This document shows, piece by piece, positions 1-64,000 of a DNA stretch of 64,000 nucleotides. Origin of the DNA: Treponema sp. (GTDB lineage: Bacteria > Spirochaetota > Spirochaetia > Treponematales > Treponemataceae). Location of the stretch: the NCBI GenBank assembly GCA_024690865.1, contig JAILON010000106.1, positions 1-64,000 of the forward strand. The letters are read 5' to 3'. The notes under the pieces were generated by a model. It worked only from the letters and a program-made list of their open reading frames with translations, searched no databases and was not told where the DNA came from. The position numbers and the translations under genes are program-made. Position 1 is the first letter of the stretch. Each line of letters starts with the position of its first letter.

Positions 1-779
1 ACATGGCAATCCGCGGGATTGACGCGAACTTCGGCGGGCACCCGGAGGACACCTTCTTCCACGACCTGCATGCAACGCAGAAGTTTGACTTCATCATGGC
101 GAACCCGCCGTTCAACCTGAGCAACTGGGGACAGGACAAGCTGCAGGACGACCCCCGCTGGGCATACGGCCTCCCGCCCGCCGGCAACGCCAACTATGCC
201 TGGATCGAACACATGATTTACCACCTTGCACCCGGCGGAAAAATCGGCCTCGTCCTTGCGAACGGCGCGCTCAGCACCCAGACAAGCGGCGAGGGCGAAA
301 TCCGCAGGCGCATCATCGAAGCCGACCTTGTGGAAGGAATCGTCGCCATGCCGACACAGCTTTTCTACAGCGTGACGATTCCGGTCACCCTCTGGTTCAT
401 CAGCAGGGGCAAGAAGCAGGCGGGCAAGACCCTTTTCATCGATGCCCGCAATATGGGCCACATGGTGGACCGCAAGCACCGCGACCTGAGCGACGAGGAC
501 ATCGCCCGCCTCGCCGACACCTTCACCGAGTTTCAGAAGGGCACGCTGAAAGACCAGAAAGGCTTCTGCGCCGCCGTCAGCACTGCCGATATTGCCGCGC
601 AGGACTACATCCTGACCCCGGGCCGCTACGTCGGCATCGAAGAAAAGCAGGAGGACGACGAGCCCTTTGAGCAGAAGATGACCCGCCTCACCGCCGAGCT
701 CGGCGGGATGTTCGCCAAGAGCCACGAGCTGGAAGACCAGATACGCAAGAACCTCGGGGCGATTGGGTTTACGGTGTAG
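1..779 (+). CDS. hsdM: Type I restriction-modification methyltransferase subunit (HsdM), 5' truncated by window edge
   Basis: Motif FIMANPPFN, N6-adenine MTase context; the ORF Met at 3 looks internal. Confidence 0.93.
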   Translation, partial: MAIRGIDANFGGHPEDTFFHDLHATQKFDFIMANPPFNLSNWGQDKLQDDPRWAYGLPPAGNANYAWIEHMIYHLAPGGKIGLVLANGALSTQTSGEGEIRRRIIEADLVEGIVAMPTQLFYSVTIPVTLWFISRGKKQAGKTLFIDARNMGHMVDRKHRDLSDEDIARLADTFTEFQKGTLKDQKGFCAAVSTADIAAQDYILTPGRYVGIEEKQEDDEPFEQKMTRLTAELGGMFAKSHELEDQIRKNLGAIGFTV

Positions 780-971
780 GGCGCTCCCTGCCTGTCGGCA
801 GGCCGGGCTTTCCGGGGTTCCGCTATCGCTCCATTCTCGCTTCGCGAGAACGGCTACGCCGCCCCTACAATCCCTAGCGCATTAGGGAAGCGCAGGCCGG
901 AACTTTAAACCGGTCGCATATTGTGACCGGTTCGAGAGAGAGAAGTAAAGGAAAACAGGAGTACATTAATT

Positions 972-1910
972 ATGGACAACGAAATAACGGCAAAGGCGAT
1001 AGAATCCAATATTCTCACGATACGAAACCAGCAGGTGATGATTGACCGAGATTTGGCGGAACTGTACGGAGTAGAGACAAAAGCTTTAAATCAGGCGGTA
1101 AAACGGAATATTGAACGCTTCCCCGACGACTTTATGTTTCAGCTAACAAAAGAAGAAGCAGGGGATTGGAAGTCACAGATTATGAACTCCAATGATGATA
1201 TTTCAAGGTCACAAATTGTGACCTTGAAAAAAGATGAAGATAGACGTGGACAAAACATAAAATATCTTCCCTACGCCTTTACCGAACAGGGCGTTGCCAT
1301 GCTTTCGTCTGTTCTCAAAAGCCAGACCGCGGTGGAAGTGAACATCCAGATTATGCGGGCGTTTGTAGCAATGCGCCACTTCTTTCAGAACAATGCGCAG
1401 GTGTTTGCAGAAATCAATACGATAAAGAAGCAGCTCTTGGACACAAATGTTCACCAGAAGGAAACAGATAAAAAGGTTGAAGAATTATTTGAGTTAATTG
1501 ACAAATACAACGTAAAAGAAACCCAGGGCATTTTCTTTCAGGGGCAGATTTTTGATGCTTACGCAAAGTTCGAGAGCTTTATTGCACAGGCTAAGCAAGA
1601 GATAATTCTGATAGACAACTATGTTGATATGAGCATTCTGGAACGCCTTGCGAAGAAAAAGAAAACTGTGACCGTCATCATTTATACCGACCCCAAGACA
1701 AAGCTGACCGCGCAGGATATTCAGAAATTCAATGCTCAGTATCCGACGCTCACCTTGAAACACACGGCAAAGATGCACGACCGATTTATGATAATCGACC
1801 AGAAGATATTGTACCATATCGGCGCATCACTCAAGGATTTGGGTAAAAAATGTTTTGCGTTTGAAACACTGGATGCTTCACTGATAGGACATCTTTTGAA
1901 GAATGCATAA
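972..1910 (+). CDS. ORF6N domain DNA-binding protein with PLD-like C-terminal region
   Basis: N-term NILTIRNQQVMIDRDLAELYGVETKALNQAVKRN is typical ORF6N; C-term MHDRFMIID resembles a PLD-like motif. Confidence 0.85.
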   Translation: MDNEITAKAIESNILTIRNQQVMIDRDLAELYGVETKALNQAVKRNIERFPDDFMFQLTKEEAGDWKSQIMNSNDDISRSQIVTLKKDEDRRGQNIKYLPYAFTEQGVAMLSSVLKSQTAVEVNIQIMRAFVAMRHFFQNNAQVFAEINTIKKQLLDTNVHQKETDKKVEELFELIDKYNVKETQGIFFQGQIFDAYAKFESFIAQAKQEIILIDNYVDMSILERLAKKKKTVTVIIYTDPKTKLTAQDIQKFNAQYPTLTLKHTAKMHDRFMIIDQKILYHIGASLKDLGKKCFAFETLDASLIGHLLKNA

Positions 1911-1914
1911 GGGA

Positions 1915-1962
1915 ATGAAAATGGAAGAGTGGAAAGAATATAAGTTGGGAGGGACAAAATGA
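1915..1962 (+). other. Mini-ORF MKMEEWKEYKLGGTK, relic copy of the hsdS 5' end, stop overlapping the DUF1016 start (ATGA)
   Basis: 1913-1946 identical to 2973-3006 (34/34); reading frame ends TGA 1960-1962 over ATG 1959-1961. Confidence 0.8.
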
Positions 1963-2978
1963 AAGATGAGCTTGAAAAATCAGAGATGACATTTGTAAAT
2001 GACATTAAGAAAATAATTCAAGACGGACGAAAAGCCGCATACAGTGCCGTGTCCTCTGTTATGATTCAAACTTACTGGAACATCGGAAAGCGCATAGTTG
2101 AGCAAGAACAGAATGGTAAAACCCGTGCAGAATATGGAACTCACCTGATTGATATGCTTGCAAAAGAATTGAAACTGGATTTTGGAGATGGATTTTCTGC
2201 CCGTTATTTGAGACAGTTCAGAAAGTTTTATACTATTTTTCCTGATTCGGAGATTTGGAAATCGCGATTTCCAAATTTGACATGGACACACTACCTTATG
2301 GTTTTGAGAGTCGAAGACACGACTGCTTGCAGATGGTATATAGAAACAGCATCCAAAGAAATGTTGAGCACCCGCACATTGGACAGGAATATCAGCACGC
2401 AGTATTTTGAAAGACATTTTGCCAATCCTGCAATAACAGACAATTCAAAAAAAGAAGTATCTGCACCTGAGATACTAAAGAATCCTTTTATGGCTGAATT
2501 TTTAGGATTTAAAACAGGGGAAGATTTTTCTGAGTCTGATCTGGAAAATTCCATCATTTCGCACCTAAAGGATTTTCTGCTTGAAATGGGCAGAGGATTT
2601 GCGTTTGTTGCAAGACAACAGCATATTCACACAGATGCAGAAGATTATTACATTGACCCTGTTTTTTACAATATTGTATTAAAATGCTACGTACTCATTG
2701 ATCTAAAAAAAGGAAAAATCAGACATCAAGATGTAGGACAAATGGACATGTATGTCCGTATGTACGACGAACTTAAACGGACGGAAGGGGACAATCCGAC
2801 AATAGGCCTGGTTTTATGTTCCGAAACAGACGAAGCAATCGCTAAATATTCCGTTCTAAATAATAATGACCAGTTATATGCTGCTAAACTTATGACTTGT
2901 ATGCCGACAGAAGAACAGCTCAAGTCCGAAATTGAGCATCAAAAAGAGATTTATAGGTTGCAGCATGGCGGAGAATGA
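1959..2978 (+). CDS. DUF1016 / YhcG-type PD-(D/E)XK nuclease domain protein
   Basis: TYWNIGKRIVEQEQNG..., FLLEMGRGFAFVARQQHI..., YVLIDLKKGKIRHQDVGQMDMYV. Confidence 0.9.
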   Translation: MKDELEKSEMTFVNDIKKIIQDGRKAAYSAVSSVMIQTYWNIGKRIVEQEQNGKTRAEYGTHLIDMLAKELKLDFGDGFSARYLRQFRKFYTIFPDSEIWKSRFPNLTWTHYLMVLRVEDTTACRWYIETASKEMLSTRTLDRNISTQYFERHFANPAITDNSKKEVSAPEILKNPFMAEFLGFKTGEDFSESDLENSIISHLKDFLLEMGRGFAFVARQQHIHTDAEDYYIDPVFYNIVLKCYVLIDLKKGKIRHQDVGQMDMYVRMYDELKRTEGDNPTIGLVLCSETDEAIAKYSVLNNNDQLYAAKLMTCMPTEEQLKSEIEHQKEIYRLQHGGE

Positions 2979-4174
2979 AAATGGAAGAGTGGAAAGAATA
3001 TAAGTTAGGTGATATTTGCCTAAAAATAGGAAGTGGTGCAACTCCTTCTGGAGGAAAAGAAGCATATAAAGGTGGAGGCTACAATCTTATTCGTAGCCAG
3101 AATGTTCTTGATTTTTCTTTTTCTTCTGAAGGACTTGTTCAAATAAATGAAGAACAAGCAAGGAAATTAGACAATGTGACACTTCAAAAAAATGACGTCC
3201 TATTGAACATCACAGGAGATTCAGTTGCAAGAGCCTGTATCATTCCCAACAACTTATTTCCTGCTAGAGTAAACCAGCATGTTGCGATACTCAGAGCAAA
3301 CAGTGATATTTTAGATTATCATTATCTTCTTTATTTCCTACAAGTCAAAAAGCCTCAACTATTGGCATTAGCATCGGGTGGGGCCACAAGAAATGCATTA
3401 ACAAAACAAATGCTTGAGAATCTTCCTATAGCACTTCCCCCTCTCCCCACCCAGCAAAAAATCGCCGCCATCCTCTCATCCCTCGACGACAAAATCGAAC
3501 TGAACAACAAAATAAACACCAACCTCGAACAGCAAGCTGGGGCGATTTTCAAAAACTGGTTTGTAGACTTCGAACCATTCGGCGGCAAAATGCCGGAAGG
3601 GTGGAAAGAAAAACCTTTATATGATTATGCAGATTTTATAAATGGAACTTCTTTTAAGGAAGATGAATATGACACAAAAGGGGTTCCTATTATAAAAATC
3701 GCAGAATTAAAAAACGGAATAACGGACGCAACTCAATATTTTAATGGGGAAAAAGATCCAAAATACGATGTAAAAAATGGGGACATACTCTTTTCATGGT
3801 CAGGAAATCCAGAAACATCAATAGATATTTTCATTTGGTCATTAGGAGATGGAATCTTAAATCAACATACATTTAACTTAAAAAGTAATACAGACAGAAA
3901 ATGGTTTACTTATTGTTTATTAAAATATTTCAAACCGGAATTCTGTCATCGAGCAAGCTGCAAACAAACAACAGGTCTCGGACATGTTACGGCAAATGAT
4001 TTGAAGCAGATTACATTCAACTCTGGAGAAAAAGAAGAATCAAATTTTGAAGCATTAATTACGCCTATTATGAATCAGATTTTCAATAATAAACTTGAAA
4101 ATCAAAAATTGGTAAATATACGAGATTCTTTATTACCAAAGTTGATGAATGGAGAAATTGAGTTTATAAAATAG
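2975..4174 (+). CDS. hsdS: Type I restriction-modification specificity subunit (HsdS)
   Basis: Two TRDs; LPLPPLPTQQKIAAILSSLDDKIELNNKIN central repeat; ATGA overlap with upstream gene. Confidence 0.93.
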   Translation: MKMEEWKEYKLGDICLKIGSGATPSGGKEAYKGGGYNLIRSQNVLDFSFSSEGLVQINEEQARKLDNVTLQKNDVLLNITGDSVARACIIPNNLFPARVNQHVAILRANSDILDYHYLLYFLQVKKPQLLALASGGATRNALTKQMLENLPIALPPLPTQQKIAAILSSLDDKIELNNKINTNLEQQAGAIFKNWFVDFEPFGGKMPEGWKEKPLYDYADFINGTSFKEDEYDTKGVPIIKIAELKNGITDATQYFNGEKDPKYDVKNGDILFSWSGNPETSIDIFIWSLGDGILNQHTFNLKSNTDRKWFTYCLLKYFKPEFCHRASCKQTTGLGHVTANDLKQITFNSGEKEESNFEALITPIMNQIFNNKLENQKLVNIRDSLLPKLMNGEIEFIK

Positions 4175-4189
4175 TGAGGGATATATTAT

Positions 4190-4699
4190 ATGTTTAAAAC
4201 AAATAAAAAAGAACAGTTCAGCATAGCTTATGTATATGCGTTAGCTGCACAATTAGGATTTAACCATTCAAAACCAGACGTAGATGATGAAAGTGTCGAT
4301 ATTGAATTTATTGGAAACTATCCTAAATCAGATCCAAATATAAAGATGTGGAATCCTCGCTTGGAAGTGCAACTAAAATGTACCAAAAATGGTCCTCAAG
4401 CTGATAATTATTTACATTTTTCTTTGCCAGTTAAGAATTATAATGATTTGAGAGAAGTAAGAAGAAGTAGTCCAGCATATTTAATTGTTTTACACGTCCC
4501 AGACAACGAGGATGATTGGATTATTGAAAACTCTGCAGATATTACATTGAAATATAATGCTTATTGGTTTTCACTAAAAAATAGTCCCCCTACAAGTAAC
4601 ACAACAACTGTAACTGTGAAAATACCAATATCAAATCGCCTAACCAAGGATTCTTTTAAGAATCTCATGGATAATTCTAGTAAGGGGATTGCCTTATGA
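4190..4699 (+). CDS. DUF4365-like protein
   Basis: DVDDESVDIEFIG...LEVQLKCT...YLIVLHVPDNEDDWI...AYWFSLK pattern. Confidence 0.75.
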   Translation: MFKTNKKEQFSIAYVYALAAQLGFNHSKPDVDDESVDIEFIGNYPKSDPNIKMWNPRLEVQLKCTKNGPQADNYLHFSLPVKNYNDLREVRRSSPAYLIVLHVPDNEDDWIIENSADITLKYNAYWFSLKNSPPTSNTTTVTVKIPISNRLTKDSFKNLMDNSSKGIAL

Positions 4700-5838
4700 G
4701 TTTACGCTTTGACAGGTTTTGTCTGAATTATACATTTTTATCATTTTCTAGATTTTTACTTAAACTTGATTGGGAAGAGGCAAATAATTTAAATGAGTAT
4801 TATAATGTTTGGCATAGCCCGATTATTGATGGAAAGCAAGAAGAGTTAGTTGTTCCTCTAACTAACGAAGTATTTAGACTAGAACGAGATTTAAATAATA
4901 TCATAAAAACACTGATGAGTTTCTATGATAAAAAAGAATATCAGATATTAGATGATTTTGAGAATTCCGTAAAGGATCAAGTAAAATTTCGAGTTAAGAG
5001 TGAAATGACAGAAGATGGCTATATTCCTCTCGTTGAAGGGGTTAGACTTCTTGAAAATACAAAAGAAATGCTAATAGCCTCTTTTCTTTCTGTTAATACT
5101 AAAAAAAAGAATTATACTGGGCCACATCCCGAAAATGTCAATGAAGCAATTAGCAATATTAAAATGGGACAAACTGAGGAAGGAAGTTTCATAATCAATA
5201 TTTATTTACCGAATGATTATTATGAAAACGGACAGCCTTCTCTTCTTGAAGAGGAATCTGATTCATTTACAAGAAAAGCTTTAACAATTATGGAACAAGC
5301 ATCAACCGAGTTAATTACTAAAGCTGAAACATTTGAAGAACAAAGTAATGATCTGTCAGTTTTTGATGATTCATATTTACTTGGGGTTAGTTCAAATTTT
5401 TGTTCAGCAATTTCAGAAATTAGTTCTAACGGTAAAAACGATGTTGAGATTGAAATCATATTAAATAATAAAATTGATGACAAAGAGGATATTCGGAGAA
5501 TAGAAATCAAAAAAGAAATAATTCCAATTATCGACACTGTAAAGGAATATTATAAACAAGATTTAACCACAGAAAACTTTGTTCTTATTGGGCATGTTAC
5601 AAAATTACATCAAGAAGTTGATGATTCGGAAGGTGATATTACTTTAACTTGTGAAATTGATGGAAAGTTAAAAAAGGTAAAATTAGAATTAAATGAGAAT
5701 TTCTATACTATTGCTCAAGAAGCTCATAGGAATAAAAGTTATCTTAGATGTGTTGGTACATTAAAAATTAATGGTAGAGTTACTACATTAACTGATATCA
5801 CTGATGTTTTAATAATTTCTGAAGATGAGATAGAATAA
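4696..5838 (+). CDS. Protein of unknown function, translationally coupled to the DUF4365 gene
   Basis: ATGA overlap 4696-4699; long AT-rich ORF; C-term FVLIGHVTKLHQEVDDSEGDITLTCEIDGKLKKVKLELNENFYTIAQEAH looks like a beta/OB-like domain. Confidence 0.8.
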   Translation: MSLRFDRFCLNYTFLSFSRFLLKLDWEEANNLNEYYNVWHSPIIDGKQEELVVPLTNEVFRLERDLNNIIKTLMSFYDKKEYQILDDFENSVKDQVKFRVKSEMTEDGYIPLVEGVRLLENTKEMLIASFLSVNTKKKNYTGPHPENVNEAISNIKMGQTEEGSFIINIYLPNDYYENGQPSLLEEESDSFTRKALTIMEQASTELITKAETFEEQSNDLSVFDDSYLLGVSSNFCSAISEISSNGKNDVEIEIILNNKIDDKEDIRRIEIKKEIIPIIDTVKEYYKQDLTTENFVLIGHVTKLHQEVDDSEGDITLTCEIDGKLKKVKLELNENFYTIAQEAHRNKSYLRCVGTLKINGRVTTLTDITDVLIISEDEIE

Positions 5839-5934
5839 TCAATAAGCCAGTGTTGCGGGCGGCGCCTGAGCCCGCAGAAGGGGTAGCGGAAAACGCCGCA
5901 GGCAGTTGTAGGGAGGGGATGGCCCCTCCCCACC

Positions 5935-7017
5935 CTACATTACCTCATACTTCCGAATCTGTTCTGAATAGTCCGCCCAGTTGAGATATTTTTCTTTTTG
6001 AAGGCGGCCTATCAGGATAGATGGCAGGATATTCTGGCTTTCTGAGAAAGAATTGATTGAATGCAGGGTAAAATCATTTGCCTTAATAAAGCTCTGATAT
6101 GCTGCTTTGTCTATCAAAGTATTCTGGGCAAAAAGGTCAGCCTTTGTTTCTTTTGCATTTTCTACTGACTCAAAATCTATGAATTTCTGTTTTGAGTCAC
6201 CATTGATAAAATGAGCGATTTCATGGAATAAGGTAAACCAGAAAATATCCGCGCGTTTTTGACGGAACGTGAGGCTTATGATTGTTTTCCCTTCCTGATT
6301 TGTTTTTATAAAGCCTTGTACAGGTGCACCCTTAAAAGACGGTGCAATTACAAATGCAATTCCGCATGAAGAAAAGCTTTCCTGAAGCTTCGGGATGAAT
6401 TCTTCCTGTGGCAATACAGACAATGCCTTTATTTGGGGGCAAATTTTCAAGAGTCTGGCTGTCTGGTCTTCATAAGAAAGATTTTCTGTTTCAATTTTTT
6501 CTGCCAGGGATTCACATATCCTTTGCCATGCGAATAAAATACAAGGCTCACAATTTTGTGTTGTCTGCGCTCTGAATGCTCCAGAGGAAACAAGAGACGG
6601 TATGCACGTCAAGTTGCTTACATTAAGATATTTTCGTAATTCAAGAATATTCTGTTCAGTCTGCTTGATTTCAGGAACAAAAGATTTCTCCACGATGAAA
6701 CAGAATGCTTCTTTCATTGATTTGAAAATATTGATTTCGTCCTGTGAAATTGAATGAAGCTCATCAAAGTCAAAAATTTCTTTGTCATATTGATTCTGCA
6801 AATTCATCCAAAAATCCGCATCTATATTCAATGCATACTCGAGTTTTTTTGCAAAATTTACGGAAATATTTCTCTCGCCGCTAAGAATTGTGCTTATGTG
6901 CTTCGGGGTTACACCTGTGCGCAAAGCAAGTTCCAGCTGAGACATGTTTCTTTCTTCGAGGACCTCTTTTAATGTTTCGCCGGGATGAATAATCATTTCA
7001 CGAGACAAGCCACTCAT
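5935..7017 (-). CDS. HigA-type antitoxin: XRE HTH plus ImmA/IrrE-like metallopeptidase
   Basis: IIHPGETLKEVLEERNMSQLELALRTGVTPKHISTILSGERNIS plus FTLFHEIAHFINGD; GGAGG ahead of ATG 7017. Confidence 0.9.
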   Translation of the reverse strand: MSGLSREMIIHPGETLKEVLEERNMSQLELALRTGVTPKHISTILSGERNISVNFAKKLEYALNIDADFWMNLQNQYDKEIFDFDELHSISQDEINIFKSMKEAFCFIVEKSFVPEIKQTEQNILELRKYLNVSNLTCIPSLVSSGAFRAQTTQNCEPCILFAWQRICESLAEKIETENLSYEDQTARLLKICPQIKALSVLPQEEFIPKLQESFSSCGIAFVIAPSFKGAPVQGFIKTNQEGKTIISLTFRQKRADIFWFTLFHEIAHFINGDSKQKFIDFESVENAKETKADLFAQNTLIDKAAYQSFIKANDFTLHSINSFSESQNILPSILIGRLQKEKYLNWADYSEQIRKYEVM

Positions 7018-7366
7018 TTTTTCCTCCATGATAATCCACGATTCCAATAATCATCGCCTTTTCACAGATTCTTAGAGCTTCGGACGATAAATCTGGTGGA
7101 ACTGGCTGAATTATGAGCCGTGTATGTGCATCTAAATCCACACCATAGTAACCGGACAAATTGCCCTTAAGGCTGTGTGGCTTCCCAATGTTGAAGTTCA
7201 AATACTTTTGAAATGTCGCTGCGGCTTTTATCTGGCTGATTCTTTTTTTCGCAGTTTTCGTAAGCATTGAACCTATTTTCTTCTGAAGTAAATTTCGGGA
7301 GTTGGCGATATCGCATAAATCCGAGAAGTATTCCTGTATTAATTCATTTGCGTATTGCACTTCCAT
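6998..7366 (-). CDS. HigB/RelE-like toxin
   Basis: About 122 aa ORF directly upstream of and overlapping the antitoxin; PHSLKGNLSGYYGVDLDAHTRLIIQP. Confidence 0.8.
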   Translation of the reverse strand: MEVQYANELIQEYFSDLCDIANSRNLLQKKIGSMLTKTAKKRISQIKAAATFQKYLNFNIGKPHSLKGNLSGYYGVDLDAHTRLIIQPVPPDLSSEALRICEKAMIIGIVDYHGGKNEWLVS

Positions 7367-7436
7367 TAAAATTACCTATTAGGTAATTTTAATGGAAGTG
7401 CAGATGATTGTCAAGAACAAATTACCTGTTTGGTAA
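7357..7436. promoter_or_regulatory. Putative toxin-antitoxin operator: 45-bp palindrome plus second TTACC-N5-GGTAA site
   Basis: 22-bp perfect arms 7357-7378/7380-7401; TTACC-N5-GGTAA at 7372-7386 and 7422-7436, 50 bp apart. Confidence 0.75.
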
Positions 7437-7595
7437 CAAAATTCTTTTCGATATACCGAACCAAATCGCCAAAAATCGATTTTAGTTCGTTTCAACCGTA
7501 CAAGTCATGCTCTGCGAAATGGGTTTTGTTATAAATCAAGTGCAAAATCCCGTAAATCGTGATAAACTGTATGTAATTGCATGCGAGGAAAGGAT

Positions 7596-10500
7596 ATGTC
7601 ATCTTACAACGAAAGTGCCTATGAGAATGCCCTGATAGAACTGTTCGTAAACATGGGCTGGCAGCACGTGTACGGGCCGGACGTTGAGCGCGACTTGCAT
7701 TCCCCGCTGTACGATTCCGTCCTGGAAGAGTCGCTCCGCCGCCTGAATCCGGATGCCCCGGCACAGGCCCTTTCCGAAGCGCTGCTCAAGCTCCACCACT
7801 TTGAGAACGCCGAGCTGGTGAAAAAGAACGCGCTCTTCATGGACTACCTGCAGAACGGGATTGAGGTCAGCTACAGCGCGGACGGCAAGGCAAAATCCGC
7901 CATCATCTACATTGCCGATTATGAGAACGCGGGGAAAGGCGGCGACAGGAACTCCTACATCATCGCCAACCAGTGGACCTTCATGGAAAACTCCACCAAA
8001 CGGCCGGACATCCTGCTGTTCCTGAACGGGCTCCCGGTCTGCCTCTTTGAGCTGAAGTCCCCGAGCCGGGAGCAGACGGACGCGAGCGAGGCGTACACGC
8101 AGATCCGCAACTACATGCAGGAAATCCCCAGCATGTTCATCTACAACTGCATCTGCGTCATGTCCGACCAGCTGGTGAGCAAGGCGGGAACCATCACGAG
8201 CGGCGAGGACCGCTTCATGGAATGGAAATTGCAACGAAGTTCCCCGCGCAAGACGAAAGACGGCACCGCCGAATCCAAGACCCTCGCGGACTTCACGACT
8301 TTCTTTGAGGGCATCTTCCAGAAAGAACGGCTCCTGGACATCATCAGGAACTTCATCTGCTTCAACAATGACGGCGTGAGCAGCCATAAGATTCTTGCGG
8401 GCTACCACCAGTATTTTGCCGTCCGCAAGGCCGTCGAGCGCACCAAGCTCGCCGTAAGCGGTGACGGCAAAATCGGCGTGTTCTGGCATACGCAGGGCTC
8501 GGGCAAGTCCCTTTCCATGGTGTTCTACGCCCACCTCCTGCAGCAGGCGCTTGACAGTCCGACCATCGTCGTCATCACGGACCGCAACGATTTGGACAAC
8601 CAGCTCTTCGGCCAGTTCAGCAACTGCAAGGACTTCCTGCGGCAGGAAGCGGTTCAAGCGGAAAGCCGGGTGCACCTCAAGACGCTCCTTGAGGGCCGCA
8701 AGGCGAACGGCATCATCTTTACGACCATGCAGAAGTTCGAGGATGAGCCCGGAAAGGCAGAGAAGGCGTTGAGCGACAGGCGGAACATCATCGTCATGGC
8801 GGACGAGGCGCACCGCGGCCAGTACGGACTGAGCGAGAAAATCAAAACATCCCGCGACGGGAACGGCAACCTGATTGCCCGCCGCACGGTCGGCACGGCG
8901 CGGATTATCCGCGACTCCCTTCCCAACGCAAGCTACATCGGTTTTACCGGTACGCCGATTTCACGCGAGGACCGCAGCACCATCGAGGTCTTCGGCGACT
9001 ACATCGACGTTTACGATATGACGCAGGCCGTCCTGGACGGCGCGACCCGCCCGGTGTACTACGAGAGCCGGGTCATCAAACTGAAGCTCGACGATGCGGT
9101 CCTTGCCCGGATTGATGCCGAATACGACCTGCTCGCGCAGAACGCGGACGAGGAAGTCATCGAAAAGAGCAAGCGCGAGCTTGGCAAGATGGAGGAAATC
9201 CTCGGGGCCGAGAAAACAATCAATTCCCTTGTGGACGACATCCTGAAGCACTACGAGGAAGAGAGGCAGTACCTGTACACCGGCAAGGCGATGATCGTCG
9301 CGTACAGCCGCGCCATCGCAATGAAGATTTTTAACCGCATCCTTGAGCTGCGGCCCCGGTGGGCGGGTACGGCCACGACGGTTGCAATCAACAACAGGCA
9401 GATTACTGTTCCCGGCGACGATGCCCGCGTTGCCGTCGTCATGACGGAAAGCAACAAGGACCCGGAGGAATGGCGGGCCATCATCGGGAACAAGACCCAC
9501 AGGCAGGAGCTGGCGGCACGGTTCAAGGACAACGGCAGCCCGCTCAAAATCGCGATCGTCGTCGACATGTGGCTCACCGGTTTTGACGTGCCGTCCCTCG
9601 CGACGATGTACGTGTACAAGCCGATGGAAAGCTATAACCTCATGCAGGCGATTGCCCGCGTGAACCGGGTTTTCAAGGACAAGGAAGGCGGCCTTGTCGT
9701 GGATTACGTCGGCATTGCCAGCGCGCTCAAGCAGGCCATGAACGACTACACGGTGCGCGACCGCGAGAACTACGGCGAGATGGATGTCGCAAAACGAGCC
9801 TTCCCCAAGTTCCAGGAGAAGCTTGAGGTCTGCCGGAACCTCTTCTTTGGCTGTGACTATTCGGCTTTTTACGATGGAACTGCCTTGCAGCGCGGCATGA
9901 CAATCTCCGGGGCAGTAAACTTCATCATGGCCCCCGATAAGGAAGCGCAGAAGCAGGCCTTCATAAAGGAAGCCCTCATGCTCAGGCAGTCGCTCTCGCT
10001 CTGCTCGTCGATGGTCAAGGAGCAGATGCGGATGGAAGCGGCATTCTTCGAGTCCGTCCGCGTCCTTGTCATGCGCCTGATGTACAATGCGGGCGGCAAG
10101 AAATTCTCGCTCAAGGAAATCAATGACAGGATAAACGAGCTCCTCAAGCAGTCTGTAAAATCCGAGGGCGTGATAAACCTCTTCAGCGACGTGGGCGAGG
10201 AGTTCAATCTCTTTGACCCCAAGTTCCTTGCCGACGTTGCCGGGATGAAGAACAAGAACCTTGCCGTGGAAATGCTCAGGAAGCTCATCGACGAGCAGGT
10301 AAAGGTGTACAAGCGGACGAACCTCGTGAAATCAGAAAAGTTCAGCGTGCTGGTCCAGCAGGCCCTGAACCGCTACCTGAACGGCATGCTCACGAACGAG
10401 GAGGTCATTCAGGAAATGCTCCGCCTTGCAAAGGAGATGGCGGCCGCCAGCGCGGAAGGCAACAAGCTGGGCCTGAGCGATGAGGAGCTTGCCTTCTATG

Positions 10501-10850
10501 ATGCGCTCACGAAACCAGACGCGGTAAAGGACTTTTATTCCAACGAGGAGCTTGTCGCCCTGACCAGGGAACTGACGGAAACCCTCCGCAGGAACAAGAC
10601 GATTGACTGGCAGAAGAAGGAATCTGCCCGTGCCAGGATGCGCATGATTGTCAAGAAGCTTCTGAAGAAGTACAAATACCCGCCGGAAGGGCAGGAAGAC
10701 GCGCTCAAGACCGTCATCAGCCAGTGCGAGATGTGGACCGATGCGGCGGACGGCTTCATGGAACTTCCGCCGCAAGATGCAGGCTATGTGATTGACGGGG
10801 AGGCCGGCCTGCGGTACGTCGCGCAGGAAAGCCCGGCATACGGCAGCTAG
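7596..10850 (+). CDS. hsdR: Type I restriction endonuclease subunit R (HsdR)
   Basis: FELKSP nuclease motif, HTQGSGKSLSM Walker A, DEAHRGQYG, GFTGTPI. Confidence 0.96.
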   Translation: MSSYNESAYENALIELFVNMGWQHVYGPDVERDLHSPLYDSVLEESLRRLNPDAPAQALSEALLKLHHFENAELVKKNALFMDYLQNGIEVSYSADGKAKSAIIYIADYENAGKGGDRNSYIIANQWTFMENSTKRPDILLFLNGLPVCLFELKSPSREQTDASEAYTQIRNYMQEIPSMFIYNCICVMSDQLVSKAGTITSGEDRFMEWKLQRSSPRKTKDGTAESKTLADFTTFFEGIFQKERLLDIIRNFICFNNDGVSSHKILAGYHQYFAVRKAVERTKLAVSGDGKIGVFWHTQGSGKSLSMVFYAHLLQQALDSPTIVVITDRNDLDNQLFGQFSNCKDFLRQEAVQAESRVHLKTLLEGRKANGIIFTTMQKFEDEPGKAEKALSDRRNIIVMADEAHRGQYGLSEKIKTSRDGNGNLIARRTVGTARIIRDSLPNASYIGFTGTPISREDRSTIEVFGDYIDVYDMTQAVLDGATRPVYYESRVIKLKLDDAVLARIDAEYDLLAQNADEEVIEKSKRELGKMEEILGAEKTINSLVDDILKHYEEERQYLYTGKAMIVAYSRAIAMKIFNRILELRPRWAGTATTVAINNRQITVPGDDARVAVVMTESNKDPEEWRAIIGNKTHRQELAARFKDNGSPLKIAIVVDMWLTGFDVPSLATMYVYKPMESYNLMQAIARVNRVFKDKEGGLVVDYVGIASALKQAMNDYTVRDRENYGEMDVAKRAFPKFQEKLEVCRNLFFGCDYSAFYDGTALQRGMTISGAVNFIMAPDKEAQKQAFIKEALMLRQSLSLCSSMVKEQMRMEAAFFESVRVLVMRLMYNAGGKKFSLKEINDRINELLKQSVKSEGVINLFSDVGEEFNLFDPKFLADVAGMKNKNLAVEMLRKLIDEQVKVYKRTNLVKSEKFSVLVQQALNRYLNGMLTNEEVIQEMLRLAKEMAAASAEGNKLGLSDEELAFYDALTKPDAVKDFYSNEELVALTRELTETLRRNKTIDWQKKESARARMRMIVKKLLKKYKYPPEGQEDALKTVISQCEMWTDAADGFMELPPQDAGYVIDGEAGLRYVAQESPAYGS

Positions 10851-10930
10851 GCCGCACCGGGACGGCAAAGGGCTGAATCCGCAAGCTGCGGTCAAGGCCG
10901 AAAGATACGGGAATACAGGAGGAGAATCAC

Positions 10931-11779
10931 ATGGGCGACTGCAACAAAAAGACGAAGCTCTACCATTACACTGACTTCAACGCGATGCGGGGAATCATCA
11001 CCAACGGCGAGATATGGCTCTGGAACCTGCGGAGGATGAACGACAGTCAGGAGATGAAGTACTTCATCAAGGAGCTGAAAATCGCCGTGAGGAAGCGGCT
11101 TTCACGCGCGGAGTCCGACTGCATGGACTCGCTTTTCGCGGAGAACCTCAAGGACTTCGACTCGCTTTCAAGCTATGCGGCGTGCTTCAGCGAATACGCC
11201 GACGATGCGGCGCAATGGGCACGGTACGCCAAGAACGGCATGGGTGTATGCATCGCCTTCAACCGCGGGCTCCTGGCCCAAATCGGAGATGCCGGGCATG
11301 CCCCCCTCTGCCAGGTAAACTATTCCAGCAGCTGCGATGACATGGAAATCGTCCAGGAGCTCTGCCAGCTGATACAGGAATGTGCGGGCGCGGGTCCCCT
11401 CGCGAAAGAGAGCCCGCTGTCGGAGAAAACCAGGGACTTTTTCAACAGGCTGGTGACAAGCTCGCCCCTTTTCAAGCACCCCTCGTTCATCAGCGAGAAG
11501 GAATACCGCCTTGTCTCGCTGCCCTACAACGTGAGCGAATACCTCGGCGAGCCCCGCTTCTTCGTCGAGGAAACGAACATCAAGAAGTATTACGTGCTGA
11601 ACCTGCGCACGGTATGCGAGTTGCTCGGCCACCCCTACAGCGAAATCTTCGAGGAAATCTGCATCGGCCCACAGGCCCGCGTCACCCGGGAAGTCCTCGC
11701 CGACTACTTCGCCGCCACGGGCATCCCAGAACTGTGCGAAAAAATCAAAATCTCGGAATGCCCGCTCAGGAGGTTCTGA
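10931..11779 (+). CDS. DUF2971 domain protein
   Basis: LYHYTDFNAMRGIITNGEIWLWNLRRMNDSQEMKYF; RBS aggagg. Confidence 0.8.
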   Translation: MGDCNKKTKLYHYTDFNAMRGIITNGEIWLWNLRRMNDSQEMKYFIKELKIAVRKRLSRAESDCMDSLFAENLKDFDSLSSYAACFSEYADDAAQWARYAKNGMGVCIAFNRGLLAQIGDAGHAPLCQVNYSSSCDDMEIVQELCQLIQECAGAGPLAKESPLSEKTRDFFNRLVTSSPLFKHPSFISEKEYRLVSLPYNVSEYLGEPRFFVEETNIKKYYVLNLRTVCELLGHPYSEIFEEICIGPQARVTREVLADYFAATGIPELCEKIKISECPLRRF

Positions 11780-11780
11780 T

Positions 11781-12278
11781 TTGATGATTCTGATAAGTAT
11801 CATCGCCATTTTTCTCGCGGCAGGCTATTTCCTTGCCCCAATTGTATTTACGAAATTCGTCATCTTCGGAGGCGCGAAGATGTCCCGTGCCGATCTTGAG
11901 GACATGAAATCCGCTCTGGAGGCCAAGAGCCACATCTGCGGGTGCATGGAGAAGGTCGCTGCGGAGTTTAAAAGCGTCCAGATGAAGCCTTCTTCGGCTT
12001 TCATTCTCTGCAAGGCTTCTGGAAAGATCGAAGAATTCATGGATATCTGTGACAAGCTTTCTGCTGCGATCAACCATACTGCCGGGATAGTTCATAAAAG
12101 CAATACGTGGTGGCTTAAGAGCTTTCGTAAGGCTGGAAGGGACCATGTGCGTTTTATCGACTCAATCCTTCACGATGACATCGTGACATATGGGAAATTC
12201 CATAAGCTTTACGAAGAGATTGGCCTTGCGGAAGTCTCAAAGGTATCTGAGATTTTGGAGAGCAAGGGGATCGTTTGA
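11781..12278 (+). CDS. Hypothetical protein with N-terminal transmembrane segment
   Basis: MMILISIIAIFLAAGYFLAPIVF start; immediately follows DUF2971 gene. Confidence 0.65.
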   Translation: MMILISIIAIFLAAGYFLAPIVFTKFVIFGGAKMSRADLEDMKSALEAKSHICGCMEKVAAEFKSVQMKPSSAFILCKASGKIEEFMDICDKLSAAINHTAGIVHKSNTWWLKSFRKAGRDHVRFIDSILHDDIVTYGKFHKLYEEIGLAEVSKVSEILESKGIV

Positions 12279-12416
12279 ACGGTTCCTCCATCATAGACCG
12301 TCCCCCCGCCCGCAAAAAAAAGGGCACCGCCCGGACAAGCCCGCAACACGTGGCGGACCATGGCCGGACGGCACCCACAGGACAGGGGAAGGCCGCAGGG
12401 ACTCTGGAGGCTGTCC

Positions 12417-13262
12417 CTACTCCTTCCCTCCCGTTCCTGCTAGCGACATGAGGAGTGCCCGCTGGCCCACCACAAACAGGACGGTAAAGGGAACCGCGAC
12501 CAGAAGGGCACCGGCCGCGAACATCGTGAAGTGGTCCGCCGCGCGGCCGTTTATCATTTCAAAGAGGCCGACCGCGAGGGTCTTCTTGTTGTCGGCCCGG
12601 AGCACCAGGCGCGGGAAGATGAAGTCCATCCAGGGGCCGGTGAAGCTGGTCAGTGCCAGGAAGACTATCTGCGGGCGGGCCGCCGGGACTACGACGCGGA
12701 TGAACGCCCCGAAAGGCGTGGCCCCGTCTATGTAGGCCGCCTCCGCGATGTCGCGCGGCACCGTGTCGAAGTAGCCCTTCATCAGCCATGAGTTGAAGGG
12801 TATGCTTCCCGTCGAATACACGAGGACCAGGCCCCAGAGGGTGTTCAGGGCGTTCAGCTTCCACAGGATGACGTAGGTCGCGATCATCCCGATGAAGCTG
12901 GGGAACATCTGCAGGATTATCATGGAGGCCATGACCGGCTTTTTGAAGGGGAACATGAAGCGGCTGAAGATGTAGCCGCACAGGCTGCACACGGACACCG
13001 TGATGACCATGTTCGCCGTCGCGATGATCAGCGTGTTCAGGTACCAGTGGAAGTAGTTCGTCTGGGTGAACAGCCGCTGGTACTGGTACAGCGACAGCTT
13101 CTGGCCGAAGGGCACGATGCTCGTGGAAGCCAGCGAGTTGGACTCCGAGAAGGATGCGCTCACCGTGAACGCCAGGGGGTACAGGACGGCCACAAGCTGC
13201 ACCAGCAGAACCGCCATCAGAAGGTATGCGACGAACGCGCCGCCGCTCTTGTTTTCTCTCAT
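12417..13262 (-). CDS. malG: Carbohydrate ABC transporter permease, MalG type
   Basis: EAAYIDGATPFGAFIRVVVPAARPQI (EAA motif), terminal operon position. Confidence 0.9.
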   Translation of the reverse strand: MRENKSGGAFVAYLLMAVLLVQLVAVLYPLAFTVSASFSESNSLASTSIVPFGQKLSLYQYQRLFTQTNYFHWYLNTLIIATANMVITVSVCSLCGYIFSRFMFPFKKPVMASMIILQMFPSFIGMIATYVILWKLNALNTLWGLVLVYSTGSIPFNSWLMKGYFDTVPRDIAEAAYIDGATPFGAFIRVVVPAARPQIVFLALTSFTGPWMDFIFPRLVLRADNKKTLAVGLFEMINGRAADHFTMFAAGALLVAVPFTVLFVVGQRALLMSLAGTGGKE

Positions 13263-14623
13263 AGCTCACCGTCCTTGAACGCTTTCGTATGCGTAAAGTT
13301 ATACAGTGCGAAGGGAACCAGCACGATGAACACCAGTATGGACAGGACCGAGGCCAGCTGGTACTGGTTGGGCGTGTTCATCGTCAGCTTGTAGATCCAT
13401 GAAATCAGGAGGTCGGTCGCACCCGCCTGCGTGGAAATCGTCAGGTTCTCCTGGCCCAGCATCAGGTTGGGGCCGCCGCTCGTCAGGAAGAAGACCGCCC
13501 CGAAATTGTTGATGTTGCCCGCGAACTGCATTATCAGCGTGGGCTTCAGCTGGTACATCACGAGGGGGAGGGTTATGCTCCTGAACGACTGCAAGCCGGA
13601 AGCCCCGTCAATCTGGGCGGCCTCGTAGAGGGACTGGGAGATTGCGGTCATGGCGCTCGTCGTCAGGATCATGCTGTAGGGGAATCCTATCCAGATGTTC
13701 ACGAGGACGAGGGTCAGCTTGGCCAGCGCCGGATTGGACAGCCAGGGGATGTTCTGGGTTATCAGGCCCAGGTACTGCAGGGTCCGGTTTATGGGGCCGA
13801 AGGTGCCGTTCAGCAGGTTGGCCCAGACGAAGAGCGAGAGCATCTGCGGAATCGCATACGGCAGGATGAAGACTGTCCTAAAGAATTTAGGCAGGATGAT
13901 CCTGCGGTTCTGCAGGATGACCGCAAAGAAAAAGCCAACGAAGAAGCAGCTGAGCGTGGAAAGGAAGGCCCACACGAGCGTCCATACGGCGACCCTGCCG
14001 AACGCCTTGGGCCAGTTGCCGCCCAGCTTGCTTGAGAACATCGTCCTGAAGTTCTCAAACCCCACCCAGTCCACCAGGTTCTTGGGCGGAATGTGGTCCG
14101 GCGAGGAATAGTTGGTGAATGCTATGAGGGCCGAAAAGAGGAGCGGAATCAGCGTGAATATCGAGATCATGATGATTGCTGGGGAGATGGACAGGACGGG
14201 GAAGGTCTTCGTGGCCAGATGGTTCCGCGTCTCACGCATCGTCGGGTAGCTGCCCCGGTCCGCAATCTCGCTCCCGTCCCGGCCCGCGCTCCGTATCTGC
14301 GCAACATAGATGAAAGCGAATATCGCTAGGATGACCAGCGTGAACAGGCCCTCGATGAGCATGAAGACGGAATGGTCCAGCAGCTTTATCGGGGTCCCCG
14401 CAGGCTTGGGCGAACCGAGGGTCACAATTCCCCTAAGGCTTCTAGGTATCGCACATCCCGCAAGGGGCGTGCAGCACAGGATGACAAGCAGCTCGAACAC
14501 AGCCAAAAGCCCTCCCCGCACATACTGGCGCAGGTAGAGCAGCTGTCCCAGGCCCATGAAGCAGCAGGAGGCCGTCTTCGCCTTCCTGCCCAGCATGGGA
14601 TCTATACTTTTTCTATCACTCAT
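13259..14623 (-). CDS. malF: Carbohydrate ABC transporter permease, MalF type
   Basis: YEAAQIDGASGLQSFRSITLPLVMYQLKPT; overlaps malG start by 4 bp. Confidence 0.9.
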   Translation of the reverse strand: MSDRKSIDPMLGRKAKTASCCFMGLGQLLYLRQYVRGGLLAVFELLVILCCTPLAGCAIPRSLRGIVTLGSPKPAGTPIKLLDHSVFMLIEGLFTLVILAIFAFIYVAQIRSAGRDGSEIADRGSYPTMRETRNHLATKTFPVLSISPAIIMISIFTLIPLLFSALIAFTNYSSPDHIPPKNLVDWVGFENFRTMFSSKLGGNWPKAFGRVAVWTLVWAFLSTLSCFFVGFFFAVILQNRRIILPKFFRTVFILPYAIPQMLSLFVWANLLNGTFGPINRTLQYLGLITQNIPWLSNPALAKLTLVLVNIWIGFPYSMILTTSAMTAISQSLYEAAQIDGASGLQSFRSITLPLVMYQLKPTLIMQFAGNINNFGAVFFLTSGGPNLMLGQENLTISTQAGATDLLISWIYKLTMNTPNQYQLASVLSILVFIVLVPFALYNFTHTKAFKDGEL

Positions 14624-14919
14624 AGGTCTCCCTCTGAATTACGTTTTATGCAGTCCTTGGCGCGGCGCGGCTGCGGGAAGGGCACTTCTGCCGCAGGTCC
14701 GTCGGCCCCTGCGCAAATGCAGCCGGGCTGCAGGACGGGCAGCCCCCACGCAAATGCAACCGGGCGCTGCCCCGCAAAGACAGTTCGGCCCCTGCGCAAA
14801 GCCTTTCCGCGAGGAAAAGGCCCCGCGGGAAAGGGCAGCCGGACCGCAGAAAAATCTCCCGGCCACTCCAGTCGCGTCCGAAACGCCCCCGCGCAAATAC
14901 CCCGCACATTCCCGCAGCT

Positions 14920-14940
14920 TAGCCTAATACAGCTAGGCTA
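14920..14940 (-). terminator. Stem-loop directly after the malE stop (possible attenuator)
   Basis: TAGCCTA-N7-TAGGCTA abutting the stop codon. Confidence 0.45.
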
Positions 14941-16119
14941 TTATTTCGCAGCCTCCATCGCAGCGGCGGCGGCGTCCAGGTCGCGCTCCACGTCATCTCC
15001 GTCCCAGATTCCCGCGTAGGCGCTGGCCATAGCGGACCAATAGGTTCCCATCTGCGAGATGGTTGGCATGGGGACCGCGTAGGCGGCCTGGGCAAGGATG
15101 CCCTTGCTCAGGGGATCGCTTATCTCTATGTCCGACCGCGGGGGAATCTGGTTGGTAATCTCGAATCTCTTGGACAGGGCCTCCTTGCTCATCAGGAAGC
15201 GGGCAAAGGCCTCAGCCTCCTTGGGATGCTCGGTATAGGCGCTCACGAAGGCGAGCCTGACGCCGGAGAAGGAAGTCGCTGGCTTGCCGTTTCCAAATCC
15301 GGGCAGGGTAGTTATGCCGTAGTTCTTCACGGTCTTGTTGAAGTCATTGACCTTCCAGGGGCCGGTGATGACCATGGGGGCGGTGCCCTGCTCAAAGGCC
15401 GAGTTGCAGAAGTCGTCGGTCATGTCGGCGGAAGGCACGTCCAGGATCTTCGCCCGCAGGTCCTGGAAATACTTGAGTCCCTTTATGGTCGAAGGGCTGT
15501 TTATGTTGTGCTGGTTCTTGTCGTCGCCCTTGGGGCCGAACAGCTGGGATCCGTAGGCCGTCATGAAAATATATGAGTAGTAGGCGTTGCCGACGCCCCA
15601 GACAAGGGCGTAGCGGTTCTGGTTCTTGTCGTTCCAGCCCTTGGCGTAGTCCACGACCTCGTCCCAGGTCTTGGGCGGGTCCTTGATGATGTCCTTGTTG
15701 TAGAAGAGGGCATAGGTTTCGATGGACAGGGGATAGCCGTACACCGTGCCGTCGTAGCTGGCCGCGGTCTTCGCCGCGTCCACGAAGTCGCCGATGAAGG
15801 CCGGATCGGTCGCCGCCATGACGTGGCCGCCCGCGACGAGGGCTCCGATGTGGTCATGCGGAGCGACGAAGATGTCCGCGCCTACCCCGGCGGGGCCGTC
15901 CAGCTCTATCTTCGCCCGCGCGTCCGGGGCAGCGACGGGCTCGTACTCGATGGTGATGCCGGGATTCTTCTTGCTGTACTCCGCAGCGGCCCATTCCATG
16001 AACTGCCGCTCGGGTCCGTCGGACTCCCACATCTTGAGCGACACTTTCTTGCCGCCACATGACGACAACAGCGCACAGGCACAAACGGCAGCACAGCAGA
16101 TGCCTAAACTTCTTTTCAT
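14941..16119 (-). CDS. malE: Maltose/maltodextrin-type substrate-binding lipoprotein
   Basis: Lipobox MKRSLGICCAAVCACALLSSCGG; GIT LPGFGNGKPATSFSGVRLAFVSAYTEHPKEAEAFARFL; RBS AGGAGG. Confidence 0.9.
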   Translation of the reverse strand: MKRSLGICCAAVCACALLSSCGGKKVSLKMWESDGPERQFMEWAAAEYSKKNPGITIEYEPVAAPDARAKIELDGPAGVGADIFVAPHDHIGALVAGGHVMAATDPAFIGDFVDAAKTAASYDGTVYGYPLSIETYALFYNKDIIKDPPKTWDEVVDYAKGWNDKNQNRYALVWGVGNAYYSYIFMTAYGSQLFGPKGDDKNQHNINSPSTIKGLKYFQDLRAKILDVPSADMTDDFCNSAFEQGTAPMVITGPWKVNDFNKTVKNYGITTLPGFGNGKPATSFSGVRLAFVSAYTEHPKEAEAFARFLMSKEALSKRFEITNQIPPRSDIEISDPLSKGILAQAAYAVPMPTISQMGTYWSAMASAYAGIWDGDDVERDLDAAAAAMEAAK

Positions 16120-16302
16120 ACTGAACCTCCTGGGCCCCAAGCTTTCGGGTCCCACTTTTATAATTTTGACCAGCTCCAGAAGCCCGGCGCACAAAAAACG
16201 CAAGAACTCCCTGAAGCCGCATTTCCCATGATTCCCGCCGGAAAACGCCGGCATCGGATGACAAGGTCTGGCACCGCCAGGCAAAGCCAGACACCGCCGG
16301 AG

Positions 16303-18150
16303 CTACGCCCGGAAGACCGCGACCCCGTCCGCACGGAGCATGCCGCCTTCCAGCCGGTTGGCAAAAAGCAGCTCCCCGCCGCCGGTCAGGGAGGCGATGT
16401 CCACGTCCCCGCCGCCAAAGTTCGCGAAAAGCCTGATGCCACCGCAGGCAAGCCCGTTGCCACTGCCAGAAGCCACCGTCCCGGCCCCAGGGGCGCCTGC
16501 GTCCAAAATGTCTCCCGCGCCTTCCGCCATCTTCCGGAGCACGAGGAGGCGGGGGCTTCCTGCCTGATGTTCGAATTCCAGCCCCTCGCCCCGCAGCGCC
16601 CCTTCTTCTTTCCGCAGCTTCACCAGCGCCTTGACTAGCGCCAGCGAGTCTGCACAATTCCCGCCCTCTATGTCGTCCCACGGCATGCAACGGCGGCAGT
16701 CCGGGTCCTTCCCCCCCTCAAGGAAGGCTTCCGTCCCATAGTACAGGCAGGGGCTTCCCGGCATGGCAAACATCAGGGCCAGGGCCTGAACCGCCCGGTC
16801 GGAGTTCCCCAGTTTGGTCACCAGCCGTTCCGTATCGTGGCTGTCCATCAGGTTGAACATCACCCGCCGGGTCTGGCTTGGATAGTCCGTCAGGCAGCGG
16901 TTCACGTCCTGCTCAAAGCTGCAGCTGTCCTCGTCTTTCCCTAGGGCAAACTTGTATATGGCGTTCTGCAGGGGATAGTTCATGATTGCGTCAAACTCGT
17001 TGCCCCGCAGCCAGGGCATGGCGTTGTGCCAAATTTCTCCAATAATATAGAAATCTTCTTTCAAAAGCCGCATCCTGTCCTGCAACTCACGGCAGAAGGA
17101 ATGGCACACCTCGTTCGCCACGTCCAGGCGGAGCGCGTCTATGTCGTACTCCCGCACCCAGAACTCGCAGACATCGACGAGGTACTTCCTCAGGCCTGGG
17201 TCGTTCGTGTTGAACTTGGGCATATAGTCGCAGTAGGCGAACGAAAAGAAGCGGCCCTTTTCGGCATTGTCAGCGGGCCTCCCCACAAACTTCCAGTCGT
17301 TCACCATGTACCATGAGGCATACTTGGACTTTTCCCTGTTCTTCAGCAGGTCCTGCCAGGCAAAGAATTCCCAGCCGGAATGGTTGAACACCCCGTCCAG
17401 CATCACGAGGATGCCCAGTTTGTGGGCCTCATGGACCAAGCGTTTCATGTCCTCGCCGGTCCCCAATTCCGGGTCTATCGTATAGTAGTCCGTCGTGTCA
17501 TACTTATGTTCGGTAGTTGAACAGTTAACCGGGTTCAGGTAGATTCCCGTCACCCCCAGGTCCGCAAGATATGCCAGCTTTTCAGTGATGCCGTTCAGGT
17601 TACCGCCGAACTTCTGTTTGTTCGTCACCTTCGTATTGGCAGACGCCCAGTCCAGTATGCCGGCCTGTTCCCCTTCCATGGGCCCCCTGCGGAAGCGGGA
17701 CGGGAATATCTGGTACCAGATGGTGTTTTCGGCCCATGAGGGCGGAGCGGAGATGTCGCTCCGGTTCATCCAAGGGAATATAAAAGCATAGTATGAATCT
17801 TCCCGGCCCCGGAATTCCTCCTCCGGGCACAGGCCGCTCTCCCCGTAGATCCAGGTCCCGCCGTCCCCGCATATCCTGAAGAAATACTTCGCCCTCCGCA
17901 CAGGGGGCCGCACCCGCACCGTCCACCAGAGATGGTTCTGCAGTTCCTTCTTTCCCGTCAGTTCCGTGCTACTGCAGCGCCAGTTGTAATTGCTTGCATC
18001 ACCCGACTTTCCCCAGTCAAAGGGATCCCCCCACAAAAGGAACACCCGTTCCACGTCCTTGCCCGTGCGAAGATTTATCTCAAGCGTCTCCCCGTCAACG
18101 GGGTAGCAGTAGTTGTCAAATGCCCTGTGCTCTATGGCCGCCAGATTCAT
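16303..18150 (-). CDS. Glycoside hydrolase family 13 (neopullulanase/cyclomaltodextrinase-like)
   Basis: GVTGIYLNPV, MLDGVFNHSGWEFFAWQD, ALRLDVANEVCHSF, GEIWH, NLMDSHDTERL. Confidence 0.92.
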   Translation of the reverse strand: MNLAAIEHRAFDNYCYPVDGETLEINLRTGKDVERVFLLWGDPFDWGKSGDASNYNWRCSSTELTGKKELQNHLWWTVRVRPPVRRAKYFFRICGDGGTWIYGESGLCPEEEFRGREDSYYAFIFPWMNRSDISAPPSWAENTIWYQIFPSRFRRGPMEGEQAGILDWASANTKVTNKQKFGGNLNGITEKLAYLADLGVTGIYLNPVNCSTTEHKYDTTDYYTIDPELGTGEDMKRLVHEAHKLGILVMLDGVFNHSGWEFFAWQDLLKNREKSKYASWYMVNDWKFVGRPADNAEKGRFFSFAYCDYMPKFNTNDPGLRKYLVDVCEFWVREYDIDALRLDVANEVCHSFCRELQDRMRLLKEDFYIIGEIWHNAMPWLRGNEFDAIMNYPLQNAIYKFALGKDEDSCSFEQDVNRCLTDYPSQTRRVMFNLMDSHDTERLVTKLGNSDRAVQALALMFAMPGSPCLYYGTEAFLEGGKDPDCRRCMPWDDIEGGNCADSLALVKALVKLRKEEGALRGEGLEFEHQAGSPRLLVLRKMAEGAGDILDAGAPGAGTVASGSGNGLACGGIRLFANFGGGDVDIASLTGGGELLFANRLEGGMLRADGVAVFRA

Positions 18151-18627
18151 AGCTCAACCTCCATACGTGATATGATGGGGGCGGACCGGCGAAAAAGCAA
18201 GAGACGGTCGTATCAAAAAAATATGATTATTTTCACTTTTATGCCTCCGAGGCAGGCGTATCCGGGACCGGCGGCCCGGGACACGCCCAGCCAGCATCCC
18301 AGTCAGCCCCACATGCCCGACCTAGGATGCCTCCGGTATGGCCCCTGCCACTGCCAGCGAGACGGCCCTACTACCGACCCAGTTGCAAAAGCCCACGGCA
18401 CCACAACGCCACGCACTTGCTCGCATTGTGTGTCGCCGTACTTTTTTACTGCCCACCCGCGGGCCGTTTCCATGCTTCTCCCCGTATTTCAATACATTTC
18501 TCTGCATTTTCATATATCTCCACTAGATTTTATTTTTCATATCTGTATAATGGGGAGTTAAGCCGTGCTTACCCACCGGGCATGCCGGCAAATTCGATAT
18601 GAAAAATACTTTCATCTGGAGGTCTGT

Positions 18628-19797
18628 ATGAGTGACAGGCACTATCTTTTCACATCTGAGTCCGTTGGCGAGGGACACCCCGACAAGCTCTGCGACCAGA
18701 TCAGCGACGGAATCCTTGACGAATGCCTTAAGCAGGACCCTGAGAGCCACGTGGCGGCGGAAACCTTCGCCTGCCAGGCCCTGGTCCTCGTCGGCGGCGA
18801 GATTACCACCAAAGCTTACGTTGACGTGCAGCAGGTCGCACGCAACGTCGCCAAGAGAATCGGCTATTCCAACCCGGACTACGGCCTTGACTACAACTCC
18901 ATGGCCGTCCTGAACATGATTCACAACCAGTCCGCGGACATCAACCAGGGAGTCGTCGGCAAGGGCCTTGAGGAATTCAAGGGCCAGCAGGGCGCGGGAG
19001 ACCAGGGAATGATGTTCGGCTTCGCCTGCAAGGAGACCGAGGAGCTCATGCCCGCCCCCATCACCTTCGCGCACAAGCTCATGCTCAAGTCAGCCGAGCT
19101 CCGTAAGGGCGGCAAGGTCACCTGGTTCCGCCCGGACAGCAAGGCGCAGGTCACCATAGAATACGAGGGCCACAAGCCCGTCAGGATTGACACGGTCGTC
19201 GTCTCCCAGCAGCACGACCCGGGAATCGGCTACGCGGAGATCAAGGACACGATCATCAGCAAGCTGATCAAGCCCGTCCTGGAGCCCACCGGCCTCCTCG
19301 ATGACAAGACCAAGTACTTCATCAACCCGACCGGCCAGTTCTGCATCGGCGGCCCCGTCGGCGACTCCGGACTCACCGGACGCAAGATCATCGTCGACAC
19401 CTACGGCGGCATGGGACGCCACGGCGGCGGCGCCTTCTCCGGCAAGGACCCCAGCAAGGTGGACCGCTCGGCGGCATACATGGCCCGCTACATCGCCAAG
19501 AACATCGTCGCCGCCGGCTTTGCCGAACGGTGTGAGGTAGAGCTTGCCTACGCGATCGGCGTTCCCTTCCCCGTGTCCGTCATGTGCGACACCTTCGGAA
19601 CCGGAACCGTCCCCGAGGCCAAGATTGAGGAGGCGGTCAAGAAGGTCTTCGACTGCTCGCCCGCCGGAATCATCTCCACGCTGAACCTCAAGCGGCCCAT
19701 CTACGAGGCGACCGCGACCTACGGCCACTTCGGCCGCCCGGACTTCCCCTGGGAGCAGACCGACAAGGTCAAGGCCCTCCAGGCGGAGATAAAGTAG
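18628..19797 (+). CDS. metK: S-adenosylmethionine synthase
   Basis: [69 protein letters not shown]. Confidence 0.98.
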
Positions 19798-19822
19798 AAG
19801 ATTCCTAAAGGGCATCTCCAAA

Positions 19823-19858
19823 AAGTCATCCCCCTCCACGCACGGAGGGGGATGACTT
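19823..19858 (+). terminator. Strong stem-loop downstream of metK
   Basis: AAGTCATCCCCCTCC-N6-GGAGGGGGATGACTT, perfect 15-bp arms. Confidence 0.65.
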
Positions 19859-19932
19859 CATAAAGGCCTTTATTTAAGGCTCATACCGCAGGAAATTTGT
19901 TCCTAATACACTCACAAAAATAGAGAAGGTGT

Positions 19933-20748
19933 ATGTTAACAAAAGAAAACATCCGCACAGTTTTGAAGGCACTTGATTTTTATTCTGTAGCAGGATTTGA
20001 AAACAAGTATCAAGCAACCTATGGCGATTCAACGGATTCAAGTTTTGCTTTGACAGTTGATCTGAAAAACGAAAAGTTTGTCTATCCTGAAGGAATCCAT
20101 TTTGACCGCGGAACTACACTCGATTTTCACCAGCAGGAAAGTTTTGTTGTTTTTGAATGTATTGCCCGACTTTTTGCTGTCGGCTACCGACCTGAAAATC
20201 TTTGGCTCGAAGGAAAAAATTATCAAGGACAGGATTTAGGCTGGATAGACATTCTTGTAAAGGACAACATAGAAACTGAATACCTTATTATTGAATGTAA
20301 AACTTCTGATTCAACTATAAAAGAGGACGAGTTTTCTAAGCATTGGAAGCGGACTCTTGCAAATGGCGACCAGCTTTTCCGATATTTCAACACTTATTCA
20401 AAAGCGCAGTATCTTTGTCTTTATACGGCAGATTTTGTAGATGAAAAACTTACCGATACATATCACTTGATTACACTCAAAGACAATGAAGAATATTTGC
20501 GTTCTGACAAACGGCTTAAAAGTTACAAATCTTTGCGCGAAAATCAGGGAAGTGCAGAAGAATTCTTTGAAGTTTGGAAAAACACTTACGGCTCTGATTT
20601 CAGTACCAACGGCATGATAGAAAAGGACTCAAAGCCGTTTTACATCGGGCAGAAAAAATACAGCATTGACGACCTTTGCAGGACAGATTGCAGGGCTTGT
20701 ACAAAAAAGGAATGGAAGATTTCTTTAAAGACACCGTTGCCTATGTAG
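19933..20748 (+). CDS. N-terminal nuclease part of a type IIG-like RM enzyme (split by frame change)
   Basis: GWIDILVKDNIETEYLIIECKTSDS (D...ExK); reading frame lost at the junction near 20675. Confidence 0.7.
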   Translation: MLTKENIRTVLKALDFYSVAGFENKYQATYGDSTDSSFALTVDLKNEKFVYPEGIHFDRGTTLDFHQQESFVVFECIARLFAVGYRPENLWLEGKNYQGQDLGWIDILVKDNIETEYLIIECKTSDSTIKEDEFSKHWKRTLANGDQLFRYFNTYSKAQYLCLYTADFVDEKLTDTYHLITLKDNEEYLRSDKRLKSYKSLRENQGSAEEFFEVWKNTYGSDFSTNGMIEKDSKPFYIGQKKYSIDDLCRTDCRACTKKEWKISLKTPLPM

Positions 20749-23708
20749 AAAACAACGAGATTGAAGCAGCGTTTTCATTCCTCAAATCAAAGGCAGACGA
20801 GGCAAAATCAACGATTCTTTCTTATTTCCGCACACTCAAATATTACAACAACAATCCGTTTGCATTCCTTGATGTGCATAACGAGGCTCTTTTCTATCAA
20901 AATGCGGTTATCTTGAAAGACATCGTGAACATGATTCAGGGCATCAAGATTAAAACAGAAAATCAAAACCAGTTTCTCGGCGATTTGTTTGAGGGCTTCC
21001 TTGACCAAGGAATTAAGCAGAGTGAAGGTCAGTTCTTTACGCCGATGCCGATTGTGAAATTCTTGATATCTTCTCTTCCTCTTGAAAATCTTATTGGCGA
21101 ATCTGCCGAACTTCCTAAAGTGATAGATTATGCCTGTGGTGCAGGCCACTTTTTGACGGAGTATGTAAAGCAGATAAAGCCATTTATCGAAAAATACAGA
21201 AAAGCCGAGCTTGCAAAGTACTACGAGCAGATTCACGGAATCGAAAAAGAATACCGTCTTTCAAAAGTAAGTCAGGTAAGTGCATTTATGTACGGTCAGG
21301 ATGGAATCCACATTTTTTACAAAGACGCGCTTTCACGAACGCCAGACATTCAGGAAAATACTTACTCGGTTTTGATTGCAAATCCTCCATACAGCGTAAA
21401 AGGATTCTTGCAGACTTTGGATGAAAAAAACCGTGAGCAGTACGAGCTTTTTAACGACGACATAAATCTTGACTCAAACAATTCAATAGAAACCTTCTTT
21501 GTTGAACGCGCAAAGCAGCTTTTAAAGCCTTCTGGAATTGCGGCTATTATTCTGCCTTCTAGCGTTTTGAGCAAGGGAAACATTTATACCCATTGCCGTG
21601 AAATCATCTTCAAGTATTTTGACGTAATTGCCATTTTTGAAAGCGGGAGCGGCACTTTTGGCAAGACTGGCACGAACACTGCTACTCTTTTTCTGCGTAA
21701 AAAAGCAGAGATGCCTTCAATTTCTGAGCATTACAAGAACAGAGTTGCTGCATGGTTCGGAGGCAATTTTGATGATGACAAATATTATGAAGATTTTGAT
21801 TTGGTTGAGCGTTACTGCGCTCATATCGGCGTAAGTGTTGACGACTACAAAACGCTTTTGAAAAACGAGCCGAACGAAAGTCTCTTGAAAAATGATTTGT
21901 TCGCTTCTTATCTTGATACTCTTGATGTTTATTCTCAAAAAGGCAAGTCCAGCACAAACACAAAGGGCATGAACGAATCTGCAAAGAAAATACGGGCAGA
22001 CATCAGAATCCGTGTCTCAAAGCCGGCATTCAAAAAACTCAGCGGAGAGGAGCAGAACGCAGCCGTCAAAAAAACGACCGTTGACTTCATTTGCGAAATC
22101 GAAAAAGAAAAGCTTTATTATTTCATGCTGCTTTCCGCAAATCCTCAAAATGTAGTGTGCGTAAAGTCTCCGGAGAAAAAGGCGATAAAAGAATTCTTGG
22201 GTTATGAATGGAGCGACACGAAAGGCAACGAGGGGATAAAGTACATTAATGTGCAGGTCAAAAAGAGCGATGACGACGATGAAGAAGCGGACGACACGAT
22301 TGCCCAGATAAAGGGAATCGACGGCATCCAGACCCCACTTTTTAACCCGAAAGATTTTGATGATTCAACAAAAATAAATACAATTATTCGTTCAAATTTT
22401 GAAGGAAAAGCGGTAACGATTCCAGAAATGCTGTCTGAATATGTCAAAACTGTCCGCCTAGTTGATATGGTAGATTTTAGCCGGGCAAATTTTGACAAGG
22501 CGATAAAAACGAGCATGCAAGGTGAAAACGGAAAGTTGAAAATTGAGAGCAAATGGCCGCTGGTGAAGTTGGAAAGCGTTGTTTTTGTGAATCCGTCAAA
22601 AGAGGAAATCAAAAATATTCCTGATGATACAACTGTTTCTTTTGTGGAAATGTCATCTGTCAGCAACAATGGATTTATTGAAACAAAAATCGACAAGCCC
22701 TTAAAAGATTTGCGGAAAGGCAGTTACACATATTTTGCGGAAAATGACATTATTGTCGCAAAGATTACGCCATGTATGGAAAACGGAAAATGTGCCATTG
22801 CAACCGGATTGACAAACAAAATTGGAATGGGAAGCTCTGAATTTCATGTTTTCAGATGTTCCGACAAAATCATCTCTGGATATTTTTTTTCTTTGTTGAA
22901 TCGAGAGAATGTGCGAAAAGTTGCGGAATTAAACATGACAGGAGCAAGCGGTCATCGCAGGGTTCCAGAGAATTTCTATAAGGAAATGCAACTTCCCCTT
23001 CCACCTCTCGATGTTCAGAAAAGCATTGTGGACGAGTGCGAGCAGATTGACGGCGAATATCAGACGGCAGAAAAGACAATAGGAATTTTAGAAAACGAAA
23101 TTTCTGGGATTGTTGGAGCAATCCAAGGGAAAGAAACAAAGCTTTCCGACATTGTTGAGCTTAAGAATGGTCTGAATTACACAAAGAGCAGCACAGGTGA
23201 TGTTATCAAAATTGTAGGTGTAAAGGATTTTCAAAATTATTTCTCTCCAAAAATTGACGAGCTTGAATCAGTTCAAATTGATGGAAAGCTTAGTTCAGAT
23301 TATCAATTGAGGAACGATGACATTCTTGTAGTCCGTTCTAACGGCTCTAAGAATCTTGTTGGAAGATGTATTCTCATTGCAGGTCTTGAAAAACAGCCAA
23401 CTTCTTTCTCAGGATTCACAATTCGTGTTCGTGTAAAAACTGAAAATGTTCTTCCAGTTTTCTTGTGTTATCTATTGCGTTCTGAATCAGTTCGTACAAA
23501 AATGATGACCGATAGCAAAGGTTCAAACATTCAAAGTATAAGCCAAGATGCAATTCTTAGATTAAAATTCCCTCTTCCTCCTCTCGCAAAACAACAAGAA
23601 ATCGTCTCTAAAATCACTGCCATTGAATCAAAAATCGCGGATGCAAAAAAAGTCATGGAAGAATGTTCTACAAAGAAGCGGCGAATTCTGGACAAGTGGC
23701 TGAGGTAG
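20676..23708 (+). CDS. N6-adenine methyltransferase fused to specificity (HsdS-like) domains
   Basis: GQFFTPMPIVKFLISSLP, VIDYACGAGHFLTEY, LIANPPYSVKGF; two TRD-type segments with LPLPPLDVQKSIV and FPLPPLAKQQEIVSKI. Confidence 0.9.
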   Translation: MQDRLQGLYKKGMEDFFKDTVAYVENNEIEAAFSFLKSKADEAKSTILSYFRTLKYYNNNPFAFLDVHNEALFYQNAVILKDIVNMIQGIKIKTENQNQFLGDLFEGFLDQGIKQSEGQFFTPMPIVKFLISSLPLENLIGESAELPKVIDYACGAGHFLTEYVKQIKPFIEKYRKAELAKYYEQIHGIEKEYRLSKVSQVSAFMYGQDGIHIFYKDALSRTPDIQENTYSVLIANPPYSVKGFLQTLDEKNREQYELFNDDINLDSNNSIETFFVERAKQLLKPSGIAAIILPSSVLSKGNIYTHCREIIFKYFDVIAIFESGSGTFGKTGTNTATLFLRKKAEMPSISEHYKNRVAAWFGGNFDDDKYYEDFDLVERYCAHIGVSVDDYKTLLKNEPNESLLKNDLFASYLDTLDVYSQKGKSSTNTKGMNESAKKIRADIRIRVSKPAFKKLSGEEQNAAVKKTTVDFICEIEKEKLYYFMLLSANPQNVVCVKSPEKKAIKEFLGYEWSDTKGNEGIKYINVQVKKSDDDDEEADDTIAQIKGIDGIQTPLFNPKDFDDSTKINTIIRSNFEGKAVTIPEMLSEYVKTVRLVDMVDFSRANFDKAIKTSMQGENGKLKIESKWPLVKLESVVFVNPSKEEIKNIPDDTTVSFVEMSSVSNNGFIETKIDKPLKDLRKGSYTYFAENDIIVAKITPCMENGKCAIATGLTNKIGMGSSEFHVFRCSDKIISGYFFSLLNRENVRKVAELNMTGASGHRRVPENFYKEMQLPLPPLDVQKSIVDECEQIDGEYQTAEKTIGILENEISGIVGAIQGKETKLSDIVELKNGLNYTKSSTGDVIKIVGVKDFQNYFSPKIDELESVQIDGKLSSDYQLRNDDILVVRSNGSKNLVGRCILIAGLEKQPTSFSGFTIRVRVKTENVLPVFLCYLLRSESVRTKMMTDSKGSNIQSISQDAILRLKFPLPPLAKQQEIVSKITAIESKIADAKKVMEECSTKKRRILDKWLR

Positions 23709-23714
23709 TGGAAA

Positions 23715-24335
23715 ATGAAAATATTTAATTTCGAGTTAAAGACCCTTAAAGATATTCCAAAACAAGTTACTGTGTCTCTTATAGTCCTTTTTGTTGTTGA
23801 TATATTCAGGAAGCTAAAGAACTATCTACCAGCAGCAGGTTCTAATCTGCTTAAATATATTTCGCATACTATAATCCGAAATGCAGCAACTAGGACAGGG
23901 GTATCTCTCATCGATTTTTTCTATGTGCTTATAATTCTGCCTGTTTTACTAGTGTTCATTTTTTTACTTTTCGTTAGCTCATACAATTGGTATAAACAGA
24001 GCAAACAGATGAAGAAATTAGATGGCTCTGATAATATTCTTTATAGCAAAACAAAAAAAGAAATTAAAGATTGTAAGAAAAACGCAATTAGTACCTTGGT
24101 TACCGCTTTTATCGGCATTTTCTGTCTTTTGGAAATATCATTCATCAGCTACTTTCCTGTAGCTTTGAGAGAACAGTTTGATTTAAAACTAAAAAGGATA
24201 GCTCCTTATACAACAGAAGAGACTATTCAAAAATTGGAATCAGATTGGACTATTATGAAAACCAATGAGGATTATTCCGCAATAGATTCTGTTATCTCAG
24301 AAATTGAAGAAGAAAATAATCTAAGGAGGGACTAG
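23715..24335 (+). CDS. Membrane protein of unknown function next to the RM enzyme
   Basis: Several hydrophobic segments; starts 6 bp after the upstream stop. Confidence 0.7.
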   Translation: MKIFNFELKTLKDIPKQVTVSLIVLFVVDIFRKLKNYLPAAGSNLLKYISHTIIRNAATRTGVSLIDFFYVLIILPVLLVFIFLLFVSSYNWYKQSKQMKKLDGSDNILYSKTKKEIKDCKKNAISTLVTAFIGIFCLLEISFISYFPVALREQFDLKLKRIAPYTTEETIQKLESDWTIMKTNEDYSAIDSVISEIEEENNLRRD

Positions 24336-24343
24336 AATAATCC

Positions 24344-25435
24344 ATGCAAAATGAAATCAAACAGGATAACTTCAATCAGGTCTACTCGATAATAGAGCTT
24401 CACCGCACGCGGGCTCTGCAGGAAGTGAACAACAATTCCCTTTTCATCGCATGGAACGTCGGCGGTTATGTTTCCAGGAAACTAGAGGCATCCGAATGGG
24501 GCAGTTCCGTCGTGACCGAGCTTTCAGAATATCTGCGCACAAAAGATCCGAGCCTGAAAGGCTACAGCAGAAGGACCTTGTACAAGATGGTCCAGTTTTA
24601 TGAAACCTATTCTGATTTGGCTTTTACCCAGGTGCTGAACCAGTTCAAGCTGAACGAAACGTATCTGCTGCCAGAAAATATCGAAAACCGGGAGAAGCAA
24701 ATTGTGCCATTCCAAATGGCACAAATGCCAAAAGTCCTCCTGCTCATCAACTGGACCTGCCATCAACAGATTTTGAACAGCTGCAAACTCAATGAGCAGC
24801 GTCTCTTCTATATCCTGTACGCCCAGAAAGAACGTCTTGAAGTCAAGGAACTGCAAAGGGCAATCAAAACAAACGCCTACGAGTCCATTCTGGGCAGCCG
24901 TGATTTCCAGTCTGCAGCCCTTCAGGAGACCTATCCCAGCTCATCCCTCATGTTCAAGGACACGGCATACCTTGAGTTTCTGGGACTGCACGGCAGCTAC
25001 AAAGAAAGCAGGCTCTGGAAGGGAATCGTCCAGCACATGAAGGATTTCATCCTTGAACTTGGTAAAGATTTCATCTTTATGGATGAAGAGCACAAGCTAA
25101 AGGTAGGAGGAAAGACATTCAGCATTGATTTGCTGTTCTACCACCGCGGCTTGCAGTGCCTTGTGGCGATTGAGCTGAAAACCGTGGAGTTTGAACCCGG
25201 CTTTATGGGCCAGCTGGAATTCTATCTGGAGGCCCTTGACCAGACAGAAAAACGAAGCAATGAGAATCCGAGCATCGGCATACTGCTCTGCAAGGAAGCA
25301 AACCGCGAGGTCGTGAAATATGCCTTGAACCGCAGCATGAGTCCGACAATGGTAGCTGAGTACCGGGAAAAGCTCATACCTCAGGAAACCTTGCAGCACA
25401 GCCTGGAAGAATTCATAGCTGCGCCCCATGCGTAA
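24344..25435 (+). CDS. DUF1016 / YhcG-type PD-(D/E)XK nuclease domain protein
   Basis: LFIAWNVGGYVSRKLEASEWGSSVVTELS, FILELGKDFIFMDEEHKLKVGGKTFSIDLLFYHRGLQCLVAIELKT. Confidence 0.92.
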   Translation: MQNEIKQDNFNQVYSIIELHRTRALQEVNNNSLFIAWNVGGYVSRKLEASEWGSSVVTELSEYLRTKDPSLKGYSRRTLYKMVQFYETYSDLAFTQVLNQFKLNETYLLPENIENREKQIVPFQMAQMPKVLLLINWTCHQQILNSCKLNEQRLFYILYAQKERLEVKELQRAIKTNAYESILGSRDFQSAALQETYPSSSLMFKDTAYLEFLGLHGSYKESRLWKGIVQHMKDFILELGKDFIFMDEEHKLKVGGKTFSIDLLFYHRGLQCLVAIELKTVEFEPGFMGQLEFYLEALDQTEKRSNENPSIGILLCKEANREVVKYALNRSMSPTMVAEYREKLIPQETLQHSLEEFIAAPHA

Positions 25436-25507
25436 GACAAACGCCTGATGCTGTTCCCCTTCAGGACACCGGGCGGGCTTGCCGCCCGACTCCAGCCTAA
25501 TAGCACT

Positions 25508-25536
25508 AGCCCCCTTCCCCGCGGAAGGGGGCTTTT
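25508..25536 (+). terminator. Rho-independent terminator
   Basis: AGCCCCCTTCC-CCGC-GGAAGGGGGCT followed by TTTT. Confidence 0.85.
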
Positions 25537-25819
25537 CATATGATAAGGCCCTGCGTCCTGGCAGCTTTGCGGCACTCCTCCTCTTTCCGCCCTATCTTCG
25601 CACGCACGGCGGAAAACACCTCGCCATGGGTAAGCCTCACAGGATTTTCTTTTCCGGGCCTGCACCGGAAGCACCGCCTCCCCCGCCGGGGAGGGAAATC
25701 CTACATTCATTAGGGATACCGCCAGCCGCCTCATCGACGAGCCTCTGATACGGGAGACTTCCCCCGCCCCGCAAAATATGGTAGAATCGCGGCATACCTA
25801 TGCTAAGGAGGCATTTGCC

Positions 25820-26473
25820 ATGAAAACATTCGTAAGAAAGTTCGGGGGATTACTGCCCCTGCTCCTGCTGCCGTTCCTACTCACGTCCTGCTTCGACTAC
25901 GTGCAGTCCGTCGGCAATAAGAACGGGAGGCAGCAGATTTACTACAAGGTGACCTTTTCCAAACCCCTTATGGAAATGATCGGCGAGAACACGCAGGAAT
26001 CGTGGCTCGATGATGAGACGCTGGAAAGCTTCGGCAACAAGGCCAGCCTGCGGAACATCGACACGGACCTGGAGTTCGGGGCGGAAATTTCCGCGGATCT
26101 GGATCCCAAAAGCCTGAACCCGGAGACGGATGGGGAGCTCATGGACCTGCTTCCACGGGTCTCGGGCAAGAAATGCCTAATACCATTCATGCCCGGAGAA
26201 AAGAGCGATGCCCTGGACGGCATGGCTGATTCGGCAGGCGAGGAGACCGGGGCAATGATGATTGCGATGCTGTCCACGCTCAAGGCCCGCGTCTTGGTGG
26301 ACAAGAGCCTCGTGCCTAAGATGAAATCCGCATGTTTTATCGGCAATGGAGTGGAGGACTACCAGATTCCTTTCTACGACTACGGTCCCGCCTGGTGCCT
26401 GGAGATCCCGCTCAACGTCCTGCTGGAACGGGAGTCCTACCAGCTGGGCACAATCGTCGTCACGAAAAAATAG
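25820..26473 (+). CDS. Lipoprotein of unknown function, paralogue of 41205-41846
   Basis: Lipobox LLTSC; FDYVQSVGNKNGRQQIYYKVTFSK. Confidence 0.8.
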   Translation: MKTFVRKFGGLLPLLLLPFLLTSCFDYVQSVGNKNGRQQIYYKVTFSKPLMEMIGENTQESWLDDETLESFGNKASLRNIDTDLEFGAEISADLDPKSLNPETDGELMDLLPRVSGKKCLIPFMPGEKSDALDGMADSAGEETGAMMIAMLSTLKARVLVDKSLVPKMKSACFIGNGVEDYQIPFYDYGPAWCLEIPLNVLLERESYQLGTIVVTKK

Positions 26474-26572
26474 CAGGCCGCAGACGAAGCGCAGGCAACG
26501 GACAAAAAGACTAATGCAATTAGCTACGTCCGCATTTGCAATGTGGCCAGCCGCCCCTACCCGACAATCCCA

Positions 26573-26601
26573 TTGCAAAAAACCTGCCGGACGACTATAC
26601 T
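26573..26601 (+). promoter_or_regulatory. Putative sigma70 promoter
   Basis: TTGCAA-N17-TATACT. Confidence 0.5.
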
Positions 26602-26644
26602 ACCCTATAGACACACGCAGAACCGGGATGTTCGGGAGGAAATC

Positions 26645-26881
26645 ATGTCAAACGCAAAGAAGAAATGCGGTGCACTCGCCACGGCAGTAGTGTTCTGCCT
26701 GTTCATGGGCGGGTTTCTGACATTCATTTTTTTTGCAATCCTCAACTGCAGGGAGGTGCTCTTCCTGCTCGCCGTCTATGCGGTGGGAATCGCCTGCGCA
26801 ATCATCGGCACAATCGTAGCCCTCATTCTGAGGTTCAAAGAAATAGATTCAGGAGAAGAAGATGAAGCTCGTAAGTATTGA
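26645..26881 (+). CDS. Small two-TM membrane protein
   Basis: LATAVVFCLFMGGFLTFIFFAIL...LFLLAVYAVGIACAIIGTIVALIL. Confidence 0.65.
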   Translation: MSNAKKKCGALATAVVFCLFMGGFLTFIFFAILNCREVLFLLAVYAVGIACAIIGTIVALILRFKEIDSGEEDEARKY

Positions 26882-27179
26882 AAGCTACCCGGGAAAGGAA
26901 TACGAGGCCCTGGGACTGGTTCGGGGAACCGTAGTGTACTCCAAGAATTTCGGCCGTGACTTCATGGCCGGACTCAAGACGCTGGTCGGCGGCGAGATAG
27001 CGGGCTACACCGAAATGCTCAACGAGGCACGGCAGATAGCGACCAAACGCATGGTGGACGATGCAGAACGGCTTGGTGCGGACGCCATCATTGGAATCCG
27101 CTATGGCTCAGCCGCCGTCATGCAGGGGGCCGCCGAAATCGTGGCCTACGGAACCGCCATCAAGTTCAAGAACGCCTGA
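26862..27179 (+). CDS. YbjQ/UPF0145 family protein
   Basis: GLVRGTVVYSKNFGRDFMAGLKTLVGGEIAGYTEMLNEAR...LGADAIIGIRYG. Confidence 0.9.
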   Translation: MKLVSIESYPGKEYEALGLVRGTVVYSKNFGRDFMAGLKTLVGGEIAGYTEMLNEARQIATKRMVDDAERLGADAIIGIRYGSAAVMQGAAEIVAYGTAIKFKNA

Positions 27180-27188
27180 GGAACACGA

Positions 27189-27536
27189 ATGAAGATAGCA
27201 GTTACTTACGACAAGGAGCACGGGACCGTTTTCCAGCACTTCGGCAAAACCGAATGGTTCAAGGTTTTTGAAATCGAGGATGGGAAAGTCGTTTCGTCGG
27301 AAGTAGTCGGCAATGGGGGGAACGGCCACCACGCCCTGCCCCCCTACCTGAAAAGCCTCGGTGTCCAGACCCTCATCCTAGGCAACCGGGGACAAGGGGC
27401 CATAGACGCAATCGCCGCCGCAGGGCTTCAGGAAGTACCGGGCATAACAGGAAGCGCAGACGAAGCGGCACGGCTTTTCGCAGCCGGGGAACTGAAAGGC
27501 AACCCCACTGCCCGTTGCATGCACCACGAACACTAA
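27189..27536 (+). CDS. NifB/NifX-type (dinitrogenase FeMo cofactor biosynthesis) domain protein
   Basis: FQHFGKTEWFKVFEIEDGKV...LGVQTLILGNRGQGAIDAIAAAG. Confidence 0.9.
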   Translation: MKIAVTYDKEHGTVFQHFGKTEWFKVFEIEDGKVVSSEVVGNGGNGHHALPPYLKSLGVQTLILGNRGQGAIDAIAAAGLQEVPGITGSADEAARLFAAGELKGNPTARCMHHEH

Positions 27537-27644
27537 CCAAACATCATTAGGTCCACCCTAAAGCAAAATTCCGCCTGGAAACCTGAAATTGTGACACAGC
27601 CGGCCGGTCCGGCACGGGAGTACAGGCGGCCCGCAAAAAATTCA

Positions 27645-27673
27645 TTGCAAAAAGCCCCAGCCGGACTTATAAT
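27645..27673 (+). promoter_or_regulatory. Putative sigma70 promoter
   Basis: TTGCAA-N17-TATAAT directly upstream of ATG 27680. Confidence 0.6.
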
Positions 27674-27679
27674 GTACCC

Positions 27680-28417
27680 ATGTACTCAATACAAAATATT
27701 GTGGAATACTATGATGAGCTGTTTCCCGTCACAACGGCCCAGAAGAAATTCTACGATGAATTAGTAAAAAATTATGCGGATCCCGTCAAAATCCTCTGCA
27801 TACAGTGCGGCACAGGAGTATTCGAAAGCATCCTCGCCCGCGAAGGCTTCGATGTCACTGGCATCGAGTTCCATGCCGACCTGCTGCACGCGGCCAGCAT
27901 GAGGAAGCGCAGCCAGCTCATGTCCATCCGCTTCTTCCAGATGGGCTACCAGGACATTGCCCGATTCTTGGGCAAGAGCTTCTACAACATAATTTCGATA
28001 CTCGACGACCAGATAATGCTCATTCCCGATGAGGAGCTGATGCTCCAGTTCTTCCGGGACGTCCGCGGACTGCTTACAGAAGGAGGCAGCTTCATCATCA
28101 GCATGCCCAACTTCGAAATAATGAAGCAGGGAATCCCCATGCAGCAGCTGCCCACCAGGGCCAGCATGAGGGCCAGCCTCTTCACCGAACTGTGGAAGAA
28201 CGACAACGGACATTTTTACATCAAGCAGAACCTTGAAACAGGAAACGGCAGCCTGCTCCCCATATTGGAGGACGAGCGCTCATATCCCCTCACCAGCAGC
28301 CAGCTGAAGGAATTCGCCGAAACCGCAGGCTTCAAGAACGTAGACCTGTTCGCAGGATTCGACAAGACACCATTTACCGGCCAGGAAGACGGCCTGATTG
28401 CCCTCTTGAAGGCGTAA
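27680..28417 (+). CDS. Class I SAM-dependent methyltransferase
   Basis: VKILCIQCGTGVFESILAREGFDVTGIEF (Rossmann motif I). Confidence 0.8.
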   Translation: MYSIQNIVEYYDELFPVTTAQKKFYDELVKNYADPVKILCIQCGTGVFESILAREGFDVTGIEFHADLLHAASMRKRSQLMSIRFFQMGYQDIARFLGKSFYNIISILDDQIMLIPDEELMLQFFRDVRGLLTEGGSFIISMPNFEIMKQGIPMQQLPTRASMRASLFTELWKNDNGHFYIKQNLETGNGSLLPILEDERSYPLTSSQLKEFAETAGFKNVDLFAGFDKTPFTGQEDGLIALLKA

Positions 28418-28486
28418 TCCCGACGGCGAAGTCCATTGACGCAACACAAACATGGCCGTCGCCGTAAACCCGGGCATGACTGGACA

Positions 28487-28981
28487 ATGGACGCGACGGA
28501 GCGGAGGCGGCTGGTCATCAGGACGCTGTGCCTGCTGGAAGAGAAGGGGCGCATCTCACTGGAAAAGAGTTTCATGCAGCACGGACGCTGCTCGGTCTAC
28601 CGGCACAGCGTCGCCGTCGCGCGGACGAGCCTGGACATGGCGGAACGCCTGCATCTCCGCGTCAACGCCCCGGAACTCGTGCGGGGGGCCCTGCTCCACG
28701 ACTACTTCCTCTACGACTGGCACACGGGCTACCCCGGCCCGCCCTGCACCCACGGCTTCACGCACCCCTTCATCGCGCTCAGGAACGCCGCGGCCGACTT
28801 CACGCTGACGGGACGAGAGAAGGACATCATATCCCGGCACATGTTCCCGCTCGTCCCCATTCCCCCGATGACCCGGGAAGGCTGGCTGGTCTGCCTCGCC
28901 GACAAACTCTGCGCCCTCCACGAGACCTTGTTCCAAAGGGGCGGTCGGCAGAGGTGGCAGGGGAAGAAGCCCGGCTTATGA
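28487..28981 (+). CDS. HD domain phosphohydrolase
   Basis: YRHSVAVARTS...LVRGALLHDYFLYDW; CLADKLCA. Confidence 0.82.
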   Translation: MDATERRRLVIRTLCLLEEKGRISLEKSFMQHGRCSVYRHSVAVARTSLDMAERLHLRVNAPELVRGALLHDYFLYDWHTGYPGPPCTHGFTHPFIALRNAAADFTLTGREKDIISRHMFPLVPIPPMTREGWLVCLADKLCALHETLFQRGGRQRWQGKKPGL

Positions 28982-29839
28982 CTCGCCGTACCTCGTCTCG
29001 AGCAACCTGCCGACATGGCCCGTCCCGAAGAACATCTCCCTGTTCATCAGCACAATCACCGCTGCGACAGCGGTCACGACAAGCGTCTCCACGCATTTCG
29101 TCTCGGGCGTCATGGCAATCTTTTCCTGCATGAAGTTCACGAACAGATGATATATCATGCACGCCAGTATGGAACGGTCACTTGCCAGGTACACCCACGT
29201 AATGATGAACCCCAGCGGTATGCCGCTCACGAAGAAGTTGACCACATACAGGGGGCTGACCATCAGGCCCGCCTGATAGGTACCCGGAATAAAAAGCAGC
29301 GGCAGATGCCACAATGACCATACGGTGCCAAAAATCATGGACTCCCAGAACCAGTTCATGTACGCGCCGATCGAGTCCTCGCAGTATCCTTTCCAGCCGA
29401 CTTCCTCTATAATCGAAGCGACCGTCACGGTCAGAAACGCACCTGCAATCCCGACACCGGTAAACGAAAAGTCCTCGGTAAACGAAAACTGGCTGAGCGG
29501 CTGCCCGAACAAGAGCGAGAGCAGTATCGAGCATGCCACTATCCCGGCAAACTGAAGGACGGCCAGCAGCACGTTGAGCCACTTTACCTTGTATAATCCG
29601 ATAAGCTTGATTTTCAAATCCTTCTTGAGCAGCTCGGATTTGGACATAAGCACGAACATGGTCGAAACGACTGCCGGGGCAAGAAGCCCGATCAGCATCA
29701 GCACGGCCCCGGGATTCCCCGGTACGAAGATTGCCGGAATCCAGAACATCCACGTGAACAGGTATGCCAGCACGAAGAACAGCACCGGCCGGTAGCGGTA
29801 GGGCTCAGCCCCGCTTTTCGTCAATTCGTTTGCTTTCAT
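28976..29839 (-). CDS. CPBP family intramembrane glutamic endopeptidase
   Basis: IIEEVGWKGYCEDSI motif, multiple TM segments. Confidence 0.88.
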   Translation of the reverse strand: MKANELTKSGAEPYRYRPVLFFVLAYLFTWMFWIPAIFVPGNPGAVLMLIGLLAPAVVSTMFVLMSKSELLKKDLKIKLIGLYKVKWLNVLLAVLQFAGIVACSILLSLLFGQPLSQFSFTEDFSFTGVGIAGAFLTVTVASIIEEVGWKGYCEDSIGAYMNWFWESMIFGTVWSLWHLPLLFIPGTYQAGLMVSPLYVVNFFVSGIPLGFIITWVYLASDRSILACMIYHLFVNFMQEKIAMTPETKCVETLVVTAVAAVIVLMNREMFFGTGHVGRLLETRYGES

Positions 29840-29859
29840 GGGAACACCATATCAAGGAT

Positions 29860-30297
29860 TCACGGCAACGGCAACGCTCCGCCCTCAATCCACTGGCACA
29901 TCCCCGCGCCGTGGTCTTCGGTCGGCCGTACTGTGAAGCCGAACTTTTTGTAGAAGTCCTCCTTGCCCGTGGCGGACATGAGACTGACCATGACCTTGTG
30001 GCCGGGCTTCAGTATGCTTTTGATGTAGGCCATCGCATCGTCCATCAGGGCGCGGCCGAGCCCCTGCCCCTGGAACTCCGGGCGGACAATCACGTCGGCG
30101 ATGTAGACGACGTAGCCGTGGTCCCAGAGCACGCGGAGGAAGGCGACAAGCTTCCCCTCCTTCCTGAACGCGCGCAGGTAGCTCGCGTGCTTGATTCCCT
30201 CGGCGGCCTGCTCCAGCGGGAACACGCCCCAGCCCACGAGCTTCCGCATCTCCATGAATTCTTCCGCCGTCACGTAATCCGTAATCTCATATTCCAT
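29860..30297 (-). CDS. GNAT family N-acetyltransferase
   Basis: IADVIVRPEFQGQGLGRALMDDAMAYI. Confidence 0.9.
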   Translation of the reverse strand: MEYEITDYVTAEEFMEMRKLVGWGVFPLEQAAEGIKHASYLRAFRKEGKLVAFLRVLWDHGYVVYIADVIVRPEFQGQGLGRALMDDAMAYIKSILKPGHKVMVSLMSATGKEDFYKKFGFTVRPTEDHGAGMCQWIEGGALPLP

Positions 30298-30364
30298 CGT
30301 TCCAGTATGACAGAAAGCGGCAACTGATTCAACCGTCCGTGGGGCGGCAAGAGAGGAAGCCCGG

Positions 30365-30730
30365 TCAGACAACAGCGTATCCGGCGGCAGAGAGCGCATC
30401 CGCCGCCCGCGCGAAGTCCGCATCCCTGACCAGCACGTAGTCCGTGTCGTAGGTGGACACCGCGAAAAGCCCGATACCCCCGTCCGCCAGAAGCCCCGTA
30501 ATCCGCGAGAGGATTCCGACCAGCGAGAAGTCCAGCGTCCCCGCAATGCGGAAGGCACGCCAGCCGTCTTCCCAGGCGATGGTGCCCGCAGGGACTTCCT
30601 CGGTCCTACAGACGAGCGAGAGCTCCGTGTCCGTCCGCGCGGCAAATAAGAAGCTGTAGGGGCGCGACAGATCCCCGGCACCGGAAAGCTTGCAGACGGA
30701 GAGCGCATACGGAAGCCGTTCCAGCGTCAT
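30365..30730 (-). CDS. ACT domain protein
   Basis: RAFRIAGTLDFSLVGILSRITGLLADGGIGLFAVSTYDTDYVLV. Confidence 0.85.
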   Translation of the reverse strand: MTLERLPYALSVCKLSGAGDLSRPYSFLFAARTDTELSLVCRTEEVPAGTIAWEDGWRAFRIAGTLDFSLVGILSRITGLLADGGIGLFAVSTYDTDYVLVRDADFARAADALSAAGYAVV

Positions 30731-30820
30731 GGCTGACTGCCCTCCGGGGATTCCTGCGCGGGCTTCTCCGGCCCGGGAGCGGCATCCTCCGGTCCGAGAA
30801 GGGGGCGGGCGATTTTTCTG
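30708..30820. repeat. 113-bp direct repeat, copy A (partner 31558-31670)
   Basis: 110/113 identical by hand alignment. Confidence 0.95.
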
Positions 30821-31449
30821 TTGAAGAGGTCGATCAGAGGCCCCATGAAGAAGGCAGTGATTATCGTACCCGCCCCCGCTATCGTCGGGATTTTCCCGGG
30901 CGCGTTCCCCGCCAGTACAAAGAGGGCACAGCCGGCGGCGACGCACACGAGGTCGGTGATGATCCTGATGTACTTGAACTTGCCCCAGTGCCATTTTTCG
31001 GACATGACGATAGCAACCGCATCGTAGGTGGAGACGCCGAGGCTCGCCGTCATGTAGAGGGATGAGCCGAAGCATATCACGACGATCCCGATGACCAGGC
31101 AGGCAATGCGGACGGGCAGCGAGGGGTCGGGGAGCAGCCCCTGCAGGAACGCGTAGCTGAACTGCGTGATGTAGCCCAAAAGGAAAAGGTTGATGAAGGT
31201 TGCAATCCCGATGTTGTGCCGGTCCGCGACAAGGCTGAACACGAGCAGCACCGCATTGACAATGACGTAGAGCGTACCGAACTCAATCGGAATCAGCGCG
31301 TCCAGACCGCTCATCAGCGACTGGAAGGGGTCAACTCCCAGGGCCGCCAGCTTGAACACGCCCACGCTCACCGCGCAGATGATTACGCCCGCGAGCGACA
31401 TGGCTATCCGCCGTTTCCTCGCGTTCAGGAATTCGATTATCTTTGACAC
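30727..31449 (-). CDS. YczE/YitT-type integral membrane protein
   Basis: LAALGVDPFQSLMSGL..., SLYMTASLGVSTYDAVAIVMSEK; probable GTG start. Confidence 0.82.
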   Translation of the reverse strand: MSKIIEFLNARKRRIAMSLAGVIICAVSVGVFKLAALGVDPFQSLMSGLDALIPIEFGTLYVIVNAVLLVFSLVADRHNIGIATFINLFLLGYITQFSYAFLQGLLPDPSLPVRIACLVIGIVVICFGSSLYMTASLGVSTYDAVAIVMSEKWHWGKFKYIRIITDLVCVAAGCALFVLAGNAPGKIPTIAGAGTIITAFFMGPLIDLFNRKIARPLLGPEDAAPGPEKPAQESPEGSQP

Positions 31450-31557
31450 ATCCTCTCCTCGCGGCCGGGCGGACCCCCAGCCACCAGGCCCATTATGCGC
31501 ACAAAGGCAGGGCCTTGTAAATGGAAGAACGGCGGGATAACAGGAATTTACCCGCCG

Positions 31558-31670
31558 TACGGAAGCCGTTCCAGCGTCATGGCTGACTGCCCTCCGGGGC
31601 TTCCTGCGCGGGCTTCTCCGGCCTGGGAGCGGCATTCTCCGGTCCGAGAAGGGGGCGGGCGATTTTTCTG
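31558..31670. repeat. 113-bp direct repeat, copy B (partner 30708-30820)
   Basis: 110/113 identical, offset exactly 850 bp. Confidence 0.95.
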
Positions 31671-32074
31671 CTTGCAAGCAGGGCCGCCACCTTGTCCAGA
31701 ATCAGCAGGTCCGCCGGGAGCCATTTGACCGACCGCAGGCTTTCCGCCGAAAGCCATGCCGCGCTCTCGTGCTCAAGCAGTTCCGGCTCCCCGCCCGCAA
31801 GCGAACAGGCATAGCAGCGCATGGAAAGGTGGAAGGCCGGGTAGTCGTACTCTATCGTGTCCAGATACTCCCCTACCCGTATCTCGCAGGCAAGCTCCTC
31901 CCGTATCTCACGCTCAAGGGCGGCCTCGGGAGACTCTCCCTCCTCCACCTTGCCGCCGGGGAATTCCCACCAGCCCTTCCAGTCCCCGTAGCCCCGCTGG
32001 GTCGAAAGCACCTGCCGCCCCGCGTCCGCACCCTCCCTGAGTATGATTGCCGCGACGACGCTGATTGTCTTCAT
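31577..32074 (-). CDS. NUDIX (MutT-like) hydrolase with C-terminal tail shared with the YczE-type protein
   Basis: GWWEFPGGKVEEGESPEAALEREIREEL Nudix box; tail KIARPLLGPENAAPRPEKPAQEAPEGSQP. Confidence 0.92.
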   Translation of the reverse strand: MKTISVVAAIILREGADAGRQVLSTQRGYGDWKGWWEFPGGKVEEGESPEAALEREIREELACEIRVGEYLDTIEYDYPAFHLSMRCYACSLAGGEPELLEHESAAWLSAESLRSVKWLPADLLILDKVAALLASRKIARPLLGPENAAPRPEKPAQEAPEGSQP

Positions 32075-33024
32075 GCCGAACCTCCTCCAGTTTCATACAG
32101 GCGCAAGAGACTCCGGGCCCTGCGCCTCAGCTCCGCACGGACATGGGGCGGCGAAAGGCATTCGCACTTGTCCCCGAAGCCCAGGAGCATATCATAGTAG
32201 TAGTCCCGCTCAATGAACGGATACGCCACGCGGTAATATCCTTCCCCGTCCGGCGCAACGCGGTCATAGGAACAGAACTCAAGCACCCTGTCAAGGATGG
32301 ACTCATGTATGCGGAGCTGGATCGTCACCTGCATGCGCCCAGCAGTTTCCTCGAAGTCAAGGACAGGCTTCTCATATTCCCTCGGGGTAAAGCGTTCCTC
32401 CAGCAGCCTCAGTTCCGTCATCCGCGACAGGCGGAAGAGGCGGAAGCCGTTCCTGACCCGGCAGAACGCCAGGACATACCAGCTGCGCCCCTTGAGGACG
32501 AGCTGGCACGGCTCCGCAGTCCGCTCCGTCCTGACGCTGTGCCCGTCGATATAGGAAAAAGAAATCACTTTGCTTTCCTGCAGGGACTTTTTGACAAGCT
32601 CCAGCGCACGGGTGACGCTGCCGTTCCCCATCCACGGATTCAGGTCTATGAGGATTTGGCTTGCCTTGAACTCAACCGCCCGTGCCTGCTCCGGCGGGAC
32701 GAAACTCCTTAGCTTTGCAAGCGCACGGTCCGCCTCCTTGCCGTGGACCAATCCAGAAAGATTCGTCAGGCCCGTCAGAAGGGCAGAAAGCTCATCCGCC
32801 GAGAAGACCTTCTTGTCAAGCTTGTACTGTGGCATAATCTCGATGCCGCCGCCCGTGCCCGCCGTGGCGCGGACGGGAACGCCCGCCATGCCGATGGCCT
32901 CGATGTCGCGGTATATCGTGCGCGGGGAAACCTCAAACAGGTCCGCAAGCTCCCGTGCGCTCACCCGCTCTTTTTCCAAGAGAAGCATGATGATGCCGAC
33001 AAGACGATCAATTTTCATCCGCAA
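32071..33024 (-). CDS. YafY-type HTH/WYL domain transcriptional regulator
   Basis: RLVGIIMLLLEKERVSARELADLFEVSPRTIYRDIEAIGMAGVPV; WYL-region SWYVLAFCRVRNGFRLFRLSRM. Confidence 0.93.
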   Translation of the reverse strand: MRMKIDRLVGIIMLLLEKERVSARELADLFEVSPRTIYRDIEAIGMAGVPVRATAGTGGGIEIMPQYKLDKKVFSADELSALLTGLTNLSGLVHGKEADRALAKLRSFVPPEQARAVEFKASQILIDLNPWMGNGSVTRALELVKKSLQESKVISFSYIDGHSVRTERTAEPCQLVLKGRSWYVLAFCRVRNGFRLFRLSRMTELRLLEERFTPREYEKPVLDFEETAGRMQVTIQLRIHESILDRVLEFCSYDRVAPDGEGYYRVAYPFIERDYYYDMLLGFGDKCECLSPPHVRAELRRRARSLLRLYETGGGSA

Positions 33025-33153
33025 AAAACTTCCACCCGAATTTTATATTCTTGCCATACAGTTGTCAACAATCAGGCGCTAGCATGGGCAAAGACAACTG
33101 CGCCGCCGTCTGCCATGCGGATGCGAACGGCGACGAATGTACAGGAGGAAGCT

Positions 33154-33777
33154 ATGTTTACGATGTATGTGTATGTGCTTGACACCCTTGCGGACTGGGA
33201 AACCGCCCCCGTCATGGCCGAACTGAACTCACGGCGTTTTTTCAGGAAGGGAGCACCGGAAGTCGCCGTAAAGACGGCCGGCCTCTCAAGGGAACCCGTC
33301 AGGACGATGGGCGGACTGTCAATCATCCCCGACTGCGTGCTGGACGACATCTCGCCGGATGACAGGACGCTGCTCCTTCTGCCGGGCGCGGACAGATGGG
33401 CCGAACCGGAACACGCCGCCGCCATCGGAAAGGCCCGGGACCTGCTTTCCTGCGGAGGAATCGTCTGCGCAATCTGCGGGGCAACGGTCGCGCTGGCACA
33501 CGCGGGAATGCTGAACGACCGCCCGCACACGAGCAACGGCAGGGGATTTCTGGAAAGCTTCTGCCCGAACTACAGGGGGCAGCACCTGTATGTCGATGAG
33601 CCCGCCGTCGCGGACGGCAACATGATTACCGCAGCGGCCACGGGAGCCCTGCCGTTCGCGCGGAAAATCATCGAAAAGCTCGGCGTGTTCAGCCCCGAGA
33701 CGCTCAAAGCGTGGTACGCCTATTTCAGCAGCGGCAGGCCGGAGCACTTCTTCGCCCTGATGCAGAGCGTACAGTAA
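33154..33777 (+). CDS. DJ-1/PfpI family (type 1 glutamine amidotransferase-like) protein
   Basis: GGIVCAICGATVALAHAGMLNDRPHTSNGRGFLESFCPNYRG; RBS AGGAGG. Confidence 0.9.
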   Translation: MFTMYVYVLDTLADWETAPVMAELNSRRFFRKGAPEVAVKTAGLSREPVRTMGGLSIIPDCVLDDISPDDRTLLLLPGADRWAEPEHAAAIGKARDLLSCGGIVCAICGATVALAHAGMLNDRPHTSNGRGFLESFCPNYRGQHLYVDEPAVADGNMITAAATGALPFARKIIEKLGVFSPETLKAWYAYFSSGRPEHFFALMQSVQ

Positions 33778-33781
33778 AAGC
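33698..33781. repeat. 84-bp repeat copy A (3' end of DJ-1 gene)
   Basis: 82/84 identical to 41044-41127. Confidence 0.95.
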
Positions 33782-33917
33782 TACGGCAAGGACAAATCGC
33801 AATCGAATACACACCCACCCCGAATCCAAGGGGGAGTGTTGAAAAGAAGACGTTTCAATGCTATTAATAGCCTCACTTTATATTTTGCTTTTTGCAGGAA
33901 AAACTGCAACTAACTAT

Positions 33918-34667
33918 CTATATCTCCTCGATATGGGACACATAATCCAATGTAGACAGGGCCTTGATTATTTCGCCGTGTGTCTTGTACTTCTTAAGTT
34001 CCCCGCTCGAAATGGAAATCGCAATCGAATACACGCTCAACCCGGAATTCGCGTATGCCGTGTTCATCTCGATGGCATCTATCCGAAGCCCCAGCCGTCG
34101 GATTGTGGTGACGAAGTTCTGCAAGTTGAGGCTGTTCCGCAACTCCAGATGAATCTCAAAATGATTGGAACGGTTCTTGAAATAAAACTCAAGGGCAGGG
34201 AGCTTGGAGAGGCAGAAAATCATGGTCAGGAAAGCGACCATAGAAATGCTGTACAGACCGGCACCGATGGCCATCCCCAAGAAGCAGCTGGCCCACAAAG
34301 CGACGGATGTAGTCAGTCCCATTATCTGATTCCGTGAGGAGAAAAACAACGTGTGGGTCGCAATCCGTGACGATGAAACGATTGCCGCTGCGGACAGCAG
34401 GAAAAGCCTGCACCCGTACCGGCTGGTAATGCAGATGTCAAGGAGCATCGCGAGCGTTCCTGACAGCGTAACCAAAATGAAAGTCCTGAACCCAGCGGAA
34501 TGCCGTTTGCTTGACCGCTCCCAGCCGATTATCGCGGACAGGAACAACGAGAGCAAAACCCGCAATATTACGGAGCCGACGGTAAGCTCCCCTGCCCATG
34601 AACCAATATATTTCAGCAGGGGGTCGCTCGTGGACAAGAAAAACCCTGTGACTGTATCTCCGCTCAT
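33918..34667 (-). CDS. MgtC/SapB family membrane protein
   Basis: LSAIIGWERSSKRHSAGFRTFILVTLSGTLAMLLD. Confidence 0.9.
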   Translation of the reverse strand: MSGDTVTGFFLSTSDPLLKYIGSWAGELTVGSVILRVLLSLFLSAIIGWERSSKRHSAGFRTFILVTLSGTLAMLLDICITSRYGCRLFLLSAAAIVSSSRIATHTLFFSSRNQIMGLTTSVALWASCFLGMAIGAGLYSISMVAFLTMIFCLSKLPALEFYFKNRSNHFEIHLELRNSLNLQNFVTTIRRLGLRIDAIEMNTAYANSGLSVYSIAISISSGELKKYKTHGEIIKALSTLDYVSHIEEI

Positions 34668-36109
34668 CGATTCCTCCGTTTTTTCTTTATCTTGTGGAAT
34701 TTGACCCGATCCTTGTGGGCCTCCGCTTCCGCACGGTCATGATTTTCGGCAGCCTCAGTGTAAGCGGCCTCCTCCTCATTCACAGTGTGGCTCGGAAGCT
34801 CCACCTGTATCTGCTGGATGCGCTCTATCAAAAGCTCAAGCTCGCTCTTTTTCATTCCGTTTTCTCCGGTTTCCTCCACGGAAACCAAATCCTCAAGCTT
34901 GTTCGAGTAGGACTTGGACAGGAACAAAGAAAGCTTCGCACAGCCGGGACCAACAAGCTCATACAGGATGCTCGAGGCAAGAATTATGGTCTGGAGCGCA
35001 CTGCCCGTGTCCCCGCCCAAAGTTCTCGCCCCCATGGCGGCAAGTCCGATGGCTACACCCGCCTGAGGAATCAGCGCGAGCCCCAGATAATTCCTGATAA
35101 GACGATTCTTTCCTGTGATTGCGCAGCCCATGAATGCCCCTGCATACTTCCCGCCAATCCTGACAAGAAAATATGTTATGCCTATCACAATCAGCGGAAC
35201 AGAGCCCACGCTTGCCGACCGGGAGACAAGGGAACTGAGGTCAAACGACACCCCCGAGCGGACAAAGAAAAGCAGCAGGATTGGGGGAGAAAAATACCCC
35301 AGCTGCTTGAACAGTTTCTTGTCATCCGTAAGATTTATGTAGGCGGTCCCCATCGACATGCATCCCAGAAGGGGCGACACGTCGAACACCGTGCAGATGG
35401 CGCAGAAGGAAAACAAGAACGCGACGGAGATAATCAGCCTGTTGTCAGAGCTGTGTCCGGGAGCAAGAAACAGTTTCAATACGAGACCGAACGCAAAGCC
35501 CAGCAGAAGAACCACGGCATTGGAAAGCAGAGGCACAAGAATCCGTGACACGGAAAATGTTTCCCCGACAGACGAAGACAGGGCCACGGATATCGTGATG
35601 CTGTATGCGAGGAGCCCGACGATATCATCAAGGGCAACGACCTGCAGCAGGGTCTCAACGAAGTCTCCTTTTGCCCCGGTCTGCCGGATTGTCATCATGG
35701 TCGAAGCCGGAGCGGTGGCGGAGGCAAGTGCCGCGAGCACTATGGAAAAGGCGAGGTCCAGCTTCATCATGAAGAACAAGACGGCAAAGACCGCAACGGA
35801 TGCAACAAGGGCTTCCAAAAGCGTTATGATGATGACCTTCGCGCCGTTCTTCTTTATGACATCCAAGCGGAAGAACTCTCCCGTCCCGAAGGCAATGAAC
35901 GCGAGCGCGATGTCGGGGAGGAAGTCCGTTGACTGAACGATTTGCGCCGGGATAAGGTTCAGGCAGAACGGGCCTATCAAAATTCCCGCAACGATGTACG
36001 CGGTGACATTGGGAAGACACAGTCTCCTCGTAACCCGCGTCATCAGGAAACCGGAAAGGAGGATTATCGCAATGGAAAGAATCACAGAATCCGCGTGAAC
36101 CTGAGCCAT
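34664..36109 (-). CDS. CPA2-type cation:proton antiporter
   Basis: LPNVTAYIVAGILIGP, multi-TM, overlaps mgtC-like start. Confidence 0.88.
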   Translation of the reverse strand: MAQVHADSVILSIAIILLSGFLMTRVTRRLCLPNVTAYIVAGILIGPFCLNLIPAQIVQSTDFLPDIALAFIAFGTGEFFRLDVIKKNGAKVIIITLLEALVASVAVFAVLFFMMKLDLAFSIVLAALASATAPASTMMTIRQTGAKGDFVETLLQVVALDDIVGLLAYSITISVALSSSVGETFSVSRILVPLLSNAVVLLLGFAFGLVLKLFLAPGHSSDNRLIISVAFLFSFCAICTVFDVSPLLGCMSMGTAYINLTDDKKLFKQLGYFSPPILLLFFVRSGVSFDLSSLVSRSASVGSVPLIVIGITYFLVRIGGKYAGAFMGCAITGKNRLIRNYLGLALIPQAGVAIGLAAMGARTLGGDTGSALQTIILASSILYELVGPGCAKLSLFLSKSYSNKLEDLVSVEETGENGMKKSELELLIERIQQIQVELPSHTVNEEEAAYTEAAENHDRAEAEAHKDRVKFHKIKKKRRNR

Positions 36110-36187
36110 GATAAACTCCTGCCCGTCCCCTTCAACTGCATCCTGCAGAAGACACAGTAACAGGACATAGGTCAGTCCGCTGTTTCC

Positions 36188-36973
36188 TTAATAATCGTCG
36201 TCGTCGTCGTCATCATCTTCTTCGTCGTCATCCCAGAACTCAATCCAGTCATTCACAAGTTCTCTGTATTCATCATCATCATCTATGCTGTCATCCTCAA
36301 ACCACTCGACATCATCATCGTCAAAGAATTTCTCGAGTGCCCATCTACTGGGATGAAACTTTTTCTTGATTACATCCTCTGCATCGCCATAACCTTTATT
36401 TTCTTCGTTACCATTAGAGCTGGGGGTGGGCTGGTTCTGAGTGATATTCTCTGCATTTTCGGCGGCACGCAGTTTTTCTTTCAGTGAGTTGATTTCATTA
36501 TTCAGGACGATTATTTTGTTCCGCATAGCATCCAGTGAATATTCTGGCAACTTTTTCCCACACGACTTATATTCCCGGGACAAAAAGGAGCGTATCTTTC
36601 CCTGTACCTGCGTAAACTTGAGCTGCTCTATGGGGGTACATTCCTTCCCTTTAAGTTTGATTTTAATTATACTGTCCAGAAAATCACAGCAATCCCTGAA
36701 CTCCGACATGGCGAAATTCGGGACATATTGCGCCGATTCATTGAGCGTCTGAAAACAGGATTCAATATCTGAGAAGCGTGTTATATCATAATATTCGCCC
36801 TTGTTCATGGAATTCGCAAGGCTGTTCACAAGCTGCTTGAAGGTGTCAACCTTGCGGCATATCTCATCCTGCTTCTCGATGATGCGCTTGACATCTTCCA
36901 TTTCGCGGTTTGCCTTATAAAGCTCATACTGCTTGGCAGCAAGATGTTTTCTCAGTTCATCACTGTCTGACAT
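36188..36973 (-). CDS. Unknown protein with coiled coil and acidic C-terminal module
   Basis: C-term YGDAEDVIKKKFHPSRWALEKFFDDDDVEWFEDDSIDDDDEYRELVNDWIEFWDDD... Confidence 0.75.
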   Translation of the reverse strand: MSDSDELRKHLAAKQYELYKANREMEDVKRIIEKQDEICRKVDTFKQLVNSLANSMNKGEYYDITRFSDIESCFQTLNESAQYVPNFAMSEFRDCCDFLDSIIKIKLKGKECTPIEQLKFTQVQGKIRSFLSREYKSCGKKLPEYSLDAMRNKIIVLNNEINSLKEKLRAAENAENITQNQPTPSSNGNEENKGYGDAEDVIKKKFHPSRWALEKFFDDDDVEWFEDDSIDDDDEYRELVNDWIEFWDDDEEDDDDDDDDY

Positions 36974-37568
36974 ATTCTATCATTCCTCCCTGTAGATTTG
37001 CGGACGGAAGCTCAAGCCGTGCGTTCGATGCCGCCACCTGAAGATTGAACATCAGTTCTTTGTAGTCCCTATTGCACTTATCCAGGCTCGTCCTCAGACC
37101 TCCCAGACGGCTTATGCCTGCATCATACTCCTTACCAGTGCAGGAGCTCGCCTTACACGAGTATTCCGTCTGCTCGATGAGGGTCAAGAGCTTGTCCCGC
37201 AAGGGAACAAAATAGTCCTGTACGTTCTTCTGGAGCATTTCCAGATAATCAAATTTTCTGTTGTATGCCCGCTCAGCGGTTTCCAGCAGTTGCTTCCTGA
37301 GCTCATTTTCCTGCGATTTCAGCCTTTCCATCGCCTCAATCCGAGCCATTTCCTCCTCATGGGTATCTGCCATCCGTTGCCGCATGAGAGCTTTCTGGGC
37401 GGAAATTCTTTCCATCTCCGCTTCATGCTCACGCCGGGACCACAAATCACTGGCACGCAAGTCAGCGGAGCTGGAATCATACTTTGCGATTTCCGATATT
37501 ACCCCTCCTACAGCAGTCACAAAACCAGTAATCGCAACAAGAGAGTCATCAGTGTACCTATCTGCCAT
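36960..37568 (-). CDS. Unknown coiled-coil protein
   Basis: REHEAEMERISAQKALMRQRMADTHEEEMARIEAMERLKSQENELRKQLLE; 14-bp overlap with next gene. Confidence 0.7.
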   Translation of the reverse strand: MADRYTDDSLVAITGFVTAVGGVISEIAKYDSSSADLRASDLWSRREHEAEMERISAQKALMRQRMADTHEEEMARIEAMERLKSQENELRKQLLETAERAYNRKFDYLEMLQKNVQDYFVPLRDKLLTLIEQTEYSCKASSCTGKEYDAGISRLGGLRTSLDKCNRDYKELMFNLQVAASNARLELPSANLQGGMIEYVRQ

Positions 37569-37652
37569 ATAGAGCACCTCCTTTTTTACTTTTTGATTTT
37601 GGGGCATCCAAAAACACAGTCTCCAGATGCTCCAGTTGTTTTCTATTTCTGC

Positions 37653-38042
37653 CTATTCCCAATCCTCATCTTCCTCTTCATCGTCATCATCTTCGTCCTC
37701 ATCATCTGGGTCAGCATATTCCACTTCGTCGTCATCATCCCAATAGGAGTTCCAGTCCTTCAAGAGCTTGCGGTATTTCTTCTTGCTGTCAATGCAGTCA
37801 TCATTGTCCCATTTGACATCACCATCCTCGAAGAATTCATCGAGCTCTTCTTCTGCGGGGTCATATTCGTACCGTATGACATCTTCCGCTTCTCCATACG
37901 TGTCGTCATCGTAGTCGCCCCGATTAAGCCGCCGCTCATATTCCTTACGGGCAATCGCAATGCCCTTCTTCAATCCTTCATAATATCCGTTCCACCATTG
38001 GTCTCTGCTCATTTTTTTCTCCTTGCGATTTACGCATCGCAT
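37653..38042 (-). CDS. Unknown small protein with the same acidic module
   Basis: YGEAEDVIRYEYDPAEEELDEFFEDGDVKWDNDDCIDSKKKYRKLLKDWNSYWDDDD. Confidence 0.72.
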   Translation of the reverse strand: MRCVNRKEKKMSRDQWWNGYYEGLKKGIAIARKEYERRLNRGDYDDDTYGEAEDVIRYEYDPAEEELDEFFEDGDVKWDNDDCIDSKKKYRKLLKDWNSYWDDDDEVEYADPDDEDEDDDDEEEDEDWE

Positions 38043-38085
38043 ATCTGTATTCTATCTGATAGATAGCCGCCGTCTTTTGTCTCAG

Positions 38086-38307
38086 CTATTCATCAAATCC
38101 ATCCCAAAATTCCTTGCAGCCCGCGTGGTAGCCACGTTCATATCCTTTTTGATAGGCCCGCGCAAACAAATCCTTGTCCAGCGGCATACCGCCATTCCTT
38201 AAAACGTGGGCGGCCACATTATAGGGATTGTTCTCGTTCCCATCCTCATAGCCAGCCTTGAACCCGGCATCATAACCGAGGAGAAAAACATCAGGTTTCA
38301 GCTTCAT
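38086..38307 (-). CDS. Unknown small protein rich in GYxxG repeats
   Basis: LGYDAGFKAGYEDGN...AYQKGYERGYHAGCKEFWDGFDE. Confidence 0.6.
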   Translation of the reverse strand: MKLKPDVFLLGYDAGFKAGYEDGNENNPYNVAAHVLRNGGMPLDKDLFARAYQKGYERGYHAGCKEFWDGFDE

Positions 38308-39548
38308 TTTTATACAGATATGCCTTTATGAACCTGCCGTTTATGGCGGCAAAATCAGCCACAGCTACGGATGACACGTCTATTTCTGTCCCGCGGTTTT
38401 TCGCCCTCCAGTTGAACTCATCATCCGTCATATACCAGCCGTCGGTGTCCGCAATTGCAAAATGCGTCAGCGCGTTGCACATATATACGACGGAGGCTCC
38501 TATTTCAAATACAGAGGAAGGGATATCAAGGCTCCCGAGACCTGTGCAGTACGAAAATGCTCCAGAATCAATCGTTTTCAAACCCTCCGGCAGTACAATA
38601 GATTTTATCGCGCAACTGCGGAATGCGCTTACCCCAAGCTGTGACAGGCCGGCAGGAAGCGGTATGTTCTCCAGGCTTTTGCACCCGGCGAACGCCCATG
38701 CTCCTATGGAAGTGACGGTAGACGGTATGGAAACGGATTTCAGCTCCACGCAGTTTTCAAAGGCATTGGCATTTATGGAAGTCACGCCTTCAGGAATCGA
38801 GACAGCCGTCACCGCAGTCTCGGCAAGAGCATACGCCTCTATTCCTTTCAACCCATCGGCAAGATGTATCTCCCCTGTCGCAGTGGGATATGCAAGGAGC
38901 CTCGTTTTGTCCTTGTTATACAGGATTCCTCCTTCCGAGCTGTAAGCGTAGCTTGTCCCGATGGAAAAATACGTCAGCTTCGCGCATCGCCCAAAAGCCT
39001 GATCCCCTATGAAAATGCACATGTCGGGAATATTGATTGACTCCAGCGAGAAGCATCCGTAGAAAGCAGACTTTCCTATCGAGCAAAGTTTCGGGGGCAG
39101 CTCTATGGAAGAAAGCGAGCTGCATTTCTTGAACGCTTTCTTGCCGATTTCCGTGAGCATCTGGGGAAGGATAACGGATTTCAGCGACTTGCACTTGCTG
39201 AACGTCTTCTTTCTTATTTGGGAAACCTTCACGGGGACCACGAAAGAAGTCAATGCCGTGCATTTTGAGAACGCTTTCTTCCCTATGGATTCAACGCTGT
39301 CGGGAAGAATGACGGCTTTGAGGGCCTCACATTCCAGAAACGCCTCATCCTTCAGTTCCTTCCAGACCTACAGTCTTTGACAAATCAAGCGAGACAAGGC
39401 AATCCTCATCGCCCGCAAGAATTGCATCCCTAAGACGTGCGATATCATCAGCTTTTATTTCTCCCGCTACCTTTGCGGAAAGGGAATTTTTCCTGTTTCT
39501 TATTGTGTCTATCGCCTCTCCGACAGAAAGGACACCTTCGTCATTCAT
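38291..39548 (-). pseudogene. BspA-type leucine-rich repeat (LRR_5) protein with apparent single-base frameshift near 39362
   Basis: Repeats such as SLKSVILPQMLTEIGKKAFKKCSSLSSIELP; N-terminal part in ORF 39345-39548, remainder in frame of 38291-39253. Confidence 0.75.
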
Positions 39549-39583
39549 TCTACCCACCACCGACAAGGAACAACTGTGCTCTC

Positions 39584-39660
39584 GAGACACAATAGTGTCT
39601 CTTCTATCAGTATAAAACACAATATTGAAGAAGTCAACGCAGAAAAAACACTTTTGTGTT
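39584..39660. promoter_or_regulatory. Putative operator cluster ACAC-N4-GTGT
   Basis: GAGACAC-AATA-GTGTCTC (39584-39601), half-site 39617, AACAC-TTTT-GTGTT (39647-39660). Confidence 0.6.
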
Positions 39661-39671
39661 AAATTCCTGCC

Positions 39672-40028
39672 ATGAATTTCTGGGAAACCGTGGACTCGGA
39701 GAGGGAATACAAAAACTTATCGCGCAAAGAGCTGGCATACCGCGCGAACTTTTCGCTCACAAGCCTTTCCACGGGCATCAAGCGCAACAGCGTCCCCGCC
39801 GCCGATGTCGCACTCCGCATTGCGAAAGTCCTCGGTGTCTCCGTGGAATACCTCCTGACGGGGGTGGAGCCGGAAGCCAGCCCTCGGCGGACAATGCCCG
39901 ATGTGATGCAGAAGTACCAGAAGCACCGCCTGCTCATCGACGAGCTCGACTCCCTTCCGCCGAACGTTCAGGAATCCATCGGGAATATGATACGGGAAGT
40001 CAAGCAGGCATGCACGGAATCGGCATGA
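39672..40028 (+). CDS. XRE family HTH regulator
   Basis: NLSRKELAYRANFSLTSLSTGIKRNSVPAADVALRIAKVLGVSVEYLLTG. Confidence 0.92.
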   Translation: MNFWETVDSEREYKNLSRKELAYRANFSLTSLSTGIKRNSVPAADVALRIAKVLGVSVEYLLTGVEPEASPRRTMPDVMQKYQKHRLLIDELDSLPPNVQESIGNMIREVKQACTESA

Positions 40029-40045
40029 CGGACCTCTCCCGAGCC

Positions 40046-40074
40046 TTGTATCCCCTGGCGGATTCATGTATAAT
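40046..40074 (+). promoter_or_regulatory. Putative sigma70 promoter
   Basis: TTGTAT-N17-TATAAT. Confidence 0.55.
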
Positions 40075-40113
40075 CGTGGAAAGAGCAAATCTTCACTTTG
40101 GAGGAGGAACGCC

Positions 40114-40347
40114 ATGTTCGAGACGGAGACTGCGTTTTACAATGCCCACAAGCAGGAATTCAGGGCGAAATACCTCAACAAGCGCATCGTCATACAGAAC
40201 GAGACGCTGAAAGGTGTTTACGACACGGATACGGAGGCCTATGCCGAAGCCACGAGGACAATGAGGCCCGGCACGTTCGCCATCAAGGTCGTGACCTCCA
40301 CCGATGCGGATGAAATCGCCCACTTCACGAGCAGAGTCTATGCCTAA
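40114..40347 (+). CDS. Small protein of unknown function (DUF5678-like) paired with aspartyl protease gene
   Basis: FRAKYLNKRIVIQNETLKGVYDTDTEAYAEA; RBS GGAGGAG. Confidence 0.65.
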   Translation: MFETETAFYNAHKQEFRAKYLNKRIVIQNETLKGVYDTDTEAYAEATRTMRPGTFAIKVVTSTDADEIAHFTSRVYA

Positions 40348-40843
40348 AAACATGCATACGGCCTTCAGGACAGAATATCCTGCGGCTGCAAAAGAGCTTG
40401 TGAACCAAGTTGGGATAGCTCCTGCAGGTGAAGCCGATAAGATGCAGGAATACAGAGCCGTGTGGGATACCGGGGCCACGCTGACTGTAGTAACACCAAA
40501 AGTCCAGTCAGACCTCGGACTTGCCTCCATAGATGAGATGCAGATTATGGGCGTAAACAGCAGGTCTATTGTCCCCGTAGTTCTCATAGACGTTGTTCTG
40601 CCAAACCGCGTCATAGTGACGGGCGTAAGGGCGGCGGTCGCGGAACTTGGCAGCGAGGACATGCTGCTTGGCATGAACATAATCACACTGGGTGATTTGT
40701 GCCTGTCGAACAAGGGTGGGAAAACGGTCATGTCCTTCGCATACCCCCCGTTCGACAACCCCTGCGACCTGCTTGAGAAAGCCGAGGCTGTTAATGCCCG
40801 GAAGAAAAGACAAGTCGTTAACTGGACAAAAAAGAATCCGTAA
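40340..40843 (+). CDS. Retropepsin-like aspartic protease family protein
   Basis: AVWDTGATLTVV...SEDMLLGMNIITLGDLCLSN; overlaps upstream stop. Confidence 0.85.
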   Translation: MPKNMHTAFRTEYPAAAKELVNQVGIAPAGEADKMQEYRAVWDTGATLTVVTPKVQSDLGLASIDEMQIMGVNSRSIVPVVLIDVVLPNRVIVTGVRAAVAELGSEDMLLGMNIITLGDLCLSNKGGKTVMSFAYPPFDNPCDLLEKAEAVNARKKRQVVNWTKKNP

Positions 40844-41043
40844 CATAGTTACTTCGACGCCCCCGGGCAGACTCATGTATAACCGGAGGTAAGACAGCCA
40901 GCCGCCCGCCCTTCACTAGCTGACAACCGCCCCTTCTTTTCAACACTCAAAGATGTAGTCACGGGACTAGTAGAAAAATCAGTGTTATAGTTGGAAATCG
41001 CCTTGTCCATCCACGACGTATAGCCGCATAGATATCCTCGATA

Positions 41044-41127
41044 AGACGCTCGAAGCGTGGTACGCCTATTTCAGCAGCGGCAGGCCGGAGCACTTCTTCG
41101 CCCTGATGCAGAGCGTGCAGTAAAAGC
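41044..41127. repeat. 84-bp repeat copy B: orphan 3' fragment of the DJ-1 gene
   Basis: 82/84 identical to 33698-33781, includes the stop codon. Confidence 0.95.
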
Positions 41128-41204
41128 GTCCTAGGGAGGGGATGATGCAGGTCGTACCGATATACTCCCCTCCCCATACCGCATGAATGTGAACACTCCC
41201 GATT

Positions 41205-41846
41205 CTACGGCAGGGACACCACAACCCGGTCGAACTTGTACTTGCCCTTCTCCGTAAGAAGAATCACAGGAATTTCGATGCAGAACGTTTCCCCATAGTC
41301 AAAGACAGGTAGCGGGTAGTCCTGACCTTCCAGCCCCTCGAAATACACCGTCCCCACCGCAGGGAGCATCTTCTTGCTGAGCAGTATGCGGCATTTCGCA
41401 GAGGAAAGCATCGCCTTCGCCATCGCCGATGTCATGTCGTCGTCGCTCTCGGTGATGTCCGAGAGGTCCCCGGGCATAACACCCTCTCTACCGGGGAGGA
41501 AAGGCACGTACATTCTGTTCCCCACGGAGACGGGAAGCATCTTCTTGTCATCCTCATCCGCGGTCTTCGGGTTAATCTCGCCAGAGAGCTCGATTCCCGC
41601 CTCAAGGTCGGTATCCACCTTCCTGAATACAGCCCCCGGCGGCAAATCCGCTCCATCCATATTCATTTCTTGGAAAAACGCCTCGGAATCTTCCCCCGCC
41701 ATGGCAAGCACCATCTTGGACAATGTTATCTTGTAGTACAGCTGGTACTTCCCGTTCTTGTAGCCGATTGACTGGACGTAGTCCACGCAGGACATGAACG
41801 AAAGGAAAACAAACAAAAGCGGCAGCAGCCTGAAAAAACGCCTCAT
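41205..41846 (-). CDS. Lipoprotein of unknown function, paralogue of 25820-26473
   Basis: Lipobox FMSC; VDYVQSIGYKNGKYQLYYKITLSK. Confidence 0.8.
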   Translation of the reverse strand: MRRFFRLLPLLFVFLSFMSCVDYVQSIGYKNGKYQLYYKITLSKMVLAMAGEDSEAFFQEMNMDGADLPPGAVFRKVDTDLEAGIELSGEINPKTADEDDKKMLPVSVGNRMYVPFLPGREGVMPGDLSDITESDDDMTSAMAKAMLSSAKCRILLSKKMLPAVGTVYFEGLEGQDYPLPVFDYGETFCIEIPVILLTEKGKYKFDRVVVSLP

Positions 41847-41888
41847 ACAGCCTCCTTCATGCAAGGCTAGCACAATTCGGACAGGCTT

Positions 41889-42845
41889 TCAACCAAGGAA
41901 ATACCGTTCCCCCTCCTTGCGGATAAGGCCCTCGGCAAGAAGGCCCGCCGCAGCCTTCTCAAGGCGGTCCGCGTCGATGCCCTCGCCCGCACCGATGTCC
42001 CCCAGGCCCAGGCCTCCTTTCTGCCGGGACAGCTGGCGGAGGATTGCGCCCCGCGCCTCTCGGAGGGAACCTCGGAAGGCCGACTGCCGCGCATAGGACG
42101 CGCTTTTCCGGGACGGGTTCGCCGCCGTCTTCTTGAGATGCGAGCCATAATCCATCAGCGCGTAATACCAGGTCCGGGGATCTTCCGCATCGAGCGTCTG
42201 TTCTACTAACGGAAGGATGTCGCTGTCGGGAACTGCGGGTGAAGCGGCCCCGGCGTCCCTGCCAGTCCCGCTGCCTCCGCCAGCACCGCCGTTCTTGTTC
42301 TTGTCGCCATCGCCGTCCGCAGCTTCCCCTGCAAAGAAGCAGTGGATGAACACCGCGCGGATATTCGTCTCGACGAAGACTTCCGCCTTGCCGAACGCGA
42401 ACGCGCAGATTGCCCGCGCCGTGTACGCGCCGATTCCGGGGAGCGCGTCCAGCGTCTCCGCATCGTCCGGTACGATGCCGCCGTATTCAGTGCAAATCCG
42501 TTTGCAGGCCTCGTGCAGGAACTTCGCACGCCGGTTGTAGCCAAGCCCGTTCCACAGGGAAAGAACGTCGGAACGCGCCGCCTGCGCCAGCGACCGCACC
42601 GTGGGAAAACGTTCCAGCCAGGCCGCGTACTTTTCCGTGACCCGCGAAGCCTGCGTCTGCTGCAGCATGAACTCGCTCACCATGACCGCATACGGGTCGC
42701 GCGTCTCGCGCCAGGGGAAGGTCCTCCCCTGCTCGCGGAAGAATTCCATCACTTCCCTGCGGAAGCCCTCCACCCTGTCCGGAGAGAGGATGATGCCGGC
42801 CTGCCGTTCCTGTCTCGTCAGCGGAAGTTTCGTCCCTGATTCCAT
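41889..42845 (-). CDS. mutY: HhH-GPD A/G-specific adenine glycosylase-like protein (MutY-like, no C-terminal Cys cluster)
   Basis: SEFMLQQTQ, LPGIGAYTARAICAFAFGKAEVFVETNIRAVF. Confidence 0.82.
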   Translation of the reverse strand: MESGTKLPLTRQERQAGIILSPDRVEGFRREVMEFFREQGRTFPWRETRDPYAVMVSEFMLQQTQASRVTEKYAAWLERFPTVRSLAQAARSDVLSLWNGLGYNRRAKFLHEACKRICTEYGGIVPDDAETLDALPGIGAYTARAICAFAFGKAEVFVETNIRAVFIHCFFAGEAADGDGDKNKNGGAGGGSGTGRDAGAASPAVPDSDILPLVEQTLDAEDPRTWYYALMDYGSHLKKTAANPSRKSASYARQSAFRGSLREARGAILRQLSRQKGGLGLGDIGAGEGIDADRLEKAAAGLLAEGLIRKEGERYFLG

Positions 42846-42855
42846 ATCCTCCCCC

Positions 42856-44430
42856 TCACAACATCCGCAGTTCGCCGCTATCCCCGGCGCGGACGGCAAT
42901 GATGTTCGTTCCGGCGATTTTCTCAAGGAATGCCTTGTCGTGGCTTATCACGATCATCGCGCAGTCCAGCGCGGCCAGGGCGTTCTCCAGCGCAAGGACG
43001 CTCGTGATGTCCATGTGGTTTGTCGGCTCATCCAGGACCAGAAGTGAGAGCGGCTTTTGTACCGCGAGCGCAATCATCAGCTTCCGCATCTCGCCGGGGC
43101 TTATCTGCAGGGCCGCGCTTTTTTCCGCCGCAGGATTCCTCAGTTCCGCAAGGTGCTCCGGCTCGCTCCCCAGCCGGTACAAGGTGGAAAGCACCTCGCC
43201 CCGCTCGTCCTCCTCCAGCGCGCGGAAGGCCGACAAGACCGCCCGCCTCCCTTCCTCCGGGATTTCCTGCGGCAGGTAGAGCATCTCGTCCGCACGGCCC
43301 GCCTGCTCCATACGGGAGATGACATGGCGGACAAAGAGCGTCTTGCCCGCACCGTTCTCGCCGGTCAGCGCGAGCTTGCTCCCCCTCCGTATTTCGATAT
43401 GGGGAACTTTCAGCCGGTAGGAGCCTGCCTGCAGCACCGTCTCTTCGATGACGACGGGCTTCATAGCATCCGTCCCGGACAGGGAAAAGCCCTCCTTCCG
43501 CCGCAGGGCTTTCTTCACGCCGTCACGTTCGCTTTCCGTCCGGCTTATCTGCGTCTCAAGCCGCGCCTTCGCGTCGCCCGTCGTCCGGTCCTTGCCGCTG
43601 ATCCGCGCCACGTCGATTTTCGCCTGCGTGTCGTGGTCGCGCGGGTCCACCGCCTTTTTGGAAAGCCGCGCCCGCGCCTTCTGGTTCTGCGCCTCAAGCC
43701 GTGCGCCCCGCTCCCTCTCGCGGGAAGCCTTCGCGTTCAGCTTCTCCCATTCGCCGCGCGAGCTCTCGCCCGCGCTCTGTCTGAGTTCCAGCGCCTTTGA
43801 AAGCCCGCAGGGGTATGAATCAAAGGCGATGCAGTCCCGACCGCCCGCGAAAGACGCCGCCTCGTTGTATAGGAACACCGTCCGCGTGCAGAGCCCGTCC
43901 GTAAACGCGCGGTCATGGCTCACCATAATCCCCGTCCCGGTAAACTCCTGCAGGGCGGCCGCAATCATCGAGGAAGTCTTCGCGTCCAGGTGGTTCGTCG
44001 GCTCGTCAAGCAGGAGGACGGCGGGCTTTTCCGCAAGGGCACAGGCAAGCTGAACCCGCTTCTTCTCCCCGCCCGACAGGCTGTCGTAGCGGTCGAGCAT
44101 TTCCGCCGTCACGCGGAGGCGGGAAAAGAACTTCCGAACCTCGTTGTCGTCCGACCAGAAGGCCGTATACAGGTTCTCTGGCATTTCGGCGCATTCCTGC
44201 GGGCAGTATACGGAGCCGCCCGCACCGCTGCCAGCCCCCGGCCCGCAGGAAAGCTTCCCGCCGTCGGGAATCAGGATTCCCGCGAGGAGTTTGAGCAGGG
44301 TGGACTTCCCGCAGCCGTTGCTTCCCGCAACGCAGGTCCAGCCCTCCGCGAACTGGAGGGAGAAATCCTCGAACAAACGAACGGTCGAGGATGGATAAGA
44401 AAAACTAAGATTCGTTATTTGAACAGACAT
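42856..44430 (-). CDS. ABC-F family duplicated ATPase
   Basis: Two Walker A (GSNGCGKSTLL, GENGAGKTLFV), LSGGEKKRVQLACAL, two LLDEPTNH/VLDEPTNH. Confidence 0.93.
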   Translation of the reverse strand: MSVQITNLSFSYPSSTVRLFEDFSLQFAEGWTCVAGSNGCGKSTLLKLLAGILIPDGGKLSCGPGAGSGAGGSVYCPQECAEMPENLYTAFWSDDNEVRKFFSRLRVTAEMLDRYDSLSGGEKKRVQLACALAEKPAVLLLDEPTNHLDAKTSSMIAAALQEFTGTGIMVSHDRAFTDGLCTRTVFLYNEAASFAGGRDCIAFDSYPCGLSKALELRQSAGESSRGEWEKLNAKASRERERGARLEAQNQKARARLSKKAVDPRDHDTQAKIDVARISGKDRTTGDAKARLETQISRTESERDGVKKALRRKEGFSLSGTDAMKPVVIEETVLQAGSYRLKVPHIEIRRGSKLALTGENGAGKTLFVRHVISRMEQAGRADEMLYLPQEIPEEGRRAVLSAFRALEEDERGEVLSTLYRLGSEPEHLAELRNPAAEKSAALQISPGEMRKLMIALAVQKPLSLLVLDEPTNHMDITSVLALENALAALDCAMIVISHDKAFLEKIAGTNIIAVRAGDSGELRML

Positions 44431-44660
44431 GTGGCCTCCATAAAAGAAGCCAGCCGCAGCGGATGAAGCACCTGCCGACCCGAAAAGAACAAAACTGCAA
44501 CTGACTTCCAGAACAAGATTATGCGGAAATCAGCGTTACAGTCTCATCGGCGATGCGTCTCCTCTCAGAAAAGATTGATTATGAAAGACATAGTATAAGC
44601 TCCGGGGAGATTTGTCAAGCGGGCGCTTTTACACCCTACAGGCCGGCATGCTTGAGAGCC

Positions 44661-44750
44661 GCATGTCCATTCTTAGGTGTGAAGAATGGACATTCTCGGG
44701 TGTGAGGAATGGACATTCTCGGGTGTGAGGAATGGACATTCTCTGGTGTG
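44661..44750. repeat. Tandem repeat, 23-bp unit, about 4 copies (first degenerate)
   Basis: GAATGGACATTCTCGGGTGTGAG at 44684, 44707, 44730 (last partial); degenerate unit 44661-44683. Confidence 0.9.
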
Positions 44751-44940
44751 CACGCCGGGGAAGGGGCTGGCCAGATTAGGGCCCGTCATACACAAGCCAC
44801 AGGACATTCACCTTGTCGCTCGCATCGTAGTGGTCCGTTCCGTCCCAACACATCCGTCGGGCCACACGGCAGACAGGGACGGTAAAAGCCCCGTCCCACA
44901 CCATCTGGACTTTCCTACCCATCCCGCCTATACTGTTCCC

Positions 44941-45648
44941 ATGCCGCAGCCACTCTTGTTTAGGATCATCGACAAGGCCGTATATGACTACACCATGATA
45001 GAAGGCGGAGACAGGCTTCTGGTGGGGGCTTCCGGCGGGAAGGATTCCACCGCGCTCATCCACTACCTTGCCTTCCGGCGCAGGCGGCCCGGCGCAGACT
45101 TTTCCTTCACGGCCCTCCACGTGCAGAGCGAGATTACCCCGCCCCTGTCCCCGGAACTGGAGGCCCTGTACGCGGACTGGGGCGTCGCCCCGATCGCACT
45201 GGACGTAAACGTGCTGGGCAGGCTCAAGCCCGGACGCAAGATGAACTGCTACTGGTGCTCTACGCAACGGCGGACGGAGCTGCTGGATTACGCGATAAAA
45301 AACGGCTACAACAAGCTGGTCCTGGGCCACCACCTGGACGACATGCTTGAGACCCTTCTTATGAATATGATTAACAAAGGCGAGCTTTCCACCATGGCCC
45401 CCAAGATGACATACCGCGACTACCCGCTTGCCGTAATCCGCCCGCTCTGCTATGCGGACGAGGGAACCATCATCGCGCACGGGAAGGAGCAGGGCTACAT
45501 GAGCGGAACCTGCACCTGCGGCTACCAGGACAACTCCGGCAGGAAGGAAGCCCGCCGCAAGCTGGAGCAGCTGACGGATGGCGACGTGCAGAAGAAGAAA
45601 CGCCTGCTTTCCGCCCTCAAGAATATATACCCCGAGTACCTGCCCTAG
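44941..45648 (+). CDS. TtcA-family PP-loop ATPase (tRNA 2-thiocytidine biosynthesis-like)
   Basis: LLVGASGGKDSTALIHYL; GHHLDDMLETLLMNM; CxxC-type YWC and CTCG. Confidence 0.85.
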   Translation: MPQPLLFRIIDKAVYDYTMIEGGDRLLVGASGGKDSTALIHYLAFRRRRPGADFSFTALHVQSEITPPLSPELEALYADWGVAPIALDVNVLGRLKPGRKMNCYWCSTQRRTELLDYAIKNGYNKLVLGHHLDDMLETLLMNMINKGELSTMAPKMTYRDYPLAVIRPLCYADEGTIIAHGKEQGYMSGTCTCGYQDNSGRKEARRKLEQLTDGDVQKKKRLLSALKNIYPEYLP

Positions 45649-45738
45649 GGCCGGGCCCCATACAGCACAGGCCCGGATACCCCGGACCTGCTACAGCTTT
45701 CCCCGCCCCGGTCAGGCCTCCGCGAAAAAGGCCGCGCC

Positions 45739-46680
45739 CTAGAAGTCGTCCGACTCGCCGCCCTGCACGCTCTCCAGATAGTTGTCCATATAGCCCTTGT
45801 CCAGGAACATCGTGAGGACCAGCTGGTCCAGGTAGGGCACCTGGCAGTCGTACTCCCCGAAGGCCTCCTTGTATTCGGCAAGGAGCTTGTCCGGCAGCAC
45901 CATCCAGGCGATGGACAGGCCCTTGCAGAGGAGGTTCGAGAAGGAGTTCATGTAGATGACCTTGCCCTGCGTGTCCGCGTTCTTGAAGGTGGTGTCTATG
46001 CTGATGTTCATGGTGTCGTCGTTCTCGATGATGTAGCGGTAGTCCGCCTCAGAAGCCCAGTCCAGTATGCCCTGCCGCCGTTCCGCCGGGTCGTCCAGCG
46101 TGAACTCAGGAGGTTCCACGGGAGTGACGAATAGGATTGTCGTACCGGAAGTAAGCAGGGAATCCAGCGAGACGCCCAGGTCATCGACGGCGACCTTCTT
46201 GACCCCGAAGCCCGCGTTCTTGAACAGACGCTCCGTGGTGGTGCTCACGTCCTCGGGGATTGCGACGACCGGAGAGATGGAACGGCGAACCTGCTCCGCA
46301 TAGGTCAGGAGGCTGCCCGACTTCTTCTCGCCGGAAGGATGGCGCAGGGTATGCAGCTGCATCAGCCTGAACATCAGCGCGCCCATGCCCGGACCCACGA
46401 CGATGTTGTCCACCGGGGCCTCCACCTTGTGGAAGCGGAACATGAAGGCCGACAGGGCCTTGCGGAAGGCCGGATCGCCAAAGCGGTCCCCCCTCTGGTT
46501 CAGGTCCACCGTCTCGTCGTTCAGCACGCTGTTGTAGCAGCGGGCCAGAAATTTCTCAAAATACTCTGCGTTGGGCACTATGACAGGACGGCTGCTTCCA
46601 CTGCCCTCCTCACCGTCGATGAAGGTAGGCACGCTGGTCAGCGACCCCGACTGATTAAAAAACTGGTCTACACTGTTCAT
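45739..46680 (-). CDS. Aminotransferase class I/II fold protein (MocR-like, no HTH, canonical Lys position altered)
   Basis: RFGDPAFRKALSAFMFR...NIVVGPGMGALMFRLMQLH...VIYMNSFSNLLCKGLSIAWMVLP. Confidence 0.75.
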   Translation of the reverse strand: MNSVDQFFNQSGSLTSVPTFIDGEEGSGSSRPVIVPNAEYFEKFLARCYNSVLNDETVDLNQRGDRFGDPAFRKALSAFMFRFHKVEAPVDNIVVGPGMGALMFRLMQLHTLRHPSGEKKSGSLLTYAEQVRRSISPVVAIPEDVSTTTERLFKNAGFGVKKVAVDDLGVSLDSLLTSGTTILFVTPVEPPEFTLDDPAERRQGILDWASEADYRYIIENDDTMNISIDTTFKNADTQGKVIYMNSFSNLLCKGLSIAWMVLPDKLLAEYKEAFGEYDCQVPYLDQLVLTMFLDKGYMDNYLESVQGGESDDF

Positions 46681-46840
46681 ATCTGTTCCTCAATGCCATC
46701 CGGCAACTTGCCTCGGACTAAATCAATACTATAATTATGGACTATATTTCTGTATTTATCAAGAAGGAAATCCACCCCCGCCCCGGCCACAGGCAGCCAG
46801 GGCGGGGAAAACTATCCCAGGAGGGGCCGTCCGCCCCACG

Positions 46841-46931
46841 ACGCCCCAACGGGCCCGGGCAACGCCCCAACAGGCCCGGGCGACGCCCCAACGGGCCCGG
46901 GCGACGCCCCAACGGGCCCGGGCAACGCCCC
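46841..46931. repeat. GC-rich tandem repeat, 21-bp unit, 4 copies plus partial
   Basis: ACGCCCCAACGGGCCCGGGCR at 46841, 46862, 46883, 46904 and start of a fifth at 46925. Confidence 0.92.
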
Positions 46932-47503
46932 TATTCGGCGACCTCCTCACCTCCACCAGCTTCATCATCTTCACCATACTCGCCGTCCCCGCCATCCTCT
47001 TCGTCCGGCGGCACGGCAAAACCGAAGAGCTTGCCAAAAAGCCAGAAGCCGAACTCCAGCAGCACGTGGCGGACTATGAAGACGGCGGCAATCCCGAGGA
47101 AAACCCCGTCCAGCGACCGGAGGAAGAAGAACCCCGCCGCCGCCCCCAGGGGCAGGAAAACCGGCCCGCTCCTGAACTGGTGGACGCCCAGCGCCAGCTG
47201 CATCAGGAACACCAGCAGGCATATCCCCGTCAGGATGCGGAGGCCCCAACTCCAGTGCAGGAAGAACGCCCCTACGCCCAGAAGCGAAAGCAGGGCAAAA
47301 AAAACGAAGCCGATGCGGACAAGCACCAGGAGCATCAGGCCAAGGGACATATCCACGCCCCCCTCGTCCGGCTCCTCCAGCGGCCTGCGGCTGTTCCTGT
47401 CTATCTTGCATCCACATTCTGGGCAAACCAGGTCATCCAGATCCTCAATGCTCTTTATGGCAAAGTCAAATTCCTTACGGCAGTTGGGGCAGTATCTAAT
47501 CAT
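46931..47503 (-). CDS. Zinc-ribbon membrane protein
   Basis: MIRYCPNCRKEFDF...DDLVCPECGCKI followed by TM segments. Confidence 0.78.
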   Translation of the reverse strand: MIRYCPNCRKEFDFAIKSIEDLDDLVCPECGCKIDRNSRRPLEEPDEGGVDMSLGLMLLVLVRIGFVFFALLSLLGVGAFFLHWSWGLRILTGICLLVFLMQLALGVHQFRSGPVFLPLGAAAGFFFLRSLDGVFLGIAAVFIVRHVLLEFGFWLFGKLFGFAVPPDEEDGGDGEYGEDDEAGGGEEVAE

Positions 47504-47626
47504 GCTAGCTTAATTTTCGGAATTCTCGGACAAAAAGTGAAAGAGGCTGTTTCAAGAACTGCCGCCTCCTTGTGGACTAAAATCTACAAAAAGCCCCCCT
47601 CCACATCCTGTACATTTGCAGCAACA

Positions 47627-47764
47627 GAGCCAGTTGCAAAAGTTGGTTACTTTTGCACTGGCTCACGAGGGCCTGTGCAACGCACGACGCACATTCGTGC
47701 AATTGTGGCCCTCGCAGTGTGATTTGGACCAGTTTCAAAAGTCCGTCTGGGTCTTTTGAAACTG
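47627..47764 (+). ncRNA. Structured leader: three consecutive stem-loops upstream of the lysis cassette
   Basis: Stems 47627-47643/47649-47664; 47666-47673/47707-47714 with inner GCACGA/TCGTGC; 47730-47741/47753-47764. Confidence 0.45.
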
Positions 47765-47790
47765 CCACAACAGGTTTGCAGGAGGTAAAT

Positions 47791-48228
47791 ATGCAGACGG
47801 AAGAACTTTTGACGGGGGTCTACGGGCAGCTGCACGAGCTGCTCGGCGACCACAAGGCTTTCAAGCGGGAGACGCTGGACAGGCTGTCCACGCTTGAAAA
47901 GGAAGTAAAGGATGCTCCGGGAGCCAGGACGGCGCGCCTGTGCGCAATCATTTCGGCCCTTTCGGGTGCCGCGTCGCTGTTGGGCAGCCTGGGGCTCAAG
48001 CTGGCGGCCTCGTTCGGACCGCTGTGCAGAGGTGCGCAGGCCCTGACGGAACCAACGGCCGCGACAATCGTACGGACGGCAGCCCGGCTTGCACAGCTTG
48101 TGGCGACAGCGGTGCCGGCGGCCACAGCGGTGCCGGCGGCCACGGTAGTGCCGGCGGCCACGGTAGTGCCGGTGACAGAGGCACTGGCCTGGCTTGCAGC
48201 CGGACCGCTGTGCGGAGGTGCCGCATGA
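47791..48228 (+). CDS. Putative holin/XhlA-like protein (coiled coil then hydrophobic region, VPAATA repeats)
   Basis: MQTEELLTGVYGQLHELLGDHKAFKRETLDRLSTLEKEVKD then hydrophobic; RBS GGAGG. Confidence 0.6.
   Translation: MQTEELLTGVYGQLHELLGDHKAFKRETLDRLSTLEKEVKDAPGARTARLCAIISALSGAASLLGSLGLKLAASFGPLCRGAQALTEPTAATIVRTAARLAQLVATAVPAATAVPAATVVPAATVVPVTEALAWLAAGPLCGGAA
48106..48177. repeat. In-frame 18-bp tandem repeat, 4 copies
   Basis: ACAGCGGTGCCGGCGGCC x2, ACGGTAGTGCCGGCGGCC, ACGGTAGTGCCGGTGACA. Confidence 0.9.
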
Positions 48229-48701
48229 ACACGGGACCGCTCGCATCCATCGCACACATCATGAAGGACCGGGGACGGCCCCCCGCGGAAATCTACGGAA
48301 CCCTGCTGGGCCTCTTCCTTGGAACGCCCTACGTCTGGGGCGGCTCCAGCATACTGGGCACGGACTGCTCGGGATGCGTCTCGACCTGCCTTTCGCATGC
48401 GCTGGGACATCCACTCAGGACCACGGCAGACGGACTGTACCGGGAGCACTTCACGAGGAACGCCGGCAGGGTGGAAGAACTGGAAGGGAAGATCGGAGCC
48501 GCCTTCTTCCTGGACAAGACCGGCAGGGCCGTTCACGTCGCGGGCTACATGGGCACGGGCCTGTTCGCCAACGCATCCAGCATAGAGCGGGACAGGCGGA
48601 CCATGCCCCGCCGCCTGGACGAGCTTTTGTCCATGTACAGTGACTTCGTTCCACGGCTCCGCACGCTGGAAGGAAAAACCGGCAGGGAGGCTGACCGATG
48701 A
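48225..48701 (+). CDS. NlpC/P60-like cysteine peptidase (putative endolysin)
   Basis: GTPYVWGGSSILGTDCSGCVSTCLS...GRAVHVAGYMG; ATGA overlap with upstream gene. Confidence 0.85.
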   Translation: MNTGPLASIAHIMKDRGRPPAEIYGTLLGLFLGTPYVWGGSSILGTDCSGCVSTCLSHALGHPLRTTADGLYREHFTRNAGRVEELEGKIGAAFFLDKTGRAVHVAGYMGTGLFANASSIERDRRTMPRRLDELLSMYSDFVPRLRTLEGKTGREADR

Positions 48702-49339
48702 AAGGAAGCGTATACGAGGGAGGGATTTCCTCCTGCCTGGGCTACCTTGCCAAGCGGGCGGTCCTGCTGGCGGCGAAGCTCCTGGGCTTCAAAGGCTTCT
48801 GCCTGTTCCTTGCCACCGCGCTCCTGGGACTTGGCAGGATTGGAGAGGACGTCTGGCTGACCCTGGCCATAACGCTCGTGTGCAGCGCGAGCGGAATCCG
48901 CGTGCTGGATTCCTTCAAGGAAGGGACGGACGCGCTGGATGCAAAAAACGCAATCGCGGCCCGGCTGGGAGGCCCCGCCGCCAAAGAGGAGGTATCCTAT
49001 GAAACATCTTGGAAAGGCAATCCTATTGCCGCTGCTGGCTGGACTGCTCCTGCACTGCCCTGCCCCGGCGGAAGCCGCGGCCCGGAAGAAGGCCCCGGTA
49101 CGTCCGGAACAACTGGCACGCGGCCCGGCACCTGGTTCGGCACGCCCGGAACGCAACAAGGCTCAGGCGGCACGCGGCCGGGAGGCGTCGGCGGCCAGTC
49201 CGGCACAAGCGGAGCAGCAGAACGCGCCGCATCCCGCAGGGGAGCAAGAGCCAGTTCCGCCGCCGCAAAGGGACAGGGAAAAAGAGGCCGGCAGCGGATC
49301 CGCGCCATCCTTGAAGAGGCCGTCCAACAGGACGGCTGA
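48698..49339 (+). CDS. Putative two-TM holin-like protein with Gly/Ser/Thr-rich tail
   Basis: CLGYLAKRAVLLAAKLLGFKGFCLFLATALLGLGRIGEDVWLTLAITLVCSASGI; ATGA overlap. Confidence 0.6.
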   Translation: MKGSVYEGGISSCLGYLAKRAVLLAAKLLGFKGFCLFLATALLGLGRIGEDVWLTLAITLVCSASGIRVLDSFKEGTDALDAKNAIAARLGGPAAKEEVSYETSWKGNPIAAAGWTAPALPCPGGSRGPEEGPGTSGTTGTRPGTWFGTPGTQQGSGGTRPGGVGGQSGTSGAAERAASRRGARASSAAAKGQGKRGRQRIRAILEEAVQQDG

Positions 49340-49553
49340 CGGCCTGGACCTTGACGCGCTGGAAGAGGAGCTGGGGAGGATTCTGGACGAAAGCGTCCAG
49401 GAAGCCCTTGCGAAACAGCGCACGTCGTTTGAACGCGACTACTCCCGCCTCTGGGACTCTCGGAGCTTCTGGAGGCGCGCCGCAATCGGAGAAGGCGGAG
49501 CCATTGTGGCCTGCCTCCTTGGAGGAATCTTCATCTGGAACCTGGCGAAATAG
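48999..49553 (+). CDS. Putative spanin-like protein: signal sequence, Pro/Ala/Gln-rich region, C-terminal TM; overlaps previous gene by 341 bp
   Basis: RBS GAGGAGGT; MKHLGKAILLPLLAGLLLHCPAPAEA; C-term GGAIVACLLGGIFIWNLAK. Confidence 0.6.
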   Translation: MKHLGKAILLPLLAGLLLHCPAPAEAAARKKAPVRPEQLARGPAPGSARPERNKAQAARGREASAASPAQAEQQNAPHPAGEQEPVPPPQRDREKEAGSGSAPSLKRPSNRTADGLDLDALEEELGRILDESVQEALAKQRTSFERDYSRLWDSRSFWRRAAIGEGGAIVACLLGGIFIWNLAK

Positions 49554-49581
49554 CCGGGCCATGTAAAAAACACACAGTGCA

Positions 49582-49616
49582 GGGCGGGCCCGTCTGTTGG
49601 CGGGTCCGCCTTTTTT
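49582..49616 (+). terminator. Rho-independent terminator after the lysis cassette
   Basis: GGGCGGGCCCG-loop-CGGGTCCGCC-TTTTTT. Confidence 0.85.
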
Positions 49617-49620
49617 CGTC

Positions 49621-50490
49621 CTACGCCCCCGCACTCCCGTAGTGCCTGAGCCCGAACTTCCAGAACGACCAGGCGGCAGTCCCGGCTATGAGCGCGACGA
49701 GGGGCGGGGCATAGCACAGGGCCGGATGCCCCACGCTCTTCCCCAAAAGGAGGGCGACCGGGTAGTAGCCGGTAAAGGCATAGGGGACGACGAAGGTCAG
49801 GATTGCCTGCATCCCCGTGGAGTAAATCGGGAGCGGGTAGTCCGTATAGTTCTTGAGCCCGTAGTTGTTGTTCGTCAGCAGGGAGACGATTTCCTCGCTC
49901 TTTATGGTCCAGAAGCTTACCGTGCCCGTGAAAACCGTGATGGCGGAAAATATCACGAACGCAGAAAGCATGTTCAGCGCATACAGGACAAGGGATGTGG
50001 CCGTCCACGCAATCGGAAGCCTGCCCATGCTGTAGAGCCAGAATCCCAGCGAAAGGACAAGGCGCGGTATGAAGGTGTACTGGAACTGCTGCAGGACCAT
50101 GTACAGGAGGGGGCTGATGGGCCGGGTCAGGTACAGGTCGAACTTTCCCGTCCGCACAAGCTCGCCCATGTCCTTCATCGGGCTCCAGAAGAAAAAGCAG
50201 CTGAAGCTGTAGCTGACCCAGCTTGTCGTAAACATGAAGAGGACTTCGTATTTGCTCCATCCGGCGATGCTTTCAAAGTTGTGGAAGATGACCATGAAGC
50301 CCGCGAAATATACGCCGATGAGGATCGTGTTGGCAATCAGCTCGAACAGGAGCGCGCCGTGGTAGGCCATCTTCCCCTTCACGTATATCACAACGAAATG
50401 CCGGTAGATCCGAGCCAGTTGCAAAAGCCGGTTGCAGCCGCACCGGCCCACGGGTTCTTTTTGAAACCGCCCTATTTTGAACAGGTTCAT
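49621..50490 (-). CDS. ABC-2 type permease
   Basis: GELVRTGKFDLYLTRPISPLLYMVLQQF; paired with second permease and ATPase. Confidence 0.85.
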   Translation of the reverse strand: MNLFKIGRFQKEPVGRCGCNRLLQLARIYRHFVVIYVKGKMAYHGALLFELIANTILIGVYFAGFMVIFHNFESIAGWSKYEVLFMFTTSWVSYSFSCFFFWSPMKDMGELVRTGKFDLYLTRPISPLLYMVLQQFQYTFIPRLVLSLGFWLYSMGRLPIAWTATSLVLYALNMLSAFVIFSAITVFTGTVSFWTIKSEEIVSLLTNNNYGLKNYTDYPLPIYSTGMQAILTFVVPYAFTGYYPVALLLGKSVGHPALCYAPPLVALIAGTAAWSFWKFGLRHYGSAGA

Positions 50491-50492
50491 GC

Positions 50493-51284
50493 TCAGCCTC
50501 CTTGGACGACGAGTTTCTTTGTTCCGGTTTTCCATGTCACTTTCATCAGGACGAACAAAAATGCGAGCCAGAAGACCTGCACCGCAAGCTTTGAGACGAT
50601 GCTTTTCCCGTCCATCGGAAGGGTGATGATGCTAACGGGAATCTCATAGATTGCCCGGAAGGGAAGGAACGAGTTCAGCTTCCTGAGGGCATCCGGGAAC
50701 ATCGCGGCGGGAATCCACGAGCCGGACAGGAGCTTGTAGATTGCGCCCAGAAGCATGTTCAGCGGCCAGGTCACGATGAGCCAGAAAGCCATGAGCCCGA
50801 GTATGAGCGAATAGAGGAACTGTATCAGATACGCGAGCACGACGGAAATCAGGGCGAACGGCAGCTGCGGCGGGCAGCAGAGGGGACTCCCGAAAAAGAG
50901 CGCGGAAACGAGCGCGAGGGGAAGGCCGTAGAGCAGGAGCCGTACCGCGCTCTTCCCGACGTGCCTGGCAAAGACCATCGCGCCAAAACCTATGGGCCGT
51001 ATGAGCTGCACCGCGATGTCCCCGCTCTGAATCTGGCTGTTTATCCACTGCACCGCATCGCACTCGATGAAGGTGGAAATGATGGTCGCCACAATCACGT
51101 AGCGGAGCGTGTCCTCCCTGCCCATCGCAAGGCCCGCCGCCGTCTGCGAGGAAAAGAGCGCGGACCATAGGCAGAACTGCATGTACAGGTAGATTATCCG
51201 GGACAGGAAGGTTGCCCAGATGGAACTCCGGTACGCAAGGTGCTCCTTTATCCCGATGCACATATAGTCAATATACTTCCGCAT
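50493..51284 (-). CDS. ABC-2 type permease
   Basis: INSQIQSGDIAVQLIRPIGFGAMVFARHVGKSAVRLLLYG. Confidence 0.85.
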   Translation of the reverse strand: MRKYIDYMCIGIKEHLAYRSSIWATFLSRIIYLYMQFCLWSALFSSQTAAGLAMGREDTLRYVIVATIISTFIECDAVQWINSQIQSGDIAVQLIRPIGFGAMVFARHVGKSAVRLLLYGLPLALVSALFFGSPLCCPPQLPFALISVVLAYLIQFLYSLILGLMAFWLIVTWPLNMLLGAIYKLLSGSWIPAAMFPDALRKLNSFLPFRAIYEIPVSIITLPMDGKSIVSKLAVQVFWLAFLFVLMKVTWKTGTKKLVVQGG

Positions 51285-52050
51285 TGACAGCCTCCTGCGG
51301 CCCGGCCATTCCGTTCAGGTAAATCTGCTTGATGATGTCCTCAAGGTCCGTCGTCCGGTAGCGTTCCTTCAGGGCACCCAGAGTCCCGTCGTACAGAAGG
51401 CTTCCTTTGTCGATTATCAGCATCTTCTCGCAGAGGGTCTCAAGGTCGGAAACATCGTGGGTCGTGAGGATGACCGTCGTGTGCCGCTCGCGGTTCACCG
51501 CGAGGATGAAGTTCCGTATCCGCTCCTTGGAAAGCACGTCGATTCCGATTGTCGGCTCGTCCAGAAAGAGGATGCCGGGATTGTGCAGGAGAGATGCGGC
51601 AAGGTCGGCCTTCATCCGCTGGCCCAGGCTCAAAAGGCGCGGCGGCTGCCCGATGAACTCGTCCAGCCCCAGGATATCCGAAAAAAGCTCCATGTTCTCC
51701 CTGTACACCGCGTCGGGAACGCCGTACATGTCCTTGAAAAGGCGCAACGTGTCCAGCACGGGTATGTCCCAGCAGAGGACGCTCTTCTGCCCGAACACGA
51801 TTCCGATTCCGAGCATGATTTTCCTGCGGTCCTTGGGATAGCTCAGGCCGTTTATGGAAACGCTCCCGCCGTCCGGGGTGAGGATGCCCGTGAGCATCTT
51901 TATCGTCGTGGACTTGCCCGCCCCGTTCGGGCCGACGAATCCGACGATTTCCCCGTCCGGGATCGAGAAGGAGATGCCGTTCACGGCGGTCTTGTAGACC
52001 TTCCGTTTGAGCCGGTAGTTTTTGGTCAAATTGCTCGCGGTCACTGCCAT
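51268..52050 (-). CDS. ABC transporter ATP-binding protein
   Basis: GFVGPNGAGKSTTIKMLTGIL, LSLGQRMKADLAASLLHNPGILFLDEPTIGID. Confidence 0.95.
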   Translation of the reverse strand: MAVTASNLTKNYRLKRKVYKTAVNGISFSIPDGEIVGFVGPNGAGKSTTIKMLTGILTPDGGSVSINGLSYPKDRRKIMLGIGIVFGQKSVLCWDIPVLDTLRLFKDMYGVPDAVYRENMELFSDILGLDEFIGQPPRLLSLGQRMKADLAASLLHNPGILFLDEPTIGIDVLSKERIRNFILAVNRERHTTVILTTHDVSDLETLCEKMLIIDKGSLLYDGTLGALKERYRTTDLEDIIKQIYLNGMAGPQEAVNAEVY

Positions 52051-52315
52051 GGCATGAACCTCCTCTTGCAGCGTTTGTGAAGATGCCATATACTAGCAGA
52101 AAAGTGGCAATTGGTAAAATTGAATTATTTGAACGGTACCATCATAAAATTCGATGGTAGAAAACGGATGTGCCGGCACCAGCAGGGGGAACCGAAGACA
52201 GCGGCACCAACAGGGGAAACGCAGGTGGCATCATGGACGCGGCACGACGGATTTCCCGACCGTGGCGCGAATCTGCCTGCAACAGAACGAAACGAGCGGC
52301 ATGGAGGAAGGGAAC

Positions 52316-53200
52316 ATGAACATTTTCCAGCTGGAGACATTCCTAAAGATTGCGGAGACCAAAAGCTTCACGGCCGCGGGGAACATCCTGGGCTACGCGC
52401 AGTCAACGGTCACCACCCAGATAAAACAGCTTGAGGACGAGCTGGGCTGCCTCCTGTTCGAGCGATTGGGGAAATCCATCGTGCTGACGGCGGAAGGCGA
52501 AAAGCTGTGTGGCTACGCGGAAAAGATGCTCCAGCTCAAGCGGGAAATCTTTCTGGAAGTTCCCTCATCCAAGGAGCCTGCGGGAATCATAAAGCTCGGT
52601 GTCTCGGAATCCCTCTGCTACGAGCAGTTCCCGAAGCTGCTTTTGAAATACCGCAAGAAATACCCCAAGGTTGACATTCTGATTCAGTTCATAACCCACG
52701 AGACGATTCCCGCCATGCTCAAAAACGGCGCGCTCGACCTGGTGTATACGCTCAACCCGCTCATCGAGAACCCGGAGCTGACCCTCATTGAGAAAAAGCG
52801 GGAGTTCCTGGGCTTCTTCGCAAGTCCCGCCCACCCGCTCGCAGAAAAAAGCGGCGTGACCGAAAAGGACCTGCAGGACGTGCCGCTCCTGCTGACTTCC
52901 CACAACTGCAACTTCCGCGCCATGCTTCTGGAGGATTTGAAGAGACATTCGCTCGTCCCGTCGGTCGCGCTGGAAACGAGCAGCAAGGAAATCCTGAAGC
53001 AGTTCGCGGCGAACCAGCTCGGTGTCGCCTTCATGCCGGAAATGGCGGCACGGGCAGAGCTGAAGGCGCGGAAGCTCAGGCAGCTCGACTGGAAGGGAAC
53101 GGACTTCCCGATTTACTCGCAGCTTTTGATTTACAAGGGAAAGAGCCTCAGCAAGGCAATCGACGCGCTCGTAAAGATGATAGCCGGCGGAAAGGACTGA
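52316..53200 (+). CDS. LysR family transcriptional regulator
   Basis: MNIFQLETFLKIAETKSFTAAGNILGYAQSTVTTQIKQLEDELGCLLFER. Confidence 0.96.
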   Translation: MNIFQLETFLKIAETKSFTAAGNILGYAQSTVTTQIKQLEDELGCLLFERLGKSIVLTAEGEKLCGYAEKMLQLKREIFLEVPSSKEPAGIIKLGVSESLCYEQFPKLLLKYRKKYPKVDILIQFITHETIPAMLKNGALDLVYTLNPLIENPELTLIEKKREFLGFFASPAHPLAEKSGVTEKDLQDVPLLLTSHNCNFRAMLLEDLKRHSLVPSVALETSSKEILKQFAANQLGVAFMPEMAARAELKARKLRQLDWKGTDFPIYSQLLIYKGKSLSKAIDALVKMIAGGKD

Positions 53201-53343
53201 CGGCAAGGCCGGGACAATGCGTGTTCCCGCACTGCCCAGAACGGCTTCCCGGCCCAGCGAAAGCTAGCAAGAGTCCTGAAGATGTGATAGAGTTATGAGG
53301 CAGTTTCAAGAAGCCCTCGCGGCTTCACCGCAAGGAGAAAACA

Positions 53344-54933
53344 ATGGCGATTATGGAAAGGCCAAAGGTAACGGCCCTGGATGATGGCGGAAAGTACTGG
53401 GAACATGAGTACGAGGATTTCTACCTGAAGGCCTATGTCCCTGCTTCAAAGATTGACGGCAGCGTGAACAATTATACGTTCAAGCAGCCTTTGCTCACAA
53501 TCTTTGAAGAAACAAGACAGACCAAGGATGAAGCCATTGCGTTCGCGAATAAAAATGGCTTTGCGGAAATTGCGTCGGCGTATGACTCGTCGGTTCTGTT
53601 TGTGTATCCCACATGCAGCGGCGGATGGGAAAACGCGACGGAAAAACTGTACGCATCTTTTATCGCGGAAGTAAAGATGACGCCGGAATACAAAGACGGC
53701 ATCACGGAATATACCGATTTTTTCACGCACGAGTTCATGGGCTATTCAATCCGCGGGGCAATTTTCCGCGCAGACATTTACAGCTACGGAAAATCCGCGG
53801 ATTTCGTCGCGAAAAAGCTTCTGAAAAAGATCGACGGGGTATACCTGTGGGGCCCCGGTGAAATTACCCCAGCGATGTGCTCAATGGAAAGACTGAGCGT
53901 GATTCCCCAGATTGAGCGGAAAGATATCGCGATTATCAGCGTCGGAAATTCCGAGGGCATAAACGCGGCTTTTAAGGACTGCCAGCATGTGCTCGTCAAA
54001 GATAAAGCTGACTACAAAGCCGATTACGAAAACTTCGTATGGAAATACAAGATCTGGTGCGGGGTCCAGCAGATTGAGCCGGACTTCAAGACTCTGGACA
54101 TGACGGAAGAGGCCTCGTGTGCGGAAGTAAAGACTTCAAAGGACAACAAGGCCGTCAAAACCCAGACGCACAGAATCGGTTATTTTGCATACTACAACAA
54201 CACTCTTTTTAAGGACGGCCCCGTTCCTCTTTTGCTGGGATTCCATGGCGGCGGAGACTCCTCCATGTATCTTACCTACGTTGCCGAATGGTGGGAAATT
54301 TGCCACCGCTACGGTTTCTTGTTCGTCTCGCTGGAAAACCATCAGTTCATTCCCGCTACCGAAGTCGCGGAGCTTATCGAAGAATTGAAAAAGAAATACA
54401 GCATCGATGAAAAACGCATCTATGCCACGGGGTTCTCTATGGGAAGCTGCAAAACCTGGGAGCTGTATCAGGAATACCCGGAAATCTTTGCGGGCCTGGC
54501 ACCTGTCAGCGCGATGTTCCCGGTGCGGAACAATTTTCTGTCCCAGTCAAACAGCGGAAGGCTGAACAGGGACGTTCCCGTCCCCTTGTTTTATTCCGGC
54601 GGTGAATGTTCCTTCGTCACGGAATTGCCCTGCAAGGACGAAAGCGGCTTGGAACGGATACAATACATTGCGGAGGTAAACAAGCTGAAGGCAAAGTTCG
54701 ATATTACTTTCGCAGAAAAAGACACATGGCCGGACCCAATCTGGGGCGTCGGCGGCGAAACAGTGGAAGTAGTTCACGACGATTCCAGGGACAGCGACCT
54801 GACGATTCAGTATTACGAAAGCGAGGACGGAATTTGCAGGACCGCGTTTGCCAGCGTGAGCGGCCAGGTGCATGAATGCCGCCATCATTCCTGCGAGGAA
54901 GCCTGGAAATTCATTTCCAGATTCTCCAAATAG
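53344..54933 (+). CDS. Alpha/beta hydrolase (esterase-like)
   Basis: [33 protein letters not shown] (GxSxG-type nucleophile elbow). Confidence 0.85.
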
Positions 54934-55017
54934 TGCCGCCCCCCGGCCCGTGTACAGGCTCCCGCCCTGTGCACCGCCCCCGCCAGCCGTTCCGCACGGC
55001 TCGCCCTGTGCCGGTCG

Positions 55018-55809
55018 TCAGTGCTGCTCCCCGGCTTTATAGCAGATTACGCTGTCGGCCTGGCTGTACTGCTTGCCAGCTTCCAGCGCGAAGGGATGCT
55101 GCATGTCCACGCCGCCGAACCACTTGTAGGGGCGGTCGTTTTCCGTCCTGCCCTCGCATATCTCGACAGCCCCCTGCCTGAGGCAGCGCATCAGCGATAT
55201 GTCGTCAAAGCCCCGCGCGTGCCCGTGCAGGATATAGTCCGCCTCGTTCTCAAGGAACAGAAGCTTGTCCAAGCTCTGCACGAACTCGTCCATCTTCGGG
55301 CATCCGTCCAGCTGCATCCACAGGTGGTGATTGATGGAATCCCCCGTGAACAGAATCCGCTCCTCTTTGAGCAAAAGGAGAATGCTTCCCTTCGTGTGGC
55401 CGGGAATGTCGTATACCGCAAGGGTCTTCCCTCCCAAGTCCAGCAGGTCGCCGCCCTTGAGGGGCTTGAACGGCGGCATGGACAGGCCGTATTTCTTGCA
55501 GCTCTCCGCGAACTCCAGGATGTTCACAAACTGGGCGGCCAGCTCGTTGTCGGCCGGATTCATGTAGGCTTCCTCAAAATAGATGTTCCCGAATATGTGG
55601 TCGGGGTGTCCGTGCGTGTTCACGACGACGATCGGCTTGTCCGTGATTTCGCGCACGGCCTTGTGGAGGTCGTTGTAGCCGTTCATCGTGTCGATGACGC
55701 AGACCTTCTCCTCGCCGACGACTATATAGCCCGACGCCTCATGCGCCTCATCCATCAGGTAGATATCCGGCCTCAGCTGCGTAATGAACAATTGCTTCGT
55801 GTGGTTCAT
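55018..55809 (-). CDS. MBL-fold metallo-hydrolase
   Basis: VNTHGHPDHIFGN (HxHxDH-type), FTGDSINHH. Confidence 0.9.
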   Translation of the reverse strand: MNHTKQLFITQLRPDIYLMDEAHEASGYIVVGEEKVCVIDTMNGYNDLHKAVREITDKPIVVVNTHGHPDHIFGNIYFEEAYMNPADNELAAQFVNILEFAESCKKYGLSMPPFKPLKGGDLLDLGGKTLAVYDIPGHTKGSILLLLKEERILFTGDSINHHLWMQLDGCPKMDEFVQSLDKLLFLENEADYILHGHARGFDDISLMRCLRQGAVEICEGRTENDRPYKWFGGVDMQHPFALEAGKQYSQADSVICYKAGEQH

Positions 55810-55865
55810 ATTTTCCCTCCTCCCGGTGTCATGACAACGCAGCTTTATACTAGCACAAACCAGAG

Positions 55866-56067
55866 TGCTGTTCAATGATGAACAAAAATTCTACGTAATG
55901 GCACCCCGTCAGCCTGATGTTCACGGAATTCCAGAAGTCCAGAAATATGCACTTTTCCCCCTTCCGATGGTCCAAAAATATGCAAAAAAGCAAGATATGA
56001 CAGTCCAGAAATATGCATTTTTTGAACTTTTGACCGTCCAAAAATATGCATTCCTCTTGAACAGCAT
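55866..56067. repeat. About 200-bp element: four copies of GTCCARAAATATGCA at exact 33-bp period between 10-bp inverted repeats
   Basis: Copies at 55938, 55971, 56004, 56037; TGCTGTTCAA 55866-55875 and TTGAACAGCA 56058-56067. Confidence 0.92.
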
Positions 56068-56170
56068 AATTCCCGCCCCAGCCCCCCGCCTTGTCCGCCC
56101 TACCTATGCCCCGCCTGCCCGACTTTCCTTTTTCGCCCATCCGTGCTACAATTCCCCATGGAGGCTAACA

Positions 56171-56809
56171 ATGAAAAAATGCATCGCGGCCTGTGCCGCA
56201 CTCGCCGTGCTCCTGCTCGCGGCGGCCGCCGGCAGCAGGCGGGACCGGGCGGACGAACTGCGCTTCATACGGAAGAACCAGATACGCTACAAGAACTTCA
56301 ACGGGACACCCAGGAACACCGTCATATTCTACGGCGGCTTCCACGGCACGGGAAACGATTTCGTCTTCCGGCAGGTGGACCCGGAGCACGAGGTCGAAGT
56401 CCAGGCGACCAGCGACGAGGAGTTCTTCATTTCCAAACCCGTCAGGTTCGGCACCCGCTACGTGCTGGAATACTGGTACTGGACCGACAGCGACGAAAAC
56501 TACGAGGGCTTTTCCGCCGCCCGCAACTACCATGAAAACAGCAGCCCCCTGGTCATAGACATCCCCTACGAGCCCGGCTTCTACTACTTCGGCTACTACG
56601 ACGGGCGCCCCTCCATAACGACGGGCGAACTGGTGGAATGGAACAAGAACAGCTCAATCGAAATGAAGCCCGCCGCCCTCAAGAAGGCCATCAGCTGTTA
56701 CCGGGGAACCGAATGGGAGCCGCTGCTTAGGGAAGAATACAGGAAGGCAAAGGAAGAGGCAAAGGAATACAAGGCGCAGCGCAGGGCCAGCAGGAAGGCC
56801 AAGGACTGA
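56171..56809 (+). CDS. Secreted protein of unknown function
   Basis: Signal sequence MKKCIAACAALAVLLLAAAAGS. Confidence 0.7.
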   Translation: MKKCIAACAALAVLLLAAAAGSRRDRADELRFIRKNQIRYKNFNGTPRNTVIFYGGFHGTGNDFVFRQVDPEHEVEVQATSDEEFFISKPVRFGTRYVLEYWYWTDSDENYEGFSAARNYHENSSPLVIDIPYEPGFYYFGYYDGRPSITTGELVEWNKNSSIEMKPAALKKAISCYRGTEWEPLLREEYRKAKEEAKEYKAQRRASRKAKD

Positions 56810-56932
56810 CCCCGCACGGGCGGTGAGGACGCGCGGGGCAACACGTACGCCAGCACACAGGAGCACCGTGAAACACGTACAAGCCGCATGGTGCAACACG
56901 CGGTGCGGGCGCACAGTGCCGGTCGCCGGTGC

Positions 56933-56966
56933 AAAAAAAAGGACCCTGCCCCGAAAGGCAAGGTCC
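56933..56966 (-). terminator. Rho-independent terminator for the OMP gene
   Basis: On minus strand GGACCTTGCC-loop-GGCAGGGTCC-T8. Confidence 0.85.
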
Positions 56967-56988
56967 CCATCATCCAAGCCGCACGGGC

Positions 56989-57810
56989 CTAGAACATATA
57001 CACGTAGTTGAAGCCGAGCGTCAGGCCGCGACGGGTCATGATATCCCAGTCCCAGCTCGTTCCAAGGAACTTCCATTCGCCCTTTGTCGGAGTGAAGTCC
57101 AAGAGGTAGCGCAAGTCGCCCATAATCATATTGTGTGAATCGAACTTGTAGCCGAAGCCAACACCTACGATAGCACCGGGATTGAGCGAGGTCTTGACGT
57201 CCAAGGTATAGGAATCATCGTCATCGTCATCCCTATAGGAAACCTTATCCGTCTGGTTCCCATCATAATACGTAGTGACATTTCCAGATGCTTTGCCACT
57301 GGAAGTGCTGAACGAGCCGACCGGAACGGAAAGGCTCAATCCCGCGAAGGGAGAAATGACCATTCCGCTGCCCACCTCAAAGTCGTAGCCCACCAGGATG
57401 GGGAAGTCTATGGAGTTGTAGGCGATACTGCTCTCATAGTCATATTCAGTTACAACTTTGTTTGTATGAGTAACTCTAGTACCATTAGTATATGTATAGG
57501 TTTCCCATATGTCGGTATCGGAATACTCCGTCTTATAGCCCAAGCGGTTGTGGGAGTAGCCGAACTCCGGCTGGATAAACAGGCCGGGGACCGCGTCAAA
57601 GCTAATCCTTCCTATAATCGCACCGCCTGCCAGGAAGCTCTTGAAGGGCTGGGTAGAGTATGAGTAATTGTCACCACTTGTCATATCACTGGCAAGGCTT
57701 GACCCCAGCCCAAATCCGAAGGTTCCCCTCGCTCCTATTCCAAAATGTACCTGTGCGGAAAGCATACCCGCCGCAAGAAGAGCAAGCGCGGACGCAATCA
57801 ACTTTTTCAT
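56989..57810 (-). CDS. Outer membrane beta-barrel protein
   Basis: Signal MKKLIASALALLAAGMLSAQVHFGIGARG; C-term FNYVYMF aromatic end. Confidence 0.85.
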   Translation of the reverse strand: MKKLIASALALLAAGMLSAQVHFGIGARGTFGFGLGSSLASDMTSGDNYSYSTQPFKSFLAGGAIIGRISFDAVPGLFIQPEFGYSHNRLGYKTEYSDTDIWETYTYTNGTRVTHTNKVVTEYDYESSIAYNSIDFPILVGYDFEVGSGMVISPFAGLSLSVPVGSFSTSSGKASGNVTTYYDGNQTDKVSYRDDDDDDSYTLDVKTSLNPGAIVGVGFGYKFDSHNMIMGDLRYLLDFTPTKGEWKFLGTSWDWDIMTRRGLTLGFNYVYMF

Positions 57811-57850
57811 AAGCTTACAAGCCTCCTTTTGTGCATAACAGCTTTTTTTC

Positions 57851-57879
57851 AATGTAAGGCAACAAATTAGTTTTGTCAA
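57851..57879 (-). promoter_or_regulatory. Putative sigma70 promoter of the OMP gene
   Basis: TTGACA-N17-TACATT on minus strand. Confidence 0.6.
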
Positions 57880-58108
57880 GACACAATACATCCAAAAACT
57901 CCATTTCACGCGAATTCACGCAAAAATATGGAGCCTTTTGCCCTACAAATTCCCTATCGGAAACCGCCACAGGCAAATTAAGTTTTTTCAAACAAACTTT
58001 TATACCCCGCCGCCCCTGCCTGTTTCCCAGGCCACCCATCGGGAGCCTCCGGCACCGCCTCCCAGCCGTCCCAGGGCCGTTCCAAGGTGTCGCCACGGAC
58101 GGCAGAAT

Positions 58109-59140
58109 TCAGTCCGCCCGCTGGCCGTCCGCGGCAATCCGGTCCAGCTCCTCCAGGCCCAAGCCCGTCGCCTGGGCTATCTGCCCGCGGGTCAGCACGC
58201 CCATCGCCAGCAGCTTGCGCGCGGTCTCCTCCTTCTCGGCCCTCTGTACCTCCTTCTGGACCTCCATCTCTATCTCCTTCCGGGCCTCCTTCAGTTTCTT
58301 CCGCAGTTCCCGCCTCACTCCCTTCTCAATCCCGAGCCTCAGCTCGTTTTTGTAGTCCGCCTCGGCCCTGTCCATCGACAGGTGGTAGGCCCACGCCCTT
58401 TCTTCATCCGTAACCTTGTTGTACGACCTCATCGCCATGACCAACTCCTCCCTCCATTCCGGCTTGCTGCCCAGCTCGGCAAGAACATATTCATCCGTGC
58501 TCCCCGCTATGAATTTACACCAGTTCGCCGCCTTTTTCAAGCTTGGATCCACTTCCCCCAAGCCGTCCGCGGTGTCCTTCAGGCTGAAGAACAGGATCTG
58601 CAGCCGGTCCGAAAGCAGCGTCCCGTCGTCCAGCCTCATCATCGCACGGTGGAAAAACTTCCTGTCAGCGAACAAGTCGAAGTCTATGAGGAAAATCTGG
58701 TACACGAAGGGCACCGTCCTGTAGTCCTCCCCCTCCTTGAGCGTCCCGGCCAGCAGCTTGCTGCCGTAGTACAGGGCCCGGACCTTCTGGTTGTCGTTCG
58801 CCCTGGTCAGCTGCAGCTCTATGTCCGCCCGCTGGCCGCCGTCGAACTCGCAGTTGATGTCCAGCCGGGGCTTCTTCTTGCCCACGATGTCGGGCAGGAG
58901 CTCGGGGTTCCTCACGCTTGCCCACCGCACCTTCCTCCCGGTCACCGCAGAAAGGAAGTAGCGCAGGCAGGTCTTCGATTCCCTGGTGTCGCTGGCAAGA
59001 AAAAGCTTGAAGGGGACGTCGCTCTTCAACGATATCCTCCGCCCCTGCGCAACCATGCGAGCCGCAAGCTCCAGGACCTCACGTCCAAAAAACTCCTCTT
59101 CCCCCGCAGACGGAAAGGCATGCTCCGTGTTGTGATTCAT
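58109..59140 (-). CDS. Rpn/PDDEXK_2 family nuclease (transposase-associated)
   Basis: SDVPFKLFLASDTRESKTCLRYFLSAVTGRKV...RLDINCEFDGGQRADIELQL. Confidence 0.88.
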   Translation of the reverse strand: MNHNTEHAFPSAGEEEFFGREVLELAARMVAQGRRISLKSDVPFKLFLASDTRESKTCLRYFLSAVTGRKVRWASVRNPELLPDIVGKKKPRLDINCEFDGGQRADIELQLTRANDNQKVRALYYGSKLLAGTLKEGEDYRTVPFVYQIFLIDFDLFADRKFFHRAMMRLDDGTLLSDRLQILFFSLKDTADGLGEVDPSLKKAANWCKFIAGSTDEYVLAELGSKPEWREELVMAMRSYNKVTDEERAWAYHLSMDRAEADYKNELRLGIEKGVRRELRKKLKEARKEIEMEVQKEVQRAEKEETARKLLAMGVLTRGQIAQATGLGLEELDRIAADGQRAD

Positions 59141-59398
59141 CTAATGCACCTCTGTACACCTTATCTCCGTACAGGGCAGCATTTTTGTCACTTTTCCACG
59201 AAGAAATCTGAGAAAAAACGTAAGCTTGTTTCAAAATTCGGGTATTTTTAAAACTGCATCACTATTTTAGTGTTTGCAGACACTATCCTGCCTTATGGAG
59301 CGTGCCACATGCTGGCCGCCGCTGGGATTGGCTATCCTGACGAAGTATGTGACCTCGTTCTCGCTGACAATCCCGCCGCCGTTGTACGGCATCCCCGC

Positions 59399-60049
59399 CT
59401 ATATCGTCTTGAACCTGTTCGCCGTCGCCTTCCCGTGTCCGTAGTGGAGCGTCCGCTCGCCCAGGGATGTGATTCTTTCCGCGCTTTTCCGTATTGCGTC
59501 CAGGTTGCTGTAGAGGTGGCCCGTCGCGGGACTCAGCCAGTTGTCGAGGGCATCGCCGACGAGGAGGTCTTTCCCGGCGACGTCTATGCCGATGGAACCG
59601 GCCGTGTGTCCCGGAAGCTCCATGACCTTCGCATCGATTCCATACGGGGAAAGGTCATCGCCTTCTTTGACGTATATCAACTTTTCCGGCTTTTCAACTT
59701 TCCTGTCCCGCAGGTCGTTCAGGGACAGGCCGAGCACGACGCGTCCCACCAGCCCGTATGACATGAGGGGTTGCCTGTCATAGCTGTCGAACAGTTCCAG
59801 GTCCGCCTGATGGACGGCGACGGGGATGCCGAAGTGCTTCGCAAGCCGGGCAGCGTTCTCCGCGTGGTCAAAGTGCACGTGCGTCAGCACGATAAGCTTC
59901 ATCGTGTACGCGCCGCATTCCGCAAGGACCTTTTCGTAGCCCGCCGCGCTCCCCGTATCGACGAGGATTGCATTGCTCCCCTTCGCGACAAGATAGCAGT
60001 TGTCAGTTCCGCCCTGTATCCGGCGTACCGTGTGCGCAGTCTGTTCCAT
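59399..60049 (-). CDS. MBL-fold metallo-hydrolase
   Basis: VLTHVHFDHAENAARLAKHFG, GHTAGSIGI, LLVGDAL. Confidence 0.92.
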   Translation of the reverse strand: MEQTAHTVRRIQGGTDNCYLVAKGSNAILVDTGSAAGYEKVLAECGAYTMKLIVLTHVHFDHAENAARLAKHFGIPVAVHQADLELFDSYDRQPLMSYGLVGRVVLGLSLNDLRDRKVEKPEKLIYVKEGDDLSPYGIDAKVMELPGHTAGSIGIDVAGKDLLVGDALDNWLSPATGHLYSNLDAIRKSAERITSLGERTLHYGHGKATANRFKTI

Positions 60050-60051
60050 CG

Positions 60052-60708
60052 TTATTCCTCCTCGGTTTTATGCTCAAAGTCCAGCCTGAGCAGCTCCTTG
60101 CCGTTCGGCAGGGGAAAGGCCTCCCGCAGTATCCGCGCATAGCCGATGCCACGCATCACGTCCGTCAGTGCCTGCTCTTCCATCTGATGGTGCACCTCGT
60201 CCAGCCGGTCAAAGGCGTGCAGGTAGGGCGAGTCGGAAACCCACTGCGCCTCGTCCCTGTTGATTTGTATCGCGCAGGAAACGTAGTCCGGCTTTACCTG
60301 ACGGATGACCTTCTGGAATGCCGGGTAGCCGATGTATTCAATCAAGAGGTTCGCAATGACAAGCTCGGACGCGGGAAGCTTCTCGCATTCGTTCGCCACA
60401 TCGACGCAGAGGCACTGCAATATGCCCGCGAGGTTTGCATGCCGTTCTGCCGCCGCCGCAAGGTACTGCCCGTTTATGTCGATGCCGTAGACGGCCGTGT
60501 ACTTTTCGGGACGCACGTGCTCAAGCCCGTTCCCCCCCGCGACGCCGAGGACCATCGCGCTTGTGACCGGGTAGGCCTCGAACTGCCCTTTCATCATGGC
60601 GTTCATCGTCTGGAGCTGGTTCACGGAGCTCAGGCTCATGTGCTTCTCGTAGTCGTCAAGGGATATACCCGTCCACGGATTGTCATACTCGTTCATTATT
60701 TCCTCCAT
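60052..60708 (-). CDS. Class I SAM-dependent methyltransferase
   Basis: AMVLGVAGGNGLEHV...VYGIDIN. Confidence 0.82.
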   Translation of the reverse strand: MEEIMNEYDNPWTGISLDDYEKHMSLSSVNQLQTMNAMMKGQFEAYPVTSAMVLGVAGGNGLEHVRPEKYTAVYGIDINGQYLAAAAERHANLAGILQCLCVDVANECEKLPASELVIANLLIEYIGYPAFQKVIRQVKPDYVSCAIQINRDEAQWVSDSPYLHAFDRLDEVHHQMEEQALTDVMRGIGYARILREAFPLPNGKELLRLDFEHKTEEE

Positions 60709-61669
60709 TTTCCTCCCCCATCGGCGCGCCGGGAACGGCAGCGGACTCCGGAATGGTCGGATTGTCCTGTGCCTTCATTTTTCCTCCCATCTTTCCTCCC
60801 GTTGCCTTGTTCCAGCGGACAAACGCCACGCCGATGATGAGCACATAGCCGACGATGCTTGACGGGAGCGGCATTTCATGCAGGAACAGGAAGCCCCACA
60901 AAGTTGCGAACAGCACCTGCGTATAGTCAAAGACGGACAGGTTCTTCGCCGGGGTGAACTTGTACGCGCTCGTTATGGAGAACTGACCGAGCGCGGCGGA
61001 TGCCCCTGCCAGAACCAGCATGAGCCACTGGGCCGCGCTCATCGGCACGAAGTGTGCCAGCATGAAGGGCAGGGTCAGCAGGCAGGAGAAGAGCGAGAAG
61101 CATATCACGATGACGGGAGTCTTCGCGCCTTTCCCGGTTGCCCTGCGGACGAACACATACGCGGTGCCTGCCCCGAACCCGCCGTACAGGCCTGCGAGGG
61201 ACGGGACGAGCGCCATGTTGCTGCCCGTCGGCCGTATGATGAACAGGGCACCGATGAACGCGATGAGCGTGGCGATGATGTCCGTCCGAGAGGGCTTTTC
61301 CCGCAGCAGGGGAATGGACAGGACAATCGCGAAGAAGGGCGACAGCTTGTTCAGCATGTTCGAGTCCGCCAGCACGAGCTTGTCGATTGCATAGAAGTTC
61401 GCGATGACCGCCGTCGTTCCAAAGAGGCAGCGGAAGAATATGTCCGGGCCGTATGCCTTCGTTATGACGAACTTTTCCCGCTTGCTGAGCAATGTGCCGG
61501 CTGCTATTACAAGTGCGACGGCATTGCGGAAAAAGGCTTTCTGCATGGTCGGAAGCTTCCCCGAAAGGCGCACGAAAAAGGTCATCAGCGAGAAACCAAT
61601 ACCCGCAAGGATGATGCATACAATGCCCTTTATCTGCTCGTTCCTGCCGCCTGTGCTGGCAGCGTCCAT
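60683..61669 (-). CDS. DMT (EamA) family transporter
   Basis: Ten hydrophobic segments; LSPFFAIVLSIPLLREKPSRTDIIATLIAFIGALFIIRP. Confidence 0.9.
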   Translation of the reverse strand: MDAASTGGRNEQIKGIVCIILAGIGFSLMTFFVRLSGKLPTMQKAFFRNAVALVIAAGTLLSKREKFVITKAYGPDIFFRCLFGTTAVIANFYAIDKLVLADSNMLNKLSPFFAIVLSIPLLREKPSRTDIIATLIAFIGALFIIRPTGSNMALVPSLAGLYGGFGAGTAYVFVRRATGKGAKTPVIVICFSLFSCLLTLPFMLAHFVPMSAAQWLMLVLAGASAALGQFSITSAYKFTPAKNLSVFDYTQVLFATLWGFLFLHEMPLPSSIVGYVLIIGVAFVRWNKATGGKMGGKMKAQDNPTIPESAAVPGAPMGEENGGNNERV

Positions 61670-61724
61670 ATCGAACCTCCCTTTGTGCCCATCATACCGC
61701 ATCCCGGCGGGAATTTCCAGAGCC

Positions 61725-61819
61725 GGGCCCCGGAAGCGCGGGCCGCCACATGCCGCCTCATGTCGCCACCACAGACGGGAGCAATTGGGGCCCCGGAAGC
61801 GCGGCCGCCACATGCCGCC
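61725..61819. repeat. Short direct repeat GGGCCCCGGAAGCGCG(GG)CCGCCACATGCCGCC, two copies
   Basis: 61725-61757 and 61788-61819, one-base length difference. Confidence 0.85.
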
Positions 61820-61883
61820 ACCTGCGGCCGCCCCCGAGAAGGCGGCCCTTCCCATTCCCCGCGGAATATGGGATACTGGGGGT

Positions 61884-62747
61884 ATGAAGAACATGCCGAC
61901 CTATAAACAGCTCGATGAAATGATGGAAAGTGACTTCTGCCTCTTCGTTTTCATACTGACGGATATGCAAGGGATTCTGGAGGACGACCAGAAAACTGTG
62001 GAAAAGCAGTTGTATTCCGACGAACTGGCGGTCCTGGCCGACACCAACGCACAGATTGTGGAGATGTTGCAGGATAAGGAATTCTTCTTCGGGAAGAGCG
62101 AAGAGGAACTTATCATCAGCATGTTCGAGCGGCTTCCCGAAAAGAACCGGGATAGCGTTGCATTTGCCATGGACACGTTCGTCAAGCTGATCCAGGCGAA
62201 CTTGGAGAAAACGAAGGGGAAACACCGCAAAAAGCAGGAGGACCTGCTGGCCAGGTGCCTTTACATCACGGAGCTGCTGTACCTCCTGTTCAATCAGATT
62301 GATTCGGACACTCCCTACCGGGAGGCTTTCTCCATAGGGCTGGATGCCGCAGAGGAGATGCTCGACACCGATTTATGGAAAGAAGACAACGAAGAGCTGT
62401 GGGGCAAGGACTGTGCGGAGAACCGAAGGGCTTTCATCAAGGGACTTCGTGACAAGCTGGAGCAGGCGGACAAGAAGGAAGCCCTGGAAAAGACCCTCTG
62501 CGGCATTCTGGACGGCCTCGGCACGGATGACAGGAACTATATCTGCTGCGAGGTGATGGACTATGCGGAACTAGACACGCTGGACAAGCTGGACGAGATG
62601 CGGGGGGAATACGGAGGAACGGAAGTGGACCTGTCCGCATATATGGACAGGGCCGCAGCCGCCAAGCAGATGGCACGGAACTTGCGCAAGAAGTACGCCC
62701 CACCCGCAGACAATTCCGATACGGAGGACACCGACACGGAAGAATAA
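61884..62747 (+). CDS. Protein of unknown function
   Basis: Long ORF with clean start after GGGGG; no family recognised. Confidence 0.7.
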   Translation: MKNMPTYKQLDEMMESDFCLFVFILTDMQGILEDDQKTVEKQLYSDELAVLADTNAQIVEMLQDKEFFFGKSEEELIISMFERLPEKNRDSVAFAMDTFVKLIQANLEKTKGKHRKKQEDLLARCLYITELLYLLFNQIDSDTPYREAFSIGLDAAEEMLDTDLWKEDNEELWGKDCAENRRAFIKGLRDKLEQADKKEALEKTLCGILDGLGTDDRNYICCEVMDYAELDTLDKLDEMRGEYGGTEVDLSAYMDRAAAAKQMARNLRKKYAPPADNSDTEDTDTEE

Positions 62748-62917
62748 GGACTTCTGGCCGCAGCCGGACGGCCCTACGAATTGCCTGCCGGCCCGACTCA
62801 ACCGGCCCTGCCAATTGCCTGCCGGCCCGACGCGGGACGTAGGCCGGGTGCTAACTCGACTCAGTCCGGGTACGGACTGAACGCGGGCCGATGCTGACCT
62901 CCTCGGAAGCGGGAACG

Positions 62918-63793
62918 TCAGTCCGCAGCCGCAGGCTGGCCCGCCGTGCCCGCTTCCGCCCCGTCAACGCTCGTGATAGTGCCGTCAAAGTATACGAAAT
63001 CCGCATCCGGATATTTCCAGACCGCGCGGAATATGGTGGGCCGCTTTATGCCGTCCGAATAGACCGCGTAGCCTTCGCAGCGGGCTTCCCAGGGAATGTA
63101 TTCGACCGTTCCGTCAGAGGAAGCCTGCCCCCGTTCATCCGTCGAAAAGCAAACCATCTCTCCCCCATCGTTGAAATGGAAGCGGCCGGCAGCGCGTACC
63201 CCCTCGTTCTCTATGCGGGCCTCCACGGTATACACGTCAATCTGCGTGAAGCTCACGCAATCCTGCAGGAGCGCTTCCGGCAGGAATATGCTTTCCGCAA
63301 GATAGGTAACGAGGCACGCCTTGTCCATCTCGGAGCCGGTCTGGTCAAACAGGGTCAAAAGCTTCGCGAGCACGCCCTTCATGCCGCCTTTTCCGCCCGT
63401 ATAATAGTCATAGCCCTGGAAAGGCACTCCGAACATCCTCGCGTCAATGAAGGCAAGCCGTGACGGGGTATCCGCAAAATCCATCTGCGTATAGTCAATC
63501 TGGAGATTCGGCCGGTTCCTTCCCAGCGAGAACGCGATATCCCTGTATTCCATCGCCAGCACGGATTTCCGCTCCCTGCCGATATAGCCGCAGGCTTCCA
63601 TATACTTCTGGAGCAGGGGCGGCAGCCTTTCAAAATCCTCCTTTGCATACAGGCCGCCGTTCGTACGCAGCTGTGCGGCCTGCGCCCGTGCCGCGGCATC
63701 CCGCAGGAACTGCCTCTTGAACGGAGAATAGGGTATGCCGAACCATACCGCCACTAAAAGAACAAGGACCGCAACGCCCGCCAGAATTTTCAT
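62918..63793 (-). CDS. DUF6544-like protein
   Basis: N-terminal TM; YMEACGYIGRERKSVLAMEYRDIAFSLG...PFQGYDYYTGGKGGMKGVLAKLLTLFD. Confidence 0.72.
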   Translation of the reverse strand: MKILAGVAVLVLLVAVWFGIPYSPFKRQFLRDAAARAQAAQLRTNGGLYAKEDFERLPPLLQKYMEACGYIGRERKSVLAMEYRDIAFSLGRNRPNLQIDYTQMDFADTPSRLAFIDARMFGVPFQGYDYYTGGKGGMKGVLAKLLTLFDQTGSEMDKACLVTYLAESIFLPEALLQDCVSFTQIDVYTVEARIENEGVRAAGRFHFNDGGEMVCFSTDERGQASSDGTVEYIPWEARCEGYAVYSDGIKRPTIFRAVWKYPDADFVYFDGTITSVDGAEAGTAGQPAAAD

Positions 63794-63823
63794 CTCTTTC
63801 TCCCTACCAAAATCTGATTCCAA

Positions 63824-64000
63824 CTACAGGAAATACGTCCGCATCTCGCCCTTGCCCTTGACGGAGACTTCCACACCCTCCCCGTAGCTGAACGCGTCCC
63901 TGGTCTGCTCCCAGGTCGCCTCGCTCACGTGGATGCGCATGGGCATGCCGGTGCTCTCCATGCGGCTCGCGACGTTGACGGTGTCGCCCCAGAGGTCGTA
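63824..64000 (-). CDS. Adenylate/guanylate cyclase catalytic domain, C-terminal fragment (cut by window edge)
   Basis: Reverse translation [31 protein letters not shown]...[10 protein letters not shown]. Confidence 0.85.

Follow-up and report, generated by a model that had tools for sequence, protein, structure and literature searches.

An orphan phage-type lysis cassette in Treponema, possibly domesticated for controlled lysis or release

We analysed a 64,000-nucleotide stretch of a Treponema MAG (91% complete, 7.65% contamination), referred to here as the window, in which four co-directional plus-strand genes, A-B-C-D, lie tightly packed between positions 47791 and 49553. Gene A (47791-48228, 145 amino acids) is an ORF whose hydropathy profile and sequence indicate an N-terminal coiled coil followed by a transmembrane (TM) segment, and gene B (48225-48701, 158 aa) encodes an endolysin-like NlpC/P60 cysteine peptidase. 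Gene C (48698-49339, 213 aa) is predicted from hydropathy and from alignment of its tail to encode a holin-like protein with two TM segments and a long tail, and gene D (48999-49553, 184 aa) a protein with a signal peptide, a low-complexity linker, a conserved helix and a C-terminal TM segment, assigned by hydropathy and alignments. The A/B and B/C junctions are both ATGA overlaps, and C and D overlap out of frame over 341 nt (48999-49339, plus strand). All four ORFs are present within the span, and the tightly coupled four-gene cassette described in the initial annotation is real. So is the strong terminator that it placed after D: an intrinsic plus-strand terminator at 49581-49616 consists of a 14-pair stem (49581-49612), ten pairs of which are G-C, followed by a T run. 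Because shuffled sequence yields a mean of 2.3 terminator sites in this region, the weight of the terminator lies in its strength and not in its mere presence. A promoter scan found none, and there is no tRNA within the window as an insertion site.

In the leader of A, a hairpin-rich stretch of about 150 bp has been inserted (47627-47775). It has CAACAG on both flanks, is absent from the leaders of relatives and looks like a small dispersed repeat. The same genome has a second copy on another contig (L184, 4815-4930, contig C118 of G000), which matches at 90% identity over 117 bp and is flanked by genes of a polysaccharide-type locus. The leader hairpin could also pair with the first part of A, a possibility that we set aside since it lies in this repeat insertion that relatives do not have.

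Throughout, TM and signal-peptide assignments were made by hydropathy and inspection, and genes in related loci were called with a simple ORF script. Gene A has one clear TM segment (residues 50-68) and a weaker hydrophobic stretch. Its 145 aa in the window compare with 76-93 aa in those same-genus orphan relatives that have A and 71-80 aa in others, and it is some 50-70 aa longer because of an in-frame tandem repeat (18 bp x 3.9, 48102-48172) in its 3′ half that adds VPAATA-like repeats. The proposed resemblance to XhlA agrees with this layout of coiled coil and TM segment, but A matched no Pfam family at E values up to 1. For B, the initial assignment to the NlpC/P60 cysteine peptidases was borne out by a match to PF00877 of 38.2 bits (cut-off 23) with the catalytic Cys and His intact in a pattern of DCSG, HVAG and a downstream Asn. 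The DCSG and HV/I motifs and the Asn are kept in the orphan and prophage copies of B examined, the B start in L175 having been placed too late to show the Cys. No signal peptide or TM stretch was found in B by hydropathy and inspection. AlphaFold models of B and D were of low confidence (mean pLDDT 53.8 and 51.9).

The two TM segments of C (21-39 and 52-70) fit the two-TM holin-like protein originally described; C is however longer than that description, its frame running 341 nt into D and overlapping the first 113 codons of D out of frame. Synonymous recoding of the overlapped part of D preserves an open C frame in only 8% of cases. The same C/D overlap occurs in four related loci (L066, L146, L147 and L148), where C is 186-206 aa in length and carries a tail of the same type, ending in a conserved GRxRIRxxL motif that is found in five type-I species; both frames and the tail are kept in all five species of the window subtype. 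Family searches, Pfam included, returned no holin family for C, which we regard as holin-like by layout and ancestry. Related tails are present in other orphan subtypes. By subtype, the tail is present along with the C/D overlap and absent from several copies in which D has been lost (L155-L157, L159). It is kept in one locus where no D was found (L152), which suggests that the tail is useful in its own right. In one orphan locus (L161, 5810-7774) C occurs twice in pieces: an N-terminal copy is followed, at a distance of about 1.5 kb, by a partial copy that overlaps D, an arrangement suggestive of an insertion or duplication.

The initial annotation compared D to a spanin-type component, a comparison that we do not uphold. 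D does have a C-terminal TM segment (161-179), as a unimolecular spanin would, together with an N-terminal signal-type stretch, but by inspection this signal is of the signal-peptidase-I type, with no Cys after a lipobox. Several relatives of D likewise have no Cys in the signal region by inspection, and no spanin-family match was returned for either D or C in family searches.

No structural phage genes had been noted near the cassette, and our scans agree. No head, tail, portal or integrase gene appears in the PHROG listing for 56 window proteins, which shows 25 of 55 families, or among 10 nearby genes scanned directly, the single phage 'tail' match in the window scans being the NlpC/P60 domain of B itself. 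Elsewhere, however, the gene order A-B-C-D was found inside prophage structural clusters, both in the genus of the window and in termite-gut Treponema. In five genomes of the termite-gut type (G121, G101, G133, G092, G115), A-B-C lies in a structural cluster with a head-tail adaptor (PHROG_442, E 7.9e-16) and a tail-terminator-like gene (E 0.0016), and a D-like gene is found wherever the contig continues, as is a D5-type primase. Two of these genomes (G121 and G101) contain the cluster with its lysis module in two to three copies each (L165-L171), near-identical in gene order and with the D5-type primase at the end; no obvious capsid gene was seen in the stretches read. Within the window's genus, a homologue of the cluster's 506-aa structural gene occurs in 15 genomes, and in the prophage loci that we read B, C and a D-like gene come after it, A mostly standing between it and B.

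Relatives of A were detected by HMM in both orphan and prophage loci. Models built without the same-genus prophage copies matched these at E values of 1e-28 to 4e-33 for B, 3e-6 to 2e-11 for C and 3e-3 to 5e-8 for A, and this profile similarity shows A to C to be of phage ancestry. Prophage D has the same layout of signal, helix and C-terminal TM segment, although the D sequence model does not link it. The prophage lysis modules (L165-L176, L190, L192-L206) thus share with the cassette the order A-B-C-D and homologous A, B and C genes, but differ from it in adjoining the 506-aa structural gene, in having a mostly short C and in showing no C/D overlap: where a D-like gene is present the overlap occurs in none of 18 prophage loci, C and D being separated by 2-200 nt. 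The tail of C is, on these alignments, a mark of the orphan lineage, and it may add control. We consider it fairly probable that the four genes derive from a Treponema phage family, in which they formed the lysis module, and now serve as a functional chromosomal cassette.

B was searched across 148 related genomes, about 88 of which belong to the same genus as the window. Among the stronger matches, orphan homologues of B, lying away from the structural marker, were present in 17 of these roughly 88 genomes including that of the window, and three genomes (G004, G021, G063) carry both the orphan and the prophage kind at separate places. Scans of viral contigs and of genome contigs with B returned mostly unrelated NlpC/P60 proteins (Bacillota and others), with the exception of L066. 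The maximum-likelihood tree computed for B places the 22 orphan copies apart from the 25 prophage copies with support of 100/99, and groups the window copy with L066, L147, L146 and L148 at the same support. Because the tree has no true outgroup and the program warns on the long separating branches, a single capture of the module by the genus is likely rather than proven. Prophage surroundings of the orthologous cassette, raised at the outset as an objection to an isolated module, are present for the sister group but not for the closest orthologues. Gene neighbours are moreover kept in close relatives. An aminotransferase-like gene to the left of the cassette (45739-46680, minus strand; a weak PF00155 match below cut-off) has an orthologue adjoining the cassette in L066 and a fragment in L147, and the gene between it and A, encoding a zinc-ribbon membrane protein (46931-47503, minus strand; weak zinc-ribbon matches below cut-off), has a similar gene in L066 (3851-4261). 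L066 therefore has both left-hand neighbours and L147 the aminotransferase side, and the right-hand gene of L066 (6443-7081) has its counterpart in the window at 56171-56806. A tandem repeat of 21 bp x 4.3 (46841-46931) adjoins the zinc-ribbon gene on its downstream side.

Selection on the cassette was assessed by Nei-Gojobori dN/dS, comparing the window copy with L066, L146, L147 and L148 and excluding the C/D overlap, where each frame constrains the other. Ratios were well below 1 in all four genes, at about 0.1-0.5 in the window subtype: 0.18-0.33 for A (aa 1-78), 0.25-0.48 for B, 0.18-0.37 for C (aa 1-100) and 0.11-0.20 for D (aa 114-184). Judged by these ratios, the window-subtype cassette is maintained by purifying selection and is not decaying. 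This bears on the suggestion that the cassette is a remnant of a prophage or phage satellite without present function, which its clear homology to prophage lysis modules might have favoured. Purifying selection, the separation of the B group from all prophage copies, and catalytic residues and reading frames (the two overlapping ones included) that are intact in five species all argue against a remnant; with the phage-free copies forming a group of their own, this reading is already contradicted by selection and tree, and we rate it very improbable.

Another reading is a lysis module serving a gene transfer agent, an option put forward initially, or a tail-like particle, with the structural genes elsewhere in the genome. 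The window genome does contain a 46-kb contig, C1 (G000; L182, L183), with terminase, portal, protease, capsid, tape measure and tail genes, and the portal, capsid, terminase and tail cluster speaks for this reading. C1 however looks like an ordinary prophage with a weak Rz-like gene of its own (PHROG_89, E 0.0026), holding the lone portal and capsid on a separate contig that may itself be foreign given the contamination of the MAG, and the usual structural partner of the cassette, the 506-aa gene, is absent from the window genome. We found no positive evidence for a gene transfer agent and give this explanation very little credence.

The surroundings of other orphan copies bear on how the cassette may be used. 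Among orphan loci outside the window subtype, a homologue of a regulator of about 204 aa lies nearby in 14 of 17 and an HU-type gene, whose protein carries PF14848 and PF14734/DUF4469 domains, in 12 of 17. A NusG-like gene is near the cassette in three orphan loci (L155, L156, L161), and by inspection some orphan loci sit among sugar-nucleotide or glycosyltransferase-like genes. The window contains no LuxR-like regulator, HU gene or NusG-like gene and no obvious cargo gene. The window genome does encode a longer homologue of the regulator, with a LuxR-type HTH (PF00196, E 1.2e-8), which adjoins polysaccharide-export-like genes (an ABC ATPase, and others by inspection), as well as 15 DUF4469 matches. 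DUF4469 proteins are very numerous in some other genomes (25 in G136, 20 in G078), most of them not adjoining a lysis cassette. Literature searches on Treponema holins, on DUF4469/HU proteins and on Treponema LoaP-type factors turned up nothing bearing on the cassette. In Bacteroides, gene clusters of an amidase, a small protein and an HU-type gene occur at capsule loci. Several orphan Treponema copies are similar in that a peptidoglycan hydrolase has an HU/DUF4469-type gene as its neighbour, frequently within polysaccharide loci, but the hydrolases are unrelated and the window copy has no adjoining HU gene.

Such loci leave some room for a non-lytic envelope tool, in which C would leak small amounts of B to loosen peptidoglycan locally, for instance in surface-polysaccharide assembly or export, with A and D as membrane scaffolds. 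The position of several orphan copies in polysaccharide-type loci, in the company of HU-DUF4469 genes and NusG-like antiterminators, would suit this role, as would the loss of A or D in some subtypes, and the conserved cytoplasmic tail gained by C could restrain it. The window copy, however, is not in a polysaccharide locus, and the cassette of Serratia marcescens, at first taken to be non-lytic, has since proved to be lytic (PMC10847048); we regard both the leakage of B and the scaffold role as unlikely. Equally tentative is a more elaborate proposal, that the module was captured once and turned into a device for programmed lysis whose regulation is tied to the control of surface polysaccharide through the LuxR-like, HU-DUF4469 and NusG-like genes, its holin-like protein having gained a conserved cytoplasmic tail encoded over the signal and linker of D.

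A use in defence by suicide, with early lysis upon phage infection by means of a captured phage weapon, would accord with the phage origin of the cassette, with the related prophages that circulate in the genus and with the type I restriction system at 1-12 kb of the window. The restriction genes are nevertheless 36 kb off and there is no sensor gene within the cassette or next to it, and we judge this explanation improbable.

With moderate confidence we favour the view that a cassette of phage origin has been domesticated to bring about lysis or release under control and works in the manner of type 10 secretion systems (T10SS); a release-type system, one of the options initially raised, is the best reading of the cassette, its function being predicted from the genes. 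Treponema that carry the cassette probably use it for the controlled lysis or opening of their own cells. Since B has no signal peptide it would need a membrane hole, staying in the cytoplasm until the inner membrane opens. The two-TM, holin-like C would open that membrane with or without help from A, which may assist or regulate hole formation, and B would then cut the peptidoglycan. Because D combines a signal peptide lacking a lipobox with a C-terminal TM segment, it is predicted to be anchored in the inner membrane with its helix in the periplasm, where it may help the last step through the envelope and fulfil a spanin's role although it is not itself a spanin. As outcome, a subset of cells would be lysed or opened in a controlled way and their contents released. 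Membrane opening, the order of action, lysis and a cargo are inferred, as is any polysaccharide link of the window copy.

T10SS are clusters of holin, endolysin and spanin genes outside phages, by which a subset of cells is lysed under a dedicated regulator and cargo is released (PMC10847048, PMC10101115). Like those of S. marcescens (ChiWXYZ) and Yersinia entomophaga, the Treponema cassette is a small chromosomal operon outside phages, with phage-derived holin-type and hydrolase genes. Its hydrolase has no export signal of its own, and a regulator adjoins many orphan copies. Reading frames also overlap in the Yersinia cassette, there between holA and pepB (PMC10101115), whereas in Treponema the overlap joins the holin-like gene with D. 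The Treponema cassette differs further in its NlpC/P60 hydrolase, its extra coiled-coil TM gene A and its spirochaete host, in having no spanin or Rz/Rz1 pair, and in the window copy being without an adjoining regulator or known cargo. As D has neither a lipobox nor a spanin-family match, and C is holin-like by layout and ancestry, we do not assign the cassette to the T10SS. The PBSX-type XhlA/XhlB/XlyA cassette of Bacillus similarly combines a coiled-coil TM protein, a holin and a hydrolase in one operon; the Treponema cassette differs from it in having no Pfam match for A or C, a fourth gene D and an NlpC/P60 hydrolase.

To our knowledge, a few Gammaproteobacteria are the only bacteria in which the reuse of phage lysis cassettes has been elucidated. 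A cassette that appears to be under selection across a spirochaete genus in which its prophage relatives are still present would allow the taming of a killing module to be traced stepwise, from the loss of structural genes to the tail newly acquired by the holin in an overlapping frame and the apparent recruitment of regulators, and it offers a candidate release route for Treponema. Two further regions of the window may be recorded: the type I restriction-modification genes (1-12000) are accompanied by ORF6N and YhcG/DUF1016-type genes, and three consecutive minus-strand genes of 261, 202 and 119 aa, with no PHROG match, lie at 36188-38012.
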